From the NCBI RefSeq assembly GCF_037201975.1, contig NZ_CP147520.1:1612001-1676000 (forward strand): a stretch of 64,000 nucleotides of DNA, written 5' to 3'. The notes under the pieces are model-generated. The model was not told where the DNA came from. It did no database searches and saw only the letters and a list, made by a program, of their open reading frames with translations. Shown here piece by piece: positions 1 through 64,000 of this stretch (positions are counted from its first letter, which is position 1; each line of letters begins with the position of its first letter). The translations under genes were made by a program, and so were the position numbers. The stretch comes from Streptomyces sp. TG1A-60 (GTDB lineage: Bacteria > Actinomycetota > Actinomycetes > Streptomycetales > Streptomycetaceae).

Positions 1-120
1 CCGCCTCCCGTCCGGCGGCCGTCGAGGCACGCGTGAGGTACGACCGCGAGGTGGCCGGCCGGCGCCGTCATCTGTGACGGACGCCCCGAGGACATGGGTT
101 GATCATGTAAGGACAACGCG

Positions 121-140
121 ATGACAGGGCTTCCTGTCAT
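121..140. promoter_or_regulatory. Perfect inverted repeat, candidate GntR operator
   Basis: ATGACAGG, a 4-base spacer, then CCTGTCAT form a perfect 8+8 inverted repeat ending 20 bases before the start codon of the GntR gene. GntR/HutC regulators usually bind short palindromes and many repress themselves, so this is a plausible autoregulatory site. The binding role is inferred. Bases 1-120 show no other feature I can support. Confidence 0.5.
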
Positions 141-160
141 CCGGACGGACGGATACCCTC

Positions 161-931
161 ATGGGCGTGAGCAGCGCGACTACGGGGAGTACAGGGAGTC
201 TCGGCCTCAGTGTCGACCGGAGCAGCCCGGTGCCGCTGTACTACCAGCTGGCCCGGCAGCTGGAGTCGGCGATCGAGCACGGTGCGCTCGGCCCCGGCAG
301 CCTGCTGGGCAACGAGATCGAGCTCGCGGGCCGGCTGGGTCTGTCCCGGCCGACCGTACGGCAGGCCATCCAGTCGCTCGTCGACAAGGGCCTGCTCGTA
401 CGCCGCCGGGGCGTCGGCACGCAGGTGGTGCACAGCCAGGTCAGACGTCCGCTGGAGCTGAGCAGCCTGTACGACGACCTGGAGGCGGCCGGTCAGCAGC
501 CCACGACCCAGGTGCTGATGAGCGAGATCCGGCATGCCTCCGCCGAGGTCGCGGCAGCCCTGGGCATCGCCGAGGGCGCCGAGGTGCACCTCTTCGAGCG
601 GCTGCGCCTCACCCACGGCCAGCCGGTGGCGTTCCTGTCCAACCACGTGCCGGCCGGGCTGCTCGACCTCGGCACGGACCGCCTGGAGTCCACGGGCCTG
701 TACCGGATGATGCGCAACGCCGGCATCACCCTGCACAGCGCCCACCAGAGCGTCGGCGCCCGCATCGCCACCCCCGAGGAGGCCCGGCGTCTCGGCGAAC
801 CGGAGGGCGCCGCACTCCTCACCATGCGGCGCACGGCGTACGACGACACCGGGCGCGCGGTGGAGTACGGCACCCATGTCTACCGGGCCTCGCGCTACTC
901 CTTCGACTTCCAGCTGCTCGTGCGCAACTGA
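161..931 (+). CDS. GntR family (HutC/UTRA) transcriptional regulator
   Basis: The 256-residue product has an N-terminal winged HTH (about residues 20-85, with an LSRPTVRQAIQSLVDKG recognition segment) followed by a UTRA effector domain (about 110-250). UTRA domains bind small ligands, often sugars or amino acids, and release the protein from its operator. The start at 161 leaves a short leader before the HTH, and a perfect inverted repeat sits just upstream. It runs convergently with the oxidoreductase gene at 967-2118, so its target is not obvious from position. The ligand is unknown. Confidence 0.9.
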   Translation: MGVSSATTGSTGSLGLSVDRSSPVPLYYQLARQLESAIEHGALGPGSLLGNEIELAGRLGLSRPTVRQAIQSLVDKGLLVRRRGVGTQVVHSQVRRPLELSSLYDDLEAAGQQPTTQVLMSEIRHASAEVAAALGIAEGAEVHLFERLRLTHGQPVAFLSNHVPAGLLDLGTDRLESTGLYRMMRNAGITLHSAHQSVGARIATPEEARRLGEPEGAALLTMRRTAYDDTGRAVEYGTHVYRASRYSFDFQLLVRN

Positions 932-966
932 CCGCGAGGGTGCCCCCGGGCAGGGTGTTCGACGGT

Positions 967-2118
967 TCAGAGGGTCACCCACGCCCCGGACTCGGCGGAG
1001 CGGCCCATGGCGTCCAGCGCGGTGGCGCTGTGCACGGCGTCGTCCAGGGTGGTGCCGTGCGGGGTGCCCTCGGCGACGGAGCGCAGGAAGTGGTACGCCT
1101 CGACGACCTTGAGGTCGTCGAAGCCCATGGCGTTGGCTGAGCCCGGCTGGAAGGCGGCGTACGCGCCGTGGCCGGGGCCGACGAAGAGGGTGCTGACGGA
1201 CTGGTCCTGGTACATGTCACCCCTGCTCACGCCCAGTTCACCCATCCGGCGAAAATCCCAGAGGACCGCGCCCCTGGTGCCGTGGATCTCGAAGCCGTAG
1301 TTGTTCTGCTCGCCGACGGAGACCCGGCAGGCCTCCAGGACGCCGCGGGCGCCGGAGGCGAAGCGGAGCAGGCAGTTGACGTAGTCCTCGTTCTCGACGG
1401 GGCCGAGTTCGCCGCCCGCGGCGCGGGCGTGGCCGGCGGTGGCGCCGGTGGGCCGTGCCCGCTCGGGGACGAAGACGGCGGTGTCCGCGGTCAGCGACGC
1501 GATGTCGCCCAGCAGGAAACGGGCGAGGTCCACCCCGTGCGAGGCGAGGTCGCCGAGGACTCCGCTGCCGCCGCGCTCCCGCTCGTACCGCCAGGTCAGG
1601 GCCCCCTCGGGATGGGCGGCGTAGTCGCTGAAGAGGCGGACGCGGACATGGGTGACCGTGCCGATCTCACCGGCGGCGATCAGCTCGCGGGCGGCGGCTA
1701 CGGCGGGCGCGTTGCGGTAGTTGAAGCCGACGGCGCCCTGGACACCGGCCTTGGCGACCGCGTCGGCGACGGCTCGGGCGTCGGCGGCGGTGAGCCCGAC
1801 CGGCTTCTCGATCCAGATGTGCTTGCCCGCCTCCGCCATGGCGACGCCGATCTCCCGGTGCAGAAAGTTCGGCGCGGTGATGCTCACGGCCTGGACCCGG
1901 GGGTCGGCGGCCGCCTCACGCCAGTCCCGGGCGGTCCCGGCGAAACCGAACCGCTCGGCCGCCTCCTCGGCGCGTCCGGGCACCTCCTCGACGACGGTGA
2001 CCAGCTCAGGCCGTACGGACAGCTGCGGGAAGTGGTGCGGCACGCGGGCGTACGCCTGGGTGTGCACCCGCCCCATCCACCCGAACCCCACGACGGCGAC
2101 ACCGAGCGCACTCACCAT
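967..2118 (-). CDS. Gfo/Idh/MocA family NAD(P)-dependent oxidoreductase
   Basis: The 383-residue cytosolic protein has an N-terminal Rossmann fold (VAVVGFGWMGRVH at the start) and the EKPVGLTAADA motif near residue 105, whose Lys-Pro is the family signature. The C-terminal alpha/beta domain follows. Members oxidise or reduce sugars, inositols and their derivatives. The ATG at 2118 is used; a GTG follows immediately. It is divergent from the LacI regulator at 2259, and two copies of a TGGAACGGTCCA-type site lie between them. It is therefore probably LacI-controlled and part of sugar catabolism. The substrate cannot be told from sequence alone. Confidence 0.9.
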   Translation of the reverse strand: MVSALGVAVVGFGWMGRVHTQAYARVPHHFPQLSVRPELVTVVEEVPGRAEEAAERFGFAGTARDWREAAADPRVQAVSITAPNFLHREIGVAMAEAGKHIWIEKPVGLTAADARAVADAVAKAGVQGAVGFNYRNAPAVAAARELIAAGEIGTVTHVRVRLFSDYAAHPEGALTWRYERERGGSGVLGDLASHGVDLARFLLGDIASLTADTAVFVPERARPTGATAGHARAAGGELGPVENEDYVNCLLRFASGARGVLEACRVSVGEQNNYGFEIHGTRGAVLWDFRRMGELGVSRGDMYQDQSVSTLFVGPGHGAYAAFQPGSANAMGFDDLKVVEAYHFLRSVAEGTPHGTTLDDAVHSATALDAMGRSAESGAWVTL

Positions 2119-2162
2119 GACCGCCCTTCCCCGGACCTCACTGGAATCACCGGACCGCGTTT

Positions 2163-2174
2163 GGACCGTTCCAG
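2163..2174. promoter_or_regulatory. Candidate LacI operator, copy 1
   Basis: TGGACCGTTCCA lies 45 bases upstream of the oxidoreductase start codon. It is the exact reverse complement of the site at 2243-2254, and each copy is itself nearly palindromic. Paired sites between a LacI regulator and a divergent gene are typical of LacI-family control. Binding is inferred. Confidence 0.65.
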
Positions 2175-2242
2175 ACCGTACATCGTCACCTTGCGGGCCG
2201 TCTTCGCCGCTGTCAACCCCTTTGACAACGGCGCGGCAGCTG

Positions 2243-2254
2243 TGGAACGGTCCA
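2243..2254. promoter_or_regulatory. Candidate LacI operator, copy 2
   Basis: TGGAACGGTCCA lies 4 bases before the LacI start codon, so a bound repressor would block translation initiation or early transcription. A TTGACA hexamer at 2222-2227 may be the -35 of the LacI promoter. The site is the reverse complement of 2163-2174, 80 bases away. Confidence 0.65.
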
Positions 2255-2258
2255 CGCC

Positions 2259-3263
2259 ATGAGACCCCCGACGATCCGCGATGTCGCCGAGCGGGCCGGC
2301 GTGTCGAAGTCGCTGGTCTCCCTGGTGCTGCGCGGGTCCGACCAGGTGCGCCCCGAGAAGCGGGAGGCCGTGCTGACAGCCGTGGACGAACTGGGCTACC
2401 GGCCGAACGCCGCCGCGCGCAGCCTGAGCGAGCGCCGCACCCGCACCGTCGGCGTCCTCCTCAACGACATGCGCAATCCCTGGTTCGTCGAGCTGCTGGA
2501 CGGTCTCAACTCCCGGCTGCACGACAACGGTCTGCGCATGCTGCTGGCCGACGGCCATCTCAACCGGCGGCTCGGCGAGGACCTCACCCGTACCTTCACC
2601 GAGCTGCGGGTCGACGGTCTGATCGCGGTGGGCACCCTGCCGCCGTCCGAGGCCCTGCGCACGGCGGCGGGTCTCATCCCGACCGTGGTCGCGGGCGCCC
2701 GCGAACCCACCCTCCCCCGTGTGGACGTCGTCGCCGGCGACGACCAGCACGGGGCCCGTCTCGCCACCGAGCACCTCATCGGTCTCGGGCACCGGCGTAT
2801 CGCCCACATCGCGGGGGACGGCGTGGTGGGCGCGCTGCGCCGGCGCAGTTTCGAGACGGTCATGCGCGAGCACGGGCTGAGCGACACGGCGGCCGTCGAG
2901 CGCGGCGACCTGACGGAGGAGGGCGGCTACCGCGCCACGGTCCGGCTGCTCAGCCTCCCCGAACGCCCCACCGCCGTCGTGGCGTTCAACGACATGGCCT
3001 GCGTGGGCGCCCTGTCCGCCGCCGAGGAGCTGGGCCTGAAGGTGCCGCGCGACCTCTCCCTCGTCGGCTACGACAACACCTATGTCTCACGCCTGCGCCA
3101 CCTCTGGCTCACCACCGTGGACAACGCCAGCCACGACGTGGGCCGGGACGCCGCGCGGTGCCTGGTCGACCGCATCGCCGACCCGGCCCGGCCCGCCAGG
3201 GTCGTCCTGACCACCCCGACCCTGGAGGTCCGCGGCACGACCGGCCCGCCGACGGACCGCTGA
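2259..3263 (+). CDS. LacI family transcriptional regulator
   Basis: The 334-residue protein begins with a typical LacI HTH (TIRDVAERAGVSKSLVSLVL, residues 4-23) and hinge (about 45-60). A periplasmic-binding-protein-like sensor domain of normal length follows to the end. The ATG at 2259 gives the standard short lead into the HTH. It is divergent from the Gfo/Idh/MocA gene and flanked by two matching palindromes, so it very likely represses that gene and itself until a sugar or sugar derivative binds. The ligand is unknown. Confidence 0.93.
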   Translation: MRPPTIRDVAERAGVSKSLVSLVLRGSDQVRPEKREAVLTAVDELGYRPNAAARSLSERRTRTVGVLLNDMRNPWFVELLDGLNSRLHDNGLRMLLADGHLNRRLGEDLTRTFTELRVDGLIAVGTLPPSEALRTAAGLIPTVVAGAREPTLPRVDVVAGDDQHGARLATEHLIGLGHRRIAHIAGDGVVGALRRRSFETVMREHGLSDTAAVERGDLTEEGGYRATVRLLSLPERPTAVVAFNDMACVGALSAAEELGLKVPRDLSLVGYDNTYVSRLRHLWLTTVDNASHDVGRDAARCLVDRIADPARPARVVLTTPTLEVRGTTGPPTDR

Positions 3264-3331
3264 GCCGTCAGCACCACGCTCGGAGGATGGCAGACCGTCG
3301 CGGCCCCGAGCCCGGTGGTGTGCCGGCGGAG

Positions 3332-3763
3332 TCACTCGGTCCGGTCGCCTGGACGGGCCCCCGCGGCGCGCAGTACGGCCGCCGTCTCGGTGTGGGACCC
3401 GCGCTCCGCCCAGTCGAGCGGCGACCAGCCCGTGCCGTGGTCCTCGCGGAGGTCGGGGTCCGCGCCATGGGCGAGCAGTACCCGGACCGTCTCGGTGTGC
3501 CCCCAGCACGCGGCGGCGCACAGCGGTGTGCCTTCCGTGCCGTGCCCGCTCTCCCTGTCGGGCGAAGCCCCGGCGGCCAGCAGCCGGCGGACCGAGTCGG
3601 TGGCTCCGTGGACGGACGCCGCGTAGAGCGCCGTCGTGCCCTCGGCGTCGGCCGTGTCCGGGTGAAGCCCGGACCGCAGCACCTCGCGCACACCGGCATG
3701 GTCACCGGTGCCCGCGGCCAGGGTCAGCCGCCCCGACAGCTTCTTCCACCGCCGTCTGTTCAC
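3332..3763 (-). CDS. Ankyrin repeat protein
   Basis: From a GTG start at 3763, preceded by a purine-rich GGGAGCGGGA, the product is 143 residues. It carries about three ankyrin repeats, with TALYAAS.HGATDSVRRLL, TPLCAAACWGHTETVRVLL and SPLDWAERGSHTETAAVLR as the helix pairs. Ankyrin repeats mediate protein binding; no enzymatic domain is seen. The reading frame is open further upstream to 3982, but that part has unnatural composition (Cys/Trp/Arg rich), so I chose the internal GTG. The gene is convergent with the LacI gene. Confidence 0.75.
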   Translation of the reverse strand: MNRRRWKKLSGRLTLAAGTGDHAGVREVLRSGLHPDTADAEGTTALYAASVHGATDSVRRLLAAGASPDRESGHGTEGTPLCAAACWGHTETVRVLLAHGADPDLREDHGTGWSPLDWAERGSHTETAAVLRAAGARPGDRTE

Positions 3764-4032
3764 CGTCGTCCCGCTCCCGCCGTGACACGCACCGGCTGTC
3801 ACCCCATCACACGCCGCTCGGAAGAGCGAGCTCCTTCCCCGTACGTCGACGGCGGTGAGCGCAGAGCCGGCACGCCGCCACGAGGAACGCCAGCGGCAGC
3901 AGCATCCAGGCGCTCGCCACACCCGCCGCCACGACCAGCGGGCCTGTGGACCGGTCCGGTCCAGGACGGTCAGGCAGGTCACGCGTCCGAAGGAGCCCGC
4001 CCCGTCCGCAGTTGTTCGCTTACGATCACTTC

Positions 4033-4491
4033 GTGGTGCTCTTCGTCCTGGAACGATTCCCCTCGCTGCCCGTCGGCCGCGCCTGGCGACGTCTCACCGA
4101 CTGGAACCGGCACGCCGACGTCGTCCCCCTGACCCGCGTCACCATGCGCACGCCTCCGCCGACCGGCGAGGGCACGGTGTTCGTGGCCCGCAGCGGCGTC
4201 GGGCCGCTCGCCTTCGACGATCCGATGGAGGTCGTGGTGTGGCAGCCGCCGGAGGGGGTGACCGCGGGGAGGTGCCGCCTCGTCAAGCACGGTCGCTTCG
4301 TCACCGGGTGGGCCGAGATCGAGGTCCGTCCGTACGGCGACGGCGCGTCCCGTGCTGTGTGGCGCGAGAACCTGCGGGTGCGGTGGCTGCCGGCGCTGTT
4401 CGACCGGCCGCTGGGGTGGCTGGCACGGCGGATGTTCGGGCGGGCGATGGACGGGCTGCTGAGGGGCCCGGGAGACCGGGGCGCGAGCTGA
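4033..4491 (+). CDS. SRPBCC (START-like) family protein
   Basis: The 152-residue product starts VVLFVLERFPSLPVGRAWRR and shows the polyketide-cyclase/SRPBCC pattern: an N-terminal strand with a vWxxLTDW-like segment, a central antiparallel sheet, and a C-terminal amphipathic helix (LARRMFGRAMDGLLRG). Such proteins bind hydrophobic ligands. The GTG at 4033 is chosen because the open frame upstream (from 3946) is Arg/Ser-rich and does not look coding. No operon partner is visible, so the function remains general. Confidence 0.7.
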   Translation: MVLFVLERFPSLPVGRAWRRLTDWNRHADVVPLTRVTMRTPPPTGEGTVFVARSGVGPLAFDDPMEVVVWQPPEGVTAGRCRLVKHGRFVTGWAEIEVRPYGDGASRAVWRENLRVRWLPALFDRPLGWLARRMFGRAMDGLLRGPGDRGAS

Positions 4492-4652
4492 CGACCCTCG
4501 GGCCCACCCCCGACTGCGGTTCGACGCCGGCATGATGACGCGTGGACGAAACTGCCGAGCGCGCCGCACACGACCACGGCGAGCAGCATCGCGGTGTCGC
4601 CGACCGGTCACCGAGGCCGAAGGGTGCCCAGCGTCAGGTCGGCAGGCGCTGT

Positions 4653-5807
4653 TCAGGAGACGCGCAGGCTCCGGAGTTCCGTGACGCCGGGGGTGCCGTC
4701 GTGGTGGATCGGGGTGTGCGCTCCGGTCAGGGGGACCCCGCTCCCGCCCCGGCGGTCCGCAACGATCTCGGCGGCGATGGACAGGGCAGTCTCCTCGGGA
4801 GTACGGGCACCGAGGTCGAGGCCGATGGGTGAGCGCAGGCGCGCCAGCTCCGCCTCGGTGACACCGACTCGGCGGAGGCGGTCGTTGCGGTCGAGGTGGG
4901 TGCGGCGGGAGCCCATGGCGCCGACGTAGGCGACGGGCAGCCGCAGGGCGAGGCGGAGGAGCGGTACGTCGAACTTGGCGTCATGGGTGAGGACACAGAG
5001 GACCGTGCGCGCGTCCACCGACGTCCGCTCCAGGTACGTGTGGGGCCACTCGACGACGATCTCGTCGGCCTCCGGGAAGCGGGTGCGGGTCGCGAAGACG
5101 GGGCGAGCGTCGCAGACGGTCACGTGGTAGCCGAGGAACCTGCCGACGCGGACCAGCGCCGACGCGAAGTCGATCGCACCGAAGACGATCATCCGGGGTG
5201 GCGGGACGGAGGACTCGACCAGCACCGTGAGCGGTGCTCCGCAGCGTGAGCCACGCTCTCCGATCTCCAGGGTGCCGGTGCGGCCGGCGTCGAGGAGGGC
5301 GCGCGCCTCGGCGGCGACCGTGCGGTCCAGTTCGGGGTGGGCGCCGAGGTCGCCGTCGTAGGAGCCGTCCGGGCGGACCAGCAGAGCGCGGCCCCGCAGG
5401 TCCACCGGGCCGGACACGATCCGCGCCATCGCCGCTGCCTCCCCGCTCGCGGCGGCGGCGAGCGCGGCGGCGACCACCGGGCGGACGGGATCGCCGACCC
5501 GCACCGGTGTCACCAGGATGTCGATGATTCCGCCGCAGGTCAGGCCCACCGCGAAGGCGTCCTCGTCGCTGTGGCCGAAGCGTTCGAGGACCGGCTCGCC
5601 ATCTGCCAGCGCCTCTTGGCACAGGTCGTAGACGGCGCCCTCGACGCAGCCGCCGGAGACCGAGCCGACCGCCGTGCCGTCGGCGTCCACCGCGAGGGCG
5701 GCGCCCGGCCGGCGGGGCGCGCTGCCGCCGACGGCCACCACGGTGGCCACCGCGAAGTCACGTCCCTGCTCGACCCACCGGTGCAGTTCTTCGGCGATGT
5801 CCAGCAT
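4653..5807 (-). CDS. XdhC/CoxI family molybdenum hydroxylase maturation factor
   Basis: The 384-residue protein has the XdhC N-terminal domain (GGSAPRRPGAALAV near residue 27 and SVSGGCVEGAV near 50) and a C-terminal Rossmann XdhC_C domain (FGAIDFASALVRVGRFLGYH near 215). XdhC proteins bind the molybdenum cofactor and insert its sulfurated form into xanthine dehydrogenase. It is the last gene of the minus-strand operon FAD, 2Fe-2S, Mo subunit, XdhC, with about 138 bases separating it from the large-subunit stop. That position fits a dedicated chaperone for the three-subunit enzyme. Confidence 0.9.
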   Translation of the reverse strand: MLDIAEELHRWVEQGRDFAVATVVAVGGSAPRRPGAALAVDADGTAVGSVSGGCVEGAVYDLCQEALADGEPVLERFGHSDEDAFAVGLTCGGIIDILVTPVRVGDPVRPVVAAALAAAASGEAAAMARIVSGPVDLRGRALLVRPDGSYDGDLGAHPELDRTVAAEARALLDAGRTGTLEIGERGSRCGAPLTVLVESSVPPPRMIVFGAIDFASALVRVGRFLGYHVTVCDARPVFATRTRFPEADEIVVEWPHTYLERTSVDARTVLCVLTHDAKFDVPLLRLALRLPVAYVGAMGSRRTHLDRNDRLRRVGVTEAELARLRSPIGLDLGARTPEETALSIAAEIVADRRGGSGVPLTGAHTPIHHDGTPGVTELRSLRVS

Positions 5808-5945
5808 CTCTCGGTCTCCTTGGAGGAACGGCTCGAATCGAGCGGCGGTCGCGCGGCCGGTACGTGCCGGGCGGGCCGGGGATGCGACGTGCCCTCGCGT
5901 GGTGCGCGGAGCACACGTGGCGGCGACCCGCCGCAGCCGGACCGG

Positions 5946-8333
5946 CTACGCCGTACCCGTGAGGTGTTCCGGGCGTACCGGCGTCCTGTTCAGCTCCAGC
6001 CCTGTCGCGTTCCGAATGGCCGCGAGGACGGCCGGAGTCGACGACAGGGTCGGGGCCTCGCCGATGCCGCGCAGCCCGTACGGCGCGTGGTCGTCGGCGA
6101 GTTCGAGCACGTCGACGGGGATGGTCGGCGTGTCGAGGATCGTGGGGATCAGGTAGTCCGTGAAGGACGGGTTGCGGACCTTCGCGGTCTTGGGGTCGAC
6201 GACGATCTCCTCCATGACGGCGATGCCGAGGCCCTGGGTCGTGCCGCCCTGGATCTGGCCGAGGACGGAGAGGGGGTTGAGGGCCTTGCCGACGTCCTGG
6301 GCGCAGGCCAGTTCGACGACCTTGACCATGCCCAGCTCGGTGTCGACCTCGACGACGGCCCGGTGCGCGGCGAAGGAGTACTGGACATGGCCGAAGCCCT
6401 GCCCGGTGCGCAGGTCGAAGGGCTCGGTCGGCCGGTGCCGCCACTCCTCCTCGACCTCGACGGCCTCGTCCCCGAGGACGTCCACCAGGTCGGCCAGCAC
6501 CTCGCCGCCGACGGTGACGACCTTGCCGCCCTCCAGGAGGAGTTCGGCCGTTGCCCAGGCGGGATGGTACGTACCGAACTTGCGGCGGCCGATCTCCAGG
6601 ACCTTCTCGCGGACCAGCTCGCAGCTGTTCCTGACCGCGCCGCCGGTGACGTACGTCTGGCGGGACGCGGACGTCGAACCGGCCGAACCCACCCGCGTGT
6701 CCGCCGGGTTGATCGTCACCCGGGTGACGCCCAGCTCGGTGCGGGCGATCTGCGCGTGGACGGTGATGCCGCCCTGGCCGACCTCCGCCATGGCCGTGTG
6801 GACGGTGGCGACGGGTTCGCCGCCGACGACCTCCATCCGTACCCGGGCGGTCGAGTAGTCGTCGAAGCCCTCGGAGAAGCCGACGTTCTTGATGCCGACC
6901 GCGTAGCCGATGCCCCGGACGACGCCCTCACCGTGCGTGGTGTTGGACAGGCCGCCCGGCAGCTGTCGTACGTCCGCCGCCTCGCCGGCGGTGAGCCACT
7001 GCCGCTCGGGCGGCAGGGGCATCGCCTTGACGCGCCGCAGGAGTTCGGCGACCGGGGCCGGGGAGTCGACGACCTGACCGGTCGGCAGGGCGGTGCCCTG
7101 GGACATGGCGTTGATCTGCCGGAACTCCACCGGGTCCATGCCGAGACTCGCCGCGAGCTTGTCCATCTGGGCCTCGTACGCGAAGCACGCCTGGACCGCT
7201 CCGAAGCCCCGCATGGCGCCGCAGGGCGGGTTGTTGGTGTAGAGGGCGACGGCCTCCATCTCGACGTCGTCGATGACGTACGGGCCCGCGCCGAGCGAGG
7301 CGGCGTTGCCGACGACGGCCGGGGAGGCGGAGGCGTACGCGCCGCCGTCCAGGACGATGCGGGCCTTGAGGTGGGTGAGCTTGCCGTCGCGCGTCGCCCC
7401 GTGCTCGTAGTACAGCTTCGCGGGGTGGCGGTGGACGTGGCCGAAGAAGGACTCGAAGCGGTTGTAGACGATCTTCACCGGCTTGCCCGTGCGCAGCGCC
7501 AGCAGGCAGGCGTGGATCTGCATCGACAGGTCCTCACGGCCGCCGAAGGCGCCGCCGACCCCGGCCAGCGTCATCCGGACCTTGTCCTCGGGCAGGCCGA
7601 GTACGGGTGCGATCTGGCGGAGGTCGGAGTGCAGCCACTGGGTGGCGACGTAGAGGTCGACGCCGCCGTCCTCGGCGGGTACGGCGAGACCGGACTCCGG
7701 GCCGAGGAAGGCCTGGTCCTGCATGCCGAAGACGTACTCGCCCTCGACGATCACGTCGGCGCGCTCGCGGGCCGACGCCACGTCGCCGCGGATGATCGGC
7801 TGACGGTGGACGATGTTCGGGTGCGGGACATGGCCGATGTGGTGGTCGTCGCGGCCCTCGTGGATCAGGATCGCGTCCGGCGCGGTCGCGGAGGCCTCGT
7901 CGGTGACGACCGGCAGTTCCCGGTACTCCACCTTGATCTTGGCGGCGGCGCGGCGCGCGGTCTCCGGGTGGTCGGCCGCGACGATCGCGACGGGCTCGCC
8001 GTGGTGGCGGACCTTGCCGTGGGCGAGGACCGGGGTGTCCTGGATCTCCAGGCCGTAGTTCCGGACCTCGGTCGGCAGGTCGTCGTACGTCAGCACGGCG
8101 TGGACGCCGGGCGTGGCGAGGGCCTCGGCCGTGTCGATGGAGACGATCTCGGCGTGCGCGACCGTGGAGCGCAGGATCTGACCCCAGAGCATGTCCTCGT
8201 GCCACATGTCGGACGAGTACGCGAACTCGCCGGTGACCTTGAGGGTGCCGTCGGGACGGAGCGTGGACTCGCCGATGCCGCCCTTGGTGCGGGAGCCCTG
8301 GGTGATGTTGGTGGGCAGGCCCGTGGTTCCCAT
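5946..8333 (-). CDS. Xanthine dehydrogenase-type molybdopterin-binding large subunit
   Basis: The ATG at 8333 gives 795 residues, the usual size for a separate Mo subunit. Diagnostic segments are GGAFGGRED and CGAMRGFGAVQ in the molybdopterin-binding domains, and GIGEAP near the C-terminus, whose Glu759 matches the catalytic base of xanthine oxidase-type enzymes. The enzyme hydroxylates purines or other N-heterocycles or aldehydes using water. The start lies 3 bases from the stop of the 2Fe-2S gene, so the two are coupled. The purine substrate is inferred from the PucR regulator and XdhC partner. An aldehyde or other heterocycle is possible. Confidence 0.9.
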   Translation of the reverse strand: MGTTGLPTNITQGSRTKGGIGESTLRPDGTLKVTGEFAYSSDMWHEDMLWGQILRSTVAHAEIVSIDTAEALATPGVHAVLTYDDLPTEVRNYGLEIQDTPVLAHGKVRHHGEPVAIVAADHPETARRAAAKIKVEYRELPVVTDEASATAPDAILIHEGRDDHHIGHVPHPNIVHRQPIIRGDVASARERADVIVEGEYVFGMQDQAFLGPESGLAVPAEDGGVDLYVATQWLHSDLRQIAPVLGLPEDKVRMTLAGVGGAFGGREDLSMQIHACLLALRTGKPVKIVYNRFESFFGHVHRHPAKLYYEHGATRDGKLTHLKARIVLDGGAYASASPAVVGNAASLGAGPYVIDDVEMEAVALYTNNPPCGAMRGFGAVQACFAYEAQMDKLAASLGMDPVEFRQINAMSQGTALPTGQVVDSPAPVAELLRRVKAMPLPPERQWLTAGEAADVRQLPGGLSNTTHGEGVVRGIGYAVGIKNVGFSEGFDDYSTARVRMEVVGGEPVATVHTAMAEVGQGGITVHAQIARTELGVTRVTINPADTRVGSAGSTSASRQTYVTGGAVRNSCELVREKVLEIGRRKFGTYHPAWATAELLLEGGKVVTVGGEVLADLVDVLGDEAVEVEEEWRHRPTEPFDLRTGQGFGHVQYSFAAHRAVVEVDTELGMVKVVELACAQDVGKALNPLSVLGQIQGGTTQGLGIAVMEEIVVDPKTAKVRNPSFTDYLIPTILDTPTIPVDVLELADDHAPYGLRGIGEAPTLSSTPAVLAAIRNATGLELNRTPVRPEHLTGTA

Positions 8334-8335
8334 GA

Positions 8336-8947
8336 TCAGACCCCTTCGGACTGCCGGGCGGCCGCGAGGCGGACCGCGTCCATGATCTTCTCGTAGCCGG
8401 TGCAACGGCACAGGTTGCCCGACAGCGCCTCGCGGATGTCCGCGTCGCTCGGGTTCGGGCGGCGCTCCAGCATCTCGTCGGCGGCGACGAGCAGACCCGG
8501 TGTGCAGAACCCGCACTGGACGGCGCCGGCGTCGATGAACGCCTGCTGGATCGGGGAGAGTTCGACGCCTTCGCCGGTCTGCGAGTCGGTGCCCCTGGCG
8601 GCCCACCGCTTGGCCTCGTCGAGCGAGGTCCCGGCCCTCCCTGCCGTACCTGCCGTTCCGCAGGCACCCGACGCGCAACCGCCGTGCTCGGCCCGCTGCT
8701 TGGCGTGGTCCGCCAGCCCCTCGACCGTGACGACCTCGCGGCCCTCCACCTGCCCGGCCGCGACCAGACACGAACACACCGGCAGGCCGTCCAGGCGGAC
8801 CGTGCACGACCCGCACTCGCCCTGCTCACAGGCGTTCTTCGAACCGGGCAGACCGAGCCGCTCCCTCAGCACGTACAGCAGGGACTCGCCCTCCCACACG
8901 TCGTCGGCTTCCTGCGGACGGCCGTTGACCGTGAGATTGACGCGCAT
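8336..8947 (-). CDS. 2Fe-2S iron-sulfur subunit of molybdenum hydroxylase
   Basis: The 203-residue subunit carries two [2Fe-2S] domains. The plant-type cluster uses Cys40, Cys45, Cys48 and Cys60 (CEQGECGSC and VCSC). The helical cluster uses Cys145, Cys148, Cys180 and Cys182 (QCGFCTPG and CRCTGY). Between them is an unusual insertion of about 45 residues (80-125) with two more cysteines (GGCASGACG) and a Gly/Ala-rich stretch, making it longer than the common 155-175 residues. It passes electrons from the Mo centre to FAD. Its ATG overlaps the stop of the FAD-subunit gene in a TGATG arrangement. Confidence 0.92.
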   Translation of the reverse strand: MRVNLTVNGRPQEADDVWEGESLLYVLRERLGLPGSKNACEQGECGSCTVRLDGLPVCSCLVAAGQVEGREVVTVEGLADHAKQRAEHGGCASGACGTAGTAGRAGTSLDEAKRWAARGTDSQTGEGVELSPIQQAFIDAGAVQCGFCTPGLLVAADEMLERRPNPSDADIREALSGNLCRCTGYEKIMDAVRLAAARQSEGV

Positions 8948-9837
8948 CACGCGACTCCCTCCGTGCGGGCGGCGGTGCCGCGGTACGACTCCCAGGTCCA
9001 CATCAGCGTGCGGCGGGCCATGACGCCGACCGCGTGGCGGCGGTAGCTCGCGGTGCCCCGGACGTCGTCGATGGGGTTGCAGGCGCCGGCGCAGAGGTCC
9101 GCGAACTGCTTGGCGACCGAGGGGGTGATGATCCTGCCGTTGTCCCAGAAGCCGCCCTCGTCGAGCGCCGCGTTCAGGAACTCCTCGGCGGCCCGGGCAC
9201 GGACCGGGGTCGGCGCGGCCGAGCCGATGCCCGTCCGGACGGTGCGCGTCGACGGGTGGAGGGCCAGTCCGAAGGCGCACACGGCGATGACCATGGCGTT
9301 GCGCGTGCCGACCTTCGAGTACTGCTGCGGGCCGTCCGCCTTGTCGATGTGCACGGCCCGGATCAGCTCGTCCGGCGCGAGGGCGTTGCGCTTCACGCCG
9401 GTGTAGAAGTCGTCGATGGGGATGAGCCGGGAGCCCCGTACGGACTCGGCCTCGACCTGGGCACCCGCCGCGAGAAGGGCCGGGTGGGCGTCGCCGGCCG
9501 GGGAGGCGGTGCCGAGGTTGCCGCCGACGCCCCCGCGGTTGCGGATCTGCGGGGAGGCGACCGTGTGCGAGGCCAGGGCGAGGCCGGGCAGCTCGGGACG
9601 GAGGTGTTCCATGATCCGGGTGTACGACACGGAGGCGCCCAGACTAACCGTTTCCTCGCCGACCTCCCACTCGGAGAGCTCGCCGATGCGGTTCAGGTCG
9701 AGCAGATACTCGGGCCGACGGTGGTCGAAGTTGATCTCGACCATCACATCGGTGCCGCCGGCGATCGGCACAGCGGTGGGGTGCTCGGCCTTCGCGGCGA
9801 GCGCCTCCTCCCAGCTGGCGGGGCGAAGGAAGTCCAT
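8947..9837 (-). CDS. FAD-binding subunit of molybdenum hydroxylase
   Basis: The ATG at 9837 gives MDFLRPASWEEALAAKAEHP, the normal beginning of this family, and a 296-residue protein. The FAD-binding segments PIAGGTDVMVEIN (about residue 27) and GGVGGNLGTASPAGD (about 105) are present, followed by the CO dehydrogenase flavoprotein C-terminal domain. It is the first gene of the operon and overlaps the next by one base. Transcription starts in the 396-base gap shared with the PucR gene. Confidence 0.92.
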   Translation of the reverse strand: MDFLRPASWEEALAAKAEHPTAVPIAGGTDVMVEINFDHRRPEYLLDLNRIGELSEWEVGEETVSLGASVSYTRIMEHLRPELPGLALASHTVASPQIRNRGGVGGNLGTASPAGDAHPALLAAGAQVEAESVRGSRLIPIDDFYTGVKRNALAPDELIRAVHIDKADGPQQYSKVGTRNAMVIAVCAFGLALHPSTRTVRTGIGSAAPTPVRARAAEEFLNAALDEGGFWDNGRIITPSVAKQFADLCAGACNPIDDVRGTASYRRHAVGVMARRTLMWTWESYRGTAARTEGVA

Positions 9838-10233
9838 GTGACCGGCTCTCTTCTTCGTCTCTGTGTCTCGGAGTAGTTCCGTTTGAGCCAGATCGTGTGC
9901 GGCGGGCCCGGCTCGTCCAGGTGCTCTTCCTGTGGATGAAGCCCAGTACACAGCTCCCTCCTCCACCCCGGTCAGTCACGGAAGACATGAAGGAGTTGGC
10001 TGGCCAGGGGGCGCATCTTGTAGATTCGTATGAAGGGAGGCCATCAGCAACCTCTCCGTCTTCCTCTGGAAACATCCAGAACACGGCTGGGGTCCGGCGA
10101 GCGGGATCGTCGAAAGTCCCAGGCCAGCCCTGGAGCTGTCCCGGCCTCCGCGACCACCCTCCTCCGGAAGTCGCGGACACGCTTCCCGGGCGAACCGAAC
10201 GTTGTTTTCGAGACAAGAACGGCGGCGACGAGA
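9838..10233. promoter_or_regulatory. Divergent control region of the Mo-hydroxylase operon and the PucR gene
   Basis: This 396-base gap separates the FAD subunit (minus) from PucR (plus), so it must hold both promoters and any PucR binding site. I see no convincing protein frame and no clear palindrome. Open frames through it lack coding character. A weak purine-rich segment precedes the PucR ATG. Confidence 0.5.
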
Positions 10234-11907
10234 ATGCGCCTGCGCGCACTGCTGGACACCGACGCGCTGGGACTGCGGCTGCTCGGCGGCGAGGACGAGC
10301 TGGACCGCGCCTTGCGCGGTGTGATGACCACCGACCTCAGGGACCCCAGCCGCTACCTCTCCGGCGGCGAGCTGGTGCTGACGGGCCTCGCCTGGCGCCG
10401 CGACGCCGCCGACTCCGAGCCCTTCGTGCGGCTCCTGGCGGGCGCCGGCGTCACCGCGCTGGCCGCCGGGGAGGCCGAGCTGGGCGACATCCCGGAGGAC
10501 CTCGTCGTGGCCTGCGCCCGGCACCGGCTGCCGCTCTTCGCGGTCAACGAGTCGGTGGCCTTCGCGACGATCACCGAGCACGTCGTACGGCAGGTCTCCG
10601 GCGAGCGTGCCGGGGACCTGGCGGCCGTGGTGGACCGGCACCGCCGGATGATGACCTCCGGCCCGGCGGGCGGCGGCCCGGACGTCGTCCTGGACCTCCT
10701 CGGCTCCGACCTGGACCTCAGGGCCTGGGTGCTCTCCCCCGCCGGCCGGCTCATCGCGGGCCCCAAGGCCGCCGGGCCCGCCCTCCCCGCCGGGCTGTGC
10801 GCGCGGCTGGCCGCCGAGCACCTGGCGGCGACGCGCACGGGACGGCGCGGACCGCACCGCGTGACCGTCGGCACCACGATCTACTCGCTCTTCCCGATCA
10901 GCACCGCGGGCCGCGGGCCCGACGGAGCCCGCGACGAACGCGAGACGGTGCTGTCCGACTGGCTCCTCGCGGTCGAGGCCGACGCCGGGGACTGGCCCGC
11001 CGAGCGGCTCGACCTGCTGGACGGTGTCACGCAACTGATCGCGGTCGAGCGGGACCGGCGCGACGCGGCCCGTACGGTACGGCGGCGGCTCGCCCGGGAG
11101 GTCCTGGAGCTGGTGCAGGCGGGGTCCGCGCCCGCCGAGATCGCGGCCCGGCTGCGGGTCGCCGCGCCGGTGCTGCTGCCGGGCCTCGGGGCGGCGCCGC
11201 ACTGGCAGGTCGTCGTGGCCCGGGTCGAGTGGGACGGCGGCGACGCCGACGGCGGGCCGCTCACCCAGGCGCTCCTGGAGGAGATCCTCGTCGACCCCCG
11301 GTCGACGGGCCCCGAGCCGTCGGACCGTATCGCCGTCGCCCACTCGGGTGAGGAGGCCATCGCCCTCGTCCCCCTCCCGGCGGCCTCCTCGGCACACGAC
11401 CCCTCCGAGTCCGGCATCCACGCCGACACGCTCCTCGCGGCCGTACGGGACCCGCTGACGGCCGGCCTCGACGACGACGGGCGGCTCACCCTCGGCGTCA
11501 GCGCGGCCGTGCACTCGGCCGAGGGCCTGCGCGGCGCCCTGGAGGAGGCCCGGCACGCCCGCCGGGTGGCGGCGGCCCGCTCCGGCCGGGTGTGCGCGGC
11601 CGGCCACCAGGAACTGGCCTCCCACGTGCTGCTCCTCCCCTTCGTCCCCGACGACGTGCGCCGCGCCTTCACGGCCCGCCTCCTCGATCCCCTGCGCGAC
11701 TACGACCGCAGGCACCGCGCCGAGCTGATCCCCACGCTGGAGGCGTTCCTGGACTGCGACGGCTCCTGGACGCGCTGTGCCGCTCGGCTCCACCTGCACG
11801 TCAACACGTTGCGGTACCGGGTGGGCCGCATCGAGCAGTTGACGAGCCGGGACCTCTCCCGCCTGGAGGACAAGCTCGACTTCTTCCTGGCCCTGCGCAT
11901 GAGCTGA
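10234..11907 (+). CDS. PucR family transcriptional regulator
   Basis: The 557-residue product begins MRLRALLDTDALGLRLLGG, the hallmark of the PucR-type N-terminal ligand-binding domain (about 1-120). It has a central GGDEF-like/CdaR segment, and ends with a PucR C-terminal HTH (HLHVNTLRYRVGRIEQL near residue 525). PucR regulators activate purine-degradation genes in response to pathway metabolites such as allantoin. The ATG at 10234 matches the conserved N-terminus although the frame is open upstream. It is divergent from the xanthine dehydrogenase-type operon, its likely target. Confidence 0.9.
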   Translation: MRLRALLDTDALGLRLLGGEDELDRALRGVMTTDLRDPSRYLSGGELVLTGLAWRRDAADSEPFVRLLAGAGVTALAAGEAELGDIPEDLVVACARHRLPLFAVNESVAFATITEHVVRQVSGERAGDLAAVVDRHRRMMTSGPAGGGPDVVLDLLGSDLDLRAWVLSPAGRLIAGPKAAGPALPAGLCARLAAEHLAATRTGRRGPHRVTVGTTIYSLFPISTAGRGPDGARDERETVLSDWLLAVEADAGDWPAERLDLLDGVTQLIAVERDRRDAARTVRRRLAREVLELVQAGSAPAEIAARLRVAAPVLLPGLGAAPHWQVVVARVEWDGGDADGGPLTQALLEEILVDPRSTGPEPSDRIAVAHSGEEAIALVPLPAASSAHDPSESGIHADTLLAAVRDPLTAGLDDDGRLTLGVSAAVHSAEGLRGALEEARHARRVAAARSGRVCAAGHQELASHVLLLPFVPDDVRRAFTARLLDPLRDYDRRHRAELIPTLEAFLDCDGSWTRCAARLHLHVNTLRYRVGRIEQLTSRDLSRLEDKLDFFLALRMS

Positions 11908-12057
11908 GGTCGAGGGGTCGTGGCCGGGGGGTCCCTGTGCGCCGTCCGCACCCCATGACTTTGTGAATTCCTTCACCCGCCCCCTGGCCCGACCCCGGAA
12001 TTCGTGCTGAGATGCCGCCACCACTCAAAGCTCAAGGGCGTGCTCGGGGAGGGCAAC

Positions 12058-12831
12058 GTGGCGCACACCGCCATGTCTGGTAACGGAACGACCGCTGGTG
12101 ACGATCCACTCCAGACCGCGGTATGGCGGTTGCGCTCACGCGCCTGCTGGGTCGACGCGGCAGCCCTGATCGAACCCGTCAGCCCACAGGCCTCGCTCCA
12201 GCGGACCGCGCTGCTCGTCGAGCGCTGTCTCTACACCGAGCAGGGCTGGGAGGACGCCGAGGACGCGCTGCGCACGGCCGAGGCGCGGGCCCGGACCGAC
12301 GACGAGCGGGGCGCGGCGGCCTGTGAGCGCGGCCAACTGGCGTACGCGGCCACGCTGCTCGGCGTCCGCGACCGCTCCGACGAGGCGCGGGCCGCGCTCG
12401 GCCGGGCGGCGGCCCTGATCGCCCCCGGCGCCCCCGGCCGGGCCCTGCTCGACTTCCGCCGGGGCGTCCTCGCCGAGAACCTGGCCCTCTCCCCGCAGGC
12501 CGCCCGCGCCGCCTATCGCCGCGCCCACGCCGGCGCCACCGCCCACAACGACCAGCTCCTGCAGTCCTTCACCTGGCGCCACCTTGCCGGACTCGCCCTC
12601 CGCGACGGCGAGTTGGCCGAGGCCCGTCACGGCTTCGCCGAGTCCCTGCGCATCCGGGAGGAGTTGGGCTACCTCGTCGGTACCGCCCCCGCCCTCGTCT
12701 CCCTCGCCGACACCGAAGCCGAGCCGGAGGCCTCCCGCCTGCGCGAGGAGGCCCGCCGCCTGTTCCGTCTGCTGGGCGGCGTACCGACCTGGCTGGCACG
12801 CCAGTTGGCGCCACCGGCGGCGACGGCGTGA
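12058..12831 (+). CDS. Tetratricopeptide-like hypothetical protein
   Basis: A GTG at 12058 preceded by GGGGAGGG gives 257 residues. The sequence is almost all helical and Ala/Leu/Arg rich, with repeated two-helix units of the TPR type (for example ERGQLAYAATLLGVRDRSDE and WRHLAGLALRDGELAEARHG). No catalytic motif, signal peptide or membrane segment is visible. TPR-like proteins act as scaffolds or regulators, but I do not recognise a specific family. The gene is convergent with the FadR-type regulator at 12959. Confidence 0.7.
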   Translation: MAHTAMSGNGTTAGDDPLQTAVWRLRSRACWVDAAALIEPVSPQASLQRTALLVERCLYTEQGWEDAEDALRTAEARARTDDERGAAACERGQLAYAATLLGVRDRSDEARAALGRAAALIAPGAPGRALLDFRRGVLAENLALSPQAARAAYRRAHAGATAHNDQLLQSFTWRHLAGLALRDGELAEARHGFAESLRIREELGYLVGTAPALVSLADTEAEPEASRLREEARRLFRLLGGVPTWLARQLAPPAATA

Positions 12832-12958
12832 GCGGGGGCGCGCCGACGGTGCGACTGCCGGACAGATGGTTGCTCGCCTGAGTGCGCGAGGTGGTCGCGC
12901 AGGTCCCACACGACCGGCAGCCGAGAACGCTCCGCGGCCTACGGCGCCGGCTCGCCTC

Positions 12959-13846
12959 TCAACCGGCCGCGCCGAAGTGCGTCTCCACCAGACAACAGGC
13001 CGCTTCCAGGTCCTGCGCCACCAACGCGTCCAACAACGCGAGGTGCTCCGCTGCATCCGCCATCAGCTCGGTACGGCCGCCCCCGGCCCCGCCCACGTGG
13101 CCGACGGTGAGCGGCAGTTGCGTACGCCGGTGCAGGTCGTCGGCGATCTGCAGCAGTTGCTGGTTCCCGGCCAGCCCCAGCACCCCCCGGTGAAAGGCCC
13201 GGTCCGCCTCCCCGTACGCGGCCCGGCACCCGGACGACGCGGCCCGCGCCGTCCCCTCGGCGAGCGGCCTCAGCTCGGCCCACCGGTCGGCCGGCAGCGT
13301 ATGCGCGAGCCGCATGATCACCGGTACCTGGAGCAGCGCCCGCACCTCCGCGAGCTCGGCCAGTTCCCGGGCGCCCCGTCGTACGACACGGAAGCCCCGG
13401 TTGGGCACGACCTCGACGGCGCCCTCGACGGCCAGTTGCTGCATCGCCTCCCGGACGGGGGTCGCCGAGACCCCGAACCGCTCACCGAGCGCGGGCGCCG
13501 AGTACACCTCCCCCGGCGTCAGGTCCCCGCCCGCGAGCGCGGCACGCAGCGCGTCGAGGATCTGCCCCCGCACGGAGGCCCGCTGGACGACCGGGCGCCC
13601 CTGCGCGCGGGGCAGCGGGAACGGCGTCTCGCTGTGCGTGTGCTCACCCCGCGCCGCATCCGCCACGGGACCGGTGTCGCCGCGTACCGCCGCCGGGCCG
13701 CCGTCCGCCGCGATGCCCCGCTCCCGGTCGACGTCCGCGACCTGGGGCTGTGCGGGGACGCGATAGGCCGAGGCCGACCGGACGGCGGCGGCCTCCGGCG
13801 CACTCGGACCAGCGGCCTGGCGCACGCGAGGTCCGGCCTGCTCCAC
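12959..13846 (-). CDS. GntR family (FadR/FCD) transcriptional regulator
   Basis: From a GTG at 13846 with a GGAGGAGG ribosome site, the product is 295 residues. An Ala/Pro-rich leader of about 95 residues precedes a winged HTH (VRGQILDALRAALAGGDL, then FGVSATPVREAMQQLAVEG). A C-terminal all-helical FCD-type ligand domain follows (ELAEVRALLQVPVIMRLA to the AFHRGVLGLAGN motif). FCD regulators sense carboxylates such as sugar acids. The long disordered leader is unusual and suggests the real start could be internal. The neighbours do not reveal the target. Confidence 0.85.
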   Translation of the reverse strand: MEQAGPRVRQAAGPSAPEAAAVRSASAYRVPAQPQVADVDRERGIAADGGPAAVRGDTGPVADAARGEHTHSETPFPLPRAQGRPVVQRASVRGQILDALRAALAGGDLTPGEVYSAPALGERFGVSATPVREAMQQLAVEGAVEVVPNRGFRVVRRGARELAELAEVRALLQVPVIMRLAHTLPADRWAELRPLAEGTARAASSGCRAAYGEADRAFHRGVLGLAGNQQLLQIADDLHRRTQLPLTVGHVGGAGGGRTELMADAAEHLALLDALVAQDLEAACCLVETHFGAAG

Positions 13847-14039
13847 GGGTCCTCCTCCGAGCCGAGTCGTGTGTCGCGCAGCGCGGCCGACGGGATACAT
13901 GGGGCACTCGGGGGCCTCGCACCACACGCGACCCGGGCGGGCACGGCGCAAGGACCCCGTAGGTCACTACTGGGGTTGTTACCGGTCGTAAAGCACCATA
14001 GGCGCACATGCCCTCAGTTCAAACCTCGACCACCTCGGG

Positions 14040-14058
14040 TAAGGTAAGCCTTACTTGG
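14040..14058. promoter_or_regulatory. Iron box (DtxR/IdeR-DmdR type operator)
   Basis: The 19-base site TAAGGTAAGCCTTACTTGG matches 16 of 19 positions of the DtxR/IdeR consensus TWAGGTWAGSCTWACCTWA as I know it; the first 14 positions match perfectly. It ends 28 bases before the start of a FhuF-like reductase gene, exactly where an iron-responsive repressor would act. Repression under iron sufficiency is inferred from the family. Confidence 0.8.
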
Positions 14059-14086
14059 TGGCGACTGGTGAAACGGCGGTCTCCGC

Positions 14087-14952
14087 ATGCCCCACCCAGC
14101 ACCGGCACCGGCCCCCACTTCGCGCACGTCGCCCGTCACGGCCGCGTACGCCCGCCTGACCGAGATCCTGCCGATGATGAGCGTGACGGAACTCTCCCCC
14201 GTGGATCCACTGCCCGACGGCGATGGGTGGGTCTCCGCCGCCGGACTCGCGGCGGCGGGCGCCGAGTTCGACGCGTTCCTCGCCTGGGACGAGACGCAGA
14301 TACGGCGGGACCACGGCCGCGCGGGCCGCCCGGACGTCGTGGCGGCCTTCGGACTGCACCGGTACTCCTGGTATGCCTGCCTGCTCTTCACGGTGCCCTG
14401 GTTCCTGCACCGCCGGGTGCCTCGCTTCCGCGCCGAGCAGATGGCGTTCCAGCGCGAGCGGAGCCGGCTGGCGGTGCGTGGCGAAACGTTCAGCTGCCTG
14501 CCGGGCGATCCGGCCGCGGCCGAGCCCGGTGCCCACGTGGTCCCGGACGAGGAGGCGCTGCGGGCGGAGGTGCGGGCGGCCCGGCCGAGCACATAGAACC
14601 GGTGCTCGGCGGTTTCGGCCCCCGTATGCGGCGGCGCGGGCGCGCGCTGTGGGGCATGGCGACCGACGAGATCGTCGAGGGGATCTGGTACATCGCCGAA
14701 CTCCTGGGCGCGGACGAGCAGGAGCGCTGCCGACACGAGCTGGAACTGCTGCTGCCGGGCGCGACCAAGCCGTACGTGGGCGCCGCGGGGTTCCGCGAAC
14801 CGACCGGCCCCGGCGGTGAGTCGCTGCCCACCCGCGACCGGGTGAGCTGCTGCATGTTCTACACGCTGGAGCCCGAGGACACCTGTGCCACCTGCCCGCG
14901 TGCGTGCGAGGCCGAGCGGATCGCCAAGTTGACGGCGTCCGCCGCCATGTGA
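14087..14952 (+). pseudogene. FhuF-like (2Fe-2S) ferric-siderophore reductase, frameshifted
   Basis: The N-terminal part (14087-14596) reads 169 residues and then hits a stop. The remainder continues without interruption in the frame one base earlier, beginning AEHIEPVLGGFGPRM and ending with the FhuF C-terminal cluster motif SCCMF, then CATCPRAC. Near 14580 the intact sequence would read ...RAA-x-AEHIEP, so one missing base in the GC-rich run around 14576-14586 explains the break. FhuF proteins reduce ferric siderophores to release iron in the cytoplasm. An iron box precedes it. Either the gene is broken in this strain or the base was lost in sequencing. Everything else, including the four cluster cysteines, looks intact. 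Confidence 0.8.
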
Positions 14953-15278
14953 CGATCCCTCCCCTCGCCTCACCCGACGACCCCCCGGCGATCGCCCGCG
15001 GTTGTGTGCCGTAAGATCCACTCCGGTCGGGGTTCTCGTTGGTCACAGGTGGTTCACGAATTCCTCACTTCTCGCGGGAACTTTCCGTGGAACCACTCGA
15101 ACGGGTAATCTCACTCGCACTCAACTCCCGTCCCTCGCGCGGTAGTTCGAGCAGAATGCCGCCTGGCGTCACTCATCGCACTTCCTTGGCGGTCTCTTGC
15201 CCCGAAACCCCCTGAGGGCCGCGAGGATTGGGCCACCATGGCGGGCGTTACGCCCTATCCCAATGCAAGGGACCCCTG
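14953..15278. other. Intergenic region upstream of the DUF2637 gene
   Basis: This stretch of 326 bases has no convincing coding frame. It is less GC-rich than its surroundings around 15040-15110, which is typical of promoter regions, and must hold the promoter of the membrane protein gene. A GGGTAA hexamer near 15103 resembles a stress-sigma -10 but I could not pair it convincingly with a -35. Confidence 0.4.
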
Positions 15279-16346
15279 ATGAGATTGACCGACATATCGC
15301 TGAACTGGCTGCTTCCGGGCGCCGTACTGCTCCTGGGCATGCTGGCGGCGGTTGCGGTGCTCGCGCGCGGCAAGCGCTCCGGGGAGCACGCGAAGACCGA
15401 GGATTCCTGGGAACGCAGCGAGGAGCGCCGCAGGCGCAAGGAGGCCCTCTACGGCACGGCCTCCTACATCCTTCTCTTCTGCTGTGCCGCGGTCGCCGCC
15501 GCGCTCTCCTTCCGCGGCCTGGTCGGCTTCGGCGAACAGAACCTGGGCCTCACCGACGGGTGGCAGTACCTGGTTCCGTTCGGCCTCGACGGCGCCGCCA
15601 TGTTCTGCTCGGTCCTCGCGGTGCGCGAGGCCAGCCACGGTGACGCGGCCCTCGGCTCCCGGATACTCGTCTGGACGTTCGCCGGTGCGGCGGCCTGGTT
15701 CAACTGGGTGCACGCGCCCAGGGGCCTCGGCCACGACGGCGCCCCGCAGTTCTTCGCCGGCATGTCCCTGTCCGCCGCGGTTCTCTTCGACCGCGCGCTG
15801 AAGCAGACCCGCCGGGCCGCACTGCGCGAGCAGGGTCTCGTCCCGCGTCCGCTGCCGCAGATCCGTGTCGTCCGCTGGCTGCGGGCCCCCCGCGAGACGT
15901 ACAGGGCCTGGTCGCTGATGCTCCTGGAGGGCGTGCGCAGCCTGGACGAGGCCGTGGACGAGGTCCGCGAGGACAAGCGGATCAAGGAAGAGACCCGGAC
16001 GCGCAAGCGCGAGCAGGAGCGTCTGGAGCGCGCACACCTCAAGGCGATCAGCCGGGGCCACCGGGGCCTGCCGGGTCGTGGCGGTGGCGGCGGTGGCGGC
16101 GGCGGCGGCGGACGCCAGGTGGACACCACGGTGGAGCGCGTGCCCGCCGCCCAGGTCGCCTCGGAGCCTGCCATATCGACACCGGAGCAGCTGCCCGTAC
16201 GTACGCGTCCCTCCCTGCAGCCCGTGCGCAACGGCGCTGACAAGTCGATCACCGTCGACCTCACCGCGGAGGACGACACCATGGCCCTGCCACGGCTCGA
16301 CTCCCTGGAGCGCAAGCTCAAGGACCTTGAGCAGCAGTTCGGCTGA
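15279..16346 (+). CDS. DUF2637 (SpdB-like) membrane protein
   Basis: The ATG at 15279 gives a 355-residue protein. It has an N-terminal membrane helix (WLLPGAVLLLGMLAAVAVL) and three more around residues 65-85, 100-118 and 130-150 within the DUF2637 domain. A charged coiled-coil-like cytoplasmic part follows (about 225-265), then a run of 11 consecutive glycines and a C-terminal amphipathic helix. DUF2637 occurs in Streptomyces chromosomes and, as SpdB-type proteins, on conjugative plasmids, where it is linked to plasmid spread. No conjugation gene lies nearby, so here it is probably a core chromosomal member of unknown role. A strong terminator follows. Confidence 0.85.
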   Translation: MRLTDISLNWLLPGAVLLLGMLAAVAVLARGKRSGEHAKTEDSWERSEERRRRKEALYGTASYILLFCCAAVAAALSFRGLVGFGEQNLGLTDGWQYLVPFGLDGAAMFCSVLAVREASHGDAALGSRILVWTFAGAAAWFNWVHAPRGLGHDGAPQFFAGMSLSAAVLFDRALKQTRRAALREQGLVPRPLPQIRVVRWLRAPRETYRAWSLMLLEGVRSLDEAVDEVREDKRIKEETRTRKREQERLERAHLKAISRGHRGLPGRGGGGGGGGGGGRQVDTTVERVPAAQVASEPAISTPEQLPVRTRPSLQPVRNGADKSITVDLTAEDDTMALPRLDSLERKLKDLEQQFG

Positions 16347-16360
16347 TCCGAACCGCACAT

Positions 16361-16397
16361 CGGACCGGGGCGCGGCATCAAGCCGCGCCCCGGTCCG
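16361..16397. terminator. Strong intrinsic terminator
   Basis: A perfect 16-base stem (16361-16376 with 16382-16397) closes a 5-base loop, followed by TTTCCCGTT. It sits 14 bases after the DUF2637 stop and between convergent genes, so it may terminate transcription from both sides. Confidence 0.9.
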
Positions 16398-16449
16398 TTT
16401 CCCGTTCGGCGTCCTCCCGCGACGCGGACCGGTCGCCAGGGGCGGCCCC

Positions 16450-16986
16450 TTACGTCAGTCCGCCGTCCAGGTCGAACCACACCGCCTTGCCCACGCCGTG
16501 CGCCCGTACCCCCCAGGCGTCGGCGAGGGACTGGACGAGGAGGAGGCCACGACCATGGGTGCCGTCGTCGGTCCTGGGCATCCTGGGTCTGGGCCTGCGT
16601 GCCACGAAATCCCGTACTTCCACGTGCAGTCCGCGCGGTGAGACGGTGGCGGTCAGCACCGCGTCGTGGTCGGTGTGGATGAGCGCGTTGGTCACCAGCT
16701 CGCTCGTCAGCAGCTCCGCTGTCTCCGATCTCCCCGGCCGCCCCCATTGCCGCAGCAGCTCCCGCAGGGCCCGGCGGGCCTCGGGCACCGCCCTCAGGTC
16801 CGCCCGCCCGAGTCTGCGCCTGAGCTGTCCGGCACCGGCCTTGCCCGTCGTGCCGCCGGCCGCTTCCCCCACCGCTTCCGCCAAGAAGGCCCCTATCGCC
16901 ACAGGGCCGCCCCCTCGTGCCTGCCTCTCCATGCCCCCCGCCCACGCGCCGATGTCGATTCCCCCTCCTGCCTCGAACACGTACAC
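16450..16986 (-). CDS. HATPase-domain anti-sigma-factor-like kinase
   Basis: The C-terminal 110 residues form a GHKL ATPase of the SpoIIAB/RsbW type: LLTSELVTNALIH is the N box, and THGRGLLLVQSLADAWGV carries the G2 region. Such proteins bind sigma factors or phosphorylate anti-anti-sigma factors. I chose GTG 16986 (178 residues, starting VYVFEAGGGIDIG). An ATG at 16932 is an alternative, since both have weak ribosome sites. A PP2C-like gene lies upstream on the same strand and two strong palindromes lie between them. The partner sigma or STAS protein is not in the window. Confidence 0.8.
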   Translation of the reverse strand: MYVFEAGGGIDIGAWAGGMERQARGGGPVAIGAFLAEAVGEAAGGTTGKAGAGQLRRRLGRADLRAVPEARRALRELLRQWGRPGRSETAELLTSELVTNALIHTDHDAVLTATVSPRGLHVEVRDFVARRPRPRMPRTDDGTHGRGLLLVQSLADAWGVRAHGVGKAVWFDLDGGLT

Positions 16987-17094
16987 GGGGAACCATCCCC
17001 CGTCCGGATCGCGGCACTCATGTCGAATCGCCAACGACCTTCCGTACGCTTTCAAACGCACAGGGTCAAGCCAGCTGTCAGGCCCATGTGAAGC

Positions 17095-17113
17095 GTTTCC
17101 CGGCCCGGGAAAC
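17095..17113. promoter_or_regulatory. 19-base perfect palindrome, candidate operator
   Basis: GTTTCCCGG, one central base, then CCGGGAAAC make a perfect 9+9 palindrome about 110 bases upstream of the HATPase start. A compact site with a 1-base centre is more like a regulator binding site than a terminator. The protein that binds it is unknown. Confidence 0.5.
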
Positions 17114-17204
17114 CACCGCACACGCCGACGAACCCGACGCCGCGCCCTCTCCGGGCGACCCCGGCGGGGCCCCGACCGCCGGGACCGATGGCCCACGTGG
17201 AGCT

Positions 17205-17236
17205 GCCGTATCCGGCCGTATACCACCGGATACGGC
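17205..17236. promoter_or_regulatory. Inverted repeat in the HATPase/PP2C intergenic region
   Basis: GCCGTATCCGG and CCGGATACGGC are perfect 11-base inverted arms separated by 10 bases that themselves contain CGTATAC. The 392-base gap 16987-17378 has no coding frame I trust; its notable content is this repeat and the palindrome at 17095. Wide two-arm sites like this suit a dimer binding two DNA turns apart. Role inferred. Confidence 0.45.
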
Positions 17237-17378
17237 TGCCGTACGGGCGCCGCGTCCCCCGCACAAGGCGGGCCACTCGCCCCGATGATGCCGATTGGCC
17301 GGAATCCTGCGCTGGTACAGGCCAACGCGCGGCCGGGCGGGACTGGTTGACACCCGTCCGTGTCGGCCGTGGTCCTTG

Positions 17379-19388
17379 TCAGGCCTCCCACACGGCGGCG
17401 GCCGTACGGTCGTCCGCGTAGCCCTTGACCCTGACCTGGGCGTCGGCGAGGAAGGCGGCGAGGCCGGGCGGCTCGTCGGCTCCCCAGCGGCCCGCGAGAT
17501 GCTCCGCGAGCGGGGCCTCCGCGCGCAGGGGCTCGGCGAGGCCGCCGGTGCACAGCAGCAGGACGTCGCCCTCCCGCGCCACGGAGGCCCGGAAGCGGAA
17601 GGGTTCACGGGGCGGCGCGGGGGCGGGTTCGTACGGGCTCGGGGGCGTCGTGATACCGAGGTCCATGGTGAGGCGGTCGCCGTCGGGGGTCTCGTGCGGC
17701 AACGAGCCGAAGCCGACGACCGGCGCGCCCGCCGTGTCGGCGACGCGCGGCTCCAAGTCCTGCCACTCCCCGCCCCGCAGCCGGAACAGCCCGCCGGCGC
17801 CGGCGCCGAAGAACACGCGCGTACGGCACCGAGGGTCGGCCGGGAGCAGCAGACAGCGCAGGCTCGCCGTGTACTCCTCCGGGTCGAGGCCCTGCTCTGC
17901 GGCGCCGGCCCGCAGCTTGCCGAGGCTGCGGTCGGTGAGCCGGTGCAGCCCGGACTTGAGGTCAACGCGCCGGGCCGCCCGGATGTCCTCCACCAGCCGT
18001 GCGTGGCTGAGCCCGACGGCCCGCCCGATCCATCGGCACGCCTCCGCCGCCGCGCGGTGCGCCCCCGGTGTGGCCCGGACACCCGTCGCCACGGCCACCA
18101 GCACCAGGGCCTGCTCGCCCACACCGAAACGGGCGGTCAGAAGTGAATCCCGGCGCGGCTCGCCCCGGTAGCGCGCCGAGTCCCCGCGCAGCGACGCGGC
18201 CCGCAGCGTGCAGACCCCGTAATGCGCCCCGTCCAGCACGGTGTCCGCCACCAGGTCGTCCAGACCCTCCGGATCCGCCGACGGCAGCGCGGTCGGCTCC
18301 GCGTCGTACGTGGGCGGCCCGGACCCGACGTAGTCGACCCGCACATCCCGCCGCCCGGTGACCGGAGTGGCCCCCCGCGTCTGGACGGTGGGGAGGTCGA
18401 ACCGAGCGGAGGGCGGGGCGTCGGAGGGCTCGGCGGCGGAGGGCGCGGGCGAAACGGACGGCCGTGGCGGCGCGGGCGCGGCCCCGCCGGGTGCGTCCGT
18501 CAAAGGCCTGCCGGCGGGAGGAGGTGGCGCGCCCTCCGGGGGCCGTGAGGCGGGCACTGACCCCATGGGCGGTCGCGCGGGCGTACCGCGTCGGAAGGAT
18601 GCCGCGCGCAAGCCCGGCGGGGTGGGACCGGTCGAGAAGGTCAGGGGGCCCGTCGGCTGCGCGGGCGGTGGCTCCCAGGGTGCGGGCCGCGGGGCGGAAC
18701 CGCCGCGACGCAAGGAATCTGTCGTGGGGCTCGGGGCCGGGGCGGGGCCGACGGGCGGAACGGAGGGCGGGGCCGAAGGGGGAGGAGCCTGGGGGGCGTC
18801 CGGCCGGCTGCCTTGCCCGTCCTGCGCTCCGCGCCCACCACGTCCACCGAAGTCTCCCCGTCCGCCGAGTCCGCCCGGCGAGTCCTGGGGCGGCACCCTG
18901 TCCGAAAGGGCGCCCGAGGCACCTGGTGCGGACTCCGAGGTGTCCGGAACCGCGCGAGGCCCGCCCGGCGTGTGCGCCCCGGCACCCGATCCACCGGGCC
19001 GGTCCGACCCGCTGCCCGATCCGCCCGATCCGCCCGGCCCGTCCGACCCGCTGCCCGATCCGCCCGGCCCGTCCGGGACGGTGCCCGATCCGCCTCTGCC
19101 TGCTGCCGTACCGGACCCGCCCGGTACGGCTCCCCAGGCACCCGTCGGACTCGACGCACCCGTCGGGCTCGACGCACCCGTCGGGCTCGTCGGAGTACTC
19201 GCGCTCCTCGGAGTCGCCCCGCTCGCCGGAGTCGTCCGCGGCTTCCCGACCGTGTCCGCCGCCGAGGCGAAGCGGTCGTCGAGGGAATCGGCCGCGACCG
19301 AGGGGCCCGTGTCCCCGTTGGAGTCGTCGTACAACTGCCGCCACCAGTCGTCCTCGTGACCGGTCGGCCTCTCCCCCTGCTGGCTCAT
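17379..19388 (-). CDS. PP2C-like protein with long disordered N-terminus, probably catalytically inactive
   Basis: The ATG at 19388 (MSQQGERPTGHEDDWWRQLY) gives 669 residues. Residues 45-345 are low complexity, rich in Gly, Ser and Pro, with repeated SPTGAS and GSGSGSDGPGG units. Residues about 350-669 have the PP2C fold pattern. The metal-binding DGMGG expected after the second strand is replaced by VAVATGVRAT (residue 431), and the usual SDGL is CTGGL (613). Loss of these aspartates suggests a pseudophosphatase that binds rather than dephosphorylates. The neighbouring HATPase gene suggests a role in partner-switching regulation. Exact partners are unknown. Confidence 0.75.
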   Translation of the reverse strand: MSQQGERPTGHEDDWWRQLYDDSNGDTGPSVAADSLDDRFASAADTVGKPRTTPASGATPRSASTPTSPTGASSPTGASSPTGAWGAVPGGSGTAAGRGGSGTVPDGPGGSGSGSDGPGGSGGSGSGSDRPGGSGAGAHTPGGPRAVPDTSESAPGASGALSDRVPPQDSPGGLGGRGDFGGRGGRGAQDGQGSRPDAPQAPPPSAPPSVPPVGPAPAPSPTTDSLRRGGSAPRPAPWEPPPAQPTGPLTFSTGPTPPGLRAASFRRGTPARPPMGSVPASRPPEGAPPPPAGRPLTDAPGGAAPAPPRPSVSPAPSAAEPSDAPPSARFDLPTVQTRGATPVTGRRDVRVDYVGSGPPTYDAEPTALPSADPEGLDDLVADTVLDGAHYGVCTLRAASLRGDSARYRGEPRRDSLLTARFGVGEQALVLVAVATGVRATPGAHRAAAEACRWIGRAVGLSHARLVEDIRAARRVDLKSGLHRLTDRSLGKLRAGAAEQGLDPEEYTASLRCLLLPADPRCRTRVFFGAGAGGLFRLRGGEWQDLEPRVADTAGAPVVGFGSLPHETPDGDRLTMDLGITTPPSPYEPAPAPPREPFRFRASVAREGDVLLLCTGGLAEPLRAEAPLAEHLAGRWGADEPPGLAAFLADAQVRVKGYADDRTAAAVWEA
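19142..19195. repeat. Tandem 18-base coding repeat
   Basis: About three near-identical 18-base units (CTCGACGCACCCGTCGGG) lie in tandem within the PP2C-like gene and encode repeated Ser-Pro-Thr-Gly-Ala-Ser. Further imperfect Gly/Ser-coding repeats lie at about 18990-19110. Such repeats change copy number easily, so length variation between strains is likely. Confidence 0.75.
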
Positions 19389-19753
19389 GCCCCTGATTGT
19401 CCACCTCGGGAGCCGTATGAAAACGGGGCATCCGGAAAATCGCCCCGCAGAGCCGACGACCCCACGGCGTGTCGGACCATATCTCGAACTCCGATGCGAG
19501 GCAGGGGAGTCGAAAGGCCGGAGGGAGCGGAGGGAGGAAAGGGACCGCCGGCGGCGCCCCACAGGAGAAACCGCCCGGCGGCGCCGGGATGACCGGCGTG
19601 GTGCCTGCGCGTGGCCCGGCCGTCCAAGTGCGCGGCGCGTTCCTGGAATTGCGCTGTGCGACCCCGGCTGCCGACGGGATGCGCGGTGCGGTGATGATGT
19701 GTCGAGCGGAAGGGCGCCGGGACCGGCGCGGCAAAGGAAAGGGACGTCGCCGC
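19389..19753. other. Divergent intergenic region
   Basis: The 365 bases separate the PP2C-like gene (minus) and the HTH regulator (plus). Open frames run through it but lack coding character. It must hold both promoters; I could not identify them with confidence. Confidence 0.4.
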
Positions 19754-20737
19754 ATGCTGGGAGCGATCGGTCTCGACGAGACGCACGAGGCGGCGTACCG
19801 GGCACTGGTGTCCGTGGGCGCCGCCGACGTACCGGATCTGGCGCGCCGGCTCACGCTCGGGGAGCACGACACCGAGCGCGCGCTGCGCCGGCTGGAGCGG
19901 CACGGTCTCGCTGCCCAGTCCTCCGCGCGCGCGGGCCGCTGGGTGGCCGCGCCGCCCGGGGTGGCCCTGGGCGCTCTGCTCACCCAGCAGCGCCACGAGC
20001 TGGAGAAGGCGGAGCTGGCGGCGGCGATGCTGGCCGAGGAGTACCGGGCGAGCGCGGCCGAGCCCGCCGCACACGACCTGGTCGAGGTGGTGATCGGCTC
20101 GGCCGCGATAGCGCAGCGCTTCCTCCAGCTCCAGCTCGGCGCCACGGAGGAGGTCTGCGCCATGGTCACCGGCGCTCCGATCGCGGTCTCCGGACCGGAG
20201 AACAACCCGGCGGAGGAGCAGGCCACCGGCCGCGGTGTCGGCTACCGCGTGGTGGTCGAGCGGGCCGTCCTGGACGAGGACAGCGGGCTCACCGAGCTGT
20301 CCGCCGCGCTGGGCCGGGAGGAGCGGGTGCGGGTGCTGGACAAGGTGCCCACGAAGCTCGTCATCGCCGACCGCACGCTCGCGATGGTCCCGCTCACCAC
20401 GCACACCGCCGAGCCCGCCGCGCTCGTCGTCCACGCGAGCGGTCTGCTGGAGCTGCTGTCGGGCCTGTTCGAGTCGGTGTGGCGGCAGGCCCTGCCACTG
20501 CGGCTCGGCGCGGGCCGTGTCAGTGAGGACGTACCGGACGGCCCCGACGAGACCGACCTGGAGATCCTCTCCCTGCTGCTGGCCGGCATGACCGACGCGA
20601 GCGTCGCCAAACAGCTCGACCTGGGCTTGAGGACCGTGCAGCGCCGGGTGAAACGCCTGATGGAGCTGACCGGCGTGACGACCCGGCTGCAGTTGGGCTG
20701 GCATGCGTACGAGCGGTCCTGGGTGACCCGGAACTGA
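19754..20737 (+). CDS. HTH transcriptional regulator (TrmB-like N-terminus, LuxR-type C-terminal HTH)
   Basis: The ATG at 19754 gives 327 residues (MLGAIGLDETHEAAYRALVS). The N-terminal 75 residues resemble a TrmB/MarR-like winged helix. The middle is an alpha/beta domain of the kind seen in Streptomyces regulators with a phospholipase D-like fold. The end carries a LuxR-type HTH (LLLAGMTDASVAKQLDLGLRTVQRRVKRL). The combination is common in Streptomyces one-component regulators. The ligand and targets are unknown. The open frame before 19754 is not coding-like. Confidence 0.85.
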   Translation: MLGAIGLDETHEAAYRALVSVGAADVPDLARRLTLGEHDTERALRRLERHGLAAQSSARAGRWVAAPPGVALGALLTQQRHELEKAELAAAMLAEEYRASAAEPAAHDLVEVVIGSAAIAQRFLQLQLGATEEVCAMVTGAPIAVSGPENNPAEEQATGRGVGYRVVVERAVLDEDSGLTELSAALGREERVRVLDKVPTKLVIADRTLAMVPLTTHTAEPAALVVHASGLLELLSGLFESVWRQALPLRLGAGRVSEDVPDGPDETDLEILSLLLAGMTDASVAKQLDLGLRTVQRRVKRLMELTGVTTRLQLGWHAYERSWVTRN

Positions 20738-20782
20738 CACGACCGCCCTGCGCTTTCTCGCGCGGTCCGGCACCCTGGGCAG

Positions 20783-21265
20783 ATGGGAGCGTGGGAACTC
20801 CTGCTGGTCGCAGTGGTGCTGCTGCTCGGCATGTGCGGAGTGCTGGTGCCCGGCGTGCCGGGGACCTGGCTCGTGTGGGCCGGGGTCATGTGGTGGGCGC
20901 TGGAGGACCCGCGGCCCCTCGCCTGGTGGGTGCTCGTGGGCTCCACCGCCGTCCTCCTGCTGTCCCGGGCGGTCCGCTGGGGTCTGCCGCCCCGGCGGAC
21001 GGAGGAGAGCGGCGCCACCCCCCGGATGGGGGTGTACGCCGGTGTCGGCGCCCTCCTGGGTTTCGTCCTCCTCCCCGTGCTCGGCGCGATCCCCGGCTTC
21101 GTCGGCGGCATCTACCTCTCCGAGCGGCTCCGCCTCGGCCGCCACGGCGCGGCGACGGCCGCGACGCGCACCGCGATGCGCTCGGGCGGGTCGGACGTCC
21201 TGGCGGAACTGTTCGCGTGCCTGCTGGTCGTGGGCGCGTGGGTGGGCGTGGTCTTCGGGGGCTGA
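20783..21265 (+). CDS. DUF456 membrane protein
   Basis: The 160-residue protein has about four hydrophobic segments, with the DUF456 pattern VLVPGVPGTWLVWAGVMWW near the start and LGAIPGFVGGIYLSERLRLG in the middle. Glycine-zipper-like spacing is visible. The family is widespread and of unknown function. It lies 45 bases after the HTH regulator and may be co-transcribed with it. Confidence 0.88.
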   Translation: MGAWELLLVAVVLLLGMCGVLVPGVPGTWLVWAGVMWWALEDPRPLAWWVLVGSTAVLLLSRAVRWGLPPRRTEESGATPRMGVYAGVGALLGFVLLPVLGAIPGFVGGIYLSERLRLGRHGAATAATRTAMRSGGSDVLAELFACLLVVGAWVGVVFGG

Positions 21266-21344
21266 GACGGCCCCGCGGAGAGGTCACCCTCCGGGAGTCA
21301 CGTCCGGCGGGGTGCGCGTGCCCGCGTCGTCGAGGGGGAGGTGG

Positions 21345-21500
21345 TCACCGGGTCGTCGGGGGGACGGACCGGGCCGGGCGGCGTGGGTCGCGGACGGCCC
21401 GGTCGAAGTCCGCCACCGCGTCAAGGATCCGGTCCCCGACGATCACGTCGTCGCCCGCCTGCCGTACGCGCTCACGAGCCGGCGTGCAGGCGTGCAGGCG
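21345..21500 (-). pseudogene. Possible gene remnant of unknown family
   Basis: The 301-base gap 21266-21566 contains a minus-strand frame with good Streptomyces codon use, reading ERVRQAGDDVIVGDRILD and onward to a stop at 21345. It has no start with a ribosome site and I do not recognise the family. It may be the decayed 3-prime end of a gene. Short GGCGTGCA direct repeats lie at about 21480. Confidence 0.25.
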
Positions 21501-21566
21501 TGCCTCACGTGGCCGTGAAGGCGGCGTTGTCGACGCGGGGCCGGGTGTGGCCGGTCCCGGCCGGCG

Positions 21567-22061
21567 TCAGAGCACGCCCTCCAGGTCGAGCAGCAGGCGC
21601 TTGCGGACGAGGCCGCCGGCGTACCCGGTGAGGGTGCCGTCCGCGCCGATCACGCGGTGGCAGGGGCGGAGGATGAGGAGGGGATTGGCGCCGATCGCGC
21701 CGCCGACGGCCCGGACGGCCGCCCGGGGCGCGCCGATACGGGCGGCGACGGCACCGTACGTGGTGGTCGCGCCGTACGGGACGTCGTCGAGCGCGGCCCA
21801 CACCCGCTGCCGGAAGTCGGTGCCCTCACCCCGCAACTCCAGCCGGAACTCCTTTAGTTCACCGGCGAAGTAGGCGGCGAGCTGTTCCTCGGCCGCCCGG
21901 AAGGGCCCCGGGTCGCGCAGCCGGCCCGCCAGGGGGACCCGGCCGCCTTTCTGCTCCGGCACGGAGAGGGAGGTGAGGGCGCCCGACTCGTCGGCGGTGA
22001 GGAGAAGTCGTCCGACGGGGCTGTCGACGGTGGTGCGGTACGTCCGCTGCTCGGTGCTCAC
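21567..22061 (-). CDS. ogt: Methylated-DNA-protein cysteine methyltransferase
   Basis: The 164-residue protein carries the AGT signature with acceptor Cys134 in [12 protein letters not shown] and the wing [15 protein letters not shown]. It removes alkyl groups from O6-methylguanine by transferring them irreversibly to this cysteine. Its ATG overlaps the stop of the upstream ada-alkA remnant (ATGA), showing that the two once formed a repair operon. All active-site residues seen are intact. Confidence 0.94.
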
Positions 22062-22509
22062 GACTGAACTCCCTGTGGCTGTCGCCGCGAAGCCGTGCCC
22101 GGCTCCGGCGCGCTCGCTGTTCTGAGGTGGTGCAGGGCGTACGACCGCCAGGGCCGCCGGGCGTCCGGCACGGCCTCGCCCGGCGGTGCCACGTCCGGAT
22201 CACCGAGGGCGCGGGTGCGGATCGCGGTGACGGTACGGCCGTCCATGCCCGGCAGCGCGAGCAGCGCCGCCGGGACCTCGTCCCGGTCCACGCCACGTCG
22301 AGACGTACGGTGCCGTCGGTGAGGGCGGTGGCGAGCGCCGAGCGGGCCGTCCGCCCCGGCCTGCGCACCCGGTTCGCCGGTTTCGGCGTCACCGCCGGGC
22401 AGCTCGGCCGACAGAAGATCCCGGTCGTCTCGACGGCGAGGAAGAACTCCCCGTCGGACCGCCCGCCCCTGCTGCGGACGGCCTCGTACCTGGTGTCTTC
22501 GTCCTTCAT
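22058..22509 (-). pseudogene. Internally deleted Ada-AlkA DNA alkylation repair gene
   Basis: From the ATG at 22509 the frame reads [14 protein letters not shown] and the Ada N-terminal metal-site signature [19 protein letters not shown]. It then jumps directly into sequence resembling the C-terminal part of an AlkA glycosylase. That part is best read in the other frame as [20 protein letters not shown] then [12 protein letters not shown], ending at 22058. The AraC domain, most of AlkA and two Ada cysteines are missing, and the two ends are out of frame. An intact Ada-AlkA fusion is about 480 residues, so this is a relic in front of ogt. The gap 22510-22687 holds nothing else. Confidence 0.7.
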
Positions 22510-22687
22510 GCCTCCCAGTGTCGACCACGGGGACCGCCCCGGCTGGCGGAAATCGGACATGACGTCGGGCCGTGGCCGCCCCCGCCCCGCCGCTCCACTC
22601 GGGCGATCACCGCCGGAGGAGGCGGCGGGGGCGGCAGCGGGGGCGGCGGGGACGGACCCGCCAGGTCACCGCGTCGGGCGTCGGCGA

Positions 22688-23866
22688 CTACGCCCAGCGA
22701 TTCCGCTTGGCCTCCATCGCCGCGCGCCCCTCGGCGTCCCTCCGTTTCCACTCCTTCCGGATCTCGGCCCGCATCCGGGCGTCGGACTGGGCCGCGATCC
22801 GCTGGTTCTCGCGGAGCAGCTTGCGGTAGCTGTCGAGCCGCCGCTCGGGCAGTTCACCGGACTCGACCGCGCCGAGGACCGCGCAGCCGGGCTCGGCGAT
22901 GTGCGCGCAGTCGTGGAAGCGGCAGTCCGCGGCCAGTTCCTCGATCTCGGCGAAGACCTGCCCGACCCCGCTCCCGGCGTCCCAGAGGCCGACGCCGCGC
23001 AGCCCGGGTGTGTCGATGAGGACTCCGCCGCCCGGCAGGGCGAGGAGGTTGCGGGTGGTGGTGGTGTGCCGTCCCTTGCCGTCCACGTCACGGATGGCCC
23101 GGACGTCCATGACGTCCTCGCCGAGCAGCGCGTTGGCGAGGGTCGACTTGCCGGCGCCGGACTGCCCGAGCAGCACGGAGGTGCCGCCGGAGAGCACCGC
23201 GGCGAGGACGTCGAGGCCCTCGTCGAGGGCGGAGCTGACCGTCAGCACGGCGATGCCGGGCGCGACGGTCTCCACGTCCTGCACCAGATGCCCCAGCGTG
23301 GCGGCGTCCGGCACGAGGTCGGCCTTGGTTAGCACGACCACGGGCCGCGCCCCGGACTCCCAGGAGGGTTCCGACTCGCGCAGCAGTGCATCACCTCTGG
23401 AGCAGGACATCGCGAGCGCGAGGAACCGCTCGATCCGCCCGAGGTCCAGTTCGACCGCGAGCGACACACAGATGACGACGTGGTCGATGTTGGAGGCCAG
23501 CACCTGGCCCTCGGAGCGCTTGGACGACGTCGACCGCACGAACGCAGCACGGCGCGGCAGGAGCGTGCGCACATACCGCGGATCGCTGCCTTCGGGGTCG
23601 ACGGCAGCCCAGTCCCCCGTGCACACGACGTTCATCGGGTCGCGGGGGACGACGAACTCGGTGTCGGCACGAACGGTACCGGCCGGGGTGATGACGTCGC
23701 ACCGGCCGCGGTCGACCCGGACGACACGGCCCGGCAGGAGTCCCTGCTCGGCATGTGGGGCGAACTCGGCCTCCCAGTCCGCATCCCACCCGTACGGCAC
23801 GAGCGGATGCGAAGAAGACGAGGACGAACCCGGGAGAGAAGAGAGAGACAAGGGGTGACCCTTCAC
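22688..23866 (-). CDS. rsgA: Ribosome small subunit-dependent GTPase RsgA
   Basis: The 392-residue protein has the circularly permuted GTPase order of RsgA/YjeQ: G4 (LTKADL, about 179), then G1 (GQSGAGKST, 234) and G3 (DTPGL, 285). The C-terminal zinc site uses Cys315, Cys320, His322 and Cys328. An OB-fold (about 45-105) precedes the G domain. It assists late 30S maturation. The GTG at 23866 gives a Ser-rich leader; a later start is possible. A small candidate gene with a strong ribosome site lies just upstream. Confidence 0.92.
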   Translation of the reverse strand: MKGHPLSLSSLPGSSSSSSHPLVPYGWDADWEAEFAPHAEQGLLPGRVVRVDRGRCDVITPAGTVRADTEFVVPRDPMNVVCTGDWAAVDPEGSDPRYVRTLLPRRAAFVRSTSSKRSEGQVLASNIDHVVICVSLAVELDLGRIERFLALAMSCSRGDALLRESEPSWESGARPVVVLTKADLVPDAATLGHLVQDVETVAPGIAVLTVSSALDEGLDVLAAVLSGGTSVLLGQSGAGKSTLANALLGEDVMDVRAIRDVDGKGRHTTTTRNLLALPGGGVLIDTPGLRGVGLWDAGSGVGQVFAEIEELAADCRFHDCAHIAEPGCAVLGAVESGELPERRLDSYRKLLRENQRIAAQSDARMRAEIRKEWKRRDAEGRAAMEAKRNRWA

Positions 23867-23914
23867 AGGGGTGGCCCCGGCACCGCGCTCACAGGCGCGG
23901 GAGAAACAGAGAGG

Positions 23915-23986
23915 TCAGCCGGGGGCCACGGAGGTGAACTGAACGGACTTCGGGATACGGGCAGCGCCCGTCGCAACGACAGCCAT
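23915..23986 (-). CDS. Candidate 23-residue small protein or leader peptide upstream of rsgA
   Basis: An ATG at 23986 is preceded by GGGGAGGTGTGACCG, a near-ideal ribosome site at good spacing. It encodes a 23-residue peptide beginning MAVVATGAARIPKSV and ending SVAPG, then TGA, 48 bases before the rsgA start. The peptide has no obvious attenuator pattern (no run of one amino acid). It could be a translated leader that affects rsgA expression, or a stand-alone small protein. The ribosome site is the main evidence; I do not recognise the peptide. Confidence 0.45.
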   Translation of the reverse strand: MAVVATGAARIPKSVQFTSVAPG

Positions 23987-24242
23987 CGGTCACACCTCCC
24001 CAACCAGACCAAGTCACCCGCGGCAACTCCGGGTTGCCGCCTCAACAGAACCGACCCTAGAGGTACCCGGGCCGCGACGCCATCGAATTACGGCGACCCA
24101 TTCGGCGACGGTGCGAGGCAGGCGCGGCACCGATCGCCGGGAACCTGTGCACTGTGCCGGTCAAAGGCACCTCCCCACGACCCGGACATGGTCGCGTCCT
24201 CGGGGCCTGGACGACACCCCTGGACGGTCGAGGTGTTCCGAA

Positions 24243-24318
24243 CGGCGCCCAAGGGCACGGGCGAAGGCCGTCTCCTCACCCCTGAGGAGACGGCCTTCGC
24301 CCGTGCCCTTGGGCGCCG
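24243..24318. terminator. Exceptionally long perfect hairpin terminator of the PKS gene
   Basis: A 36-base perfect stem (24243-24278 paired with 24283-24318) closes a 4-base CCCC loop. On the minus strand it begins 3 bases after the PKS stop codon, so it is placed as its terminator. It also faces the rsgA upstream region. The rest of 23987-24242 contains no gene I can support; it includes the promoter region of the small ORF and rsgA. Confidence 0.9.
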
Positions 24319-24321
24319 CTC

Positions 24322-27300
24322 CTACGTGAGATCCAGCCTGGTGTGCACCAGCTGCGCGAAGTGGGTCAGGGTGCGGTCGCTGTTCATCAGCTCGGCGGTC
24401 GCCAGGCGGACGTCGAAGTGTTCGCCGGCGCGCACCATGAACTCGGTGCTCAGCAGCGAGTCGAGGCCGAAGTCGGTCACGGGCCGCGCTGGGTCCAGCT
24501 CCTCGGGATCGCTGTGCAGAACGGCGGCGAGCAGCCGGGTCAGGGTCTGGGTGATCGCGGCCCGGGCGTCGTCGGGTGTCATGGCGGCCAGTTCGCGCCG
24601 CAGCTCCGCCCGGCCTTCCGGGCTGGGGGCGGAGTCGGCCGGCACAAGTCCGGCGAAACGGGCGGCGGTCAGGGCGGGCAACAGGCGGCGGGCGCGGCCC
24701 CAGCGGTAGCGGCCGATGCCCGCCACGTCGGTGCCCGGCTGGAGCAGGCCGCCCGCGGTGGCGAGGGCCTCGGCGACGGTGAGGGGCTGGAAGCCCCGTT
24801 CGGCCATGGCATCGCCGATGGCGTGGCGGGCGACGTAGCCGGTCTCGCCGATCGGGCCGAAGGCGAGCGCGGTGGCCGGGCGTCCCTGGGCGTGGCGGGC
24901 GCGCGCCTGCGCCTCCAGGTAGGCGTTGCCGGCCGCGTAGGGGGCCTGGCCGACGTTGCCGACGGCGGTGGCGATCGAGGAGTAGGTGAGGAACAGGTCC
25001 AGGTCATGGTCCGCGGTGAGGCGGTGCAGTCGGGCCGCGCCGTCGGCCTTGGGGGCGAGGACGGCGGTGAACCGGTCGTCGGTGAGTTCGGCCAGGGGCG
25101 CGTCGTCGAGGTGCATCGCGGCGTGTACGACGCCGCGCAGCCGGTGCCCGGTGGCGTCGATCGCGTCGATGACCCGGCGCAGCGCCGCCCCGTCGGTGAC
25201 GTCGGCCGCGTAGGCGGTGGCGTGTACGCCGCGCCGGGCCAGGTCCTCCAGGAGGGCCGGCGCCTCGGGAGTGGCCTGGCCGCGGCGGGAGACCAGCGCC
25301 AGGTGCCGGGCCCCTTGGTCGGCCAGCCACCATGTGGTGGCGGCGCCGAAGCCGCTCAGTCCGCCGGTCACCAGGTAGGTGCCGTCGGCGTCCAGTGCGC
25401 GGGCGTGGGGTGCGGGCTGGACGGTGACGGGTTCGTCCAGCGGGTTCTCGTCGGCTTCGCTTCGGCCGCTGGCATCGACCCGGTCGTGGGCGTCGGCTTC
25501 GCCGAGCGAGACGACGACCTTGCCGATGTGCCGGGAGTGCTGCAGGACCTGGAAGGCCTCCTCCACCCGGGCGGCCGGGTAGACGGTGTGCGGCAGCGGC
25601 CGGTACACACCTCGCTCGATGAGTGACACGACATCGTCGAGCAGGCGGGAGCCGCGGCCCCGGTCCAGCACCACGTGGTCGAGGTTGAAGCCGATGAACG
25701 TCAGGCTGCGGTCGAAGGGACGCAGCGACAGCGGGTTGTTGAGAAAGATGTCGCGTTTGCCCAGTTCGATGAAGCGGCCGTTGGGGCGCAGCAGGTCCAG
25801 TCCGTGCGCGATCGCCTCGCCGCTGAGGGAGTTGACGACGACGTCGACGCCCCGGCCTTCGGTGAGTTCGCGGACCCGCGGTACGAAGTCCAGGCTGCGT
25901 GAGTCGAGCACGTGCCAGGCGCCGAGGCTGCGCAGCAGGTTCCGTTTGGTCTCGCTTCCGGCGGTGGCGATGACGCGGGCGCCCCGTGCGTGAGCGCACT
26001 GCAGGGCGGCCAGGCCCACCGCGCCGGCGCCGCCGTGCACGAGCACCGTCTCGCCGGAAGCCACGCGCGCCTGGTCGACCAAGGCGTGGTGGACCGTCAG
26101 GAAGGCGACGGGGAAGGTCGCCGCCTCGGCGTAGCTCATGCCGTCGGGGATCTTGATCAGGCCGTCGTCGTGGGCGACACCGTGGGAGGCGAGGGCCGCG
26201 GGAATGAGGCCGCAGACCCGGTCACCGATCGCGAGGTCACGCACTCCGGGTCCGACGGCGCGGACGATGCCGGCACCGTCCGTGCCCAGTCCGCGGCTGA
26301 GGGGGCTGTCCTCCACGGCTTCGGGCGGCAACAGGCCGTTGGCGCGCATGGGGTCGCGGTAGTTCAGCGCCACCGCGCGCATCTCGACGGCGACTTCACC
26401 GGGACCGGGCTGCGGGAGAGGTGTCTCCCGCCAGACCAGGCGCCGGGCGGGGCCGGGGTCGCGGGCGTCGAGGATGAAGGGCACGCCGGCGGGGACGGCG
26501 GGTGGCTCGTCGGCCGGGTGCTCGACGTGCAGGGGAGTGAAGCGGCCGGCCGGTGTGAGGACGACCTCGTCCTCGACGGCGCCCGCGTTCTCGTCCGCGG
26601 TGCGGCCCGCGGTGAGCAGCTCGGCGGCCAGGCGGCGGGCGTCGGCGGCCGGGTCCGCCGTGCGGTCGAGGGAGACGCGCCGCAGTCCCAGGCCGGGCTG
26701 TTCGTTGGCCAGGGTGCGAGCGGCGCCCCAGACGGCCGCGTCCTCGGGGTGCGTGGGGCGTTCCGGGGCGGGGAACAGGCCGGTGGGGCGTGTCACCAGC
26801 CACACCTGTGGGCCCCGGTCCTCGGGCGGAGTCCGGCAGGCGGCGGCGAGAGTGCGCAGGACGGCCGCGCGGTGCGTGGTCCGGGCCACGGGCTGCTGCG
26901 GGTCGGGCTCGGCCAGGAGCAGGACGATGTGCGGCGCGGCCTCGGCGGTCAGTGCCGCCGTCCATGCCTCGACGTCGGTGGCGGCGGGCAGGACCGTCGC
27001 CGGGCCCAGCAGTGCGGCCAGCTCCCGGGCGGTCGGGGTCTCGGCGTCGGTCTCCGTGGCGACGAGCCAGACCGCGTCCGGCGGTGGCGGGGGAAGGGCG
27101 GGCGTGTCCGCCGCTTCCCCGGGCGCGGCGGCGACCAGAACCGAGTGGTCGTCGGGCCCCGTCTGCCAGGGGCTGGTGAAGCCGCACCGCTCCAGCAGTG
27201 GCGTCCACTCGTCGCGGGGCAACAGCCGTGTGGTGGGACGCAGGGCCCGGTCACTGCGTTTCCACAGGGACTCCAGGCCGCCCAGCAGCAGGGCGTCGAG

Positions 27301-30300
27301 CCGATCGTTGTGCCGCTCGGTGGCCAGCAGGTGGCCGCCCGGGACGAGGAGCGAGCGTACGTGTCCCAGCGCGGCGGCCAGGTCGGCCGTGGCGTGCAGG
27401 GCGTCACCGGCGAGGACCAGGTCGAAGCCGCCCGGCGGGAAGCCCTGGACGGCGGGGTCGGCGTCCAGGTCGAGGGTGCGGTGGTCGACGAAGTGGCAGG
27501 CGGCGAAGCGGTGCCGGGCGTGGACGAAGGAGGCGTTGGAGGGGGCCGTGCAGGTGTAGTGGGTGCGGTCGGGCGGGAGCAGCGGGAGCGCGGCGGCGGT
27601 CAGGGCCGTGGTGGTCGCGCCCACTTCGAGGACGCGCAGCGGGCGGTCGGCGGGCCAGGCGCGGACGATCCGGTCGAGCAGCGCCTGCACCACCCGGTGG
27701 GTGAAGCGGTGAGCGGGCGCGGTCTCCTGCCACTGTTCGAGGAAGCTCTCGCCGACGGGCAGCAGGTCGCGCGGGTCGACGGAGCCGCGCAGCACCTCGG
27801 GCAGCTGCCGTAGCCGGCTGTTCATCAGTACCGCTGCCGGGCCGAAGCGGGGATGGTCCTCCAGCAGAGTCCGCAGAGCCGCCTCGGGGCTTGCGGTGAC
27901 GTCGAGCAGCCGCCAGGCCTCCCCGTCGGCCTCGGCCAGTCGCTGTTCGGCCAGCATGGGCAGCATCAGACGCACCAGCCTGCGGTGCCGCGGCGCGAGG
28001 CCCTGACCGACCAGGTCGGGCATGGTGAAGGGCTCGTCCGGGTGGGGCAGCAGGCCGCGCAGGGCGGCGGCCCAGCAGTGCGCGCCGGCCCGTTCGGCGG
28101 CAACCGTGAACCGTGCGTGACCGCTGTCGTCCAGTTCGGAGCGGGCGGCGGTGATGCGCGCCCGGGCGGCGTCCGCCACCTCGGCCGGTGCGGGCAGCGG
28201 GGACGGCGGGGCGGGCATCGTGGGGTGCGGGGCCGCGCGCAGGACGGTGCGCTGGACGGTCAGCGGGGCGTGGTCGGTGAGACGGACGCGTCGGGTGCGG
28301 CACTTCTCGATCTCGACGGTGACGGTGCCGTCGAGGTCCGCGTACGTGATGTCCCAGCAGATCTCGTTGGCGCTGCGACTGCGGCGCCGCAGGTGGACGA
28401 CGCCCTCCGACGCCGGGGTGCGCCACGCGCGTACCGTCCCGAAGGCCGAGGGCAGGTAGCCGGCGGCTTCCCGGGTCGGCTGGTCGGCCAGGGCGACGGT
28501 GGCCTGCAAGGGAGCGTCCAGCAGCACGGGGTGGACCGTGTGGGCGTCGGCCGGGTGCTCGAGCCCGTACCACGCGAGCAGTTCGCCCTCGCCGAGGTCC
28601 AGGCTCCGCAGGACCTGGAACGCCGGACCGAGCTGCACCCCGAGGCGGTGGCAGTGCTCGTAGTAGTCCGGGCCGGTGAGGGTGCGGGAGCAGCGGGCCT
28701 TGACCGCGCCGATGTCCAGTGGAGCGGGAGCGCTGCTCAGCCGGGTGCGCACCTGGGCGCGGACGACCGGCTGGATCTCGGCGCCCCGCGTGTCGCGTGT
28801 GCTGATGGTCAGCGTGCCGTCCGACGGGACCACCGCGGTCTGCAGCGCGGCTCCGGCCGGGTCCGGCCACTCGATCGAGAACGGGCGGGACAGGTCCAGA
28901 TGCCGCACCTCCACCGGGCGGCCCAGCGCCCGCTGCCCGGCCGTCAGGGCCATGTCCGCGTACGCGGCGGCGGGCATCAGGACGCTGCCGCCGATCCGGT
29001 GGTCGCCCAGCCAGGGCACGAGCTGCGGCTCGACGGTGCCGTGCCACAGAGGGTGGGGTGCGGGCAGGCGTTCGCCGAGCAGGGGGTGGTCCAGCACTCC
29101 GGTGCCGCTGGTGCGCACGACGAGATCGTGTGCGGTGCCGTGCCAGTGCCGGTCACGCTGCCAGGGGTAGCCGGGCAGGTCCGCGACCCGGCCGGGGTGC
29201 GGGAAGTGCGCCTGCCAGTCCACCTCGGCACCGGCCGCGAGCAGGGCGGCGACAGCGGCCGTGGCCTCGCGCGGCCCGTCCCCGTCCCGGCGCAGCGTCG
29301 GCACGTACGACAGGCCGGTACGGCGCAGGTAGGGGCGCAGGACCGGGTGCGGGCCGATCTCCACGACGATGCCGATGCCCTCCTCCGCGAGGTGCCCCAT
29401 GGCCTCGGCGAAACGGACCGGCTCGCGCACGTTGCGCCACCAGTACGCCGCGTCCAGTTCCCGTCCGGTCAGCGGGGCAGCCGTGACGGTGGAGACGAAC
29501 GGCACCCGTGCCTCGACGGGCGCCAGACCGGCGAGGGCGGCGGACAGGGGCTCCTTGATGGGGTCCATGGCGCGGCTGTGGAAGGCGTAGTCCAGATCCA
29601 GCTCGCGGAAGAAGACGTCGCGGGCGGTCAGTTCGGCACCGAGCGCGGCCAGCGCGTCGGGGTCGCCGGCCGCCGTGACGTCCCGGTCGCTGTTGATTCC
29701 GGCGATCTCCAACGCCCCGCCGAAGCGGGCCAGTTCCTCGCGTGCGGCGTCCTCGGCCAGGCCGACGGCGGCCATGCGTCCACGACCCGCCGTGGCGGCC
29801 TGGGTGCGGCTGCGGTGGGCGAGCACCAGCGCCGCCTGCTCCAGGGTCAGCGCTCCGGCCGTGTACGCGGCGGCCACCTCTCCGACGCTGTGCCCGGCGA
29901 CCGCACGCGGGCTCAGCCCCTGGGAGGCCAGCAGGGCGGTGAGGCCCACCTGGACGGCGAACAGCACCGGCTGGGCGATCTCCGTACGCGCCCAGCGTGC
30001 CGCGGTGGGACGCTCCAGCTCCTTGGCCACGGACCAGCCCAGATGCGGGGCCAGCGCGGCGTCCGCCTCCTCGACGGCGGCGCGGAGGACGGCCTCACTC
30101 GCCATCAGGTCGGCGGCCATTCCGGGCCACTGGGAGGCGTTGCCGGAGTAGACGAACGCCACGGCGCCCCGCCCGGCCTTGCGGGTCACGGCCCCGTGCG
30201 GCGGCGCGTCGGTGAACAGGCCCTCCAACCGGTCCGCCGCCTGCCGCGGACCGGCGGCCAGCACGGCGGCGCGGTGCGGGTGGGCGCCGCGCCGCAGCGT

Positions 30301-31749
30301 ACTGGTGCGGGCCAGGTCGTAGAACTCCTCCGGTGCCGCTTCGCGCAGCCGCTCGGCCATCCGCGCGCTCAACTGCTGGAGCGCCTTGGGCGACCGCGCG
30401 GAGACCACCACCGGCAGCGGCCTGTCCGTGTGCTCCGGTCCGGCCGGCATCGCAGGTGGCGGTACGACGATGGCGTGGGCGTTGGCGCCGCCGAAGCCGA
30501 AGGAGTTCACCCCGACCGCGGCCCGTTCCGAGCGGGGCAACTCCACAGGAGTCACGGTGGGTGCCAGACCGAGCGCGCCGAAGTCGATGGCGGGGTTGAG
30601 CGGCAGGGCGTGCAGGGACGCGGGCGCCATCCGGTGGCGGAGCACCAGGATCGCCTTCAGCAGGCCGGCCATGCCCGCCGCGGGCTCCAGGTGGCCCAGG
30701 TTGGACTTCACGGAGCCGACGGGCAGGGGGCCCGTGCCGCGCCGCGCCCCGATGGCCCGGCCGACGGCCCGGGCCTCGGCGGGGTCGCCGACCGGTGTGC
30801 CGGTGCCGTGCGCCTCGAAGTAGACCAGGTCGTCCGGCCCGATCCCGGCCTCCTGGCACACCGCGTGCAGCAGCGCCTCCTGGGCCTGTGAACTGGGCAG
30901 CGTCATGCCGGTCGTACGGCCGTCGGAGTTGCTGCCGGTGCCGGCGAGGACTGCGTGGATCCGGTCGCCGTCGGCCACCGCGTCCACCAGCCGCTTCAGC
31001 ACCAGCACCGCGCCGCCCTCGGCCCGCACGAAGCCGTCGGCGTCGGCGGAGAAGGTCGCGCACCGCCCGCGCCGCGACAGCATGCCCGCGTAGGAGAAAC
31101 CGGCGTACGAATACGGGTTCGCGAGCACGTTGACCCCGCCCGCCAGCGCCACGCGGCTGGTGCCCTCCCGCAGGGTGCGGCAGGCGCGGTCCAGTGCCAC
31201 CAGGGACGAGGAGCAGGCCGTGTCGATGGCCATGCTGGGGCCGCGCAGGTCGAAGGCGTACGACAGGCGGTTCGCCGCGATGGACAGGGTGGCGCCGGGC
31301 ATGGTGTGCGGGCTGGTGTGGTCCTCCATCAACGTCAGGACGGTGCCGTAGGCCGGGTCGGAGACCCCCACGTACACGCAGGTGTCGGACCCGGCGAGCG
31401 CCTCGGCCGGGACGGCGGCGTCGTCCAGCGCCTCGGCCGCCATCTCCAGCAGCAGCCGCTGCTGCGGATCGAGGTGGGCCGCTTCCTTGGGCGAGATACC
31501 GAAGTACGCGGCGTCGAAGGACGCGATGTCGTCGAGGAAGCCCCCGGCGGCGGTGTAGCTGCGGCCCGGGCGAACCGCTCCCGGATCGACGAACCGTTCC
31601 TTGGGAAACCGGTCCGGCGGCATCTCCCCGACGAGGTCACGCCCCTCCCGCAGGGCTGCCCACAACCCGTCCAGGTCGGTGATCCCGCCCGGCAGCCGGC
31701 AGCCCACGCCCACCACCGCCACTGACCGGTCGTCCCGTCCCTCAGCCAT
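24322..31749 (-). CDS. Single-module highly reducing type I polyketide synthase (KS-AT-DH-cMT-like-ER-KR-ACP)
   Basis: From the ATG at 31749 (MAEGRDDRSVAVVGVGCRLP) the protein is 2475 residues. KS spans 8-430 (Cys179 in DTACS, His314, His353). AT spans 532-810 (Ser621 in GHSVGE; YAFH at 721, a mixed malonyl/methylmalonyl signature). DH starts near 888 (His917, Asp1078). A methyltransferase-like region covers about 1210-1545, but its SAM loop reads LEVGATTTALT instead of a glycine-rich motif and is probably inactive. ER covers 1755-2083 (NADPH loop HGGAGAVGLA), KR 2120-2300 (Ser, Tyr2271, Asn2275), and ACP about 2395-2470 (Ser2431 in DFGLDSL). There is no loading domain, docking domain or thioesterase. 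A lone fully reducing module suggests iterative use, like fungal HR-PKS or animal FAS. It is divergent from oleABCD. Confidence 0.95.
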   Translation of the reverse strand: MAEGRDDRSVAVVGVGCRLPGGITDLDGLWAALREGRDLVGEMPPDRFPKERFVDPGAVRPGRSYTAAGGFLDDIASFDAAYFGISPKEAAHLDPQQRLLLEMAAEALDDAAVPAEALAGSDTCVYVGVSDPAYGTVLTLMEDHTSPHTMPGATLSIAANRLSYAFDLRGPSMAIDTACSSSLVALDRACRTLREGTSRVALAGGVNVLANPYSYAGFSYAGMLSRRGRCATFSADADGFVRAEGGAVLVLKRLVDAVADGDRIHAVLAGTGSNSDGRTTGMTLPSSQAQEALLHAVCQEAGIGPDDLVYFEAHGTGTPVGDPAEARAVGRAIGARRGTGPLPVGSVKSNLGHLEPAAGMAGLLKAILVLRHRMAPASLHALPLNPAIDFGALGLAPTVTPVELPRSERAAVGVNSFGFGGANAHAIVVPPPAMPAGPEHTDRPLPVVVSARSPKALQQLSARMAERLREAAPEEFYDLARTSTLRRGAHPHRAAVLAAGPRQAADRLEGLFTDAPPHGAVTRKAGRGAVAFVYSGNASQWPGMAADLMASEAVLRAAVEEADAALAPHLGWSVAKELERPTAARWARTEIAQPVLFAVQVGLTALLASQGLSPRAVAGHSVGEVAAAYTAGALTLEQAALVLAHRSRTQAATAGRGRMAAVGLAEDAAREELARFGGALEIAGINSDRDVTAAGDPDALAALGAELTARDVFFRELDLDYAFHSRAMDPIKEPLSAALAGLAPVEARVPFVSTVTAAPLTGRELDAAYWWRNVREPVRFAEAMGHLAEEGIGIVVEIGPHPVLRPYLRRTGLSYVPTLRRDGDGPREATAAVAALLAAGAEVDWQAHFPHPGRVADLPGYPWQRDRHWHGTAHDLVVRTSGTGVLDHPLLGERLPAPHPLWHGTVEPQLVPWLGDHRIGGSVLMPAAAYADMALTAGQRALGRPVEVRHLDLSRPFSIEWPDPAGAALQTAVVPSDGTLTISTRDTRGAEIQPVVRAQVRTRLSSAPAPLDIGAVKARCSRTLTGPDYYEHCHRLGVQLGPAFQVLRSLDLGEGELLAWYGLEHPADAHTVHPVLLDAPLQATVALADQPTREAAGYLPSAFGTVRAWRTPASEGVVHLRRRSRSANEICWDITYADLDGTVTVEIEKCRTRRVRLTDHAPLTVQRTVLRAAPHPTMPAPPSPLPAPAEVADAARARITAARSELDDSGHARFTVAAERAGAHCWAAALRGLLPHPDEPFTMPDLVGQGLAPRHRRLVRLMLPMLAEQRLAEADGEAWRLLDVTASPEAALRTLLEDHPRFGPAAVLMNSRLRQLPEVLRGSVDPRDLLPVGESFLEQWQETAPAHRFTHRVVQALLDRIVRAWPADRPLRVLEVGATTTALTAAALPLLPPDRTHYTCTAPSNASFVHARHRFAACHFVDHRTLDLDADPAVQGFPPGGFDLVLAGDALHATADLAAALGHVRSLLVPGGHLLATERHNDRLDALLLGGLESLWKRSDRALRPTTRLLPRDEWTPLLERCGFTSPWQTGPDDHSVLVAAAPGEAADTPALPPPPPDAVWLVATETDAETPTARELAALLGPATVLPAATDVEAWTAALTAEAAPHIVLLLAEPDPQQPVARTTHRAAVLRTLAAACRTPPEDRGPQVWLVTRPTGLFPAPERPTHPEDAAVWGAARTLANEQPGLGLRRVSLDRTADPAADARRLAAELLTAGRTADENAGAVEDEVVLTPAGRFTPLHVEHPADEPPAVPAGVPFILDARDPGPARRLVWRETPLPQPGPGEVAVEMRAVALNYRDPMRANGLLPPEAVEDSPLSRGLGTDGAGIVRAVGPGVRDLAIGDRVCGLIPAALASHGVAHDDGLIKIPDGMSYAEAATFPVAFLTVHHALVDQARVASGETVLVHGGAGAVGLAALQCAHARGARVIATAGSETKRNLLRSLGAWHVLDSRSLDFVPRVRELTEGRGVDVVVNSLSGEAIAHGLDLLRPNGRFIELGKRDIFLNNPLSLRPFDRSLTFIGFNLDHVVLDRGRGSRLLDDVVSLIERGVYRPLPHTVYPAARVEEAFQVLQHSRHIGKVVVSLGEADAHDRVDASGRSEADENPLDEPVTVQPAPHARALDADGTYLVTGGLSGFGAATTWWLADQGARHLALVSRRGQATPEAPALLEDLARRGVHATAYAADVTDGAALRRVIDAIDATGHRLRGVVHAAMHLDDAPLAELTDDRFTAVLAPKADGAARLHRLTADHDLDLFLTYSSIATAVGNVGQAPYAAGNAYLEAQARARHAQGRPATALAFGPIGETGYVARHAIGDAMAERGFQPLTVAEALATAGGLLQPGTDVAGIGRYRWGRARRLLPALTAARFAGLVPADSAPSPEGRAELRRELAAMTPDDARAAITQTLTRLLAAVLHSDPEELDPARPVTDFGLDSLLSTEFMVRAGEHFDVRLATAELMNSDRTLTHFAQLVHTRLDLT

Positions 31750-31821
31750 TGAACCTGCCCCCCTGCTTGTCCGGTTCGAGTGGAAGGACACTGCCCAGAC
31801 GGCCCGGCGGCCAAGGTCCCT

Positions 31822-31861
31822 TTCACCCATCGGAGTGGCCTTTGCCCCACAAACGGGTGAA
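31822..31861. promoter_or_regulatory. Inverted repeat in the PKS/oleA divergent promoter region
   Basis: TTCACCC (31822-31828) and GGGTGAA (31855-31861) are perfect 7-base inverted arms 26 bases apart, inside the only 152 bases separating the divergent PKS and oleA starts. This position suits an operator controlling both directions. No regulator gene is intact nearby; a TetR remnant lies at the far end of the cluster. Confidence 0.4.
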
Positions 31862-31901
31862 CTGGGGTCCACGGTGCGTGACCGGCCGCTACGGTGACGC
31901 G

Positions 31902-32930
31902 GTGCTCGAAGCCCCGCGTGCCCGCTTGACAGCAACCGCCGTCCACCTGCCGTCCCGCTACCGGACCATGGAGGAGATCCGGGCCCAGATCGCCGCCGCC
32001 GGAAGTCCCTACGTACCGCCGCCCGGCCTGCTCGAGGACATCACCGGCGTGCGCGGCGTGCACACCAGCGAGGAGGGGGAGTGCGCCTCGGATCTCGCGG
32101 CCTCGGCCGCCCGCAAGGCTCTCGCGGACGCGGGCGTGACCATCGGTGAGGTGGACCTGCTGCTGTTCGCCGCCACCAGCCAGGACATGATCGAACCGTC
32201 GACCTCGCACCTCGTGGCCGTCAAACTCGGCGCCACCTGCCCGGTGTTCGACGTGACGAACGCCTGCAACAGCGTCCTCAACGCGATGGAGGTGGCCGGC
32301 GCGTTCATCGCGACCCGCCGGTACCGCACGGTGCTCATCGCCTGCGGCGAGGTGGGATCCATGGTCACGCGCTGGCACGTTCCCGACCAGGAGGCCCTGC
32401 TGCGGGCCATGCCCGGCTACACCGTCTCCGACGCCGGCGCCGCCATGCTGCTCACCGCCGGGCCCGCCGGGGACTGCGACCCCGGAGTACTCACGCTGCG
32501 GTTCGCCGCGGACTCCACCGCCTGGAACGCCTGCACCGTGAGCGGTGGCGGCTCCATGCACCCGCGGGCGTTCGACGACGAGCACCTGACCATCCGGCTG
32601 AACGGCGACCTGCTGCGTACGACCGCGGTCGAGGGCCTGCCGTTCCTCCAGCGGGCAGCGGAACGGGAGTTGGACGCGGTCCGCTCCAGCGCCTTCATCG
32701 CCTTCCACCAGATCGGCATGGCCCACTACCAGGAGATGGTCGACATGCTCCCCCTGCCCGCCGACCGGTGCATGCCCGCCGTGGCCGAGCACGGCAACTG
32801 CGCCGCGGCCTCCCTGCCCCTGCAACTGGTCAAGGCACAGGAGGCCGACCGCATCGAGCCGGGCGACACCGTGGCGATGCTCGGCCTGGCCAGCGGCATG
32901 AGCTTCGGCCTGGCGCTGGTCCGCTGGTGA
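31902..32930 (+). CDS. oleA: OleA-type thiolase (head-to-head acyl condensation)
   Basis: A GTG at 31902 gives 342 residues, the normal OleA length; an in-frame GTG at 31878 is an alternative. The KAS III-like fold retains Cys122 (NACNSV), His269 (FHQIG) and Asn299 (HGNC). Crucially it also has Glu98 in IEPSTSHL, equivalent to the OleA-specific glutamate that deprotonates the second substrate. OleA joins two acyl chains to a 2-alkyl-3-ketoalkanoic acid. It is the first gene of a coupled oleABCD run and divergent from the PKS. I infer that one or both acyl groups come from the PKS. Confidence 0.88.
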   Translation: MLEAPRARLTATAVHLPSRYRTMEEIRAQIAAAGSPYVPPPGLLEDITGVRGVHTSEEGECASDLAASAARKALADAGVTIGEVDLLLFAATSQDMIEPSTSHLVAVKLGATCPVFDVTNACNSVLNAMEVAGAFIATRRYRTVLIACGEVGSMVTRWHVPDQEALLRAMPGYTVSDAGAAMLLTAGPAGDCDPGVLTLRFAADSTAWNACTVSGGGSMHPRAFDDEHLTIRLNGDLLRTTAVEGLPFLQRAAERELDAVRSSAFIAFHQIGMAHYQEMVDMLPLPADRCMPAVAEHGNCAAASLPLQLVKAQEADRIEPGDTVAMLGLASGMSFGLALVRW

Positions 32931-33871
32931 CCGCCTCGAACCGGCGCACACCCGCCGCCACCCGCGCTTCCGTCCTCCAACAGCTCCTGCCCGGCTACCC
33001 CGCTCGCGAGCACTGGCGGCTCGTGCCGGCTACCGGCCAGCACTATCTCGACGTCGGCTCGGGCGAACCGCTGCTGTTCCTGCACGGGAACCCGACCTGG
33101 AGCTACGCCTGGCGCAAGCTGCTCCCCACACTGGCCCCGCACGCACGCTGCCTGGCCCCGGACCTGCCCGGCCTCGGTCTGTCCCAGCCCGTGGAACCGC
33201 CGTCCGACCCGAGGGCCCGCTACCTGCACCAACTGGACCACCTGGACGCCCTCTACCACCACCTGGTCCGCAACGAGGGGGTACCGCCGAGCGGTTGGAC
33301 GTTCGCCGTGCACGACTGGGGCGGCCCGCTCGGCGTCGCCTGGCTCCTGCGCAACCCCGGCGTCGTCTCCCGTCTGGTGGTCCTCAACACCATCGCCTTC
33401 CCCTGGCCCGACGGCTACCGGCTGCCGTTCTACCTGCGCTGGATCAGGGACCACCGGCCGGTGGCCGCCACCGTCCACGCCACCAACGCCTTCGCCCGGG
33501 CCACCGTCCGCCTCGGCGTCACCCACCGGCTCAGCTCCGCCGAGCGGCGCGCCTACCTGCTGCCCCATGCCCGCCGGGGCAACCGCCGGACGATCACGGA
33601 GTTCGTCCGGGCCATCCCCCGGAACCCCGCCGACGAGGCCTGGCGCCTGCTCACACCGCCTGACGGGGACGACTGCCTCGGACGGCTGCCGATGCTCATC
33701 GGCTGGGGCATGCGGGATCCGGTCTTCACGCCGCTGATCCTCGCCGAGTGGACCCGCCGCCACCCGCACGCCGTCGTCCACCGCTATCCGCGCGCCGGCC
33801 ACCTGGTGATGGATGACGCCGGGGACGAACTCGGCGCCCACATCCGCGACTTCCTGCGAGGGCAGCGATGA
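32927..33871 (+). CDS. oleB: OleB-type alpha/beta hydrolase (beta-lactone decarboxylase)
   Basis: The GTG at 32927 overlaps the oleA stop (GTGA). The 314-residue product is a haloalkane dehalogenase-like hydrolase with the oxyanion segment FLHGNPTWS (about 51), nucleophile Asp130 in VHDWGG, and a late histidine in RAGHLV. OleB uses this aspartate to open the beta-lactone and release CO2, leaving a cis alkene. The intact nucleophile argues for an alkene rather than a beta-lactone end product, but membership of the hydrolase superfamily alone would not prove this. The ole context does most of the work. Confidence 0.85.
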   Translation: MTASNRRTPAATRASVLQQLLPGYPAREHWRLVPATGQHYLDVGSGEPLLFLHGNPTWSYAWRKLLPTLAPHARCLAPDLPGLGLSQPVEPPSDPRARYLHQLDHLDALYHHLVRNEGVPPSGWTFAVHDWGGPLGVAWLLRNPGVVSRLVVLNTIAFPWPDGYRLPFYLRWIRDHRPVAATVHATNAFARATVRLGVTHRLSSAERRAYLLPHARRGNRRTITEFVRAIPRNPADEAWRLLTPPDGDDCLGRLPMLIGWGMRDPVFTPLILAEWTRRHPHAVVHRYPRAGHLVMDDAGDELGAHIRDFLRGQR

Positions 33872-35469
33872 CCGCCGCACCCGACGGCATCTTCACCCGC
33901 CTGGCCGGGCTGACCGAGCACGCCCCGGCCACCGTACTCGTACGCTGCACCGGCGCCGTGTCCGCACGGGACGTGACGGCGGCACAGCTGCTGGACGGCT
34001 GCCGCCGCACCGCCGACGACCTCCGTGCCGCCGGAGTGCGGCGCGGCGACAAGGCCGTGGTGATGACGCGGGACGCCTACCAACTCGTCGCGGCCGTCTA
34101 CGCGCTGACGTCGCTCGGTGCCGTCCCCGTGCTGATCGAGCCGCGCGCGGAGGTGCGTCGCTGCCTGGACGAGATCGCCCCCGGCGTCTTCGTCGGGGAG
34201 CCGCTGGCCCATGTGGCGCGCCGGGCGCTGGGCTGGGGTCGCGGCCATGTCCGTGCGGCCCTGGTGACCGGCCGCGCCTTCCCCGGCCGGCACCAACTCC
34301 TGGGGCGAAGCCTGCCGTTGGCGGTTCCGGACGGCAGGGGCCCGGCGCCGCGCGTCCCGGAATGGCGGCCCGAGGACCTGGCGATGATCGCCTTCACCTC
34401 CGGCTCCACCGGGCAGCCCAAGGGCGTGGAGTACCGCTACACCACCCTGGCCGGACAGCTCACCACCCTGGACGCCGTGCTCCACCCCCGCGCCGGCGAC
34501 GTCCTGCTCTCCTGCTTCCTGCCGTTCGCCGCACTGGGCCCGCTGCTCGGCCTCACGACCGTCGCCCCGCAGGTGGACCACCTGGCCCCGGCCCGCACAC
34601 CGCCCGGCCACCTCGTCGGCCCTCTCCTGCGCCACCGGGCGAACATCGTCCTCGGCTCACCGGCGGTCCTCGGCCTGATCGCGGGCCACTGCTCCCGCCA
34701 CGGCCTGACGCTGCCCTCGGTCCGCCGCGTGCTGTCCTTCGGCGCGCCGCTGCGCCCGCGGCTCGCCGAGGCCCTGGCCAAGGCGCTGCCGGCCGAGGCG
34801 GAGATCCTCAGTGTCTACGGCGCCACCGAGTGCCTGCCCGCCGCCGCCATCGACGCCGACGAACTGCGCTCGCTGCGCGTCCAGCCGCCCCCGGGCCACT
34901 CGGGCACCTGCCTGGGCCGGCCCCTGACCGGCGTCGGGGCACGCGTCCTGGACGCGGACGACACCGGCCTGGGGGAGATCGCCGTCGCGGGACCCGTGGT
35001 CAGCCCGGCCTACCACGCCCGCCCCGACGCCACGGCCGCGGCCAAGACGGTCACCGACGGCACACTGTGGCACCGCACCGGCGACCTGGGACGCCTCGAC
35101 GACGAAGGCCGCCTCTGGTACCTCGGCCGCCAGGCCCACCTCGTCACCGGCGAAGGCTTCACCCTCACCACCGAGGACGTCGAGGCCGCGGCCGACACCG
35201 CCCGGGGCGTCCGCCGCACGGCCCTGGTCGGCGTCGGCCCCGCCGGACGGCAGCGGGCGGTGCTCTGTGTCGAGCCCGAGCGCGGCGCACGCCGGGACGC
35301 GGTCCTGGACGCGCTGCGCGCCGCCCTCGGCGGCCACCGGCACGGCCGCCGCATCGACACCGTGCTGTTCCACCCGCGGTTGCCGACCGACATCCGCCAC
35401 AACTCCAAGACCGACCGTGCCCGGCTCGCCGCCCACGCCGCCAAGTACGTGACAGGAGGCCCGCGTTGA
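33868..35469 (+). CDS. oleC: OleC-type ATP-dependent beta-lactone synthetase
   Basis: The 533-residue adenylate-forming enzyme overlaps oleB by ATGA. It shows the P-loop FTSGSTGQPKGVE (176-188), the YGATECLP motif (about 312), HRTGDLGRLDDEGRLWYLGR (about 392), and the C-terminal segment IRHNSKTDRARL with the RHNSK pattern I associate with OleC. It activates a 2-alkyl-3-hydroxyalkanoic acid with ATP and closes the beta-lactone. Generic fatty acyl-CoA ligases share the fold, but the neighbours are the rest of the pathway. Confidence 0.87.
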   Translation: MTAAPDGIFTRLAGLTEHAPATVLVRCTGAVSARDVTAAQLLDGCRRTADDLRAAGVRRGDKAVVMTRDAYQLVAAVYALTSLGAVPVLIEPRAEVRRCLDEIAPGVFVGEPLAHVARRALGWGRGHVRAALVTGRAFPGRHQLLGRSLPLAVPDGRGPAPRVPEWRPEDLAMIAFTSGSTGQPKGVEYRYTTLAGQLTTLDAVLHPRAGDVLLSCFLPFAALGPLLGLTTVAPQVDHLAPARTPPGHLVGPLLRHRANIVLGSPAVLGLIAGHCSRHGLTLPSVRRVLSFGAPLRPRLAEALAKALPAEAEILSVYGATECLPAAAIDADELRSLRVQPPPGHSGTCLGRPLTGVGARVLDADDTGLGEIAVAGPVVSPAYHARPDATAAAKTVTDGTLWHRTGDLGRLDDEGRLWYLGRQAHLVTGEGFTLTTEDVEAAADTARGVRRTALVGVGPAGRQRAVLCVEPERGARRDAVLDALRAALGGHRHGRRIDTVLFHPRLPTDIRHNSKTDRARLAAHAAKYVTGGPR

Positions 35470-36446
35470 GGGTCCTGGTGACGGGCGGGAGCGGGTTCCT
35501 CGGGCAGGAGATCTGCCGCCGGCTCGTCGCACGCGGCACCACCGTCTCCTCCCTCGGCCGCCGGCCGAGCCTCGCCCTGGAGAACCTCGGCGTCCGGCAG
35601 CACCTGGGGGACCTCGCCGATCCGGCCGCCGTCTCCCGTGCGCTCGCCGGCTGCGACGCCGTCATCCACAACGCCGCCCTCGCCGGCGTCAGCGGCCCGC
35701 TCACGCCGTACTGGAGAACCAACGTCCTCGGCACCCGCAACGTCATCGACCAGTGCCGTGCCCACGGGGTCGGCACCCTCGTCCACACCTCCACCGCGAG
35801 TGTCGTCTTCCGGCCCGGCGGCCTGGAGAACGCCGACGAGCGCTGCCCCTACCCCCGCCGGCACCTGGCCGCCTACCCCCGCACCAAGGCCCGCGCGGAA
35901 GCCCTCGTCATGGCCGCCGACAGCCCCGGCCTGGCCACCGTCTCCCTGCGCCCCCACGTCATCTGGGGCCCCGGCGACCCGCACTTCGCCCCGGCCCTGG
36001 TACGCGCCGTGCGCGCGGACCGGATGGTGATGCCCGGCGACGGCACGAACCTCGTCGACACCACCCACCTGCACACCGCCGCCCACGCCCACCTGCTGGC
36101 CCTGGACCGACTCCGGGAGGGCCGGCCCATCGGGGGCCGCGCCTACTTCATCACCCAGGACGACCCCCGCCCCCTGCGCGAGATCACCGCCCGCTTCCTG
36201 CACGCGGCGGGCCTGCGGGCCACGTGGTGCGCCATCCCGCGCCCGCTGGCCCACGCCGCCGCGACGACCTGCGAGACGGTCCTACGACTGACCGGCCTCA
36301 CCCGCACCCACACGCTCAGCCGCTTCCTCGTCGCCGAGCTGGTGCGGCCCCACTGGTTCAACATCGAAGCCGCCCGCCGTGACCTGCTGTTCAAGCCACC
36401 GATCACCTTCGACGAAGGCATCACCGCGCTGTCGGCCGCGCGTTGA
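35466..36446 (+). CDS. oleD: OleD-type NAD(P)-dependent 2-alkyl-3-ketoacid reductase
   Basis: A TTG start at 35466 overlaps the oleC stop (TTGA) and follows an AGGAGG site at good distance. The 326-residue extended SDR protein has the nucleotide loop VTGGSGFLG (5-13) and catalytic Tyr137 and Lys141 (YPRTK). It belongs to the 3-beta-hydroxysteroid dehydrogenase-like group that includes OleD. It reduces the OleA product before OleC acts. The rare TTG start and tight overlap imply translation coupled to oleC. Confidence 0.87.
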   Translation: MRVLVTGGSGFLGQEICRRLVARGTTVSSLGRRPSLALENLGVRQHLGDLADPAAVSRALAGCDAVIHNAALAGVSGPLTPYWRTNVLGTRNVIDQCRAHGVGTLVHTSTASVVFRPGGLENADERCPYPRRHLAAYPRTKARAEALVMAADSPGLATVSLRPHVIWGPGDPHFAPALVRAVRADRMVMPGDGTNLVDTTHLHTAAHAHLLALDRLREGRPIGGRAYFITQDDPRPLREITARFLHAAGLRATWCAIPRPLAHAAATTCETVLRLTGLTRTHTLSRFLVAELVRPHWFNIEAARRDLLFKPPITFDEGITALSAAR

Positions 36447-36803
36447 CGAGGGGCCTCAGCGGTCGGAACGCCGTCGTGTGGGCTCGGGCCGCCAAAGCCT
36501 CCAGCAGCAGCTCCACCGCCTGTTCGAAAGAGCTTATCCGCCGTTTCCGGGGAGCTCGGGGCGCACTGCGGTGAGGGCCGGGTGCCGCCGGATCCAGGTC
36601 CTGGTAGACGTTCCGCCATGCCCGGTGGTCGGCCTCGCGCTGCTGTCGTGGGAGGGCGGGGAACGCCGCTTCCGTGGCGGCGAGGCTGAGGACCGTGTCG
36701 ATGAAGGCCGGACAGAGCCGTGCGGCGTCGGCCGGCCGGAGCCCGCCGTCAGGAGCAGGCCGAGCGGGAACGCGGGGCCGTCGGTCGACACCTGCTGTCT
36801 CAC
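36421..36803 (-). pseudogene. TetR/AcrR regulator, C-terminal remnant with frameshift
   Basis: Reading the minus strand, the segment begins with STDGPAFPLGLLLTAG and, after a shift of one base near 36740, continues LRPADAARLCPAFIDTVLSL. It ends with FEQAVELLLEALAARA before a stop at 36421. This helix pattern, especially the FEQAVELLLEALAAR ending, is typical of TetR ligand-binding domains. The DNA-binding domain is absent. It overlaps the 3-prime end of oleD by 26 bases. It may be the relic of the cluster regulator. The remaining gap to 36909 contains only hairpins. Confidence 0.55.
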
Positions 36804-36815
36804 TCGTTGTTCGCC

Positions 36816-36838
36816 ACGGCGGCCGGAACGGCCGCCGT
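36816..36838. terminator. Hairpin, possible terminator
   Basis: ACGGCGGCC and GGCCGCCGT pair perfectly around a 5-base loop. It lies 72 bases downstream of the CBM2-fusion gene (minus strand), beyond a second hairpin. Confidence 0.5.
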
Positions 36839-36857
36839 ACGTGGTGGTCTCACCCCG

Positions 36858-36878
36858 GCGGGGGCGCGCTGCCCCCGC
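36858..36878. terminator. Hairpin terminator of the CBM2-fusion gene
   Basis: GCGGGGGC and GCCCCCGC pair around a 5-base loop, 31 bases after the stop codon of the minus-strand gene at 36910. Two hairpins in series separate the ole cluster from the next gene. Confidence 0.6.
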
Positions 36879-36909
36879 TCGACCGCTGTGGTCCGCGGTC
36901 GGCCCGTGC

Positions 36910-38415
36910 TCAGTCCTCGTGGTCGCAGTCGCGCCCGTTGAGCGTGAACTCCTCGGGGACGGGGTTGTCGTAGCCCTGCCAGGTGCCGAGGAGGCCGACC
37001 CCGAAGGTGCCGCCCTCGGGGACGGTCTTGTTGTAGTCGGCGGCGGAGGCGGTGATCTCGGCCCCGTCCTGGTCGAAGGTGCCGTCCCACATCTGGGTCA
37101 CGCGCTGGTCGTGCGCGTAGGTCCAGCCGATGCGCCAGCCGTCGAGTGCCTTCGTGGAGGTGACGGTGACGGCGGCCTGGAAGCCGCCGGGCCATTCGTT
37201 GACGATCTCGTAGCGGACGTGGCAGGTGGCGGACGACTTGCCGTGATCGACCGGCTCGTGGGAGGCGCGGGCGGGCGTCGAGGAGTCGCCCTGGGGCTCC
37301 TCGTTGCTGTTGCCGCCGCCCTTGTCGTCGTCGGAGCCGGGCTCCTCGGGCCGGGAGGTGCTCTGCAACTCGGACGATCCGCCGACCGGGGGCTGTGCCA
37401 CCGGGAAGCGCGGGGCCTGCCGCACCACCGACGACTCGCCCGTGGACGCGCCGTCGGCGACGGTCTCGTCGTCACCGAAGGGCATCAGGGAGACGACGAA
37501 CGCCAGTACGGAGACGAGGCCGGCGCCGGCGAGCAGGCCGTTGCGGCCCAGCCGGGGCCTCGGCTCCCTGCCCGGCGAGAATCCCCGGTCGGTGCCGGTG
37601 GAGTCCGCGCGCCCGGGGAGAAGTCCCGCGTCGGCCGCGCGGCGGCGGCGCTCCAGGTAGGCGTGTCCGCCCCAGCCGATCACGCCGCCGGCGAGCGCTG
37701 CGGGCAGGCCGCCGCCGTGCAGGCCGAGACAGGCCGCGGCCTCGGCGCACTCCACGCAGGTGGCGAGGTGCCGCGACAGGTCGTCGGGGGTGTCGGTGCC
37801 GGGTGAGCGGGTGACCGCGTCCAGCAGCCGTGCGTAGCTGCGGCAGTCGGTGTGCAGGGGCGTGTCGAGCTGGTTGCGGTGACAGCGGTCCCGGAACAGC
37901 GCCCGCACCTGGTCGAGTTCGGCCCTGACGACCGCCGGGTCGTGGCCGAGCCGACGGGCCACCGAGGTCAGGGGCAGCGACTCGACCTCGATCAGCCAGA
38001 GCAGAGCCGCGTCGGGTTCCTGCATGTCCCGCAGTGCGCGCAGGGCGAGGGGGCGGTGCAGTGGCGGGCCGACATAGCGCGCGGCCTTGTCGGAGTTGAG
38101 CCAGAGGCGCAGGTCGGGGTCGAGGCGGTGGCCCTTCCCGTCCGCCTCCCAGGACGCGGCACTGGTTCTGACCCACGTCAGGAGGAACGGTATTCGGGGC
38201 AGCCGTAAGGCGCGCCGTCCGGCGCCGCGCTCGGCCCCCGCGTCGAGTTCCAGGGCGCGCGACTCGTGCATGCCGTTGGTGAAGGCCTCGGTGGCCAGTT
38301 GGGCCGCCGCGGCCGAGCCGGACGTACACAGGTCGGCGTACGAAAGGACCGCGTCCCAGCACTCCGAGAACAGCGCGGCCTCGGCGGCGTCCTGGGGTTT
38401 CGGCAGGTCGGGCAT
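36910..38415 (-). CDS. ECF sigma-like/zinc anti-sigma/transmembrane/CBM2 fusion protein
   Basis: The ATG at 38415, with AGGAGA five bases before, gives 501 residues. Residues about 10-210 resemble an ECF sigma factor: a region 2-like helix set and a region 4 HTH (LTSVARRLGHDPAVVRAELD). Then comes HLATCVEC, an HX3CX2C zinc anti-sigma motif (about 238). One membrane helix follows (LLAGAGLVSVLAFVVSLMPFG, about 312-332), then a disordered linker, and a C-terminal CBM2 cellulose-binding domain (about 400-501, terminal cysteine pair, exposed Trp). This matches the ECF52-like arrangement known in actinomycetes. It may sense plant polysaccharide outside and release or retain the sigma part inside. 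Confidence 0.85.
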   Translation of the reverse strand: MPDLPKPQDAAEAALFSECWDAVLSYADLCTSGSAAAAQLATEAFTNGMHESRALELDAGAERGAGRRALRLPRIPFLLTWVRTSAASWEADGKGHRLDPDLRLWLNSDKAARYVGPPLHRPLALRALRDMQEPDAALLWLIEVESLPLTSVARRLGHDPAVVRAELDQVRALFRDRCHRNQLDTPLHTDCRSYARLLDAVTRSPGTDTPDDLSRHLATCVECAEAAACLGLHGGGLPAALAGGVIGWGGHAYLERRRRAADAGLLPGRADSTGTDRGFSPGREPRPRLGRNGLLAGAGLVSVLAFVVSLMPFGDDETVADGASTGESSVVRQAPRFPVAQPPVGGSSELQSTSRPEEPGSDDDKGGGNSNEEPQGDSSTPARASHEPVDHGKSSATCHVRYEIVNEWPGGFQAAVTVTSTKALDGWRIGWTYAHDQRVTQMWDGTFDQDGAEITASAADYNKTVPEGGTFGVGLLGTWQGYDNPVPEEFTLNGRDCDHED

Positions 38416-38643
38416 GGGTCTCCTGCATCCAACAAAGCGAGGGGGAAGTGCGCAAAAGCGGTCAAATCCCCTCTGAATCAGGGGAGTTGATGGGGCCACC
38501 TTGCGGCTGCCCCAGAGCTTTTCACGCTTCCAACACAACTGACAAGCCGCGCCTTCAAATGCGGTTACCAGGGGTCACACAGTCCGGGGGTCACTGTCGA
38601 GTGGTACGTACGCCGGGCCCGATCGTCTCAACCGCCACAGGAG

Positions 38644-39978
38644 TTACCGGGCGGGAACCTCCTCGGTAGCCTCCTCGACGGCCGGCAGGCTGTCCATGAA
38701 GGAGCTGACGGAGAAGACGGCGCGGCCGGGTCCGGGCGGACCGTATCCGGGCGGGGACGACAGCCCGAAGTCGTCCATCGTGGCCCGGTAGGCCTCCAGC
38801 AGCCGGATGTGGTACTCCAACGCCGCGCCCTGCGGGTTGGCCTTGCCGAGCGGGGTCGTGGGCTCCGGGCACCAGGTGGTGAAGCGGGGCGTGATGCCGT
38901 GCGACATGAAGAACCGCAGGCCCTCGGTGGTGGAGGCGATCGCCTCGTCGACCGTGGCGAAGCCGAACGGCTCGGCCATCTCCACACCCGCCACGAAGTT
39001 GGGGATCACATTGCGCGCGCCGAAGACCTCCGCCGAGTCCAGGATGCGCTTGTGCCACTCGTCGCGGCCGACGTAGCGCTCCTTGCCCGGGCAGTACAGC
39101 TCGAACAGACGGCGGTCCCAGACCTCGTAGTTCGGGTGGTAGATCTTCACGCCGTAGTCGTGGAAACGCCTGACGTCGTCCAGCGGCAGCGCCTGGGCGA
39201 CGACCTTGCCGATCCAGCGGTCCGGGAAGCGCTCCTCGATGGCCTTGGCGTAGTGGCCGTAGAAGTCGGCCTCGTCCCGGCCCGCGACCGTCTTGGTGAT
39301 CGCGCCGCCGGTGAGCGTGTACGCGGTGGACGTCTTCGCCGTGTCGTACCGGTCGATGATCTCCAGAGCCTCCAGGACCTCGTCGACGTCCTTCACACCC
39401 GTGTACGGCCGCCCGGCCGCCTTGTGCTGGCGCCAGTTGTGGTTGATGTCGCAGTACTGGCACTCCTCCTTCGCGCCGAAGTACTGGCAGACACGGAAGA
39501 CGGTGAGGTAGATGAGGTAGCCCCACTGGATGGTCGGAGCCACCTCCATCACGGACTTCCCGTTGGAGAGGGTGTGCCGGTAGTACTCGGGCATGGGCGG
39601 CACGCCGACGTCCGCGATGCGCCGGCCGTCGAGGTAGAGGCCGAGAAGGCCTTCCTCGTCGGCCCCCACACGGTAGGGCGAGGACGGGTTGACCCGTACG
39701 GACACGACCGTGCGCCGCAGGTCGTAGGGGCCGCCGGTGAGGATGATCTCCTCCGGCGGGCGGCGCAGGGCGGCCTCGCCGAGCTCGGGGAGGGTGCCGT
39801 GGTCGAAGGAGAAGATGAAGTACGACTTCGGCTTGACCTCGCCCTTGTCGTTGTCGCTCAGCGCGGAGGCGTCGAAGGCCACGCCGCCCCTGAGCAGGTC
39901 CTCCTTGAAGACGGCCTCCCGTGGCACGTGCGGGAACCTCTCCATCAGGTCCTCCACCAGTGCGGTGCGGCTGCCCAT
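38644..39978 (-). CDS. Radical SAM protein with CX8CX2C cluster motif
   Basis: The ATG at 39978, preceded by GAGGAGAA, gives 444 residues. The predicted cluster cysteines are Cys164, Cys173 and Cys176 in VCQYFGAKEECQYC, that is CX8CX2C rather than the usual CX3CX2C. TLTGGAIT later in the chain matches the SAM-binding GGE-type strand of radical SAM barrels. The family is annotated only as radical SAM protein in streptomycetes as far as I recall. No precursor peptide or partner enzyme is obvious next to it. The reaction is unknown. The gap 38416-38643 is the promoter region of the gene at 36910. Confidence 0.8.
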   Translation of the reverse strand: MGSRTALVEDLMERFPHVPREAVFKEDLLRGGVAFDASALSDNDKGEVKPKSYFIFSFDHGTLPELGEAALRRPPEEIILTGGPYDLRRTVVSVRVNPSSPYRVGADEEGLLGLYLDGRRIADVGVPPMPEYYRHTLSNGKSVMEVAPTIQWGYLIYLTVFRVCQYFGAKEECQYCDINHNWRQHKAAGRPYTGVKDVDEVLEALEIIDRYDTAKTSTAYTLTGGAITKTVAGRDEADFYGHYAKAIEERFPDRWIGKVVAQALPLDDVRRFHDYGVKIYHPNYEVWDRRLFELYCPGKERYVGRDEWHKRILDSAEVFGARNVIPNFVAGVEMAEPFGFATVDEAIASTTEGLRFFMSHGITPRFTTWCPEPTTPLGKANPQGAALEYHIRLLEAYRATMDDFGLSSPPGYGPPGPGRAVFSVSSFMDSLPAVEEATEEVPAR

Positions 39979-40182
39979 CCCGTTCTCCTCGCTCCCGACG
40001 TCACGTAAGGGGTCGTCCGTCGTCGTTGTTCGCCTCCTCACGGTATGCCTCCGCCCCCGCGCGGGTGGGAGCGGGGCCCCCGGCCGTGTCAGTCCTCCGC
40101 GGCGCGGCGGGCACCCTGTGAGGACACGAGGTGGTGCGGCGGGCTCACCGGCGCCGACGGCGTCTCGCCCGCAGGGCGATCG

Positions 40183-41190
40183 TCACGCGGTGCGCTCCAG
40201 CGCCGCCCGGTCGAGGGCATGAGCCAACTGCCGTCCGGCGGCGAGCCGTTCCGCCTCCTGCGTGACAGCGAAGCCGAGGCGGGACACCTCGTTGCCCTGG
40301 GAGCCGGCCAGGTGCGGGGTGACGAAGGCGTTCGGCAGGTCGAGGAGCGGGGAGTCAGGGGGCAGTGGCTCGGGGTCGGTGACATCGAGGATCGCGGAGA
40401 GCCGCCCGGCGCGCAGTTCGTCCATCAGGGCGTCGTGGTCGACGAGCGCGCCGCGCGCGGTGTTGACGAGGACGGCCCCGTCGGGCATGAGAGCGAGAGC
40501 GCGGCGGTCGATCAGCCGGTGTGTCTCGGGGGTGTCCGGGGCGTGGACGGTGACGATGTCGCAGGTGCGCAGCAGGTCGTCGAGCGGCAGGAGGGGGACG
40601 CCGAGGGCGGCGGCCCCCGCCTCGTCGACGTAGGGGTCGGTGAGGCTCACCATCAGGTCGAAGGGGCGCAGCAGTTCGATGACCCGGCGGCCGATGCGGG
40701 AGGCACCGATGACGCCGACGCGGCGGCCGTGGTTGCCGATGCCGGGGATGAACCCCCAGCCGGGGGAGACGCGTTCGGCGCGGAGGCGGTCGCGGCGGCC
40801 GAGGACGTCCTTGCCGGCGAGCAGGATCATGGCGAGTGTGTACTCGGCGACGGGCAGGGCGTTCGCGGCTGCCGCCGTGGAGACGGTGATGCCGCGCTCC
40901 CAGACGGCGGGGGCGGCGAACCCCTTCACCGAGCCCGCCGAGTGCAGCACCGCCCGCAGCCTGGGCGCCGCGTCCAGGACCGTCTCGTCGAGCCGGGGGC
41001 AGCCCCAGCCGGTGACCAGCACCTCGGCCTCGGCCAGCACCGCGCGGACCCCGGGGTCGGTGAAGTCCTCGGCGATCAGCCCGGGGTCGATCTCCAGGGT
41101 CTCGCGCAGGCGGGACAGCACCTCGGGCGGGAAGATCCGGGGAACGTTCTCGGCCGTCATGGCGAACAGTGCGAGGGGACGCTCTGGCAA
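40183..41190 (-). CDS. D-isomer-specific 2-hydroxyacid dehydrogenase
   Basis: The 335-residue protein has the NAD-binding Rossmann segment GVIGASRIGRRVIEL (about 180), the VNTARGALVD motif with catalytic Arg, Asp-Pro-Glu, and the late catalytic His in TPHLAGSQ. It reduces or oxidises 2-hydroxy acids; phosphoglycerate, glyoxylate/hydroxypyruvate or sugar acids are possible. The TTG at 41190 is used; ATG 41160 is an alternative. It is divergent from the alditol oxidase, so both may serve sugar or sugar-alcohol catabolism. The gap 39979-40182 holds only the radical SAM promoter region. Confidence 0.88.
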   Translation of the reverse strand: MPERPLALFAMTAENVPRIFPPEVLSRLRETLEIDPGLIAEDFTDPGVRAVLAEAEVLVTGWGCPRLDETVLDAAPRLRAVLHSAGSVKGFAAPAVWERGITVSTAAAANALPVAEYTLAMILLAGKDVLGRRDRLRAERVSPGWGFIPGIGNHGRRVGVIGASRIGRRVIELLRPFDLMVSLTDPYVDEAGAAALGVPLLPLDDLLRTCDIVTVHAPDTPETHRLIDRRALALMPDGAVLVNTARGALVDHDALMDELRAGRLSAILDVTDPEPLPPDSPLLDLPNAFVTPHLAGSQGNEVSRLGFAVTQEAERLAAGRQLAHALDRAALERTA

Positions 41191-41244
41191 GGAAGGACCT
41201 TCCGGCTGGGAGAGGCGGGCGACAGCAACCGTTCTCTACGGTAG

Positions 41245-42582
<1,338 letters not shown>

Positions 42583-42690
42583 GGGCGTCCGGTGTGCGGG
42601 GCCCTCACCTGGGGACCCGCCGCGCCATCGCTCTCCAGCCACGTGGTGGCGCCCCCTCGGGAGACTTCGTAAACCCCCTTTCCTAACCCC

Positions 42691-42719
42691 TTGAAGAAAG
42701 CCTGGTCGCGCCATAGCCT
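42691..42719 (+). promoter_or_regulatory. Promoter of the ROK regulator gene
   Basis: TTGAAG (42691-42696), 17-base spacer, TAGCCT (42714-42719) form a good vegetative sigma promoter 57 bases upstream of the ROK ATG. The surrounding AACCCCTTG-nn-GAA(A)GCCT sequence recurs in the promoter of the solute-binding protein gene at 44188, suggesting shared control. Confidence 0.65.
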
Positions 42720-42775
42720 TGGCGACCGCGCCGGGGCTGCACGCCTCGCCATGGCCTGGAGGGATCGAGGGGATC

Positions 42776-44071
42776 ATGTCGTCGGTGAAGCGCACCTCAC
42801 GCGACATCCGCACCGCGAACCGCTACGAGGTGATGCGCCAGATCATCGCCCAGTCTCCCACCTCCCGGCAGGAGCTGGCCGCGGCCACCGGACTGAGCCT
42901 GGCCACGGTCGCCACGCTCGTCGGCGAGCTGCTCGACCTCGGCATGATCACCGAGGTCGGGTTCGAGGACTCCGCGGGGGGCCGTCCCCGCGGACTCGTG
43001 GCCGTCAACGCGGCGGGGGGCGCGCTGATCGGCGTCGACATCGCGGAGACGTACGTCCATGTGGAGCTGTTCGACCTGGGGCTGAACGTCCTGGCCCGCG
43101 CCGAGGAGGACGTCCGCGCCGGCGAGAACCTGCCCGAGCAGATGGTGGGCCATGTGGCCGCCGCCGTCGGCTCGGTGGTCGCGCAGGCCGGTATCGAGGG
43201 CGCCCGGGTGCTCGGCGTCGGCGTGAGCGTGCCGGGGCAGGTGGACCGGGCCACCGGTATCTCGGAGTACGCGCCCAACTGGGACTGGCACGACGTGCCG
43301 CTGCTCGACCTGCTCACCGAGCACATCGCCTACCCGCTGTACCTGGACAATCCGCTGCGGGCCGTCGCGGTGGCCGAGCTGTGGTTCGGGGCCGCGCGCG
43401 GGCGCGGGGACGCCGTGGTGGTGAACCTCGGGACCGGGGTGGGCGCCGGGCTCGTGCTGGGCGGCGGGCTGCACCGGGGGGTGAGCAACAGCGCCGGCGA
43501 GTGGGGGCACACCACGATCGTGCTGGACGGCCGGCTGTGCCACTGCGGCAACCACGGCTGTGTGGAGACCTATGTGGGCGCCCCGGGGATCATGCTGAAC
43601 CTCCGGGAGCTGAGTCCGCGCAGCCCACTGCTGCACCCCGAGGACCAGACGGCCACCATCGCCGCGCTCGCCCGGGGGGTGCTCCGGGGGGACCCGGTGG
43701 CGCTCAGGGTGGTGCGGGACACCGCCCGCTACCTCGGCGCCGGCATCGCCGACCTGGTGAACCTGTTCAATCCCGAGGTGGTCGTACTCAGCAGCTGGGT
43801 CGCCGCCGCCCTCGGCGAGCCGCTGCTCACCGAGGTGCGCGAGGCCGTCGCCCGCCACGCGCTGCCGCGGCCGATGGCCGCCACCGAGATCGTCCTCTCC
43901 CTGATCCCCACCGACCCGGCCTGCCTGGGCGCGGCGACGTTCGCGCTCGAAGGGGCGCTCCAGTCGGTGGGGCAGAAGCCGGGCAAACGCGCCGTTCCGG
44001 CAGGGAGCAAGCCGGTCGTACGCCACCGAGGGCGCCCCGAAGAGCGCGAACGTCTACACCCACACCCCTGA
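42776..44071 (+). CDS. ROK family transcriptional regulator
   Basis: From the ATG at 42776 the product is 431 residues. The N-terminal winged HTH reads TSRQELAAATGLSLATVATL. The ROK domain follows with its glycine-rich phosphate-binding strands (VNLGTGVGAGLVLGGGLHRG) and the zinc motif CHCGNHGCVETY. Such NagC/XylR-type regulators repress sugar genes until the sugar binds. It precedes the ABC transporter and beta-galactosidase genes, which it probably controls together with itself through the shared promoter element. The C-terminus has a short basic tail. Confidence 0.92.
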   Translation: MSSVKRTSRDIRTANRYEVMRQIIAQSPTSRQELAAATGLSLATVATLVGELLDLGMITEVGFEDSAGGRPRGLVAVNAAGGALIGVDIAETYVHVELFDLGLNVLARAEEDVRAGENLPEQMVGHVAAAVGSVVAQAGIEGARVLGVGVSVPGQVDRATGISEYAPNWDWHDVPLLDLLTEHIAYPLYLDNPLRAVAVAELWFGAARGRGDAVVVNLGTGVGAGLVLGGGLHRGVSNSAGEWGHTTIVLDGRLCHCGNHGCVETYVGAPGIMLNLRELSPRSPLLHPEDQTATIAALARGVLRGDPVALRVVRDTARYLGAGIADLVNLFNPEVVVLSSWVAAALGEPLLTEVREAVARHALPRPMAATEIVLSLIPTDPACLGAATFALEGALQSVGQKPGKRAVPAGSKPVVRHRGRPEERERLHPHP

Positions 44072-44074
44072 GCC

Positions 44075-44106
44075 GAGGGCCGCCGGACCCTGACCCGGCG
44101 GCCCTC
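44075..44106. terminator. Intrinsic terminator of the ROK gene
   Basis: GAGGGCCGCCGG (44075-44086) and CCGGCGGCCCTC (44095-44106) form a perfect 12-base stem with an 8-base loop, 3 bases after the ROK stop. It isolates the regulator from the transporter operon. Confidence 0.85.
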
Positions 44107-44187
44107 ACCTCCCCTTACCAAGCCCTCTGCCCCGCAAGGACGTTCGGACATTCGAACCGAATACAACGCTTCGAACAGGCTTCGCCC

Positions 44188-44222
44188 AACCCCTTGCCGA
44201 AGCCTTAGTCGAAGGTTAACGT
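44188..44222 (+). promoter_or_regulatory. Promoter and candidate operator of the sugar ABC operon
   Basis: TTGCCG (44194-44199), 17-base spacer, TAACGT (44217-44222) form a promoter 95 bases before the solute-binding protein ATG. AACCCCTTG..GAAGCCT..GTCG is shared with the ROK promoter at 42685-42709. TTCGAA-type segments lie at about 44150-44177. Together they suggest ROK operators overlapping the -35. Confidence 0.6.
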
Positions 44223-44316
44223 CCCGCACCGCAAGCCTCTTTGAGCCAACTGGCCCTGAGCCGCTGAGCCAGCGCGGGTGCAGAGCCGCAGCCGTACTCA
44301 AGACAAGGACGTCAGC

Positions 44317-45576
44317 ATGTCGGCATTGAGCAACAGCAACTTCGATCGTCGCTCCGTACTGCGGGCCGCCATGGGCCTGGCCGCCGCGGGCGGACTCGCC
44401 GCGTGCGGCAGCAACACCGGCCGCGGCAGCGGCGGCGGCGCCGGTCTCACGCAGTACTTCCACGCGTACGGCGAGGCCGGGACCGAGCAGGCCATCAAGA
44501 AGTACGCCGCTGCCTACAAGGAGTCCAAGGTGACCACGCAGTGGATCACCGGCTCCAACTTCGAGAGCAAGCTGTTCGCCACACTGCTCACGGACAAGGC
44601 GCCCGACTGCTTCGAGTTCCACCCCCAGCTGCAGATGATCGAGAGCGGTCAGGTCGCGGACCTGACCGACCTGATCGACCCGGTCAAGGACGACTTCAAC
44701 CCGGCCGACATCCAGTCGCACACGGTCGACGGGAAGATATACGGCATCCGGATGATCGACGACCCGCAGTTCTTCTTCTACCGCAAGTCGATGTTCGACA
44801 AGGCCGGTGTCGAGGTCCCGCAGACGCTGGAGGAGCTGATCGAGGCCGCCGCCAAGCTGACCACGGACAAGGTCAAGGGCGCCTACCTCGGCAACACCTT
44901 CCACGCGATCGTCGACCCGCTGATCTGGTCGGCCGGCGCTCAGCACCTCGACGAAAAGAACCAGATCGCATACCACACCGACGCGGTCGCCGACGGCCTG
45001 GGGCAGTTGCGCAAGCTGTTCACCAGCGGTGACCTGCTGCTCGACGCGCCGACCGACTTCTGGGACCCGGCCGCCCTCAACCAGGGTCTGACCGCGATGC
45101 AGTGGTGCGGTATGTGGGCGATGCCGCAGATGCAGGAGGCACTCGGCGACGACCTCGGGATCTTCCCGTTCCCGAAGGTCGGCGACGCGGGCAAGCTCTC
45201 GGTCTACAACGGCGGCTGGTCGATGTTCGTCAACGCCAAGGGCAAGAACGTCGACGCGACCAAGGAGTACGTGAAGTGGCTGTGGATCGACCAGAAGGAG
45301 TACCAGGAGGACTGGGCGCTCTCGTACGGCTTCCACATCCCGCCGCGCACCTCGATCGCGGAGGCCGCCGACAAGCTGAAGTCGGGTCTGCCCGCTGAGG
45401 GAGTCAAGCTCTTCAACGAGTACGGCAACTTCGACAACATCGGCTGGACCCAGGCCAGCAGGACGGCTCTGGTGGACGTCATGGCCAACTCCGTCCGCAA
45501 GGGCGGCGACCCGGACGAGGAGCTCACCAAGGCCGACGCGAAGGTCAACCGCGAGCTGAAGAAGCTCTTCGGATAG
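44317..45576 (+). CDS. Sugar ABC transporter, extracellular solute-binding lipoprotein
   Basis: The 419-residue protein starts with a twin-arginine signal (DRRSVLRAAMGLAAAGGL) ending in the lipobox LAACGS, so it is exported and anchored by lipid at that Cys. The rest is a family 1 solute-binding protein of normal size. It delivers an oligosaccharide or sugar to the two permeases immediately downstream. The glycanase neighbourhood suggests galacto- or rhamnogalacturonan-derived oligosaccharides. The spacing to the permease gene is 23 bases. Confidence 0.93.
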   Translation: MSALSNSNFDRRSVLRAAMGLAAAGGLAACGSNTGRGSGGGAGLTQYFHAYGEAGTEQAIKKYAAAYKESKVTTQWITGSNFESKLFATLLTDKAPDCFEFHPQLQMIESGQVADLTDLIDPVKDDFNPADIQSHTVDGKIYGIRMIDDPQFFFYRKSMFDKAGVEVPQTLEELIEAAAKLTTDKVKGAYLGNTFHAIVDPLIWSAGAQHLDEKNQIAYHTDAVADGLGQLRKLFTSGDLLLDAPTDFWDPAALNQGLTAMQWCGMWAMPQMQEALGDDLGIFPFPKVGDAGKLSVYNGGWSMFVNAKGKNVDATKEYVKWLWIDQKEYQEDWALSYGFHIPPRTSIAEAADKLKSGLPAEGVKLFNEYGNFDNIGWTQASRTALVDVMANSVRKGGDPDEELTKADAKVNRELKKLFG

Positions 45577-45599
45577 ACCGACGGACAGGTACCCACGAC

Positions 45600-46561
45600 A
45601 TGTCGACCATCACCAAGGACGGCGTCTCCAGCCCCGCCCCGGCGAAGGCCTCTCCGGCCAGGCCGCGGCGGGGGCTGCGGGGCTCCAGCACCTTCAACTT
45701 CTGGCTCTTCACCGGGCCGTTCCTCATCGGCCTGCTGATCTTCGTCTACCTCCCGATCCTGTGGAGCCTGTGGCTCTCCTTCTTCGAGGCCCGCTTCACG
45801 GTCACGCCCAGCACGTTCGTCGGGTTCGACAACTACGCGCACATGCTGACGGACGAGAACTTCATGAGGTCCCTCGTCACCTTCACGGTCTTCGCAGCGC
45901 TCATCGTGCCGACCACCTGGGCGGCCTCGCTCGGACTCGCGCTGATGGTGAACCGGATGCGGTTCATGCGGGCGTTCTTCCGCTCGGTCTTCTTCCTGCC
46001 GACGGCGGTCAGTTACGTCGCCGCCTCGCTGATCTGGAAGATGTCCATCTTCAACGGTGTCCGCTTCGGCATGGCGAACACCTTCCTGGGCCTCTTCGGC
46101 ATCGACAACACCGCCTGGCTGGCCAGCCCCGACCCGCCGTGGTATTGGCTGGTCATCGTGACCGTACGCCTGTGGCTCCAGGCCGGCTTCTACATGATCC
46201 TCTTCATCGCGGCCCTGCAGAACATCCCGCAGGAGCTGTACGAGGCCGCCGCGATCGACGGCGCCAAGCCCGGCTGGCAGACCTTCTGGCACATCACCCT
46301 GCCGCAACTGCGGGCGACGTCCACCGCCGTGATCCTGCTGCTGCTCGTGGCTGCCTACCAGGCGTTCGACGAGTTCTTCAACCTGCTGGTGAAGACGACC
46401 TGGGGCCGGCCACCGCTGGTGGAGCTGTACTACAAGGCGCTCGGCGAGAGCCAGGACTACGGCGCGGGCAGCGCGGGCGCGCTGATCCTGACCGTGCTGA
46501 TCTGCCTCGTCACCCTGCTCCAGGGCAGGATCATGGGATTCGGAAGAGCGGAGGGGTCCAA

Positions 46562-46565
<4 letters not shown>
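45600..46565 (+). CDS. Sugar ABC transporter permease (MalF type)
   Basis: The 321-residue protein has six predicted membrane helices and the EAA motif in YEAAAIDGAKPGWQTFWHIT, which contacts the ATPase. An N-terminal cytoplasmic segment of about 30 residues precedes helix 1 (FWLFTGPFLIGLLIFVYL). It overlaps the next permease by GTGA. No ATPase gene is present; in streptomycetes such importers usually share the ATPase MsiK encoded elsewhere. Confidence 0.93.
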
Positions 46566-50342
<3,777 letters not shown>

Positions 50343-50350
50343 TCGTCCCC

Positions 50351-50390
50351 GGGCGAGTGAAGGGTGCCGCACGGCACCCTTCACTCGCCC
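50351..50390. terminator. Strong terminator after the beta-galactosidase gene
   Basis: A perfect 19-base stem (50351-50369 with 50372-50390) has only two unpaired bases at the tip, so the actual loop must open by a pair. It lies 8 bases after the stop and ends the transporter-galactosidase operon. Confidence 0.88.
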
Positions 50391-50421
50391 GTCGGCGACG
50401 GAGGGACGAGGTTCCGCATCC

Positions 50422-50508
50422 GCAACCACTCCCCTGCCGTACAACGAGAGCTACGCGCCGAAGCCGGCGTACACGGGGCTGTCGAACGGGCTGAAACCGA
50501 ACGACTGA
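50422..50508 (+). pseudogene. 3-prime relic of a GH10-like xylanase gene
   Basis: In the 379-base gap 50343-50721 the only coding-like piece reads PLPYNESYAPKPAYTGL and ends after about 10 further residues at a stop at 50508. The Tyr-x-x-Lys-Pro-Ala-Tyr pattern is the usual end of GH10 endoxylanases and related barrels. Nothing upstream continues it because the beta-galactosidase terminator intervenes. It appears to be the end of a deleted glycanase gene. The rest of the gap must hold the promoter of the gene at 50722. Confidence 0.4.
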
Positions 50509-50721
50509 GGCCCCGTCATGGAGACGCGCGAGCGGCAGGACCCGGAGGCCGGACCGGGCCCCTTCCACCTTCCCACGCGTGTTCCCGGCCCGGCGCACTT
50601 CTTCCCTGTCTTCACTGTTTCCCCAACCGACCTTTCACGTCACACTGTTCGCCACTGAACTTGAGCACTGTTCAAGTTCCTCCGCGTTCCCCCTCGCTCC
50701 CCGACCGGAGACACCTTCACC

Positions 50722-52041
50722 ATGAGAAGACTTCTCGGCGCACTCGCGGCCGGCGCACTCGCCGTCACCGGCCTCGCCACCACCGGCTCGACGCCCGCGG
50801 CGGCGGCCACCAGCGGCACCTTCAACGTGCTGACGTACAACGTCGCCGGCCTCCCGGAAGGGCTGAGCTCCGGCAGTCCGGCGACGAACACCCCGCTGAT
50901 ATCGCCGCGCCTCGGCGCGTACGACATCGTCAACGTGCAGGAGGACTTCAACTACCACGCGGCGCTGTACGCGGGCGACGACCACCCCCACCGCACGGCG
51001 ACCAGCGGTGGTGTGCCCTTCGGCGACGGCCTCAACACGCTGTCGGACCTCGCGTTCGAGGACTTCGAGCGGGTGAAGTGGAACAACTGCACCGGCACCA
51101 ACTGCCTCACCCCCAAGGGCTTCTCGCTGGCCCGGGTCCGGCTCGACGAGGGCGCCTTCGTCGACCTCTACAACGTGCACACCAACGCCGACGCCACCGA
51201 CGACGCGCTCGCCGCCCGCCGGGCCAACGTCGAGCAGCTCTCGGACTTCATCCAGGCGAACTCGGCGGGCAACGCGGTGATCGTCATGGGCGACACCAAC
51301 ACCCGCTACACGCGCACCGGCGACAACATCCGTACCCTTCTCGCCGAGAACGGCCTCACGGACCCGTGGGTGCGGCTGGTCAAGGGCGGCACACCCCCGG
51401 CACCGGGCAGCGACGCGCTGGTCTGCCCGACGACCGCCCCGACCAACGACTGCGAGGTCGTCGACAAGGTCCTCTACCGGGACAGTGACGTGGTGAACCT
51501 GACCGCCACCCGCTACCACAACGAGTGGGCGAAGTTCCTCGACCCGGCGGGCGGCAACCTCTCCGACCACTTCCCGCACACCGTCGACTTCTCCTGGACC
51601 CTCAACTCCAAGCTCCGGGCCAGCGACTTCTTCGGCGGCCCGCACGGCACCGCGTACAACGACGCGGACGACCTCCCGGCGACGGTCTCACCGCGCACCC
51701 TGACCCTGCGCGGCGGCTCCCGCCTCGACGCGGTCTCGCTCACGCACGACGGCGGTACGACGCTGGCCCACGGCGGCACGGGTGGCACGGCGGCCTCCCT
51801 CACCCTGGCCTCCGGTGAACACCTCACCTCCGTGAAGCTGACCCAGGGCCAGAAGAACGGCCGCACCCGGATCTTCTCCGCCGCCTTCGGCACCGACAAG
51901 GGCCGTATGCTGACCGCCGGCACGGCCACCACCGCCACGAAGACCTTCACCGCCCCCACCGGCTGGCAGATCGTCGGCTTCACCGGCCGCTCGGGCACCG
52001 AGATCGACAAGCTGGGCGTGCTGTACGCGCCGATCGGCTGA
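50722..52041 (+). CDS. Secreted endonuclease/exonuclease/phosphatase-family enzyme with jacalin-like domain
   Basis: The 439-residue protein has a Sec signal peptide (MRRLLGALAAGALAV to about residue 30). The EEP domain follows: FNVLTYNVAGLP, VQED, VIVMGDTNTRY and a terminal SDHFPHTVDF provide the metal-binding Asn, Glu, Asp, Asn and Asp-His set. A C-terminal domain (about 310-439) looks like a jacalin-type lectin with repeated LTLRGGSRLDAVSL strands. The family includes sphingomyelinases, nucleases and phosphatases; the substrate is unknown. Its role among glycanases is unclear. Confidence 0.85.
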   Translation: MRRLLGALAAGALAVTGLATTGSTPAAAATSGTFNVLTYNVAGLPEGLSSGSPATNTPLISPRLGAYDIVNVQEDFNYHAALYAGDDHPHRTATSGGVPFGDGLNTLSDLAFEDFERVKWNNCTGTNCLTPKGFSLARVRLDEGAFVDLYNVHTNADATDDALAARRANVEQLSDFIQANSAGNAVIVMGDTNTRYTRTGDNIRTLLAENGLTDPWVRLVKGGTPPAPGSDALVCPTTAPTNDCEVVDKVLYRDSDVVNLTATRYHNEWAKFLDPAGGNLSDHFPHTVDFSWTLNSKLRASDFFGGPHGTAYNDADDLPATVSPRTLTLRGGSRLDAVSLTHDGGTTLAHGGTGGTAASLTLASGEHLTSVKLTQGQKNGRTRIFSAAFGTDKGRMLTAGTATTATKTFTAPTGWQIVGFTGRSGTEIDKLGVLYAPIG

Positions 52042-52287
52042 CCTGCGCCGATACGCCCGGTGAGCGCCGTCGCCGCCTCGCCCGCAAGTCCGTCGTCGGC
52101 TCGCTCGTGGCGGCGTCCGTGCAAGGACGGGACGCTGACCCGGGCGTACGCGCCCGCCACCCCGTCCTGCACGACCGCCCTCACCGGCGCCTCCCCGACC
52201 ACGAAGCCGCTGAAGACCGCCCGCCTCAAGCCCTGAGGCCCCGCCCGTCGCACGACAGCCTGCCGTGGGAAGATTCCTGTGGTGTTC

Positions 52288-54030
52288 TCACGTCGACCTG
52301 ACGCCGACGGGTACGAGGTCCGGCGAGGTGACCGCTCCGTCCGTCAGCCGGGCCCGTACCTCGGCCCCGCCGGTCCACTGGACAAGGAGTTCGCCGGGCC
52401 CCTCCACCCGTACCGACACCGTCTCCTGAAGAGGTACCGGGTCCGGTTCGGCCGTGAGGCGGGCGAGGACGGCGAAGAGGGTGGCGCCGTCGGAGGTCAT
52501 TCCTTCGTGCTCGTCGGTGAGGCCGACGGCGGGGCGGAGTTCGGTGCGCACACCGCCCCGTGCCGCCCAGCCGGTCACGCGGACCGGGGTCCCGGGCGCG
52601 GCGCCCACCACGAGATGAGCGCGTACCTCCACCGCCCCGCGCGCGAGCACGAGGCTCGTCACCCGTGCTCCCGCGCCGGCCGTGTGGCGGGACGCCGCCC
52701 ATCCCTCGCCCACGCCCAGCGGTTCGATGTCCGTCCGGCGCGGGTCGCCGTCGACGATCACGCTGTTGTCGTGGGACTCCGCGGGCTCCGCCAGGGGTAC
52801 GGGGACCGTCACCGTCGAGTACGCGAGCCGGGTGTAGAACGGGTCGTAGCGGACGTCCTCGCTGCCGTGGTTGTGGAGGCGGACGACGCCGTCCGCACGT
52901 GTGGACTGCACCAGCCAGTTGGGCGGGCCCACCGGCCGCACCTCGTCGCCCCGTTCCGCCGGCCCCGGCTCCTCCGTCGCCGTCCACACCTCGTGGTCCG
53001 GCGGCAGCAGCAGGCCGAGGAAGCCCTTGGCGGCCCAGTACGGGGAGGCAGGGCCCGAATAACCTTGCAGGACGGCGGAGTCGGGGCCGTGCCAGCCCAG
53101 CGACAGCAGGCCCCGGCCGTCGACGGCGCCCCGGTCGAGGAAGTACTTCAGCGCGCCCGACGCCAGCCGCCTCGTCTCGCCCGGCGACAGCGGCGTACGG
53201 CCGGTGAGGGCGCCCAGCCAGAGGGGGGCCGTCGTCGCGAAGCGGTACGTGAGGGAGCGGCCCTGGTGCAGGGGGGCGCCGTCGCCTCCGAACAGGCGGG
53301 CGTAGTCGGCGAGATGGGCCGAGAGACGGTCGCCGTAGCGGGCGAGGAGGGGTTCGTCGTTCGCGAGCCAGGCGTGGAGCACCGGGTAGAGGTGCATCGC
53401 CCAGCCGTTGTAGTAGTCGAACTTGCGGCCGTCGCCGTCGGTGTACCAACCGTCGCCGGCGTACCACTGCTCGATGCGGTCGAGCCTGTGGTCGATCACC
53501 CGGCGCGACGACTCCGGTTCGTGGCCGACCTCTTCGAGGAAGCCGCCGACGGTGACCGGGAACAACTCCCAGTTGCAGGGCCAGGGTTCGGCGGTGAGCG
53601 CGTCGCCGAGCCAGGCCGCCGCCCGCTGGCGGACGGCGTCGTCGAGCCGGTCCCAGAGCAGTTCCCGGGTGACGCGCAGCGCGAAGGCGATCGACGCGGC
53701 CTCCACAAGGGGCTGGCCTCGGTCCTCGATACGCGGCCAGACACCCGACACCCCGGCCGCGAGGCCCTCGCCGTAGCGGGCGAGCGCCTTCTCGTCCCGC
53801 CGGAAGGCGGCGAGGAGCAGCGTCCGGGCGTACCCCTCCAGGCCGTCGGAGAGGTGTCCCGACCAGCTCGTGCGGTCGCCCGGCAGGTGGTACAGCGCCC
53901 CGTCGGCGGTCGCGTACGGTTCGACGGCGGCCAGCAGCGCGTCGGCGGCGGCCTCCCAGTGGGCGCGGGTGTAGCCGGTGCGGGGGCTGAGGACGCGGTC
54001 CTCGGCGGGCTGGGAGGGCATGGTGCGCAC
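52288..54030 (-). CDS. DUF2264 protein
   Basis: The 580-residue protein has an N-terminal alpha/alpha-barrel-like domain with conserved Trp/Tyr-rich segments (YYNGWAMHLYPVLHAWL, SPYWAAKGFLGLLLP) and a C-terminal beta-rich part. It has no signal peptide. DUF2264 is an uncharacterised family often found in plant polysaccharide loci, where it may act as an intracellular glycoside hydrolase or lyase-like enzyme; that role is inferred. GTG 54030 or ATG 54021 may be the start; an AGGAAG lies just before. The gap 52042-52287 contains no supportable gene. Confidence 0.8.
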   Translation of the reverse strand: MRTMPSQPAEDRVLSPRTGYTRAHWEAAADALLAAVEPYATADGALYHLPGDRTSWSGHLSDGLEGYARTLLLAAFRRDEKALARYGEGLAAGVSGVWPRIEDRGQPLVEAASIAFALRVTRELLWDRLDDAVRQRAAAWLGDALTAEPWPCNWELFPVTVGGFLEEVGHEPESSRRVIDHRLDRIEQWYAGDGWYTDGDGRKFDYYNGWAMHLYPVLHAWLANDEPLLARYGDRLSAHLADYARLFGGDGAPLHQGRSLTYRFATTAPLWLGALTGRTPLSPGETRRLASGALKYFLDRGAVDGRGLLSLGWHGPDSAVLQGYSGPASPYWAAKGFLGLLLPPDHEVWTATEEPGPAERGDEVRPVGPPNWLVQSTRADGVVRLHNHGSEDVRYDPFYTRLAYSTVTVPVPLAEPAESHDNSVIVDGDPRRTDIEPLGVGEGWAASRHTAGAGARVTSLVLARGAVEVRAHLVVGAAPGTPVRVTGWAARGGVRTELRPAVGLTDEHEGMTSDGATLFAVLARLTAEPDPVPLQETVSVRVEGPGELLVQWTGGAEVRARLTDGAVTSPDLVPVGVRST

Positions 54031-54099
54031 GCTTCCTGTGTCGTTGCTCGGCGGTTCGAACCTGGGACGCCCCGGTTCCGGTCGGGGCGCCCCAGGGGC

Positions 54100-55143
54100 T
54101 CATCCCACCCTGGTCTGCCCCTCGGGCACCAGCCCCCGGGCGACGAGTTCGTCGCGGACGAGGTCGGCGTAGACGGTCGCGCCGTGCACGGAGGTGTGGG
54201 TGTTGTCGCGCTTCTCGTTGTAGAGGTAGAGCGCCTTGGAGGCTTCGGTGCCCAGGGACTCCACCAGCGCCTTCGTCTGGGTGGTGAGGTCGATCAGGGG
54301 CACGTCGTGGGCCGCAGCGACCGAGCGGGTGACCGCCGGGTGGTCCACACCCAGGCCGTTCACGAGCAGGGCCGTGCCGTTGTTCAGGGTGCCGTCGGAG
54401 TTGAACCAGCGGCGGACGATGGGGGTGACCAGGACCGGCCTGCCGCCCTCGGCACGGACGCCCGCGACCAGGGTTTCGAGGTTCGCCCGGTAGGTCGCCT
54501 CGTCGGTCTGCTTGTCGTTGTGGGCCAGCTGGATCAGGACCAGGTCGCCGCGGTGGATCCGCGGCTGGACGGTGGCCCACAGCCGCGAGTCGGCGAGGTA
54601 GGTCACCGTGCTCTCGCCGGAGTCGGCGTAGTTGGCCACGGAGAGACCCTTCCTAAGGTACTGCGGGAGCTGCTGGCCCCAGCCGGAGTACGGGTCGCCG
54701 GGCTGGTCGCAGACCGTGGAGTCGCCGACGAGGAAGATCTGCCGGGCGCGCCGGGCGGGGCTCACGCGGATGTCGGCGAGGGCGGGCGCCGAGCCGCCGA
54801 CGACGAGGTCCAGGCCGGGGGTGCCGGCAGCGCCGGTCGGCTCGCCCTCGGGGGTGCGGACATCGACGGTGAAGCTCCGGGAGGTCGTGGCGCCCGCCGC
54901 CGTGGCCGTCTCGGACAGGAGTGTGCGGCGCGTCTCGCCGGTGATGCTCGTGCTCGCCGCGCTCGCGCCGCCGAGCCGGACGGTCACGTCGTACGTGCCG
55001 GCGGGGACATCGAAGTGACAGGCGTTCGCGGCGCAGTTCTGCAGGCCCAGAGCAGGACGGCCCTGGTGCGCCTCGGCCGGTACGGCCGTCAACGCGGTGC
55101 CCAGGGTCGCCGCCGTCAGCGCGGCGACGGTGAAACGTCTCAT
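54100..55143 (-). CDS. Secreted rhamnogalacturonan acetylesterase (SGNH hydrolase)
   Basis: The 347-residue protein has a Sec signal peptide (MRRFTVAALTAATLGTALT). An N-terminal beta-sandwich of about 90 residues precedes an SGNH esterase domain with IFLVGDSTVCD (block I Ser), AHNDK (block III Asn), and DNTHTSVHG (block V Asp and His). This matches the RhgT/YesT group, which removes acetyl groups from rhamnogalacturonan I. It is divergent from the PL4 lyase that needs deacetylated substrate, and both share the promoter region. Confidence 0.9.
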   Translation of the reverse strand: MRRFTVAALTAATLGTALTAVPAEAHQGRPALGLQNCAANACHFDVPAGTYDVTVRLGGASAASTSITGETRRTLLSETATAAGATTSRSFTVDVRTPEGEPTGAAGTPGLDLVVGGSAPALADIRVSPARRARQIFLVGDSTVCDQPGDPYSGWGQQLPQYLRKGLSVANYADSGESTVTYLADSRLWATVQPRIHRGDLVLIQLAHNDKQTDEATYRANLETLVAGVRAEGGRPVLVTPIVRRWFNSDGTLNNGTALLVNGLGVDHPAVTRSVAAAHDVPLIDLTTQTKALVESLGTEASKALYLYNEKRDNTHTSVHGATVYADLVRDELVARGLVPEGQTRVG

Positions 55144-55199
55144 TGCGGCTCCTCGCGAGGGATGACAAGACCCGGCGGCTGGACCGTACATCGTTTGGC

Positions 55200-55266
55200 A
55201 AGCGCTTTCTAGACATCGGATCGATTTCACAAGATCCTCAACTTCCTCAGAACGAAAGCCCTTTCG
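55200..55266. promoter_or_regulatory. Operator cluster between rhamnogalacturonan genes
   Basis: The 193-base divergent gap contains AAGCGCTT (55200-55207), the core of LacI-type operators. It also has the palindrome CGAAAG-cc-CTTTCG (55253-55266), two ATCGATT segments, and a 30-base element from 55225 that recurs upstream of the GH43/surface protein pair at 59592. All are placed to control the acetylesterase and the lyase together. Binding proteins are not identified. Confidence 0.55.
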
Positions 55267-55336
55267 CAGAATCGATTCAACTGTCACCCTCCGAAGCACC
55301 CCGCGTTTCCCCCACACCTCCCAAGGAGGCACCCCC

Positions 55337-57016
55337 ATGTCCGCGACCAACGACAGACCGGAACCCGGCCGCCGCGGCTTCGTGGTCGGCGCCGCCGCCA
55401 CCGCCGCCGGAGCCGCCCTCGCCGGACCACTGGCCGGCACCGCCCGCGCCGCCGCCTTCGGTTACTCCGACGACGGCACCCACTACGTCGTCGACACCGG
55501 CGCGAACCTCGTGTTCAAGGTCAGGAAGAGCAACGGCGACCTGTCCTCGCTCGTCTACCGGGGCACGGAGTACCAGGGCTACGGCGGCATGAACTCGCAC
55601 ATCGAGTCCGGTCTCGGCAGCTCCACGGTGAGGATCAGGCAGTCCGGCTCGACGATCCTCGTCTCGGTGGCCCACGGCACGCTGAGGCACTACTACGCGG
55701 CCAGCAGCGGCGAGAACAACGTCTACGTCTGGACCGACAAGGCCGACACCTCGGTCTCGGCGACCCGCTTCATCCTGCGGGTCAGGCCCGGCCTGTTCCT
55801 CAACGACGAGCCCGACTCGTACACGTACGCGCCCACCACCATCGAGGCGTCGGACGTGTTCCGGAAGTCCGACGGCCAGACCCGCTCGAAGCACTTCTCG
55901 AAGCTGCGGGTCATGGACTACGACTACGTCGGCTGGTCGGCGGGCGGCGTCGGCCTGTGGATCGTCCGCAGCAACCACGAGAAGGCGTCCGGCGGCCCCT
56001 TCTACCGCTCCCTGCTGCGCCACCAGAGCGCGGACGGCGGCGGCCTCTACGAGATCCTGTACTACGGCCAGAATCAGACCGAGGGGCAGCGGTTCGGTCT
56101 CCAGGGCCCGTACGTCATCGCCTTCACGGACGGCGGGGCGCCCTCCTCGTCGCTGTTCCCGGGCACGCTGACCACCCCGTGGGCGGACTCGCTGGGCCTG
56201 TCCGGGTATGTCGGCGCGAGCGGCCGGGGCCGGGTGGCGGGCGTCGGCATCACGGGGCGGAACACGTCGTACGCCTACACGGTGGGGCTCGCCAACCCGG
56301 CGGCACAGTACTGGGGTGCGGCGCGGGCGTCGGACGGCTGGTTCTCCATCTCGGGGGTGCTGCCGGGGAGTTACACGCTCACGGTCTTCAAGGGCGAGCT
56401 GGCCGTCCACGAGACGTCGGTGACGGTCTCGGCGGGCGGCACGACGACCCTCAACTCGATCGCGATCCCGTCGTCGAACGACCCGTCCAACGCGAGCGCG
56501 ATCTGGCGGATCAACGACTGGAACGGCACGCCGGGCGGGTTCAAGAACGCCGACCTGATGACGTACGCGCACCCCTCGGACGTCCGGGCCGCCGCCTGGA
56601 CCGGCAACGTCGTCATCGGCAGTGGCACCGAGACCTCCGCCTTCCCCTGTTACCTCTGGAAGGACGTCAACAGCGGCCTCCTCGTGTACTTCCGGCTGAC
56701 CGCCGCGCAGGCCGCCGCCGCGCACACCCTGCGCATCGGTGTGACGACGGCCTACGCCAACGGCCGGCCGCAGGTCGCCGTCAACTCCTGGACGTCGGCC
56801 GTCCCCGCCCCGCCGCCCCAGCCGAACACGCGGTCCCTGACCAACGGGTCCTACCGGGGCAACAACCACACCTTCACCTACAACGTCCCGGCGTCCGCCT
56901 GGCTGACGGACACGAGTCGGTACAACGTGCTGAAGATCGACGTGGCGAGCGGGTCGGGGGCGGCCTCCTACCTGAGTGCGGGCACGTCGATCGACGCGAT
57001 CGACCTGCTCGGCTGA
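55337..57016 (+). CDS. Secreted rhamnogalacturonan lyase, family PL4
   Basis: The 559-residue enzyme has a Tat signal (RRGFVVGAAATAAGAALAG, cleavage near residue 40). Three domains of PL4 follow: catalytic beta-sandwich (about 45-300), a fibronectin-like domain (about 300-385, YTLTVFKGELAVHET), and a C-terminal carbohydrate-binding jelly roll (about 385-559, IWRINDWNGTPGGFKNADL). It cleaves the rhamnose-galacturonate backbone of pectin by beta-elimination. GGAGGCACCC precedes the ATG. It ends 7 bases from the convergent galactanase gene. Confidence 0.92.
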   Translation: MSATNDRPEPGRRGFVVGAAATAAGAALAGPLAGTARAAAFGYSDDGTHYVVDTGANLVFKVRKSNGDLSSLVYRGTEYQGYGGMNSHIESGLGSSTVRIRQSGSTILVSVAHGTLRHYYAASSGENNVYVWTDKADTSVSATRFILRVRPGLFLNDEPDSYTYAPTTIEASDVFRKSDGQTRSKHFSKLRVMDYDYVGWSAGGVGLWIVRSNHEKASGGPFYRSLLRHQSADGGGLYEILYYGQNQTEGQRFGLQGPYVIAFTDGGAPSSSLFPGTLTTPWADSLGLSGYVGASGRGRVAGVGITGRNTSYAYTVGLANPAAQYWGAARASDGWFSISGVLPGSYTLTVFKGELAVHETSVTVSAGGTTTLNSIAIPSSNDPSNASAIWRINDWNGTPGGFKNADLMTYAHPSDVRAAAWTGNVVIGSGTETSAFPCYLWKDVNSGLLVYFRLTAAQAAAAHTLRIGVTTAYANGRPQVAVNSWTSAVPAPPPQPNTRSLTNGSYRGNNHTFTYNVPASAWLTDTSRYNVLKIDVASGSGAASYLSAGTSIDAIDLLG

Positions 57017-57023
57017 CGCCTCG

Positions 57024-58436
57024 TCATGTGCCGCGCGTCCACTGCTGGTTCGTCCCTCCGTTGCACGCGTACGTGATGATCGCGGCGGAGTCGGCGGTGG
57101 ACGCGCCGTTCACGTCCAGGCACTCACCGGTCGCCCGGGACTTGACGGTGACGTGGGAGCCGGTGGCGGTGAGGGACCACTGCTGGCCGCTCACCGAGGA
57201 GTCGCAGTTCTCCTGCGTCACCGTGTTGGCGTTCTCCTGGACACACAGGGAACTGTGACGGGTCATCAGCTGGTGGTAGCCGCTGCCGACCGACTTGAAC
57301 CAGTACTTCTGGTTGTCGCCGCCGTTGCAGGCGTACTGCTTGATCTGGGCGCCCGCCCACTGCGACCGGCTGGTGACATCGGCGCACTTGGAGGAGTGGC
57401 GCGCGACCAGCGTGTCGTAGGTGGCGTTCGTGCCGCTGACCGTGCCGGTGGCCGTGTCGACGGTGACCTCGGGGGTCCAGGACATGGACATCGTGGTGGA
57501 GGTCGGGAAGGTCAGGGGCAGCCAGACGTAGCGGGAGTCGCCGACCTTCCCGCCGAAGGAGTTGCCCCAGCGGTCGCCCATGTAGAGATACGAGGTGGTC
57601 GACGTGCCCTGCACGGGCAGGACGTACGCGGTCTGCGAGCCGAAGGTCGTCGAGTCGCCGATGTCGGTCATGGCTGTCCAGGGACCGGTGATGCTGGTGG
57701 CGGTGGCGTACTGCTGCTGGTTGGGGTTCCAGCCGGTCGAGCCCGAGGTCAGCATGAAGTAGACGCCGCCCCGCTTGAACAGAGCGGGGGCCTCGCGGTG
57801 GCCGCCGTGCCAGGGGTCGGCGACGAGGGCGGCGACGCCGGTGTAGTCGGCGGTGAGCCGGTAGATGTGCAGGTCGTAGTTCTCGCGGGCCGCGGAGATC
57901 ATGTAGCCGGTGCCGTCGGTGTCCACGAAGACCGTGATGTCACGGGACATGTGCCGGTCGAGCGGACGGAAGCTGCCCCGCCAGGTGTAGTTCCCGTCGA
58001 CGGTGTCGGAGACGGCGACGGCGGCGCGGGCCTCGCTGTAGTCGCTGCCGTTCTCCTTGTGCATCCACATCACGAACTTGCCGGTCAAGGCGTTGTACAT
58101 GACCTTCGGCCGCTCGATGTTGGCGGTCGCCAGCTCGGGGTCGGTGGCCTGGGTCAGGACGTTGTTGCGGAACTCCCAGTTCTTCAGGTCCGTCGAGCGG
58201 TAGGCCGACACGTACCGGAAGGTGTTGTCGGAGTTGCGGTGCTCGCCGAACCAGTAGTAGTACGAGCCGACCTTGATGACCCCGCCGCCGTGGGCGTGCA
58301 GGGGGTTGCCGCCGCTGTCGGTGAACTGGGTGCCGTTGGTGATGGTCCGGGGTGCCGCCTGGGCCGGGCCGGCGGTGACGAGGGCGCCGGCCAGCGCGAG
58401 ACAGAGCGCGAGGAATATCGCGTACGCACGTCTCAT
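57024..58436 (-). CDS. Secreted GH43 (subfamily 24-like) exo-beta-1,3-galactanase with CBM13
   Basis: The ATG at 58436 gives 470 residues with a Sec signal. The five-blade GH43 propeller (about 30-320) begins HAHGGGVIKVGSYYYWFGEH and has the acid Glu in GGHREAPALF. The usual catalytic Asp base is absent, and a Gln in TTFGSQTAYV may replace it, as known for subfamily 24 galactanases. The C-terminal ricin-type CBM13 (about 330-470) has QxW-like repeats (NGGDNQKYWF, SGQQWS, GGTNQQW). It would trim arabinogalactan beta-1,3-galactan. The gene follows the other GH43 gene by 1 base and is co-transcribed with it. Confidence 0.87.
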   Translation of the reverse strand: MRRAYAIFLALCLALAGALVTAGPAQAAPRTITNGTQFTDSGGNPLHAHGGGVIKVGSYYYWFGEHRNSDNTFRYVSAYRSTDLKNWEFRNNVLTQATDPELATANIERPKVMYNALTGKFVMWMHKENGSDYSEARAAVAVSDTVDGNYTWRGSFRPLDRHMSRDITVFVDTDGTGYMISAARENYDLHIYRLTADYTGVAALVADPWHGGHREAPALFKRGGVYFMLTSGSTGWNPNQQQYATATSITGPWTAMTDIGDSTTFGSQTAYVLPVQGTSTTSYLYMGDRWGNSFGGKVGDSRYVWLPLTFPTSTTMSMSWTPEVTVDTATGTVSGTNATYDTLVARHSSKCADVTSRSQWAGAQIKQYACNGGDNQKYWFKSVGSGYHQLMTRHSSLCVQENANTVTQENCDSSVSGQQWSLTATGSHVTVKSRATGECLDVNGASTADSAAIITYACNGGTNQQWTRGT

Positions 58437-58437
58437 C

Positions 58438-59538
58438 TCAGCTCTCTTTCTGGGAGCTCGGGGTGGGTGCATCGGCAATGGGGACGCCGAAATCCGGGGT
58501 GCCGTCGGGCTTCCAGCCGAGGCGCTGGACGCGGGTGTGGCGGTTGGGGTCGTTGAGCGGGTCGCCCACGATCTCCCTGTACTGCCGGGCGTGGTAGACG
58601 AGGACGTCGGTGCGGCCGTCCTCGGCGACGGTGAAGCTGTTGTGGCCCGGCCCGTACTGCTTGGTGGTGTCGTTGCTGGTGAACACCGGGGTCGGGGACT
58701 TCGACCAGTTCGCGGGGTCCATGAGGTCGGCGTGCGCGTCGACCGTCAGCAGGCCCATGCAGTAGTTGAAGTCGGTCGCGCTCGCCGAGTACGTCATGAA
58801 CAGACGGCCGTTGCGTTTGATGACCGCCGGCCCCTCGTTGACCTTGAAGCCGACGCACTCCCAGTCGTACTCCGGGGTGGTGAGCCGGACCTGGGGACCG
58901 GTCAGGGTCAGCGGGTCGGCCATCCTGGACAGCCAGACCGCGGTGTTGTTGTTCATCCCGGGCTCGTGCTGGGCCCACGCCAGGTAGCGGCTTCCCCGGT
59001 GGGTGAAGGTGGTGGCGTCGAGGGAGAAGGTCTCCCAGGCCGTCTTCAGTTGGCCGCGCTCGACCCAGGTGCCCCGGAAGGGGTCGGGGTGGGAGTTCTC
59101 CAGGACCCACATGCGGATGGCCCAGATGTCCTCGGCGGGCGCGGAGGCGAAGTAGATGTACCACTTGCCGTCGATGCGGTGCATCTCCGGCGCCCAGATG
59201 TGCGCGCCCATCACCCCTGTCGCGTGTTCGCGCCAGATGACGGACTCGGCGGCCGTCGACAGTCCGCGCAGGGTGCGGGACCTGCGCAGGATGATGCGGT
59301 CGTACTCGGGCGAGGTCGCCGTGAAGTAGTAGAAGCCGTCGGTGTGGCGCCGGATGTGCGGGTCGGCACGGTTGCGGACCAGCGGGTTGGCGTACCGGGC
59401 CGGGGCACCCTCGGCCGCCGGGGAGCTCGCCGCGTGGGCGGCGGTGGCGGGCAGCGCGGTGAGGGCGCCCGCGCCCAGCGCGCCCTTCAGGAGCAGCCTG
59501 CGGTCGGGGGGTTCGGGGAGATCGTGTTCGCGGCTCAT
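58438..59538 (-). CDS. Secreted GH43 (subfamily 26-like) exo-alpha-1,5-L-arabinofuranosidase
   Basis: The ATG at 59538 gives 366 residues with a Tat signal (DRRLLLKGALGAGALTALPA). The single GH43 propeller contains the base Asp in NRADPHIRR, the middle Asp in SLDATTF, and the acid Glu in VNEGPAVIK. The sequence resembles Streptomyces arabinofuranosidases that release arabinose from arabinan. It is the first gene of a two-gene operon with the CBM13 galactanase. Confidence 0.88.
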   Translation of the reverse strand: MSREHDLPEPPDRRLLLKGALGAGALTALPATAAHAASSPAAEGAPARYANPLVRNRADPHIRRHTDGFYYFTATSPEYDRIILRRSRTLRGLSTAAESVIWREHATGVMGAHIWAPEMHRIDGKWYIYFASAPAEDIWAIRMWVLENSHPDPFRGTWVERGQLKTAWETFSLDATTFTHRGSRYLAWAQHEPGMNNNTAVWLSRMADPLTLTGPQVRLTTPEYDWECVGFKVNEGPAVIKRNGRLFMTYSASATDFNYCMGLLTVDAHADLMDPANWSKSPTPVFTSNDTTKQYGPGHNSFTVAEDGRTDVLVYHARQYREIVGDPLNDPNRHTRVQRLGWKPDGTPDFGVPIADAPTPSSQKES

Positions 59539-59591
59539 CCAGGCTTCCTCTCGGAGGGGGGAAGAACAAAAGGAAACAGAAATGTTCGGCA

Positions 59592-59619
59592 TTTCGCACA
59601 AGATCTTTCATTCCGAACG
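59592..59619. promoter_or_regulatory. Shared regulatory element, copy 2
   Basis: From 59592 the sequence TTTCGCACAAGATC, then TTCC and GAACG, repeats the element found from 55225 (TTTCACAAGATC, TTCC, GAACG) with small length differences. TTCGGC and GCCGAA arms flank it. It sits 54 bases before the arabinofuranosidase start and upstream of the plus-strand surface protein. Confidence 0.55.
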
Positions 59620-59749
59620 CCGAAAAGGTAAGGGCGTGTTACGGAGAGGTCAACGGGTTGCGCGAGACCAAAACGAGCTGACAAGAACCGGACCGGGGAA
59701 CTCGCGAAGTTTCTGTTATCGGGGCGGGGCACCGGCCGTCTCCGACGAT

Positions 59750-61852
59750 GTGCGCAGCCATACCCACAAGACAGCGGCAGCCGCCGGAGCCCTGGCGGTC
59801 ACCGCCCTCATGCTCGGTGCCCCGACCGCGACCGCCGCAGGCCCCCGTGATGTCACCACCGACGTACTGGCCGGGCGGAACGTCACGCTCACCGGAGACA
59901 CGGTGGTGACCGTGCCGTCCGGGACGACCACGTACGGCGGCGTGTTCAGCGGCACCGGCACGCTCACCGTGCGCGGCACCGGGACGCTGGTCCTCACCAA
60001 GGACAGCGACTTCACCCTGCCGAAGTCCCGGCAGCGGCAGACCGTGAGGACAGTCGGCGGCAACCACCCGTACGTCACCGTCACCAACCCCGACCCGCCG
60101 GCCGTGACCGTCGAGAAGGGCGCGACCCTCCAGTACGGGAATCGCGGCTCGACCGGGGTGATCCGCCACTATCCGTACGACACCCCGGCGTTCCCGCTCA
60201 ACCAGAACAACATCCGCGTCGACGGCACCCTGCGGCTCTCCCTGAAGAACGTCCAGTACAACCTGGGCACCATCAGCGGCTCCGGCCTGATCACCCAGCC
60301 GAGGTTCCTCTGGGCCACCTGGGACCTGTCCGGGACGCACCCCTTCACCGGTGTGGTCGACAACGGAACCCAGGTGAACGCCGGCCGCCCGGAGTACGCG
60401 ACCTCACTGCCGGCCGCGCGCAAGGTCCTCAACCAGGGCACCTGGACGGTGGACACCCCGCTGGGCCAGACCGTCACGCAGGGCATGGACTTCTACCAGC
60501 GCGAGTACGGCAGCGACATCAACGTCCAGTCGCGGCCCGGCAGCAAGGTGATCCTCACCGGCCAGTACAGCTGGTCCGACCAGGGCGGCGACACCAACCC
60601 CTCGCTCAGCGACCCCGCGCTGAACTGGACGCCCGCACGCAAGAACGTCAACAAGCGCGGCACCAACATCAAGGGCGCCAACGTCCAGTGGGGCGACGGC
60701 ACGACGAACAAGATCTTCATGCCGGGCACCGCCGAGACGGTCTACATCAACCTCCTCGCCGCCCGCTCCCGTTCGCTGCTCACCTTCGACTACAACGGGC
60801 CGGTCACCCTGGGCGCCCCCATCGGCGGCGGAGTGTTCCACGACACGCTCTCCAAGCCCGGCGCCGGGGACATCGTCATCAAGGGGACCAAGGGCAACGA
60901 CGTCACCTTCGCGGCCGTCCAGTACTACAACGGCTCGACGACCGTCGAGAAGGGCGCGGTGCTGCGGCTGGGCAGCGGCAGGTCCGGCGGCGACGGCGGG
61001 CTGTACACCAGGGGCGACCTCTACAAGGTGGTCAACAACGGCTCGCTGGTCGTCCGCAACGTCGCCGAGCCCGTGACGCTGTCGCGCGTCGGCGGCAGCG
61101 GCTCCCTGACCCAGTCGGGCACGGCCACGACGACCCTGACGGGCAGCGCGGTGACGTACACGGGGAGGACGACCGTCACCAAGGGCACGCTGGCCCTCCG
61201 CTCGGGAGCGACGCTCGCCCGCAGCAAGGCCGTTCGGCTCACCACCACCGGGGCGAAGCTCGACGTGGGCACGGCCGGGCTGAAGGTGACCAGGTCGCTG
61301 TCCGGCAGGGGCACGGTGAAGGGCTCGGTCACCAACGCGGGCACCGTCGTGGCCGGCCTCACGGTCACCGGCGGATACACCCAGACCAAGCAGGGTGAAC
61401 TGGTGCTGCGCGAGAAGCCGTTGAAGGTGAGCGGCGCGGTGAAGCTCGCCGGTGAGCTGGACTTGGGTGACGTCGGCGGACCCGGCACGGAGATCATGGT
61501 GATCGACCACCGGGGCAAGGACGGGAACACCGGTACGTTCACCGGGCTGCGCGAGGGCGCCGAGGTGAAGCTCGCCGACAGCGCCTACAAGATCAGCTAC
61601 AAGGCCGGGGACGGGAACGACGTCGTCCTCACCGCCGTGAAGGCGAGCCCCTCGCCCAAGGTCAAGGCCGCCGCCGGCTCCGGGTCGGGCCTCCAGGACT
61701 CGACCACCCGCAACACCGGCGCCGCCGCCGACACCGGGCTCGGCTGGTGGCCGTACGCACTGGCGGTCGTGCTGTCCGGCCTGCTGGTACCGGTGGCCAG
61801 ACGCCGCAGGAGCAACCGCCGCCGGGGCGGTCGGCACGCGGCCACGGGCTGA
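59750..61852 (+). CDS. Surface protein with beta-strand repeats and C-terminal membrane anchor
   Basis: The chosen GTG at 59750 gives 700 residues starting VRSHTHKTAAAAGALAVTA, a Sec signal. Most of the chain is Gly/Thr/Val-rich beta-helix-like repeats of the autotransporter-associated type (VFSGTGTLTVRGTGTLVL, GSTTVEKGAVLRLGSGR, YTGRTTVTKGTLALRSGAT). The C-terminus has DTG, a hydrophobic helix (WWPYALAVVLSGLLVPVA) and an Arg-rich tail, so it is anchored, possibly via a variant sortase signal. The frame is open further upstream and the ribosome site is weak, so the start is uncertain. It lies in the glycanase locus and may bind polysaccharide. Confidence 0.7.
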   Translation: MRSHTHKTAAAAGALAVTALMLGAPTATAAGPRDVTTDVLAGRNVTLTGDTVVTVPSGTTTYGGVFSGTGTLTVRGTGTLVLTKDSDFTLPKSRQRQTVRTVGGNHPYVTVTNPDPPAVTVEKGATLQYGNRGSTGVIRHYPYDTPAFPLNQNNIRVDGTLRLSLKNVQYNLGTISGSGLITQPRFLWATWDLSGTHPFTGVVDNGTQVNAGRPEYATSLPAARKVLNQGTWTVDTPLGQTVTQGMDFYQREYGSDINVQSRPGSKVILTGQYSWSDQGGDTNPSLSDPALNWTPARKNVNKRGTNIKGANVQWGDGTTNKIFMPGTAETVYINLLAARSRSLLTFDYNGPVTLGAPIGGGVFHDTLSKPGAGDIVIKGTKGNDVTFAAVQYYNGSTTVEKGAVLRLGSGRSGGDGGLYTRGDLYKVVNNGSLVVRNVAEPVTLSRVGGSGSLTQSGTATTTLTGSAVTYTGRTTVTKGTLALRSGATLARSKAVRLTTTGAKLDVGTAGLKVTRSLSGRGTVKGSVTNAGTVVAGLTVTGGYTQTKQGELVLREKPLKVSGAVKLAGELDLGDVGGPGTEIMVIDHRGKDGNTGTFTGLREGAEVKLADSAYKISYKAGDGNDVVLTAVKASPSPKVKAAAGSGSGLQDSTTRNTGAAADTGLGWWPYALAVVLSGLLVPVARRRRSNRRRGGRHAATG

Positions 61853-61915
61853 GCCCTCGCGCCACGCAACGGCACCGGGGCGCGGCCGGCAGCGAAGCCG
61901 GGGCGCTCCGGCCAG

Positions 61916-61946
61916 TGCCGCGGGCAGGCGACGCTTGCCCGCGGCA
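61916..61946. terminator. Terminator of the surface protein gene
   Basis: TGCCGCGGGCA (61916-61926) and TGCCCGCGGCA (61936-61946) form a perfect 11-base stem with a 9-base loop, 64 bases after the stop codon. Confidence 0.7.
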
Positions 61947-62019
61947 GGAGCGGCGTCCGGTGCGTGCTCTCGGTGTGCCGGCGGGAAGGCGTCGTCCGCC
62001 CGAAGGGCCTGGACGTACT

Positions 62020-62345
62020 CGGGCTTTCACCACCGTCCGCCACAACGGGATCACCACCCGCCCGCGGGAGGCCGGACCGGGTGTTCTGGCCGACCTCGGC
62101 TTCGTCGGCCTGGACGACGGCCCCGGCGACCCGGTCATCGTCACCGGCCGGCGGGCGACCCGCGGCCATCCGCTCACCGACGCCCAAGGAGCGAACGGCT
62201 GGTCAGCCGCGAGCGAGAGGCGAACGAGCACGGCTCTGCCACCTGCTGAAGAACTGGTGGATCCTCACTCGCCAAGGTCGGCGTGGATGCCCGACACGCG
62301 ACCCCGCTTCTACGAGCTCTCCTCGCACGTTCACCGTCGCATCGA
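62020..62345 (+). pseudogene. Degraded IS5-like (DDE) transposase remnant
   Basis: Pieces of a transposase C-terminal half are readable in three frames in order: GITTRPREAG and VLADLGFVGLDDGPGDPV, then RLVSREREANEHGSATC, then LLKNWWILT. In intact members these form one chain ending with an H-G-F-A-x-x-K-N-W-R-I-L-T-like segment. At least two frameshifts separate them and the N-terminal half is missing. No terminal inverted repeats or target duplication were recognised. The 755-base gap 61853-62607 otherwise holds only two hairpins. Confidence 0.65.
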
Positions 62346-62453
62346 CCACCACGCTGTTCCGGGCCGAGCTCGTCAACCGTCTGCCGTAACCTGTCCGTCC
62401 GGTCCGGGCGGCGCCCGGATCAAGGACCGGCAACGTGAAGAAGCACCTGAACC

Positions 62454-62489
62454 GGGGCGACAGAGCTGTCAATCGGGCTCTGTCGCCCC
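62454..62489. terminator. Perfect inverted repeat downstream of the IS remnant
   Basis: GGGGCGACAGAGC (62454-62466) and GCTCTGTCGCCCC (62477-62489) form a 13-base stem around a 10-base loop. It lies about 118 bases downstream of the APC permease stop on the minus strand and may be a terminator. It could instead be connected to the decayed insertion sequence. Confidence 0.5.
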
Positions 62490-62607
62490 AACGGGCTTGC
62501 CGGCGTCACGGCCCACCGCTCGTACCTCGTCTCATCTGGTGAGTCCGCGGCAGCAGGTCAGGCAGGTCCACGGCTTGACGTTGCCCCTGAGGGAAGCCGT
62601 CGCGGTT

Positions 62608-64000
62608 CTACGCCGTCCCGGCCTCGGGCGCGCCGGGGTTCTCCTGCCGGCCGCGCAGCCACACGTACACCGGGATGCCGGCGAAGAGGAACAGGACGCC
62701 CTGGTAGACGGCCGCGTAGCCGGCGCCGGCGATCAGCCAGAAGGAGAAGACGAAGGAGAGGGCGGCGACGATCAGGTCGCGGACCAGGCCGGCGGGGCGG
62801 ACGCGCTCGCGGGTGCCCCGGGCCAGCCAGTACAGCTGGGCGGCGGCGGAGAGGAGGTAGGGGACACAGCCGGTGAACGTGGTGATGAGGACCAGGACCC
62901 GGAAGGCGGTGTCCGGGTCGTCGGCGTAGTTCACGGCGATGAGGAGCGTGCCGAGGACCGCCGTGGCGAGGACACCGAAGCCGGGGACGCCGCCCTTGCC
63001 CACGCGGGCGAAGCGCTTCGGGAAGAGACCGTCGCGGGCGGCGGCGTACGGCATCTGGGCGCTGAGCAGGACCCAGCCGTTGAGGCAGCCGACGATCGAG
63101 GCGACGGCGACCAGCGCGATCACCGTGCCGCCCCAGCTGCCGCCGGCGATCGAGTTCACCGCGTCGGCGAAGGGCGCCCCCGACTCGACCAGTTCCTCGT
63201 GCGGGACCAGACCGAACACGGCGACCGTGCCGAGGATGTAGACCAGCGCGGAGGCGAGCGTGCCGAGGACGCTGGCGCGGCCCACGGTGCGCTCCGGGTC
63301 ACGGACCTCGCCGGCGCTGACGGCGGCCGACTCGACGCCCAGGAAGCTGTAGAGGAGGAGCGCGGCAGCGGCGGCGAGCGCGCCCGGGACGCTCTCACCG
63401 GAGGCGTTGAAGGGGCCGTAGTTGTCCGTGTCGATGAAGAACAGGCCGATGGTGGCGACCAGCAGCAGCGGCACGAACTTCAGGACCGTCGACACGATCT
63501 GCACGGCACCGACATAGCGGGTGCCGGCGAAGTTCGCGGCGGCCGGCAGCCACAGGGCTGCCAGCGCCACCACCGCCAGGGCGACCTTGCCGTCCCCCAG
63601 GGGTATCAGCACGTCGACATAGCCGACGACACCGACGGCGAGGGCGGCGATGCTGACCCAGCACATCGTCCAGTACGACCAGGCCGACAGGAAGCCCGCG
63701 AAGGGGCCGAAGGCGTCGCGCGGGTAGACGTAGAGGCCGCCGGTGACGGGGCTGCGCCTCGCCAGCCTGCCGAAGAGCAGCGCCAGCAGCACGGCGGCCA
63801 CGGAGAGGACGACGAAGGCGAGCAGGCTGACCGTGCCGTACGGGGCGACGGCGGCGGGGAGCGTGAAGATACCGCCGCCGATGATGTTGCCCATGACGAG
63901 GGCGGTGGCCGCGCCGAGGCCGAACTTGCGGCCCGGTGAGGCCGCGTTCGTCCCGGGTCCGGTCGCGGAGATCTCCTCGGACCCGGCGACCGGGGCCTTC
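62608..64000 (-). CDS. APC superfamily amino acid/polyamine antiporter-type permease (5-prime end outside window)
   Basis: At least 463 residues are encoded, and the frame remains open to the window edge (KAPVAGSEEISATGPG precedes KFGLGAATALVMGNIIGGGIF), so the start is not seen. About twelve membrane helices are present, with the APC helix 1 signature MGNIIGGGIFTLP and helix 6 segment LLYSFLGVESAAVSAGEVRDP. Such carriers exchange or import basic amino acids, polyamines or similar solutes, like the PotE/AdiC group. The substrate cannot be assigned from sequence alone. Confidence 0.88.
   Translation of the reverse strand, partial: KAPVAGSEEISATGPGTNAASPGRKFGLGAATALVMGNIIGGGIFTLPAAVAPYGTVSLLAFVVLSVAAVLLALLFGRLARRSPVTGGLYVYPRDAFGPFAGFLSAWSYWTMCWVSIAALAVGVVGYVDVLIPLGDGKVALAVVALAALWLPAAANFAGTRYVGAVQIVSTVLKFVPLLLVATIGLFFIDTDNYGPFNASGESVPGALAAAAALLLYSFLGVESAAVSAGEVRDPERTVGRASVLGTLASALVYILGTVAVFGLVPHEELVESGAPFADAVNSIAGGSWGGTVIALVAVASIVGCLNGWVLLSAQMPYAAARDGLFPKRFARVGKGGVPGFGVLATAVLGTLLIAVNYADDPDTAFRVLVLITTFTGCVPYLLSAAAQLYWLARGTRERVRPAGLVRDLIVAALSFVFSFWLIAGAGYAAVYQGVLFLFAGIPVYVWLRGRQENPGAPEAGTA

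Follow-up and report, generated by a model that had tools for sequence, protein, structure and literature searches.

How does a fully reducing polyketide synthase (PKS) release its chain when it carries no thioesterase, and what becomes of that chain when the neighboring genes are oleA, oleB, oleC, and oleD? The question is raised by a five-gene locus in the 64,000-nucleotide stretch of Streptomyces sp. TG1A-60 DNA that was analyzed (hereafter, the window). The synthase gene and oleA are divergent, back to back and 152 nt apart, and each neighboring pair in oleA-oleB-oleC-oleD overlaps by 4 nt. The coordinates and reading frames, listed here, are those given in a preliminary description of the locus.

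24322-31749, minus strand: pks, single-module type I PKS, 2475 aa, KS-AT-DH-(degenerate C-MeT)-ER-KR-ACP
31750-31901, unstranded: common divergent intergenic region, 152 nt
31822-31828 and 31855-31861: paired half-sites TTCACCC and GGGTGAA in the shared pks/oleA intergenic region
31902-32930, plus strand: oleA, predicted head-to-head condensing thiolase, 342 aa, E98/C122/H269/N299
32927-33871, plus strand: oleB, predicted beta-lactone decarboxylase (haloalkane dehalogenase fold), 314 aa, HGNPTW, HDWGG, GMRD, and AGH motifs
33868-35469, plus strand: oleC, predicted beta-lactone synthetase (AMP-forming), 533 aa
35466-36446, plus strand: oleD, predicted 2-alkyl-3-oxoalkanoate reductase, 326 aa, Y137/K141

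The synthase and the four Ole proteins

The open frame of pks extends upstream to position 31935 (2537 aa), and the start ATG at 31749 is conserved in six aligned relatives. Pfam analysis of the synthase gives the order KS-AT-DH-MT-ER-KR-ACP, with the following domains.

30610-31728, minus strand: KS; DTACSS, EAHGTGT, and NLGHLE intact
29239-30156, minus strand: AT; GHSVGE, YAFH specificity motif
28282-29088, minus strand: DH; HRIGGSVLMP and DAPLQ present
27130-27879, minus strand: C-methyltransferase region, CurJ-like, with a degenerate SAM motif
25510-26406, minus strand: ER; HGGAGAVG intact
24847-25383, minus strand: KR; GGLSGFG, Ser/Tyr/Asn motif intact
24349-24549, minus strand: ACP; FGLDSL

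The YAFH motif presumably confers a malonyl-like specificity on the AT. No thioesterase domain was detected in the PKS by Pfam, and the protein stops just past the ACP. The presence of DH, ER, and KR bears out the earlier claim of a full reductive set, which had overlooked the degenerate C-methyltransferase (C-MeT) between DH and ER. In this domain, GATTTA replaces the SAM glycine motif GAGTGG and the acidic residue after the next strand is lost, so that both features by which an active C-methyltransferase was recognized are missing. A His and a Glu, which we take to be the catalytic dyad, are retained. The degenerate SAM motif disfavors an active C-MeT and methyl-branched chains in the window species, where the domain probably persists without methylating and the chain would therefore be unbranched. 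The SAM motif is intact in four genomes of the genus (G353, G367, G213, and G006) and in a second actinobacterial family, and methyl-branched chains made with an active C-MeT are possible there.

The best-scoring solved relative of the PKS is mycocerosic acid synthase (MAS; 9d2y, E 9e-276). Like stand-alone synthases of the MAS type, the enzyme consists of one module with a full reductive set, no thioesterase, and no partner module nearby: the 20 open reading frames scanned around pks (12959-52041) contain no PKS domains, and the closest other KS match in the genome (E ≤ 1e-20) is ∼186 kb away. Because partner modules are absent, the module is likely used iteratively. MAS and the Pks2-type iterative PKSs are likewise single fully reducing modules. 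MAS combines a fully reducing domain set with chain release in trans by an acyltransferase; it has no C-MeT and extends with methylmalonyl units, and we know of no Ole partner for synthases of the MAS/Pks2 type. Identity as a PUFA (Pfa) synthase, which carries several ACPs, was ruled out, as the window enzyme is one polypeptide with one ACP and scores 269 bits against the PfaA model (cut-off 1010).

The four Ole proteins have the expected folds in Pfam, namely, two thiolase-fold halves (OleA), an alpha/beta hydrolase (OleB), an AMP-binding enzyme (OleC), and a 3beta-HSD (OleD). The residues previously named in OleA, OleB, and OleD were confirmed on the translations and, for two of the proteins, by alignment: Glu98, Cys122, His269, and Asn299 of OleA match those of Xanthomonas campestris OleA, and Asp130 of OleB matches haloalkane dehalogenases. 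OleB contains the Asp nucleophile, His, acid, Asn, and Trp motifs expected of a dehalogenase fold, OleC has the AMP-binding motifs and C-terminal Lys, and OleD has the short-chain dehydrogenase Tyr/Lys pair and GGxGFLG. Scores against curated profiles are below the NCBIfam cut-offs, which are thresholds for naming and not for a trait: 146 bits for OleA against PRK09258, its nearest model and one of the OleA type (cut-off 285); 382 bits for OleC against the Ole model NF045786 (cut-off 900) and 399 bits against its best model, the general PRK09274 (cut-off 478); and 345 bits for OleD against its best-scoring model, NF042422 (cut-off 580). At best, OleA would be a divergent member of the head-to-head acyl condensing thiolases. 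The OleA Glu deprotonates the bound chain, and this residue is present in all PKS-paired OleAs aligned (21/21 and 5/5) and in none of seven FabH-like paralogues from the same genome. It also occurs in unpaired OleA-like groups and thus marks the type of enzyme rather than the pairing.

Pairing of the synthase with OleA

The preliminary description had suggested a search for co-occurrence of the two genes. Among 392 same-genus genomes, a subset of a larger genus, OleA was found at E ≤ 1e-60 in 33. In all 19 genomes with an OleA at least 61% identical to that of the window (its own genome included), a PKS divergently adjoins oleA, with an estimated gap of 142-247 nt at 22 loci measured, three of them from additional named strains. 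Named species with the five-gene unit are S. coeruleorubidus, S. olindensis, S. lomondensis, S. muensis, and S. bluensis; the C-MeT of S. bluensis has an intact SAM motif. The second family, also sampled from a larger whole, shows a different arrangement: in 13 of 13 cases with an OleA at least 69% identical to that family's query OleA, the PKS C-terminus lies just upstream on the same strand, with oleC downstream. Both identity limits (61% and 69%) were placed at gaps in the match lists. Four further copies in that family are 55-57% identical, and OleA is upstream of the PKS in two of the three examined.

Several loci depart from the five-gene arrangement. In G258, oleDBC lie >40 kb from the PKS-oleA pair, and in G213 a separate oleBACD is >20 kb away from it. 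The pair is also present in G006, but OleC was not found there at E ≤ 1e-60, making an alkene by the OleABCD route unlikely in that genome. One PKS copy (G219:C213) has no adjoining OleA. S. natalensis carries an oleC-oleD pair belonging to this clade; no OleA was found in it at E ≤ 1e-30, and neither oleB nor a PKS lies within 10 kb upstream of these two genes. OleA genes of ≤52% identity have other partners, and in several related ole clusters a discrete ACP and KS stand in place of the PKS; such an ACP-KS pair follows oleD in G131, G160, G334, and G223 (Pfam was run on the G131 pair). A larger conserved cluster was not supported, as no flank gene was shared with the window in ∼15-kb flanks of the window locus and nine others, in which genes were predicted with a crude gene caller.

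Chance neighborhood is ruled out by these counts, since 18 further genomes of the genus carry the pair, and a second family has it with the genes arranged differently. Given the constant position of the PKS beside oleA (19/19), the synthase is likely to supply the chain for the Ole enzymes. The earlier proposal that PKS and Ole proteins form one pathway, in which OleA would take the PKS chain, is thus well supported by comparative genomics (19/19 and 13/13).

In the PKS tree, the second-family synthases are separated from the Streptomyces set by a 100/99 branch, and the pairing may therefore have arisen twice. The two PKS-paired OleA sets were united in a first OleA tree (98/92), and a later one (21 rows added and one removed; a quick method with no bootstrap) placed unpaired groups nearer to the Streptomyces set. 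On a single common origin of all pairs, the first OleA tree and the PKS tree thus point in opposite directions. Distances between KS domains and OleAs correlate with r = 0.919 (n = 22), close to the value for KS and AT of the same protein (r = 0.941, n = 21); the values for OleB, OleC, and OleD (0.836, 0.814, and 0.790) are below that for OleA, and species descent is uncontrolled in all of these figures.

A candidate route to long internal alkenes

These observations lead to a model in which the stand-alone, likely iterative PKS would assemble an acyl chain while holding it on its ACP. OleA would free this chain by condensing it head to head with a second acyl thioester, which may be a further PKS product or a fatty acyl thioester of the host. 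Reduction by OleD, lactonization by OleC, and decarboxylation by OleB would then yield a long internal alkene. On the sequence evidence, we consider this assignment of the five-gene unit probable. For this locus, we infer that OleA accepts the chain as acyl-ACP and not as acyl-CoA, and that the end product is an alkene. The preliminary description had left the product as an alkene or a beta-lactone; the alkene is favored, and a beta-lactone is less likely because OleB is complete, with its catalytic motifs kept.

A route in which PKS and OleA act together, but with a ketone, a beta-keto acid derivative, or a beta-lactone as product, is unlikely. In its favor, a PKS-oleA pair with no OleC at the threshold used, as in G006, would stop at a beta-keto acid or ketone, and passages of PMC7064751 ascribe beta-lactones to oleACD systems without oleB. 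Against it, OleB of the window and its close relatives retains its nucleophile, acid, and histidine motifs, and the overlaps between the four ole genes are those of an operon. We regard as very improbable that the genes are neighbors for the sake of regulation, with the PKS making a separate lipid and OleA using fatty acyl-CoA from primary metabolism: canonical OleA does take acyl-CoA (PMC7064751, in part), but the same two partners recur in three gene orders and two families, even where oleBCD are elsewhere, and every close OleA copy is paired. Least probable is a FabH-like OleA that makes a starter chain to prime the PKS, for although the profiles separate poorly (146 bits for PRK09258 and 138 for a KAS III subfamily model) and a PKS with OleA alone occurs (G006), the head-to-head Glu sets the 26 aligned paired OleAs apart from the FabH-like paralogues, oleB, oleC, and oleD follow oleA in one operon, and the PKS itself has no alternative means of release.

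If OleA off-loading to an alkene is correct, it would represent a new way to end a reducing PKS, by head-to-head joining and removal of CO2 and without hydrolysis or cyclization, and actinobacterial olefin synthesis would not need to use membrane fatty acids. The strict pairing renders the uptake of ACP-bound chains by an actinobacterial OleA directly testable, and the compact five-gene unit is small enough for transfer to a laboratory host for production of defined hydrocarbons. A broader scenario, to which we give about even weight, is that Actinobacteria coupled a MAS-like iterative PKS to an OleA-type dedicated off-loader at least twice, affording olefins with synthase-programmed arms in place of arms taken from membrane fatty acids, and that the main Streptomyces line then lost alpha-methylation. 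Such a loss would fit, because an alpha-methyl group on the carbon deprotonated by OleA would hinder formation of the beta-lactone and the alkene.

Comparison with known systems

The pairing of PKS and oleABCD is genuine and conserved, and it seems to be an undescribed form of a known type of system. Seven loci that we take to be lipstatin-type oleACD clusters (L058-L064) share OleC and OleD homologues and OleA-like thiolases with the window, but have no oleB match and an OleC that is just 34-38% identical; in each of four of these loci, the Cys, His, and Asn are missing from one OleA-like protein. Known beta-lactone producers with oleACD have no oleB, as portrayed in excerpts of PMC7064751. 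Canonical oleABCD and oleA-oleBC systems (Xanthomonas, Micrococcales) have the same four activities and catalytic residues, but no dedicated synthase is described for them in the portions of PMC7064751 and PMC6463001 that deal with them. OleB and OleC are fused in Micrococcales and separate here, and PKS-paired OleAs are far from Micrococcales OleAs in trees.

One precedent is Shewanella, in which OleA is supplied by a PUFA synthase, an enzyme of the polyketide/fatty acid synthase kind, to give a 31:9 hydrocarbon; the authors of that work read their results as evidence that OleA uses acyl-ACP in vivo (PMC6463001, in part). Reliance on acyl-CoA from primary metabolism, stated earlier for known Ole systems, therefore does not hold in general. 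Co-occurrence of PfaABCDE and OleABCD has been surveyed (PMC3098273, in part). As proposed for the window, supply is of the iterative PKS/FAS type, OleA is thought to unload the ACP, and OleBCD finish the product; Pfa, however, is a multi-subunit system with a chain-length factor, whereas the synthase in the window, from an actinobacterium, is a single MAS-like cis-AT polypeptide that carries one ACP and a C-MeT with a degenerate motif. MxnB and CorB (myxopyronin, corallopyronin) are likewise stand-alone thiolase-fold ketosynthases that condense two carrier-bound PKS chains and thereby free them (PMC5724707, PMC4578411), and turnover by MxnB is 12-fold faster with carrier-bound chains (PMC5724707). 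Unlike OleA, they lack the Glu and form alpha-pyrones from beta-keto chains of multimodular PKSs, and the excerpts of these two papers describe no OleBCD step. Apart from these related precedents, a single-polypeptide iterative PKS beside oleABCD was not found in searches of open-access full text; in a survey of Gram-positive olefin genes (PMC7158056), the words polyketide and Streptomyces are absent from the main text.

The paired half-sites between pks and oleA occur in 7 of 22 intergenic regions, all within the window's subclade, which rules out a deeply conserved operator. The right half-site is GGGTGAA in the window; the other six regions have GAGTGAA or GAGTGAT at this place.

The PKS-ole locus and its proposed chemistry

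The source genome is a single contig of 7.83 Mb, of which the window occupies 1,612,001-1,676,000, and the nearest named relatives of the window locus are those of Streptomyces coeruleorubidus, S. lomondensis, and S. olindensis. The cluster and its flanks are arranged as follows.

22688-23866: RsgA GTPase, flank on the PKS side
24322-31749, minus strand: single-module type I polyketide synthase (PKS), 2475 aa, with KS, AT, DH, C-MeT, ER, KR, and ACP domains
after a gap of 152 nt, plus strand: oleA, oleB, oleC, and oleD in that order, neighbours overlapping by 4 nt
36910-38538: CBM2 protein, flank on the oleD side

Both flanking genes are apparently unrelated to the cluster. All of the catalytic residues that the preliminary description had named in OleA, OleB, and OleD were located by counting on the translations and, for OleA and OleB, by alignment with relatives. 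Its assignment of reductive domains to the PKS also holds, but it had overlooked the C-methyltransferase (C-MeT) domain between DH and ER. Within the intergenic region common to PKS and oleA, the half-sites TTCACCC and GGGTGAA are situated 26 nt apart (31822-31861); counting the window, 7 of 22 PKS-oleA intergenic regions carry them, with slight variation. A near-invariant stretch lies immediately 5′ of and spans the oleA start in seven aligned strains. Elsewhere in the window, an endonuclease/exonuclease/phosphatase domain occurs together with a jacalin-like lectin domain in the predicted product of 50722-52041.

The PKS has no partner module nearby and terminates directly after its ACP, and its top-scoring solved protein is mycocerosic acid synthase; from these features we naturally infer that it works iteratively. 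It has no release domain (a domain scan of the 2475 residues detected no thioesterase). The window OleA has the Glu typical of head-to-head enzymes, and OleA adjoins the PKS in every close copy sampled. Release of the PKS chain would most likely occur by head-to-head condensation on OleA, with OleD, OleC, and OleB catalyzing the next steps to an alkene. When Shewanella OleA was co-expressed with the PUFA synthase Pfa in E. coli, the expected ketone was formed, and the authors inferred acyl-ACP to be the OleA substrate (PMC6463001). Likewise, MxnB is described as joining two carrier-bound polyketide chains at a rate 12-fold above that with NAC thioesters (PMC5724707), a condensation like that proposed for the window OleA. 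By analogy, these precedents support release by an OleA-type enzyme, and such release logic is not new.

Pfa-like synthases were reported in 2011 to co-occur with ole genes (PMC3098273), and a 2020 survey covered the gene contexts of OleA (PMC7064751); the accessible portions of these two papers contain no single-polypeptide PKS beside oleA. The preliminary description knew of no pathway with this exact architecture, and our searches of the open-access literature likewise found no such report. The product chemistry is predicted only, and it is the breadth of PKS-OleA conservation that keeps interest in the system high.

Conservation of the PKS-OleA pairing

The preliminary description had proposed a survey of co-occurrence, and among close copies the pairing proved complete, both in Streptomyces and in a second actinobacterial family with other gene orders. 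OleA was matched at E≤1e-60 in 33 of 392 same-genus genomes. Nineteen copies share 61-100% identity, a limit that reflects a gap in the match list and was set after the fact, and the PKS adjoins divergently in 19/19 (the window and loci L037-L047, L049, L195, L198, L202, L205, L254, and L277). The other 14 share ≤52% identity; no such PKS is present in the flanks of 13, which are shorter at contig ends, and the flank of the fourteenth (genome G082) was covered in part only. The pairing is not reciprocal: PKSs of this family commonly occur without OleA, and even within the paired branch one copy (G219, contig C213) has no adjoining OleA.

OleC was found at E≤1e-60 in 29 of the 392 genomes, and the loci of all 28 besides the window were inspected. 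The same divergent five-gene unit occurs in 12 (L037-L047 and L049) and is divided over contigs in G338; in G241, G219, and G258, PKS and OleA are likewise divergent, and oleBCD stand in a different order or place. Four loci (L048, L050, L052, and L053) have a FabF-like KS instead of such a PKS, and a search located an ACP in three of these; G213 has both an operon of this type (L051) and its own PKS-oleA pair >20 kb away. The remaining seven (L058-L064) we take to be lipstatin-like.

Several loci depart from the common arrangement. In G006 (L277, 601-9421), PKS and OleA stand back to back, with a LuxR-type regulator and a PETase-like hydrolase beyond OleA, and OleC is absent from the genome at E≤1e-60. 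In G219 (L054, contig C19), one OleD lies between two OleB-like genes beside the PKS C-terminus; its OleC and those of G241 and G258 lack the P-loop pattern searched for. S. natalensis (L100) carries oleC and oleD of the window clade; neither oleB nor a PKS lies in the upstream 10 kb, and a search of the genome at E≤1e-30 found no OleA. This oleC-oleD pair looks like a remnant.

Of 394 genomes searched across the class, 21 have an OleC match at E≤1e-55. In five genomes of the second family, the same kind of PKS (KS 66-68% identical) lies upstream of, and head-to-tail with, oleA-oleC-oleD-oleB (L226, L228, L230, L232, and L234). Using that family's own OleA as query, matches at E≤1e-50 were obtained in 64 of 200 of its genomes. 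Copies of at least 69% identity have the PKS C-terminus directly upstream and oleC downstream in 13/13, the 1.5-kb flanks showing these features and nothing more. Loci were obtained for three of four copies at 55-57%: two have OleA upstream of the PKS and one a discrete KS. Among the more distant copies, 14 loci were inspected, and the PKS appears in none.

In the PKS tree, a 100/99 branch separates the paired Streptomyces set, together with the G006 PKS, from the second-family PKSs, which lie among unpaired PKSs. A 76-row OleA tree (quick method, SH-aLRT only) places unpaired OleAs closer to the Streptomyces set than the second-family OleAs are; a smaller tree joins the two sets. That the pairing arose independently twice is the simpler, although unproven, reading of these trees. 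Between loci, KS distances correlate pairwise with those of OleA (r=0.919, 22 loci), AT (0.941, 21), OleB (0.836, 18), OleC (0.814, 17), and OleD (0.790, 17), none attained in 2000 permutations, although common descent by itself can yield such correlations. OleA thus tracks KS about as tightly as does AT, a domain of the PKS itself.

Divergence of the C-methyltransferase domain

The top-scoring solved relative of the window C-MeT is that of CurJ (5thy; E 7.4e-37). The SAM glycine motif, GAGTGG in CurJ and unpaired relatives, is GATTTA in the window, and the acidic residue that follows the next strand is missing; the His and Glu of what we take to be the catalytic dyad are kept. GAGTGG is altered in 15 of 19 paired Streptomyces PKSs (in G311 by a single residue) and intact in G353, G367, G213, and G006. 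It is also intact in 12 of 13 additional family members compared, which are not known to be paired with OleA, the exception being the second G219 copy, similar to the paired branch. The unpaired status of these 12 rests on a genome-wide OleA search: 10 of their genomes lack an OleA at E≤1e-60, the OleA of G191 is more distant and on a different contig, and that of G213 is paired with the other PKS of that genome. All five second-family PKSs compared retain the motif. By this distribution, the loss of methylation probably took place in a single lineage, once pairing had arisen.

Discrete carrier proteins and other ole contexts

Four of the paired loci (L040, L044, L045, and L049) encode a discrete ACP and a FabF-like KS after oleD; L041 has pieces of both at a contig end, and L057 the ACP alone. 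The ACP-KS assignment was confirmed by Pfam for L048 and for the L044 pair (L184). These genes suggest that those species use a second acyl chain of dedicated origin. The pair is absent from the window flanks; a KS 57% identical to that after oleD in G131 is encoded in the window genome (G000:C1:2612812-2614014), distant from the cluster.

A different ole cluster occurs in G190 (L048, 6061-16164), Streptomyces sp. CCM_MD2014, S. olivaceus, and S. sp. A108 (L101-L103), in the order OleA, ligase-like protein (27% to OleC), ACP, two FA_desaturase_2 proteins, oleB-oleC-oleD, ACP, and FabF-like KS; its ligase, ACP, and desaturases look like a loading line for OleA. OleA, ACP, and FabF-like KS are consecutive in L284 (6264-12254) and likewise in L283, L285, and L286 (OleA 49-51% identical), with no match to oleBCD in the flanks examined; in L284, the one scanned, the adjoining genes encode an MMPL transporter together with an AurF-like oxygenase. 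Finally, in L278-L282, OleA is accompanied by a ligase-like gene and by distant homologues of OleC and OleD, and in L278, the one scanned, by P450s and a glycosyltransferase as well, resembling the OleA context of Actinoplanes atraurantiacus described in the 2020 survey (PMC7064751).
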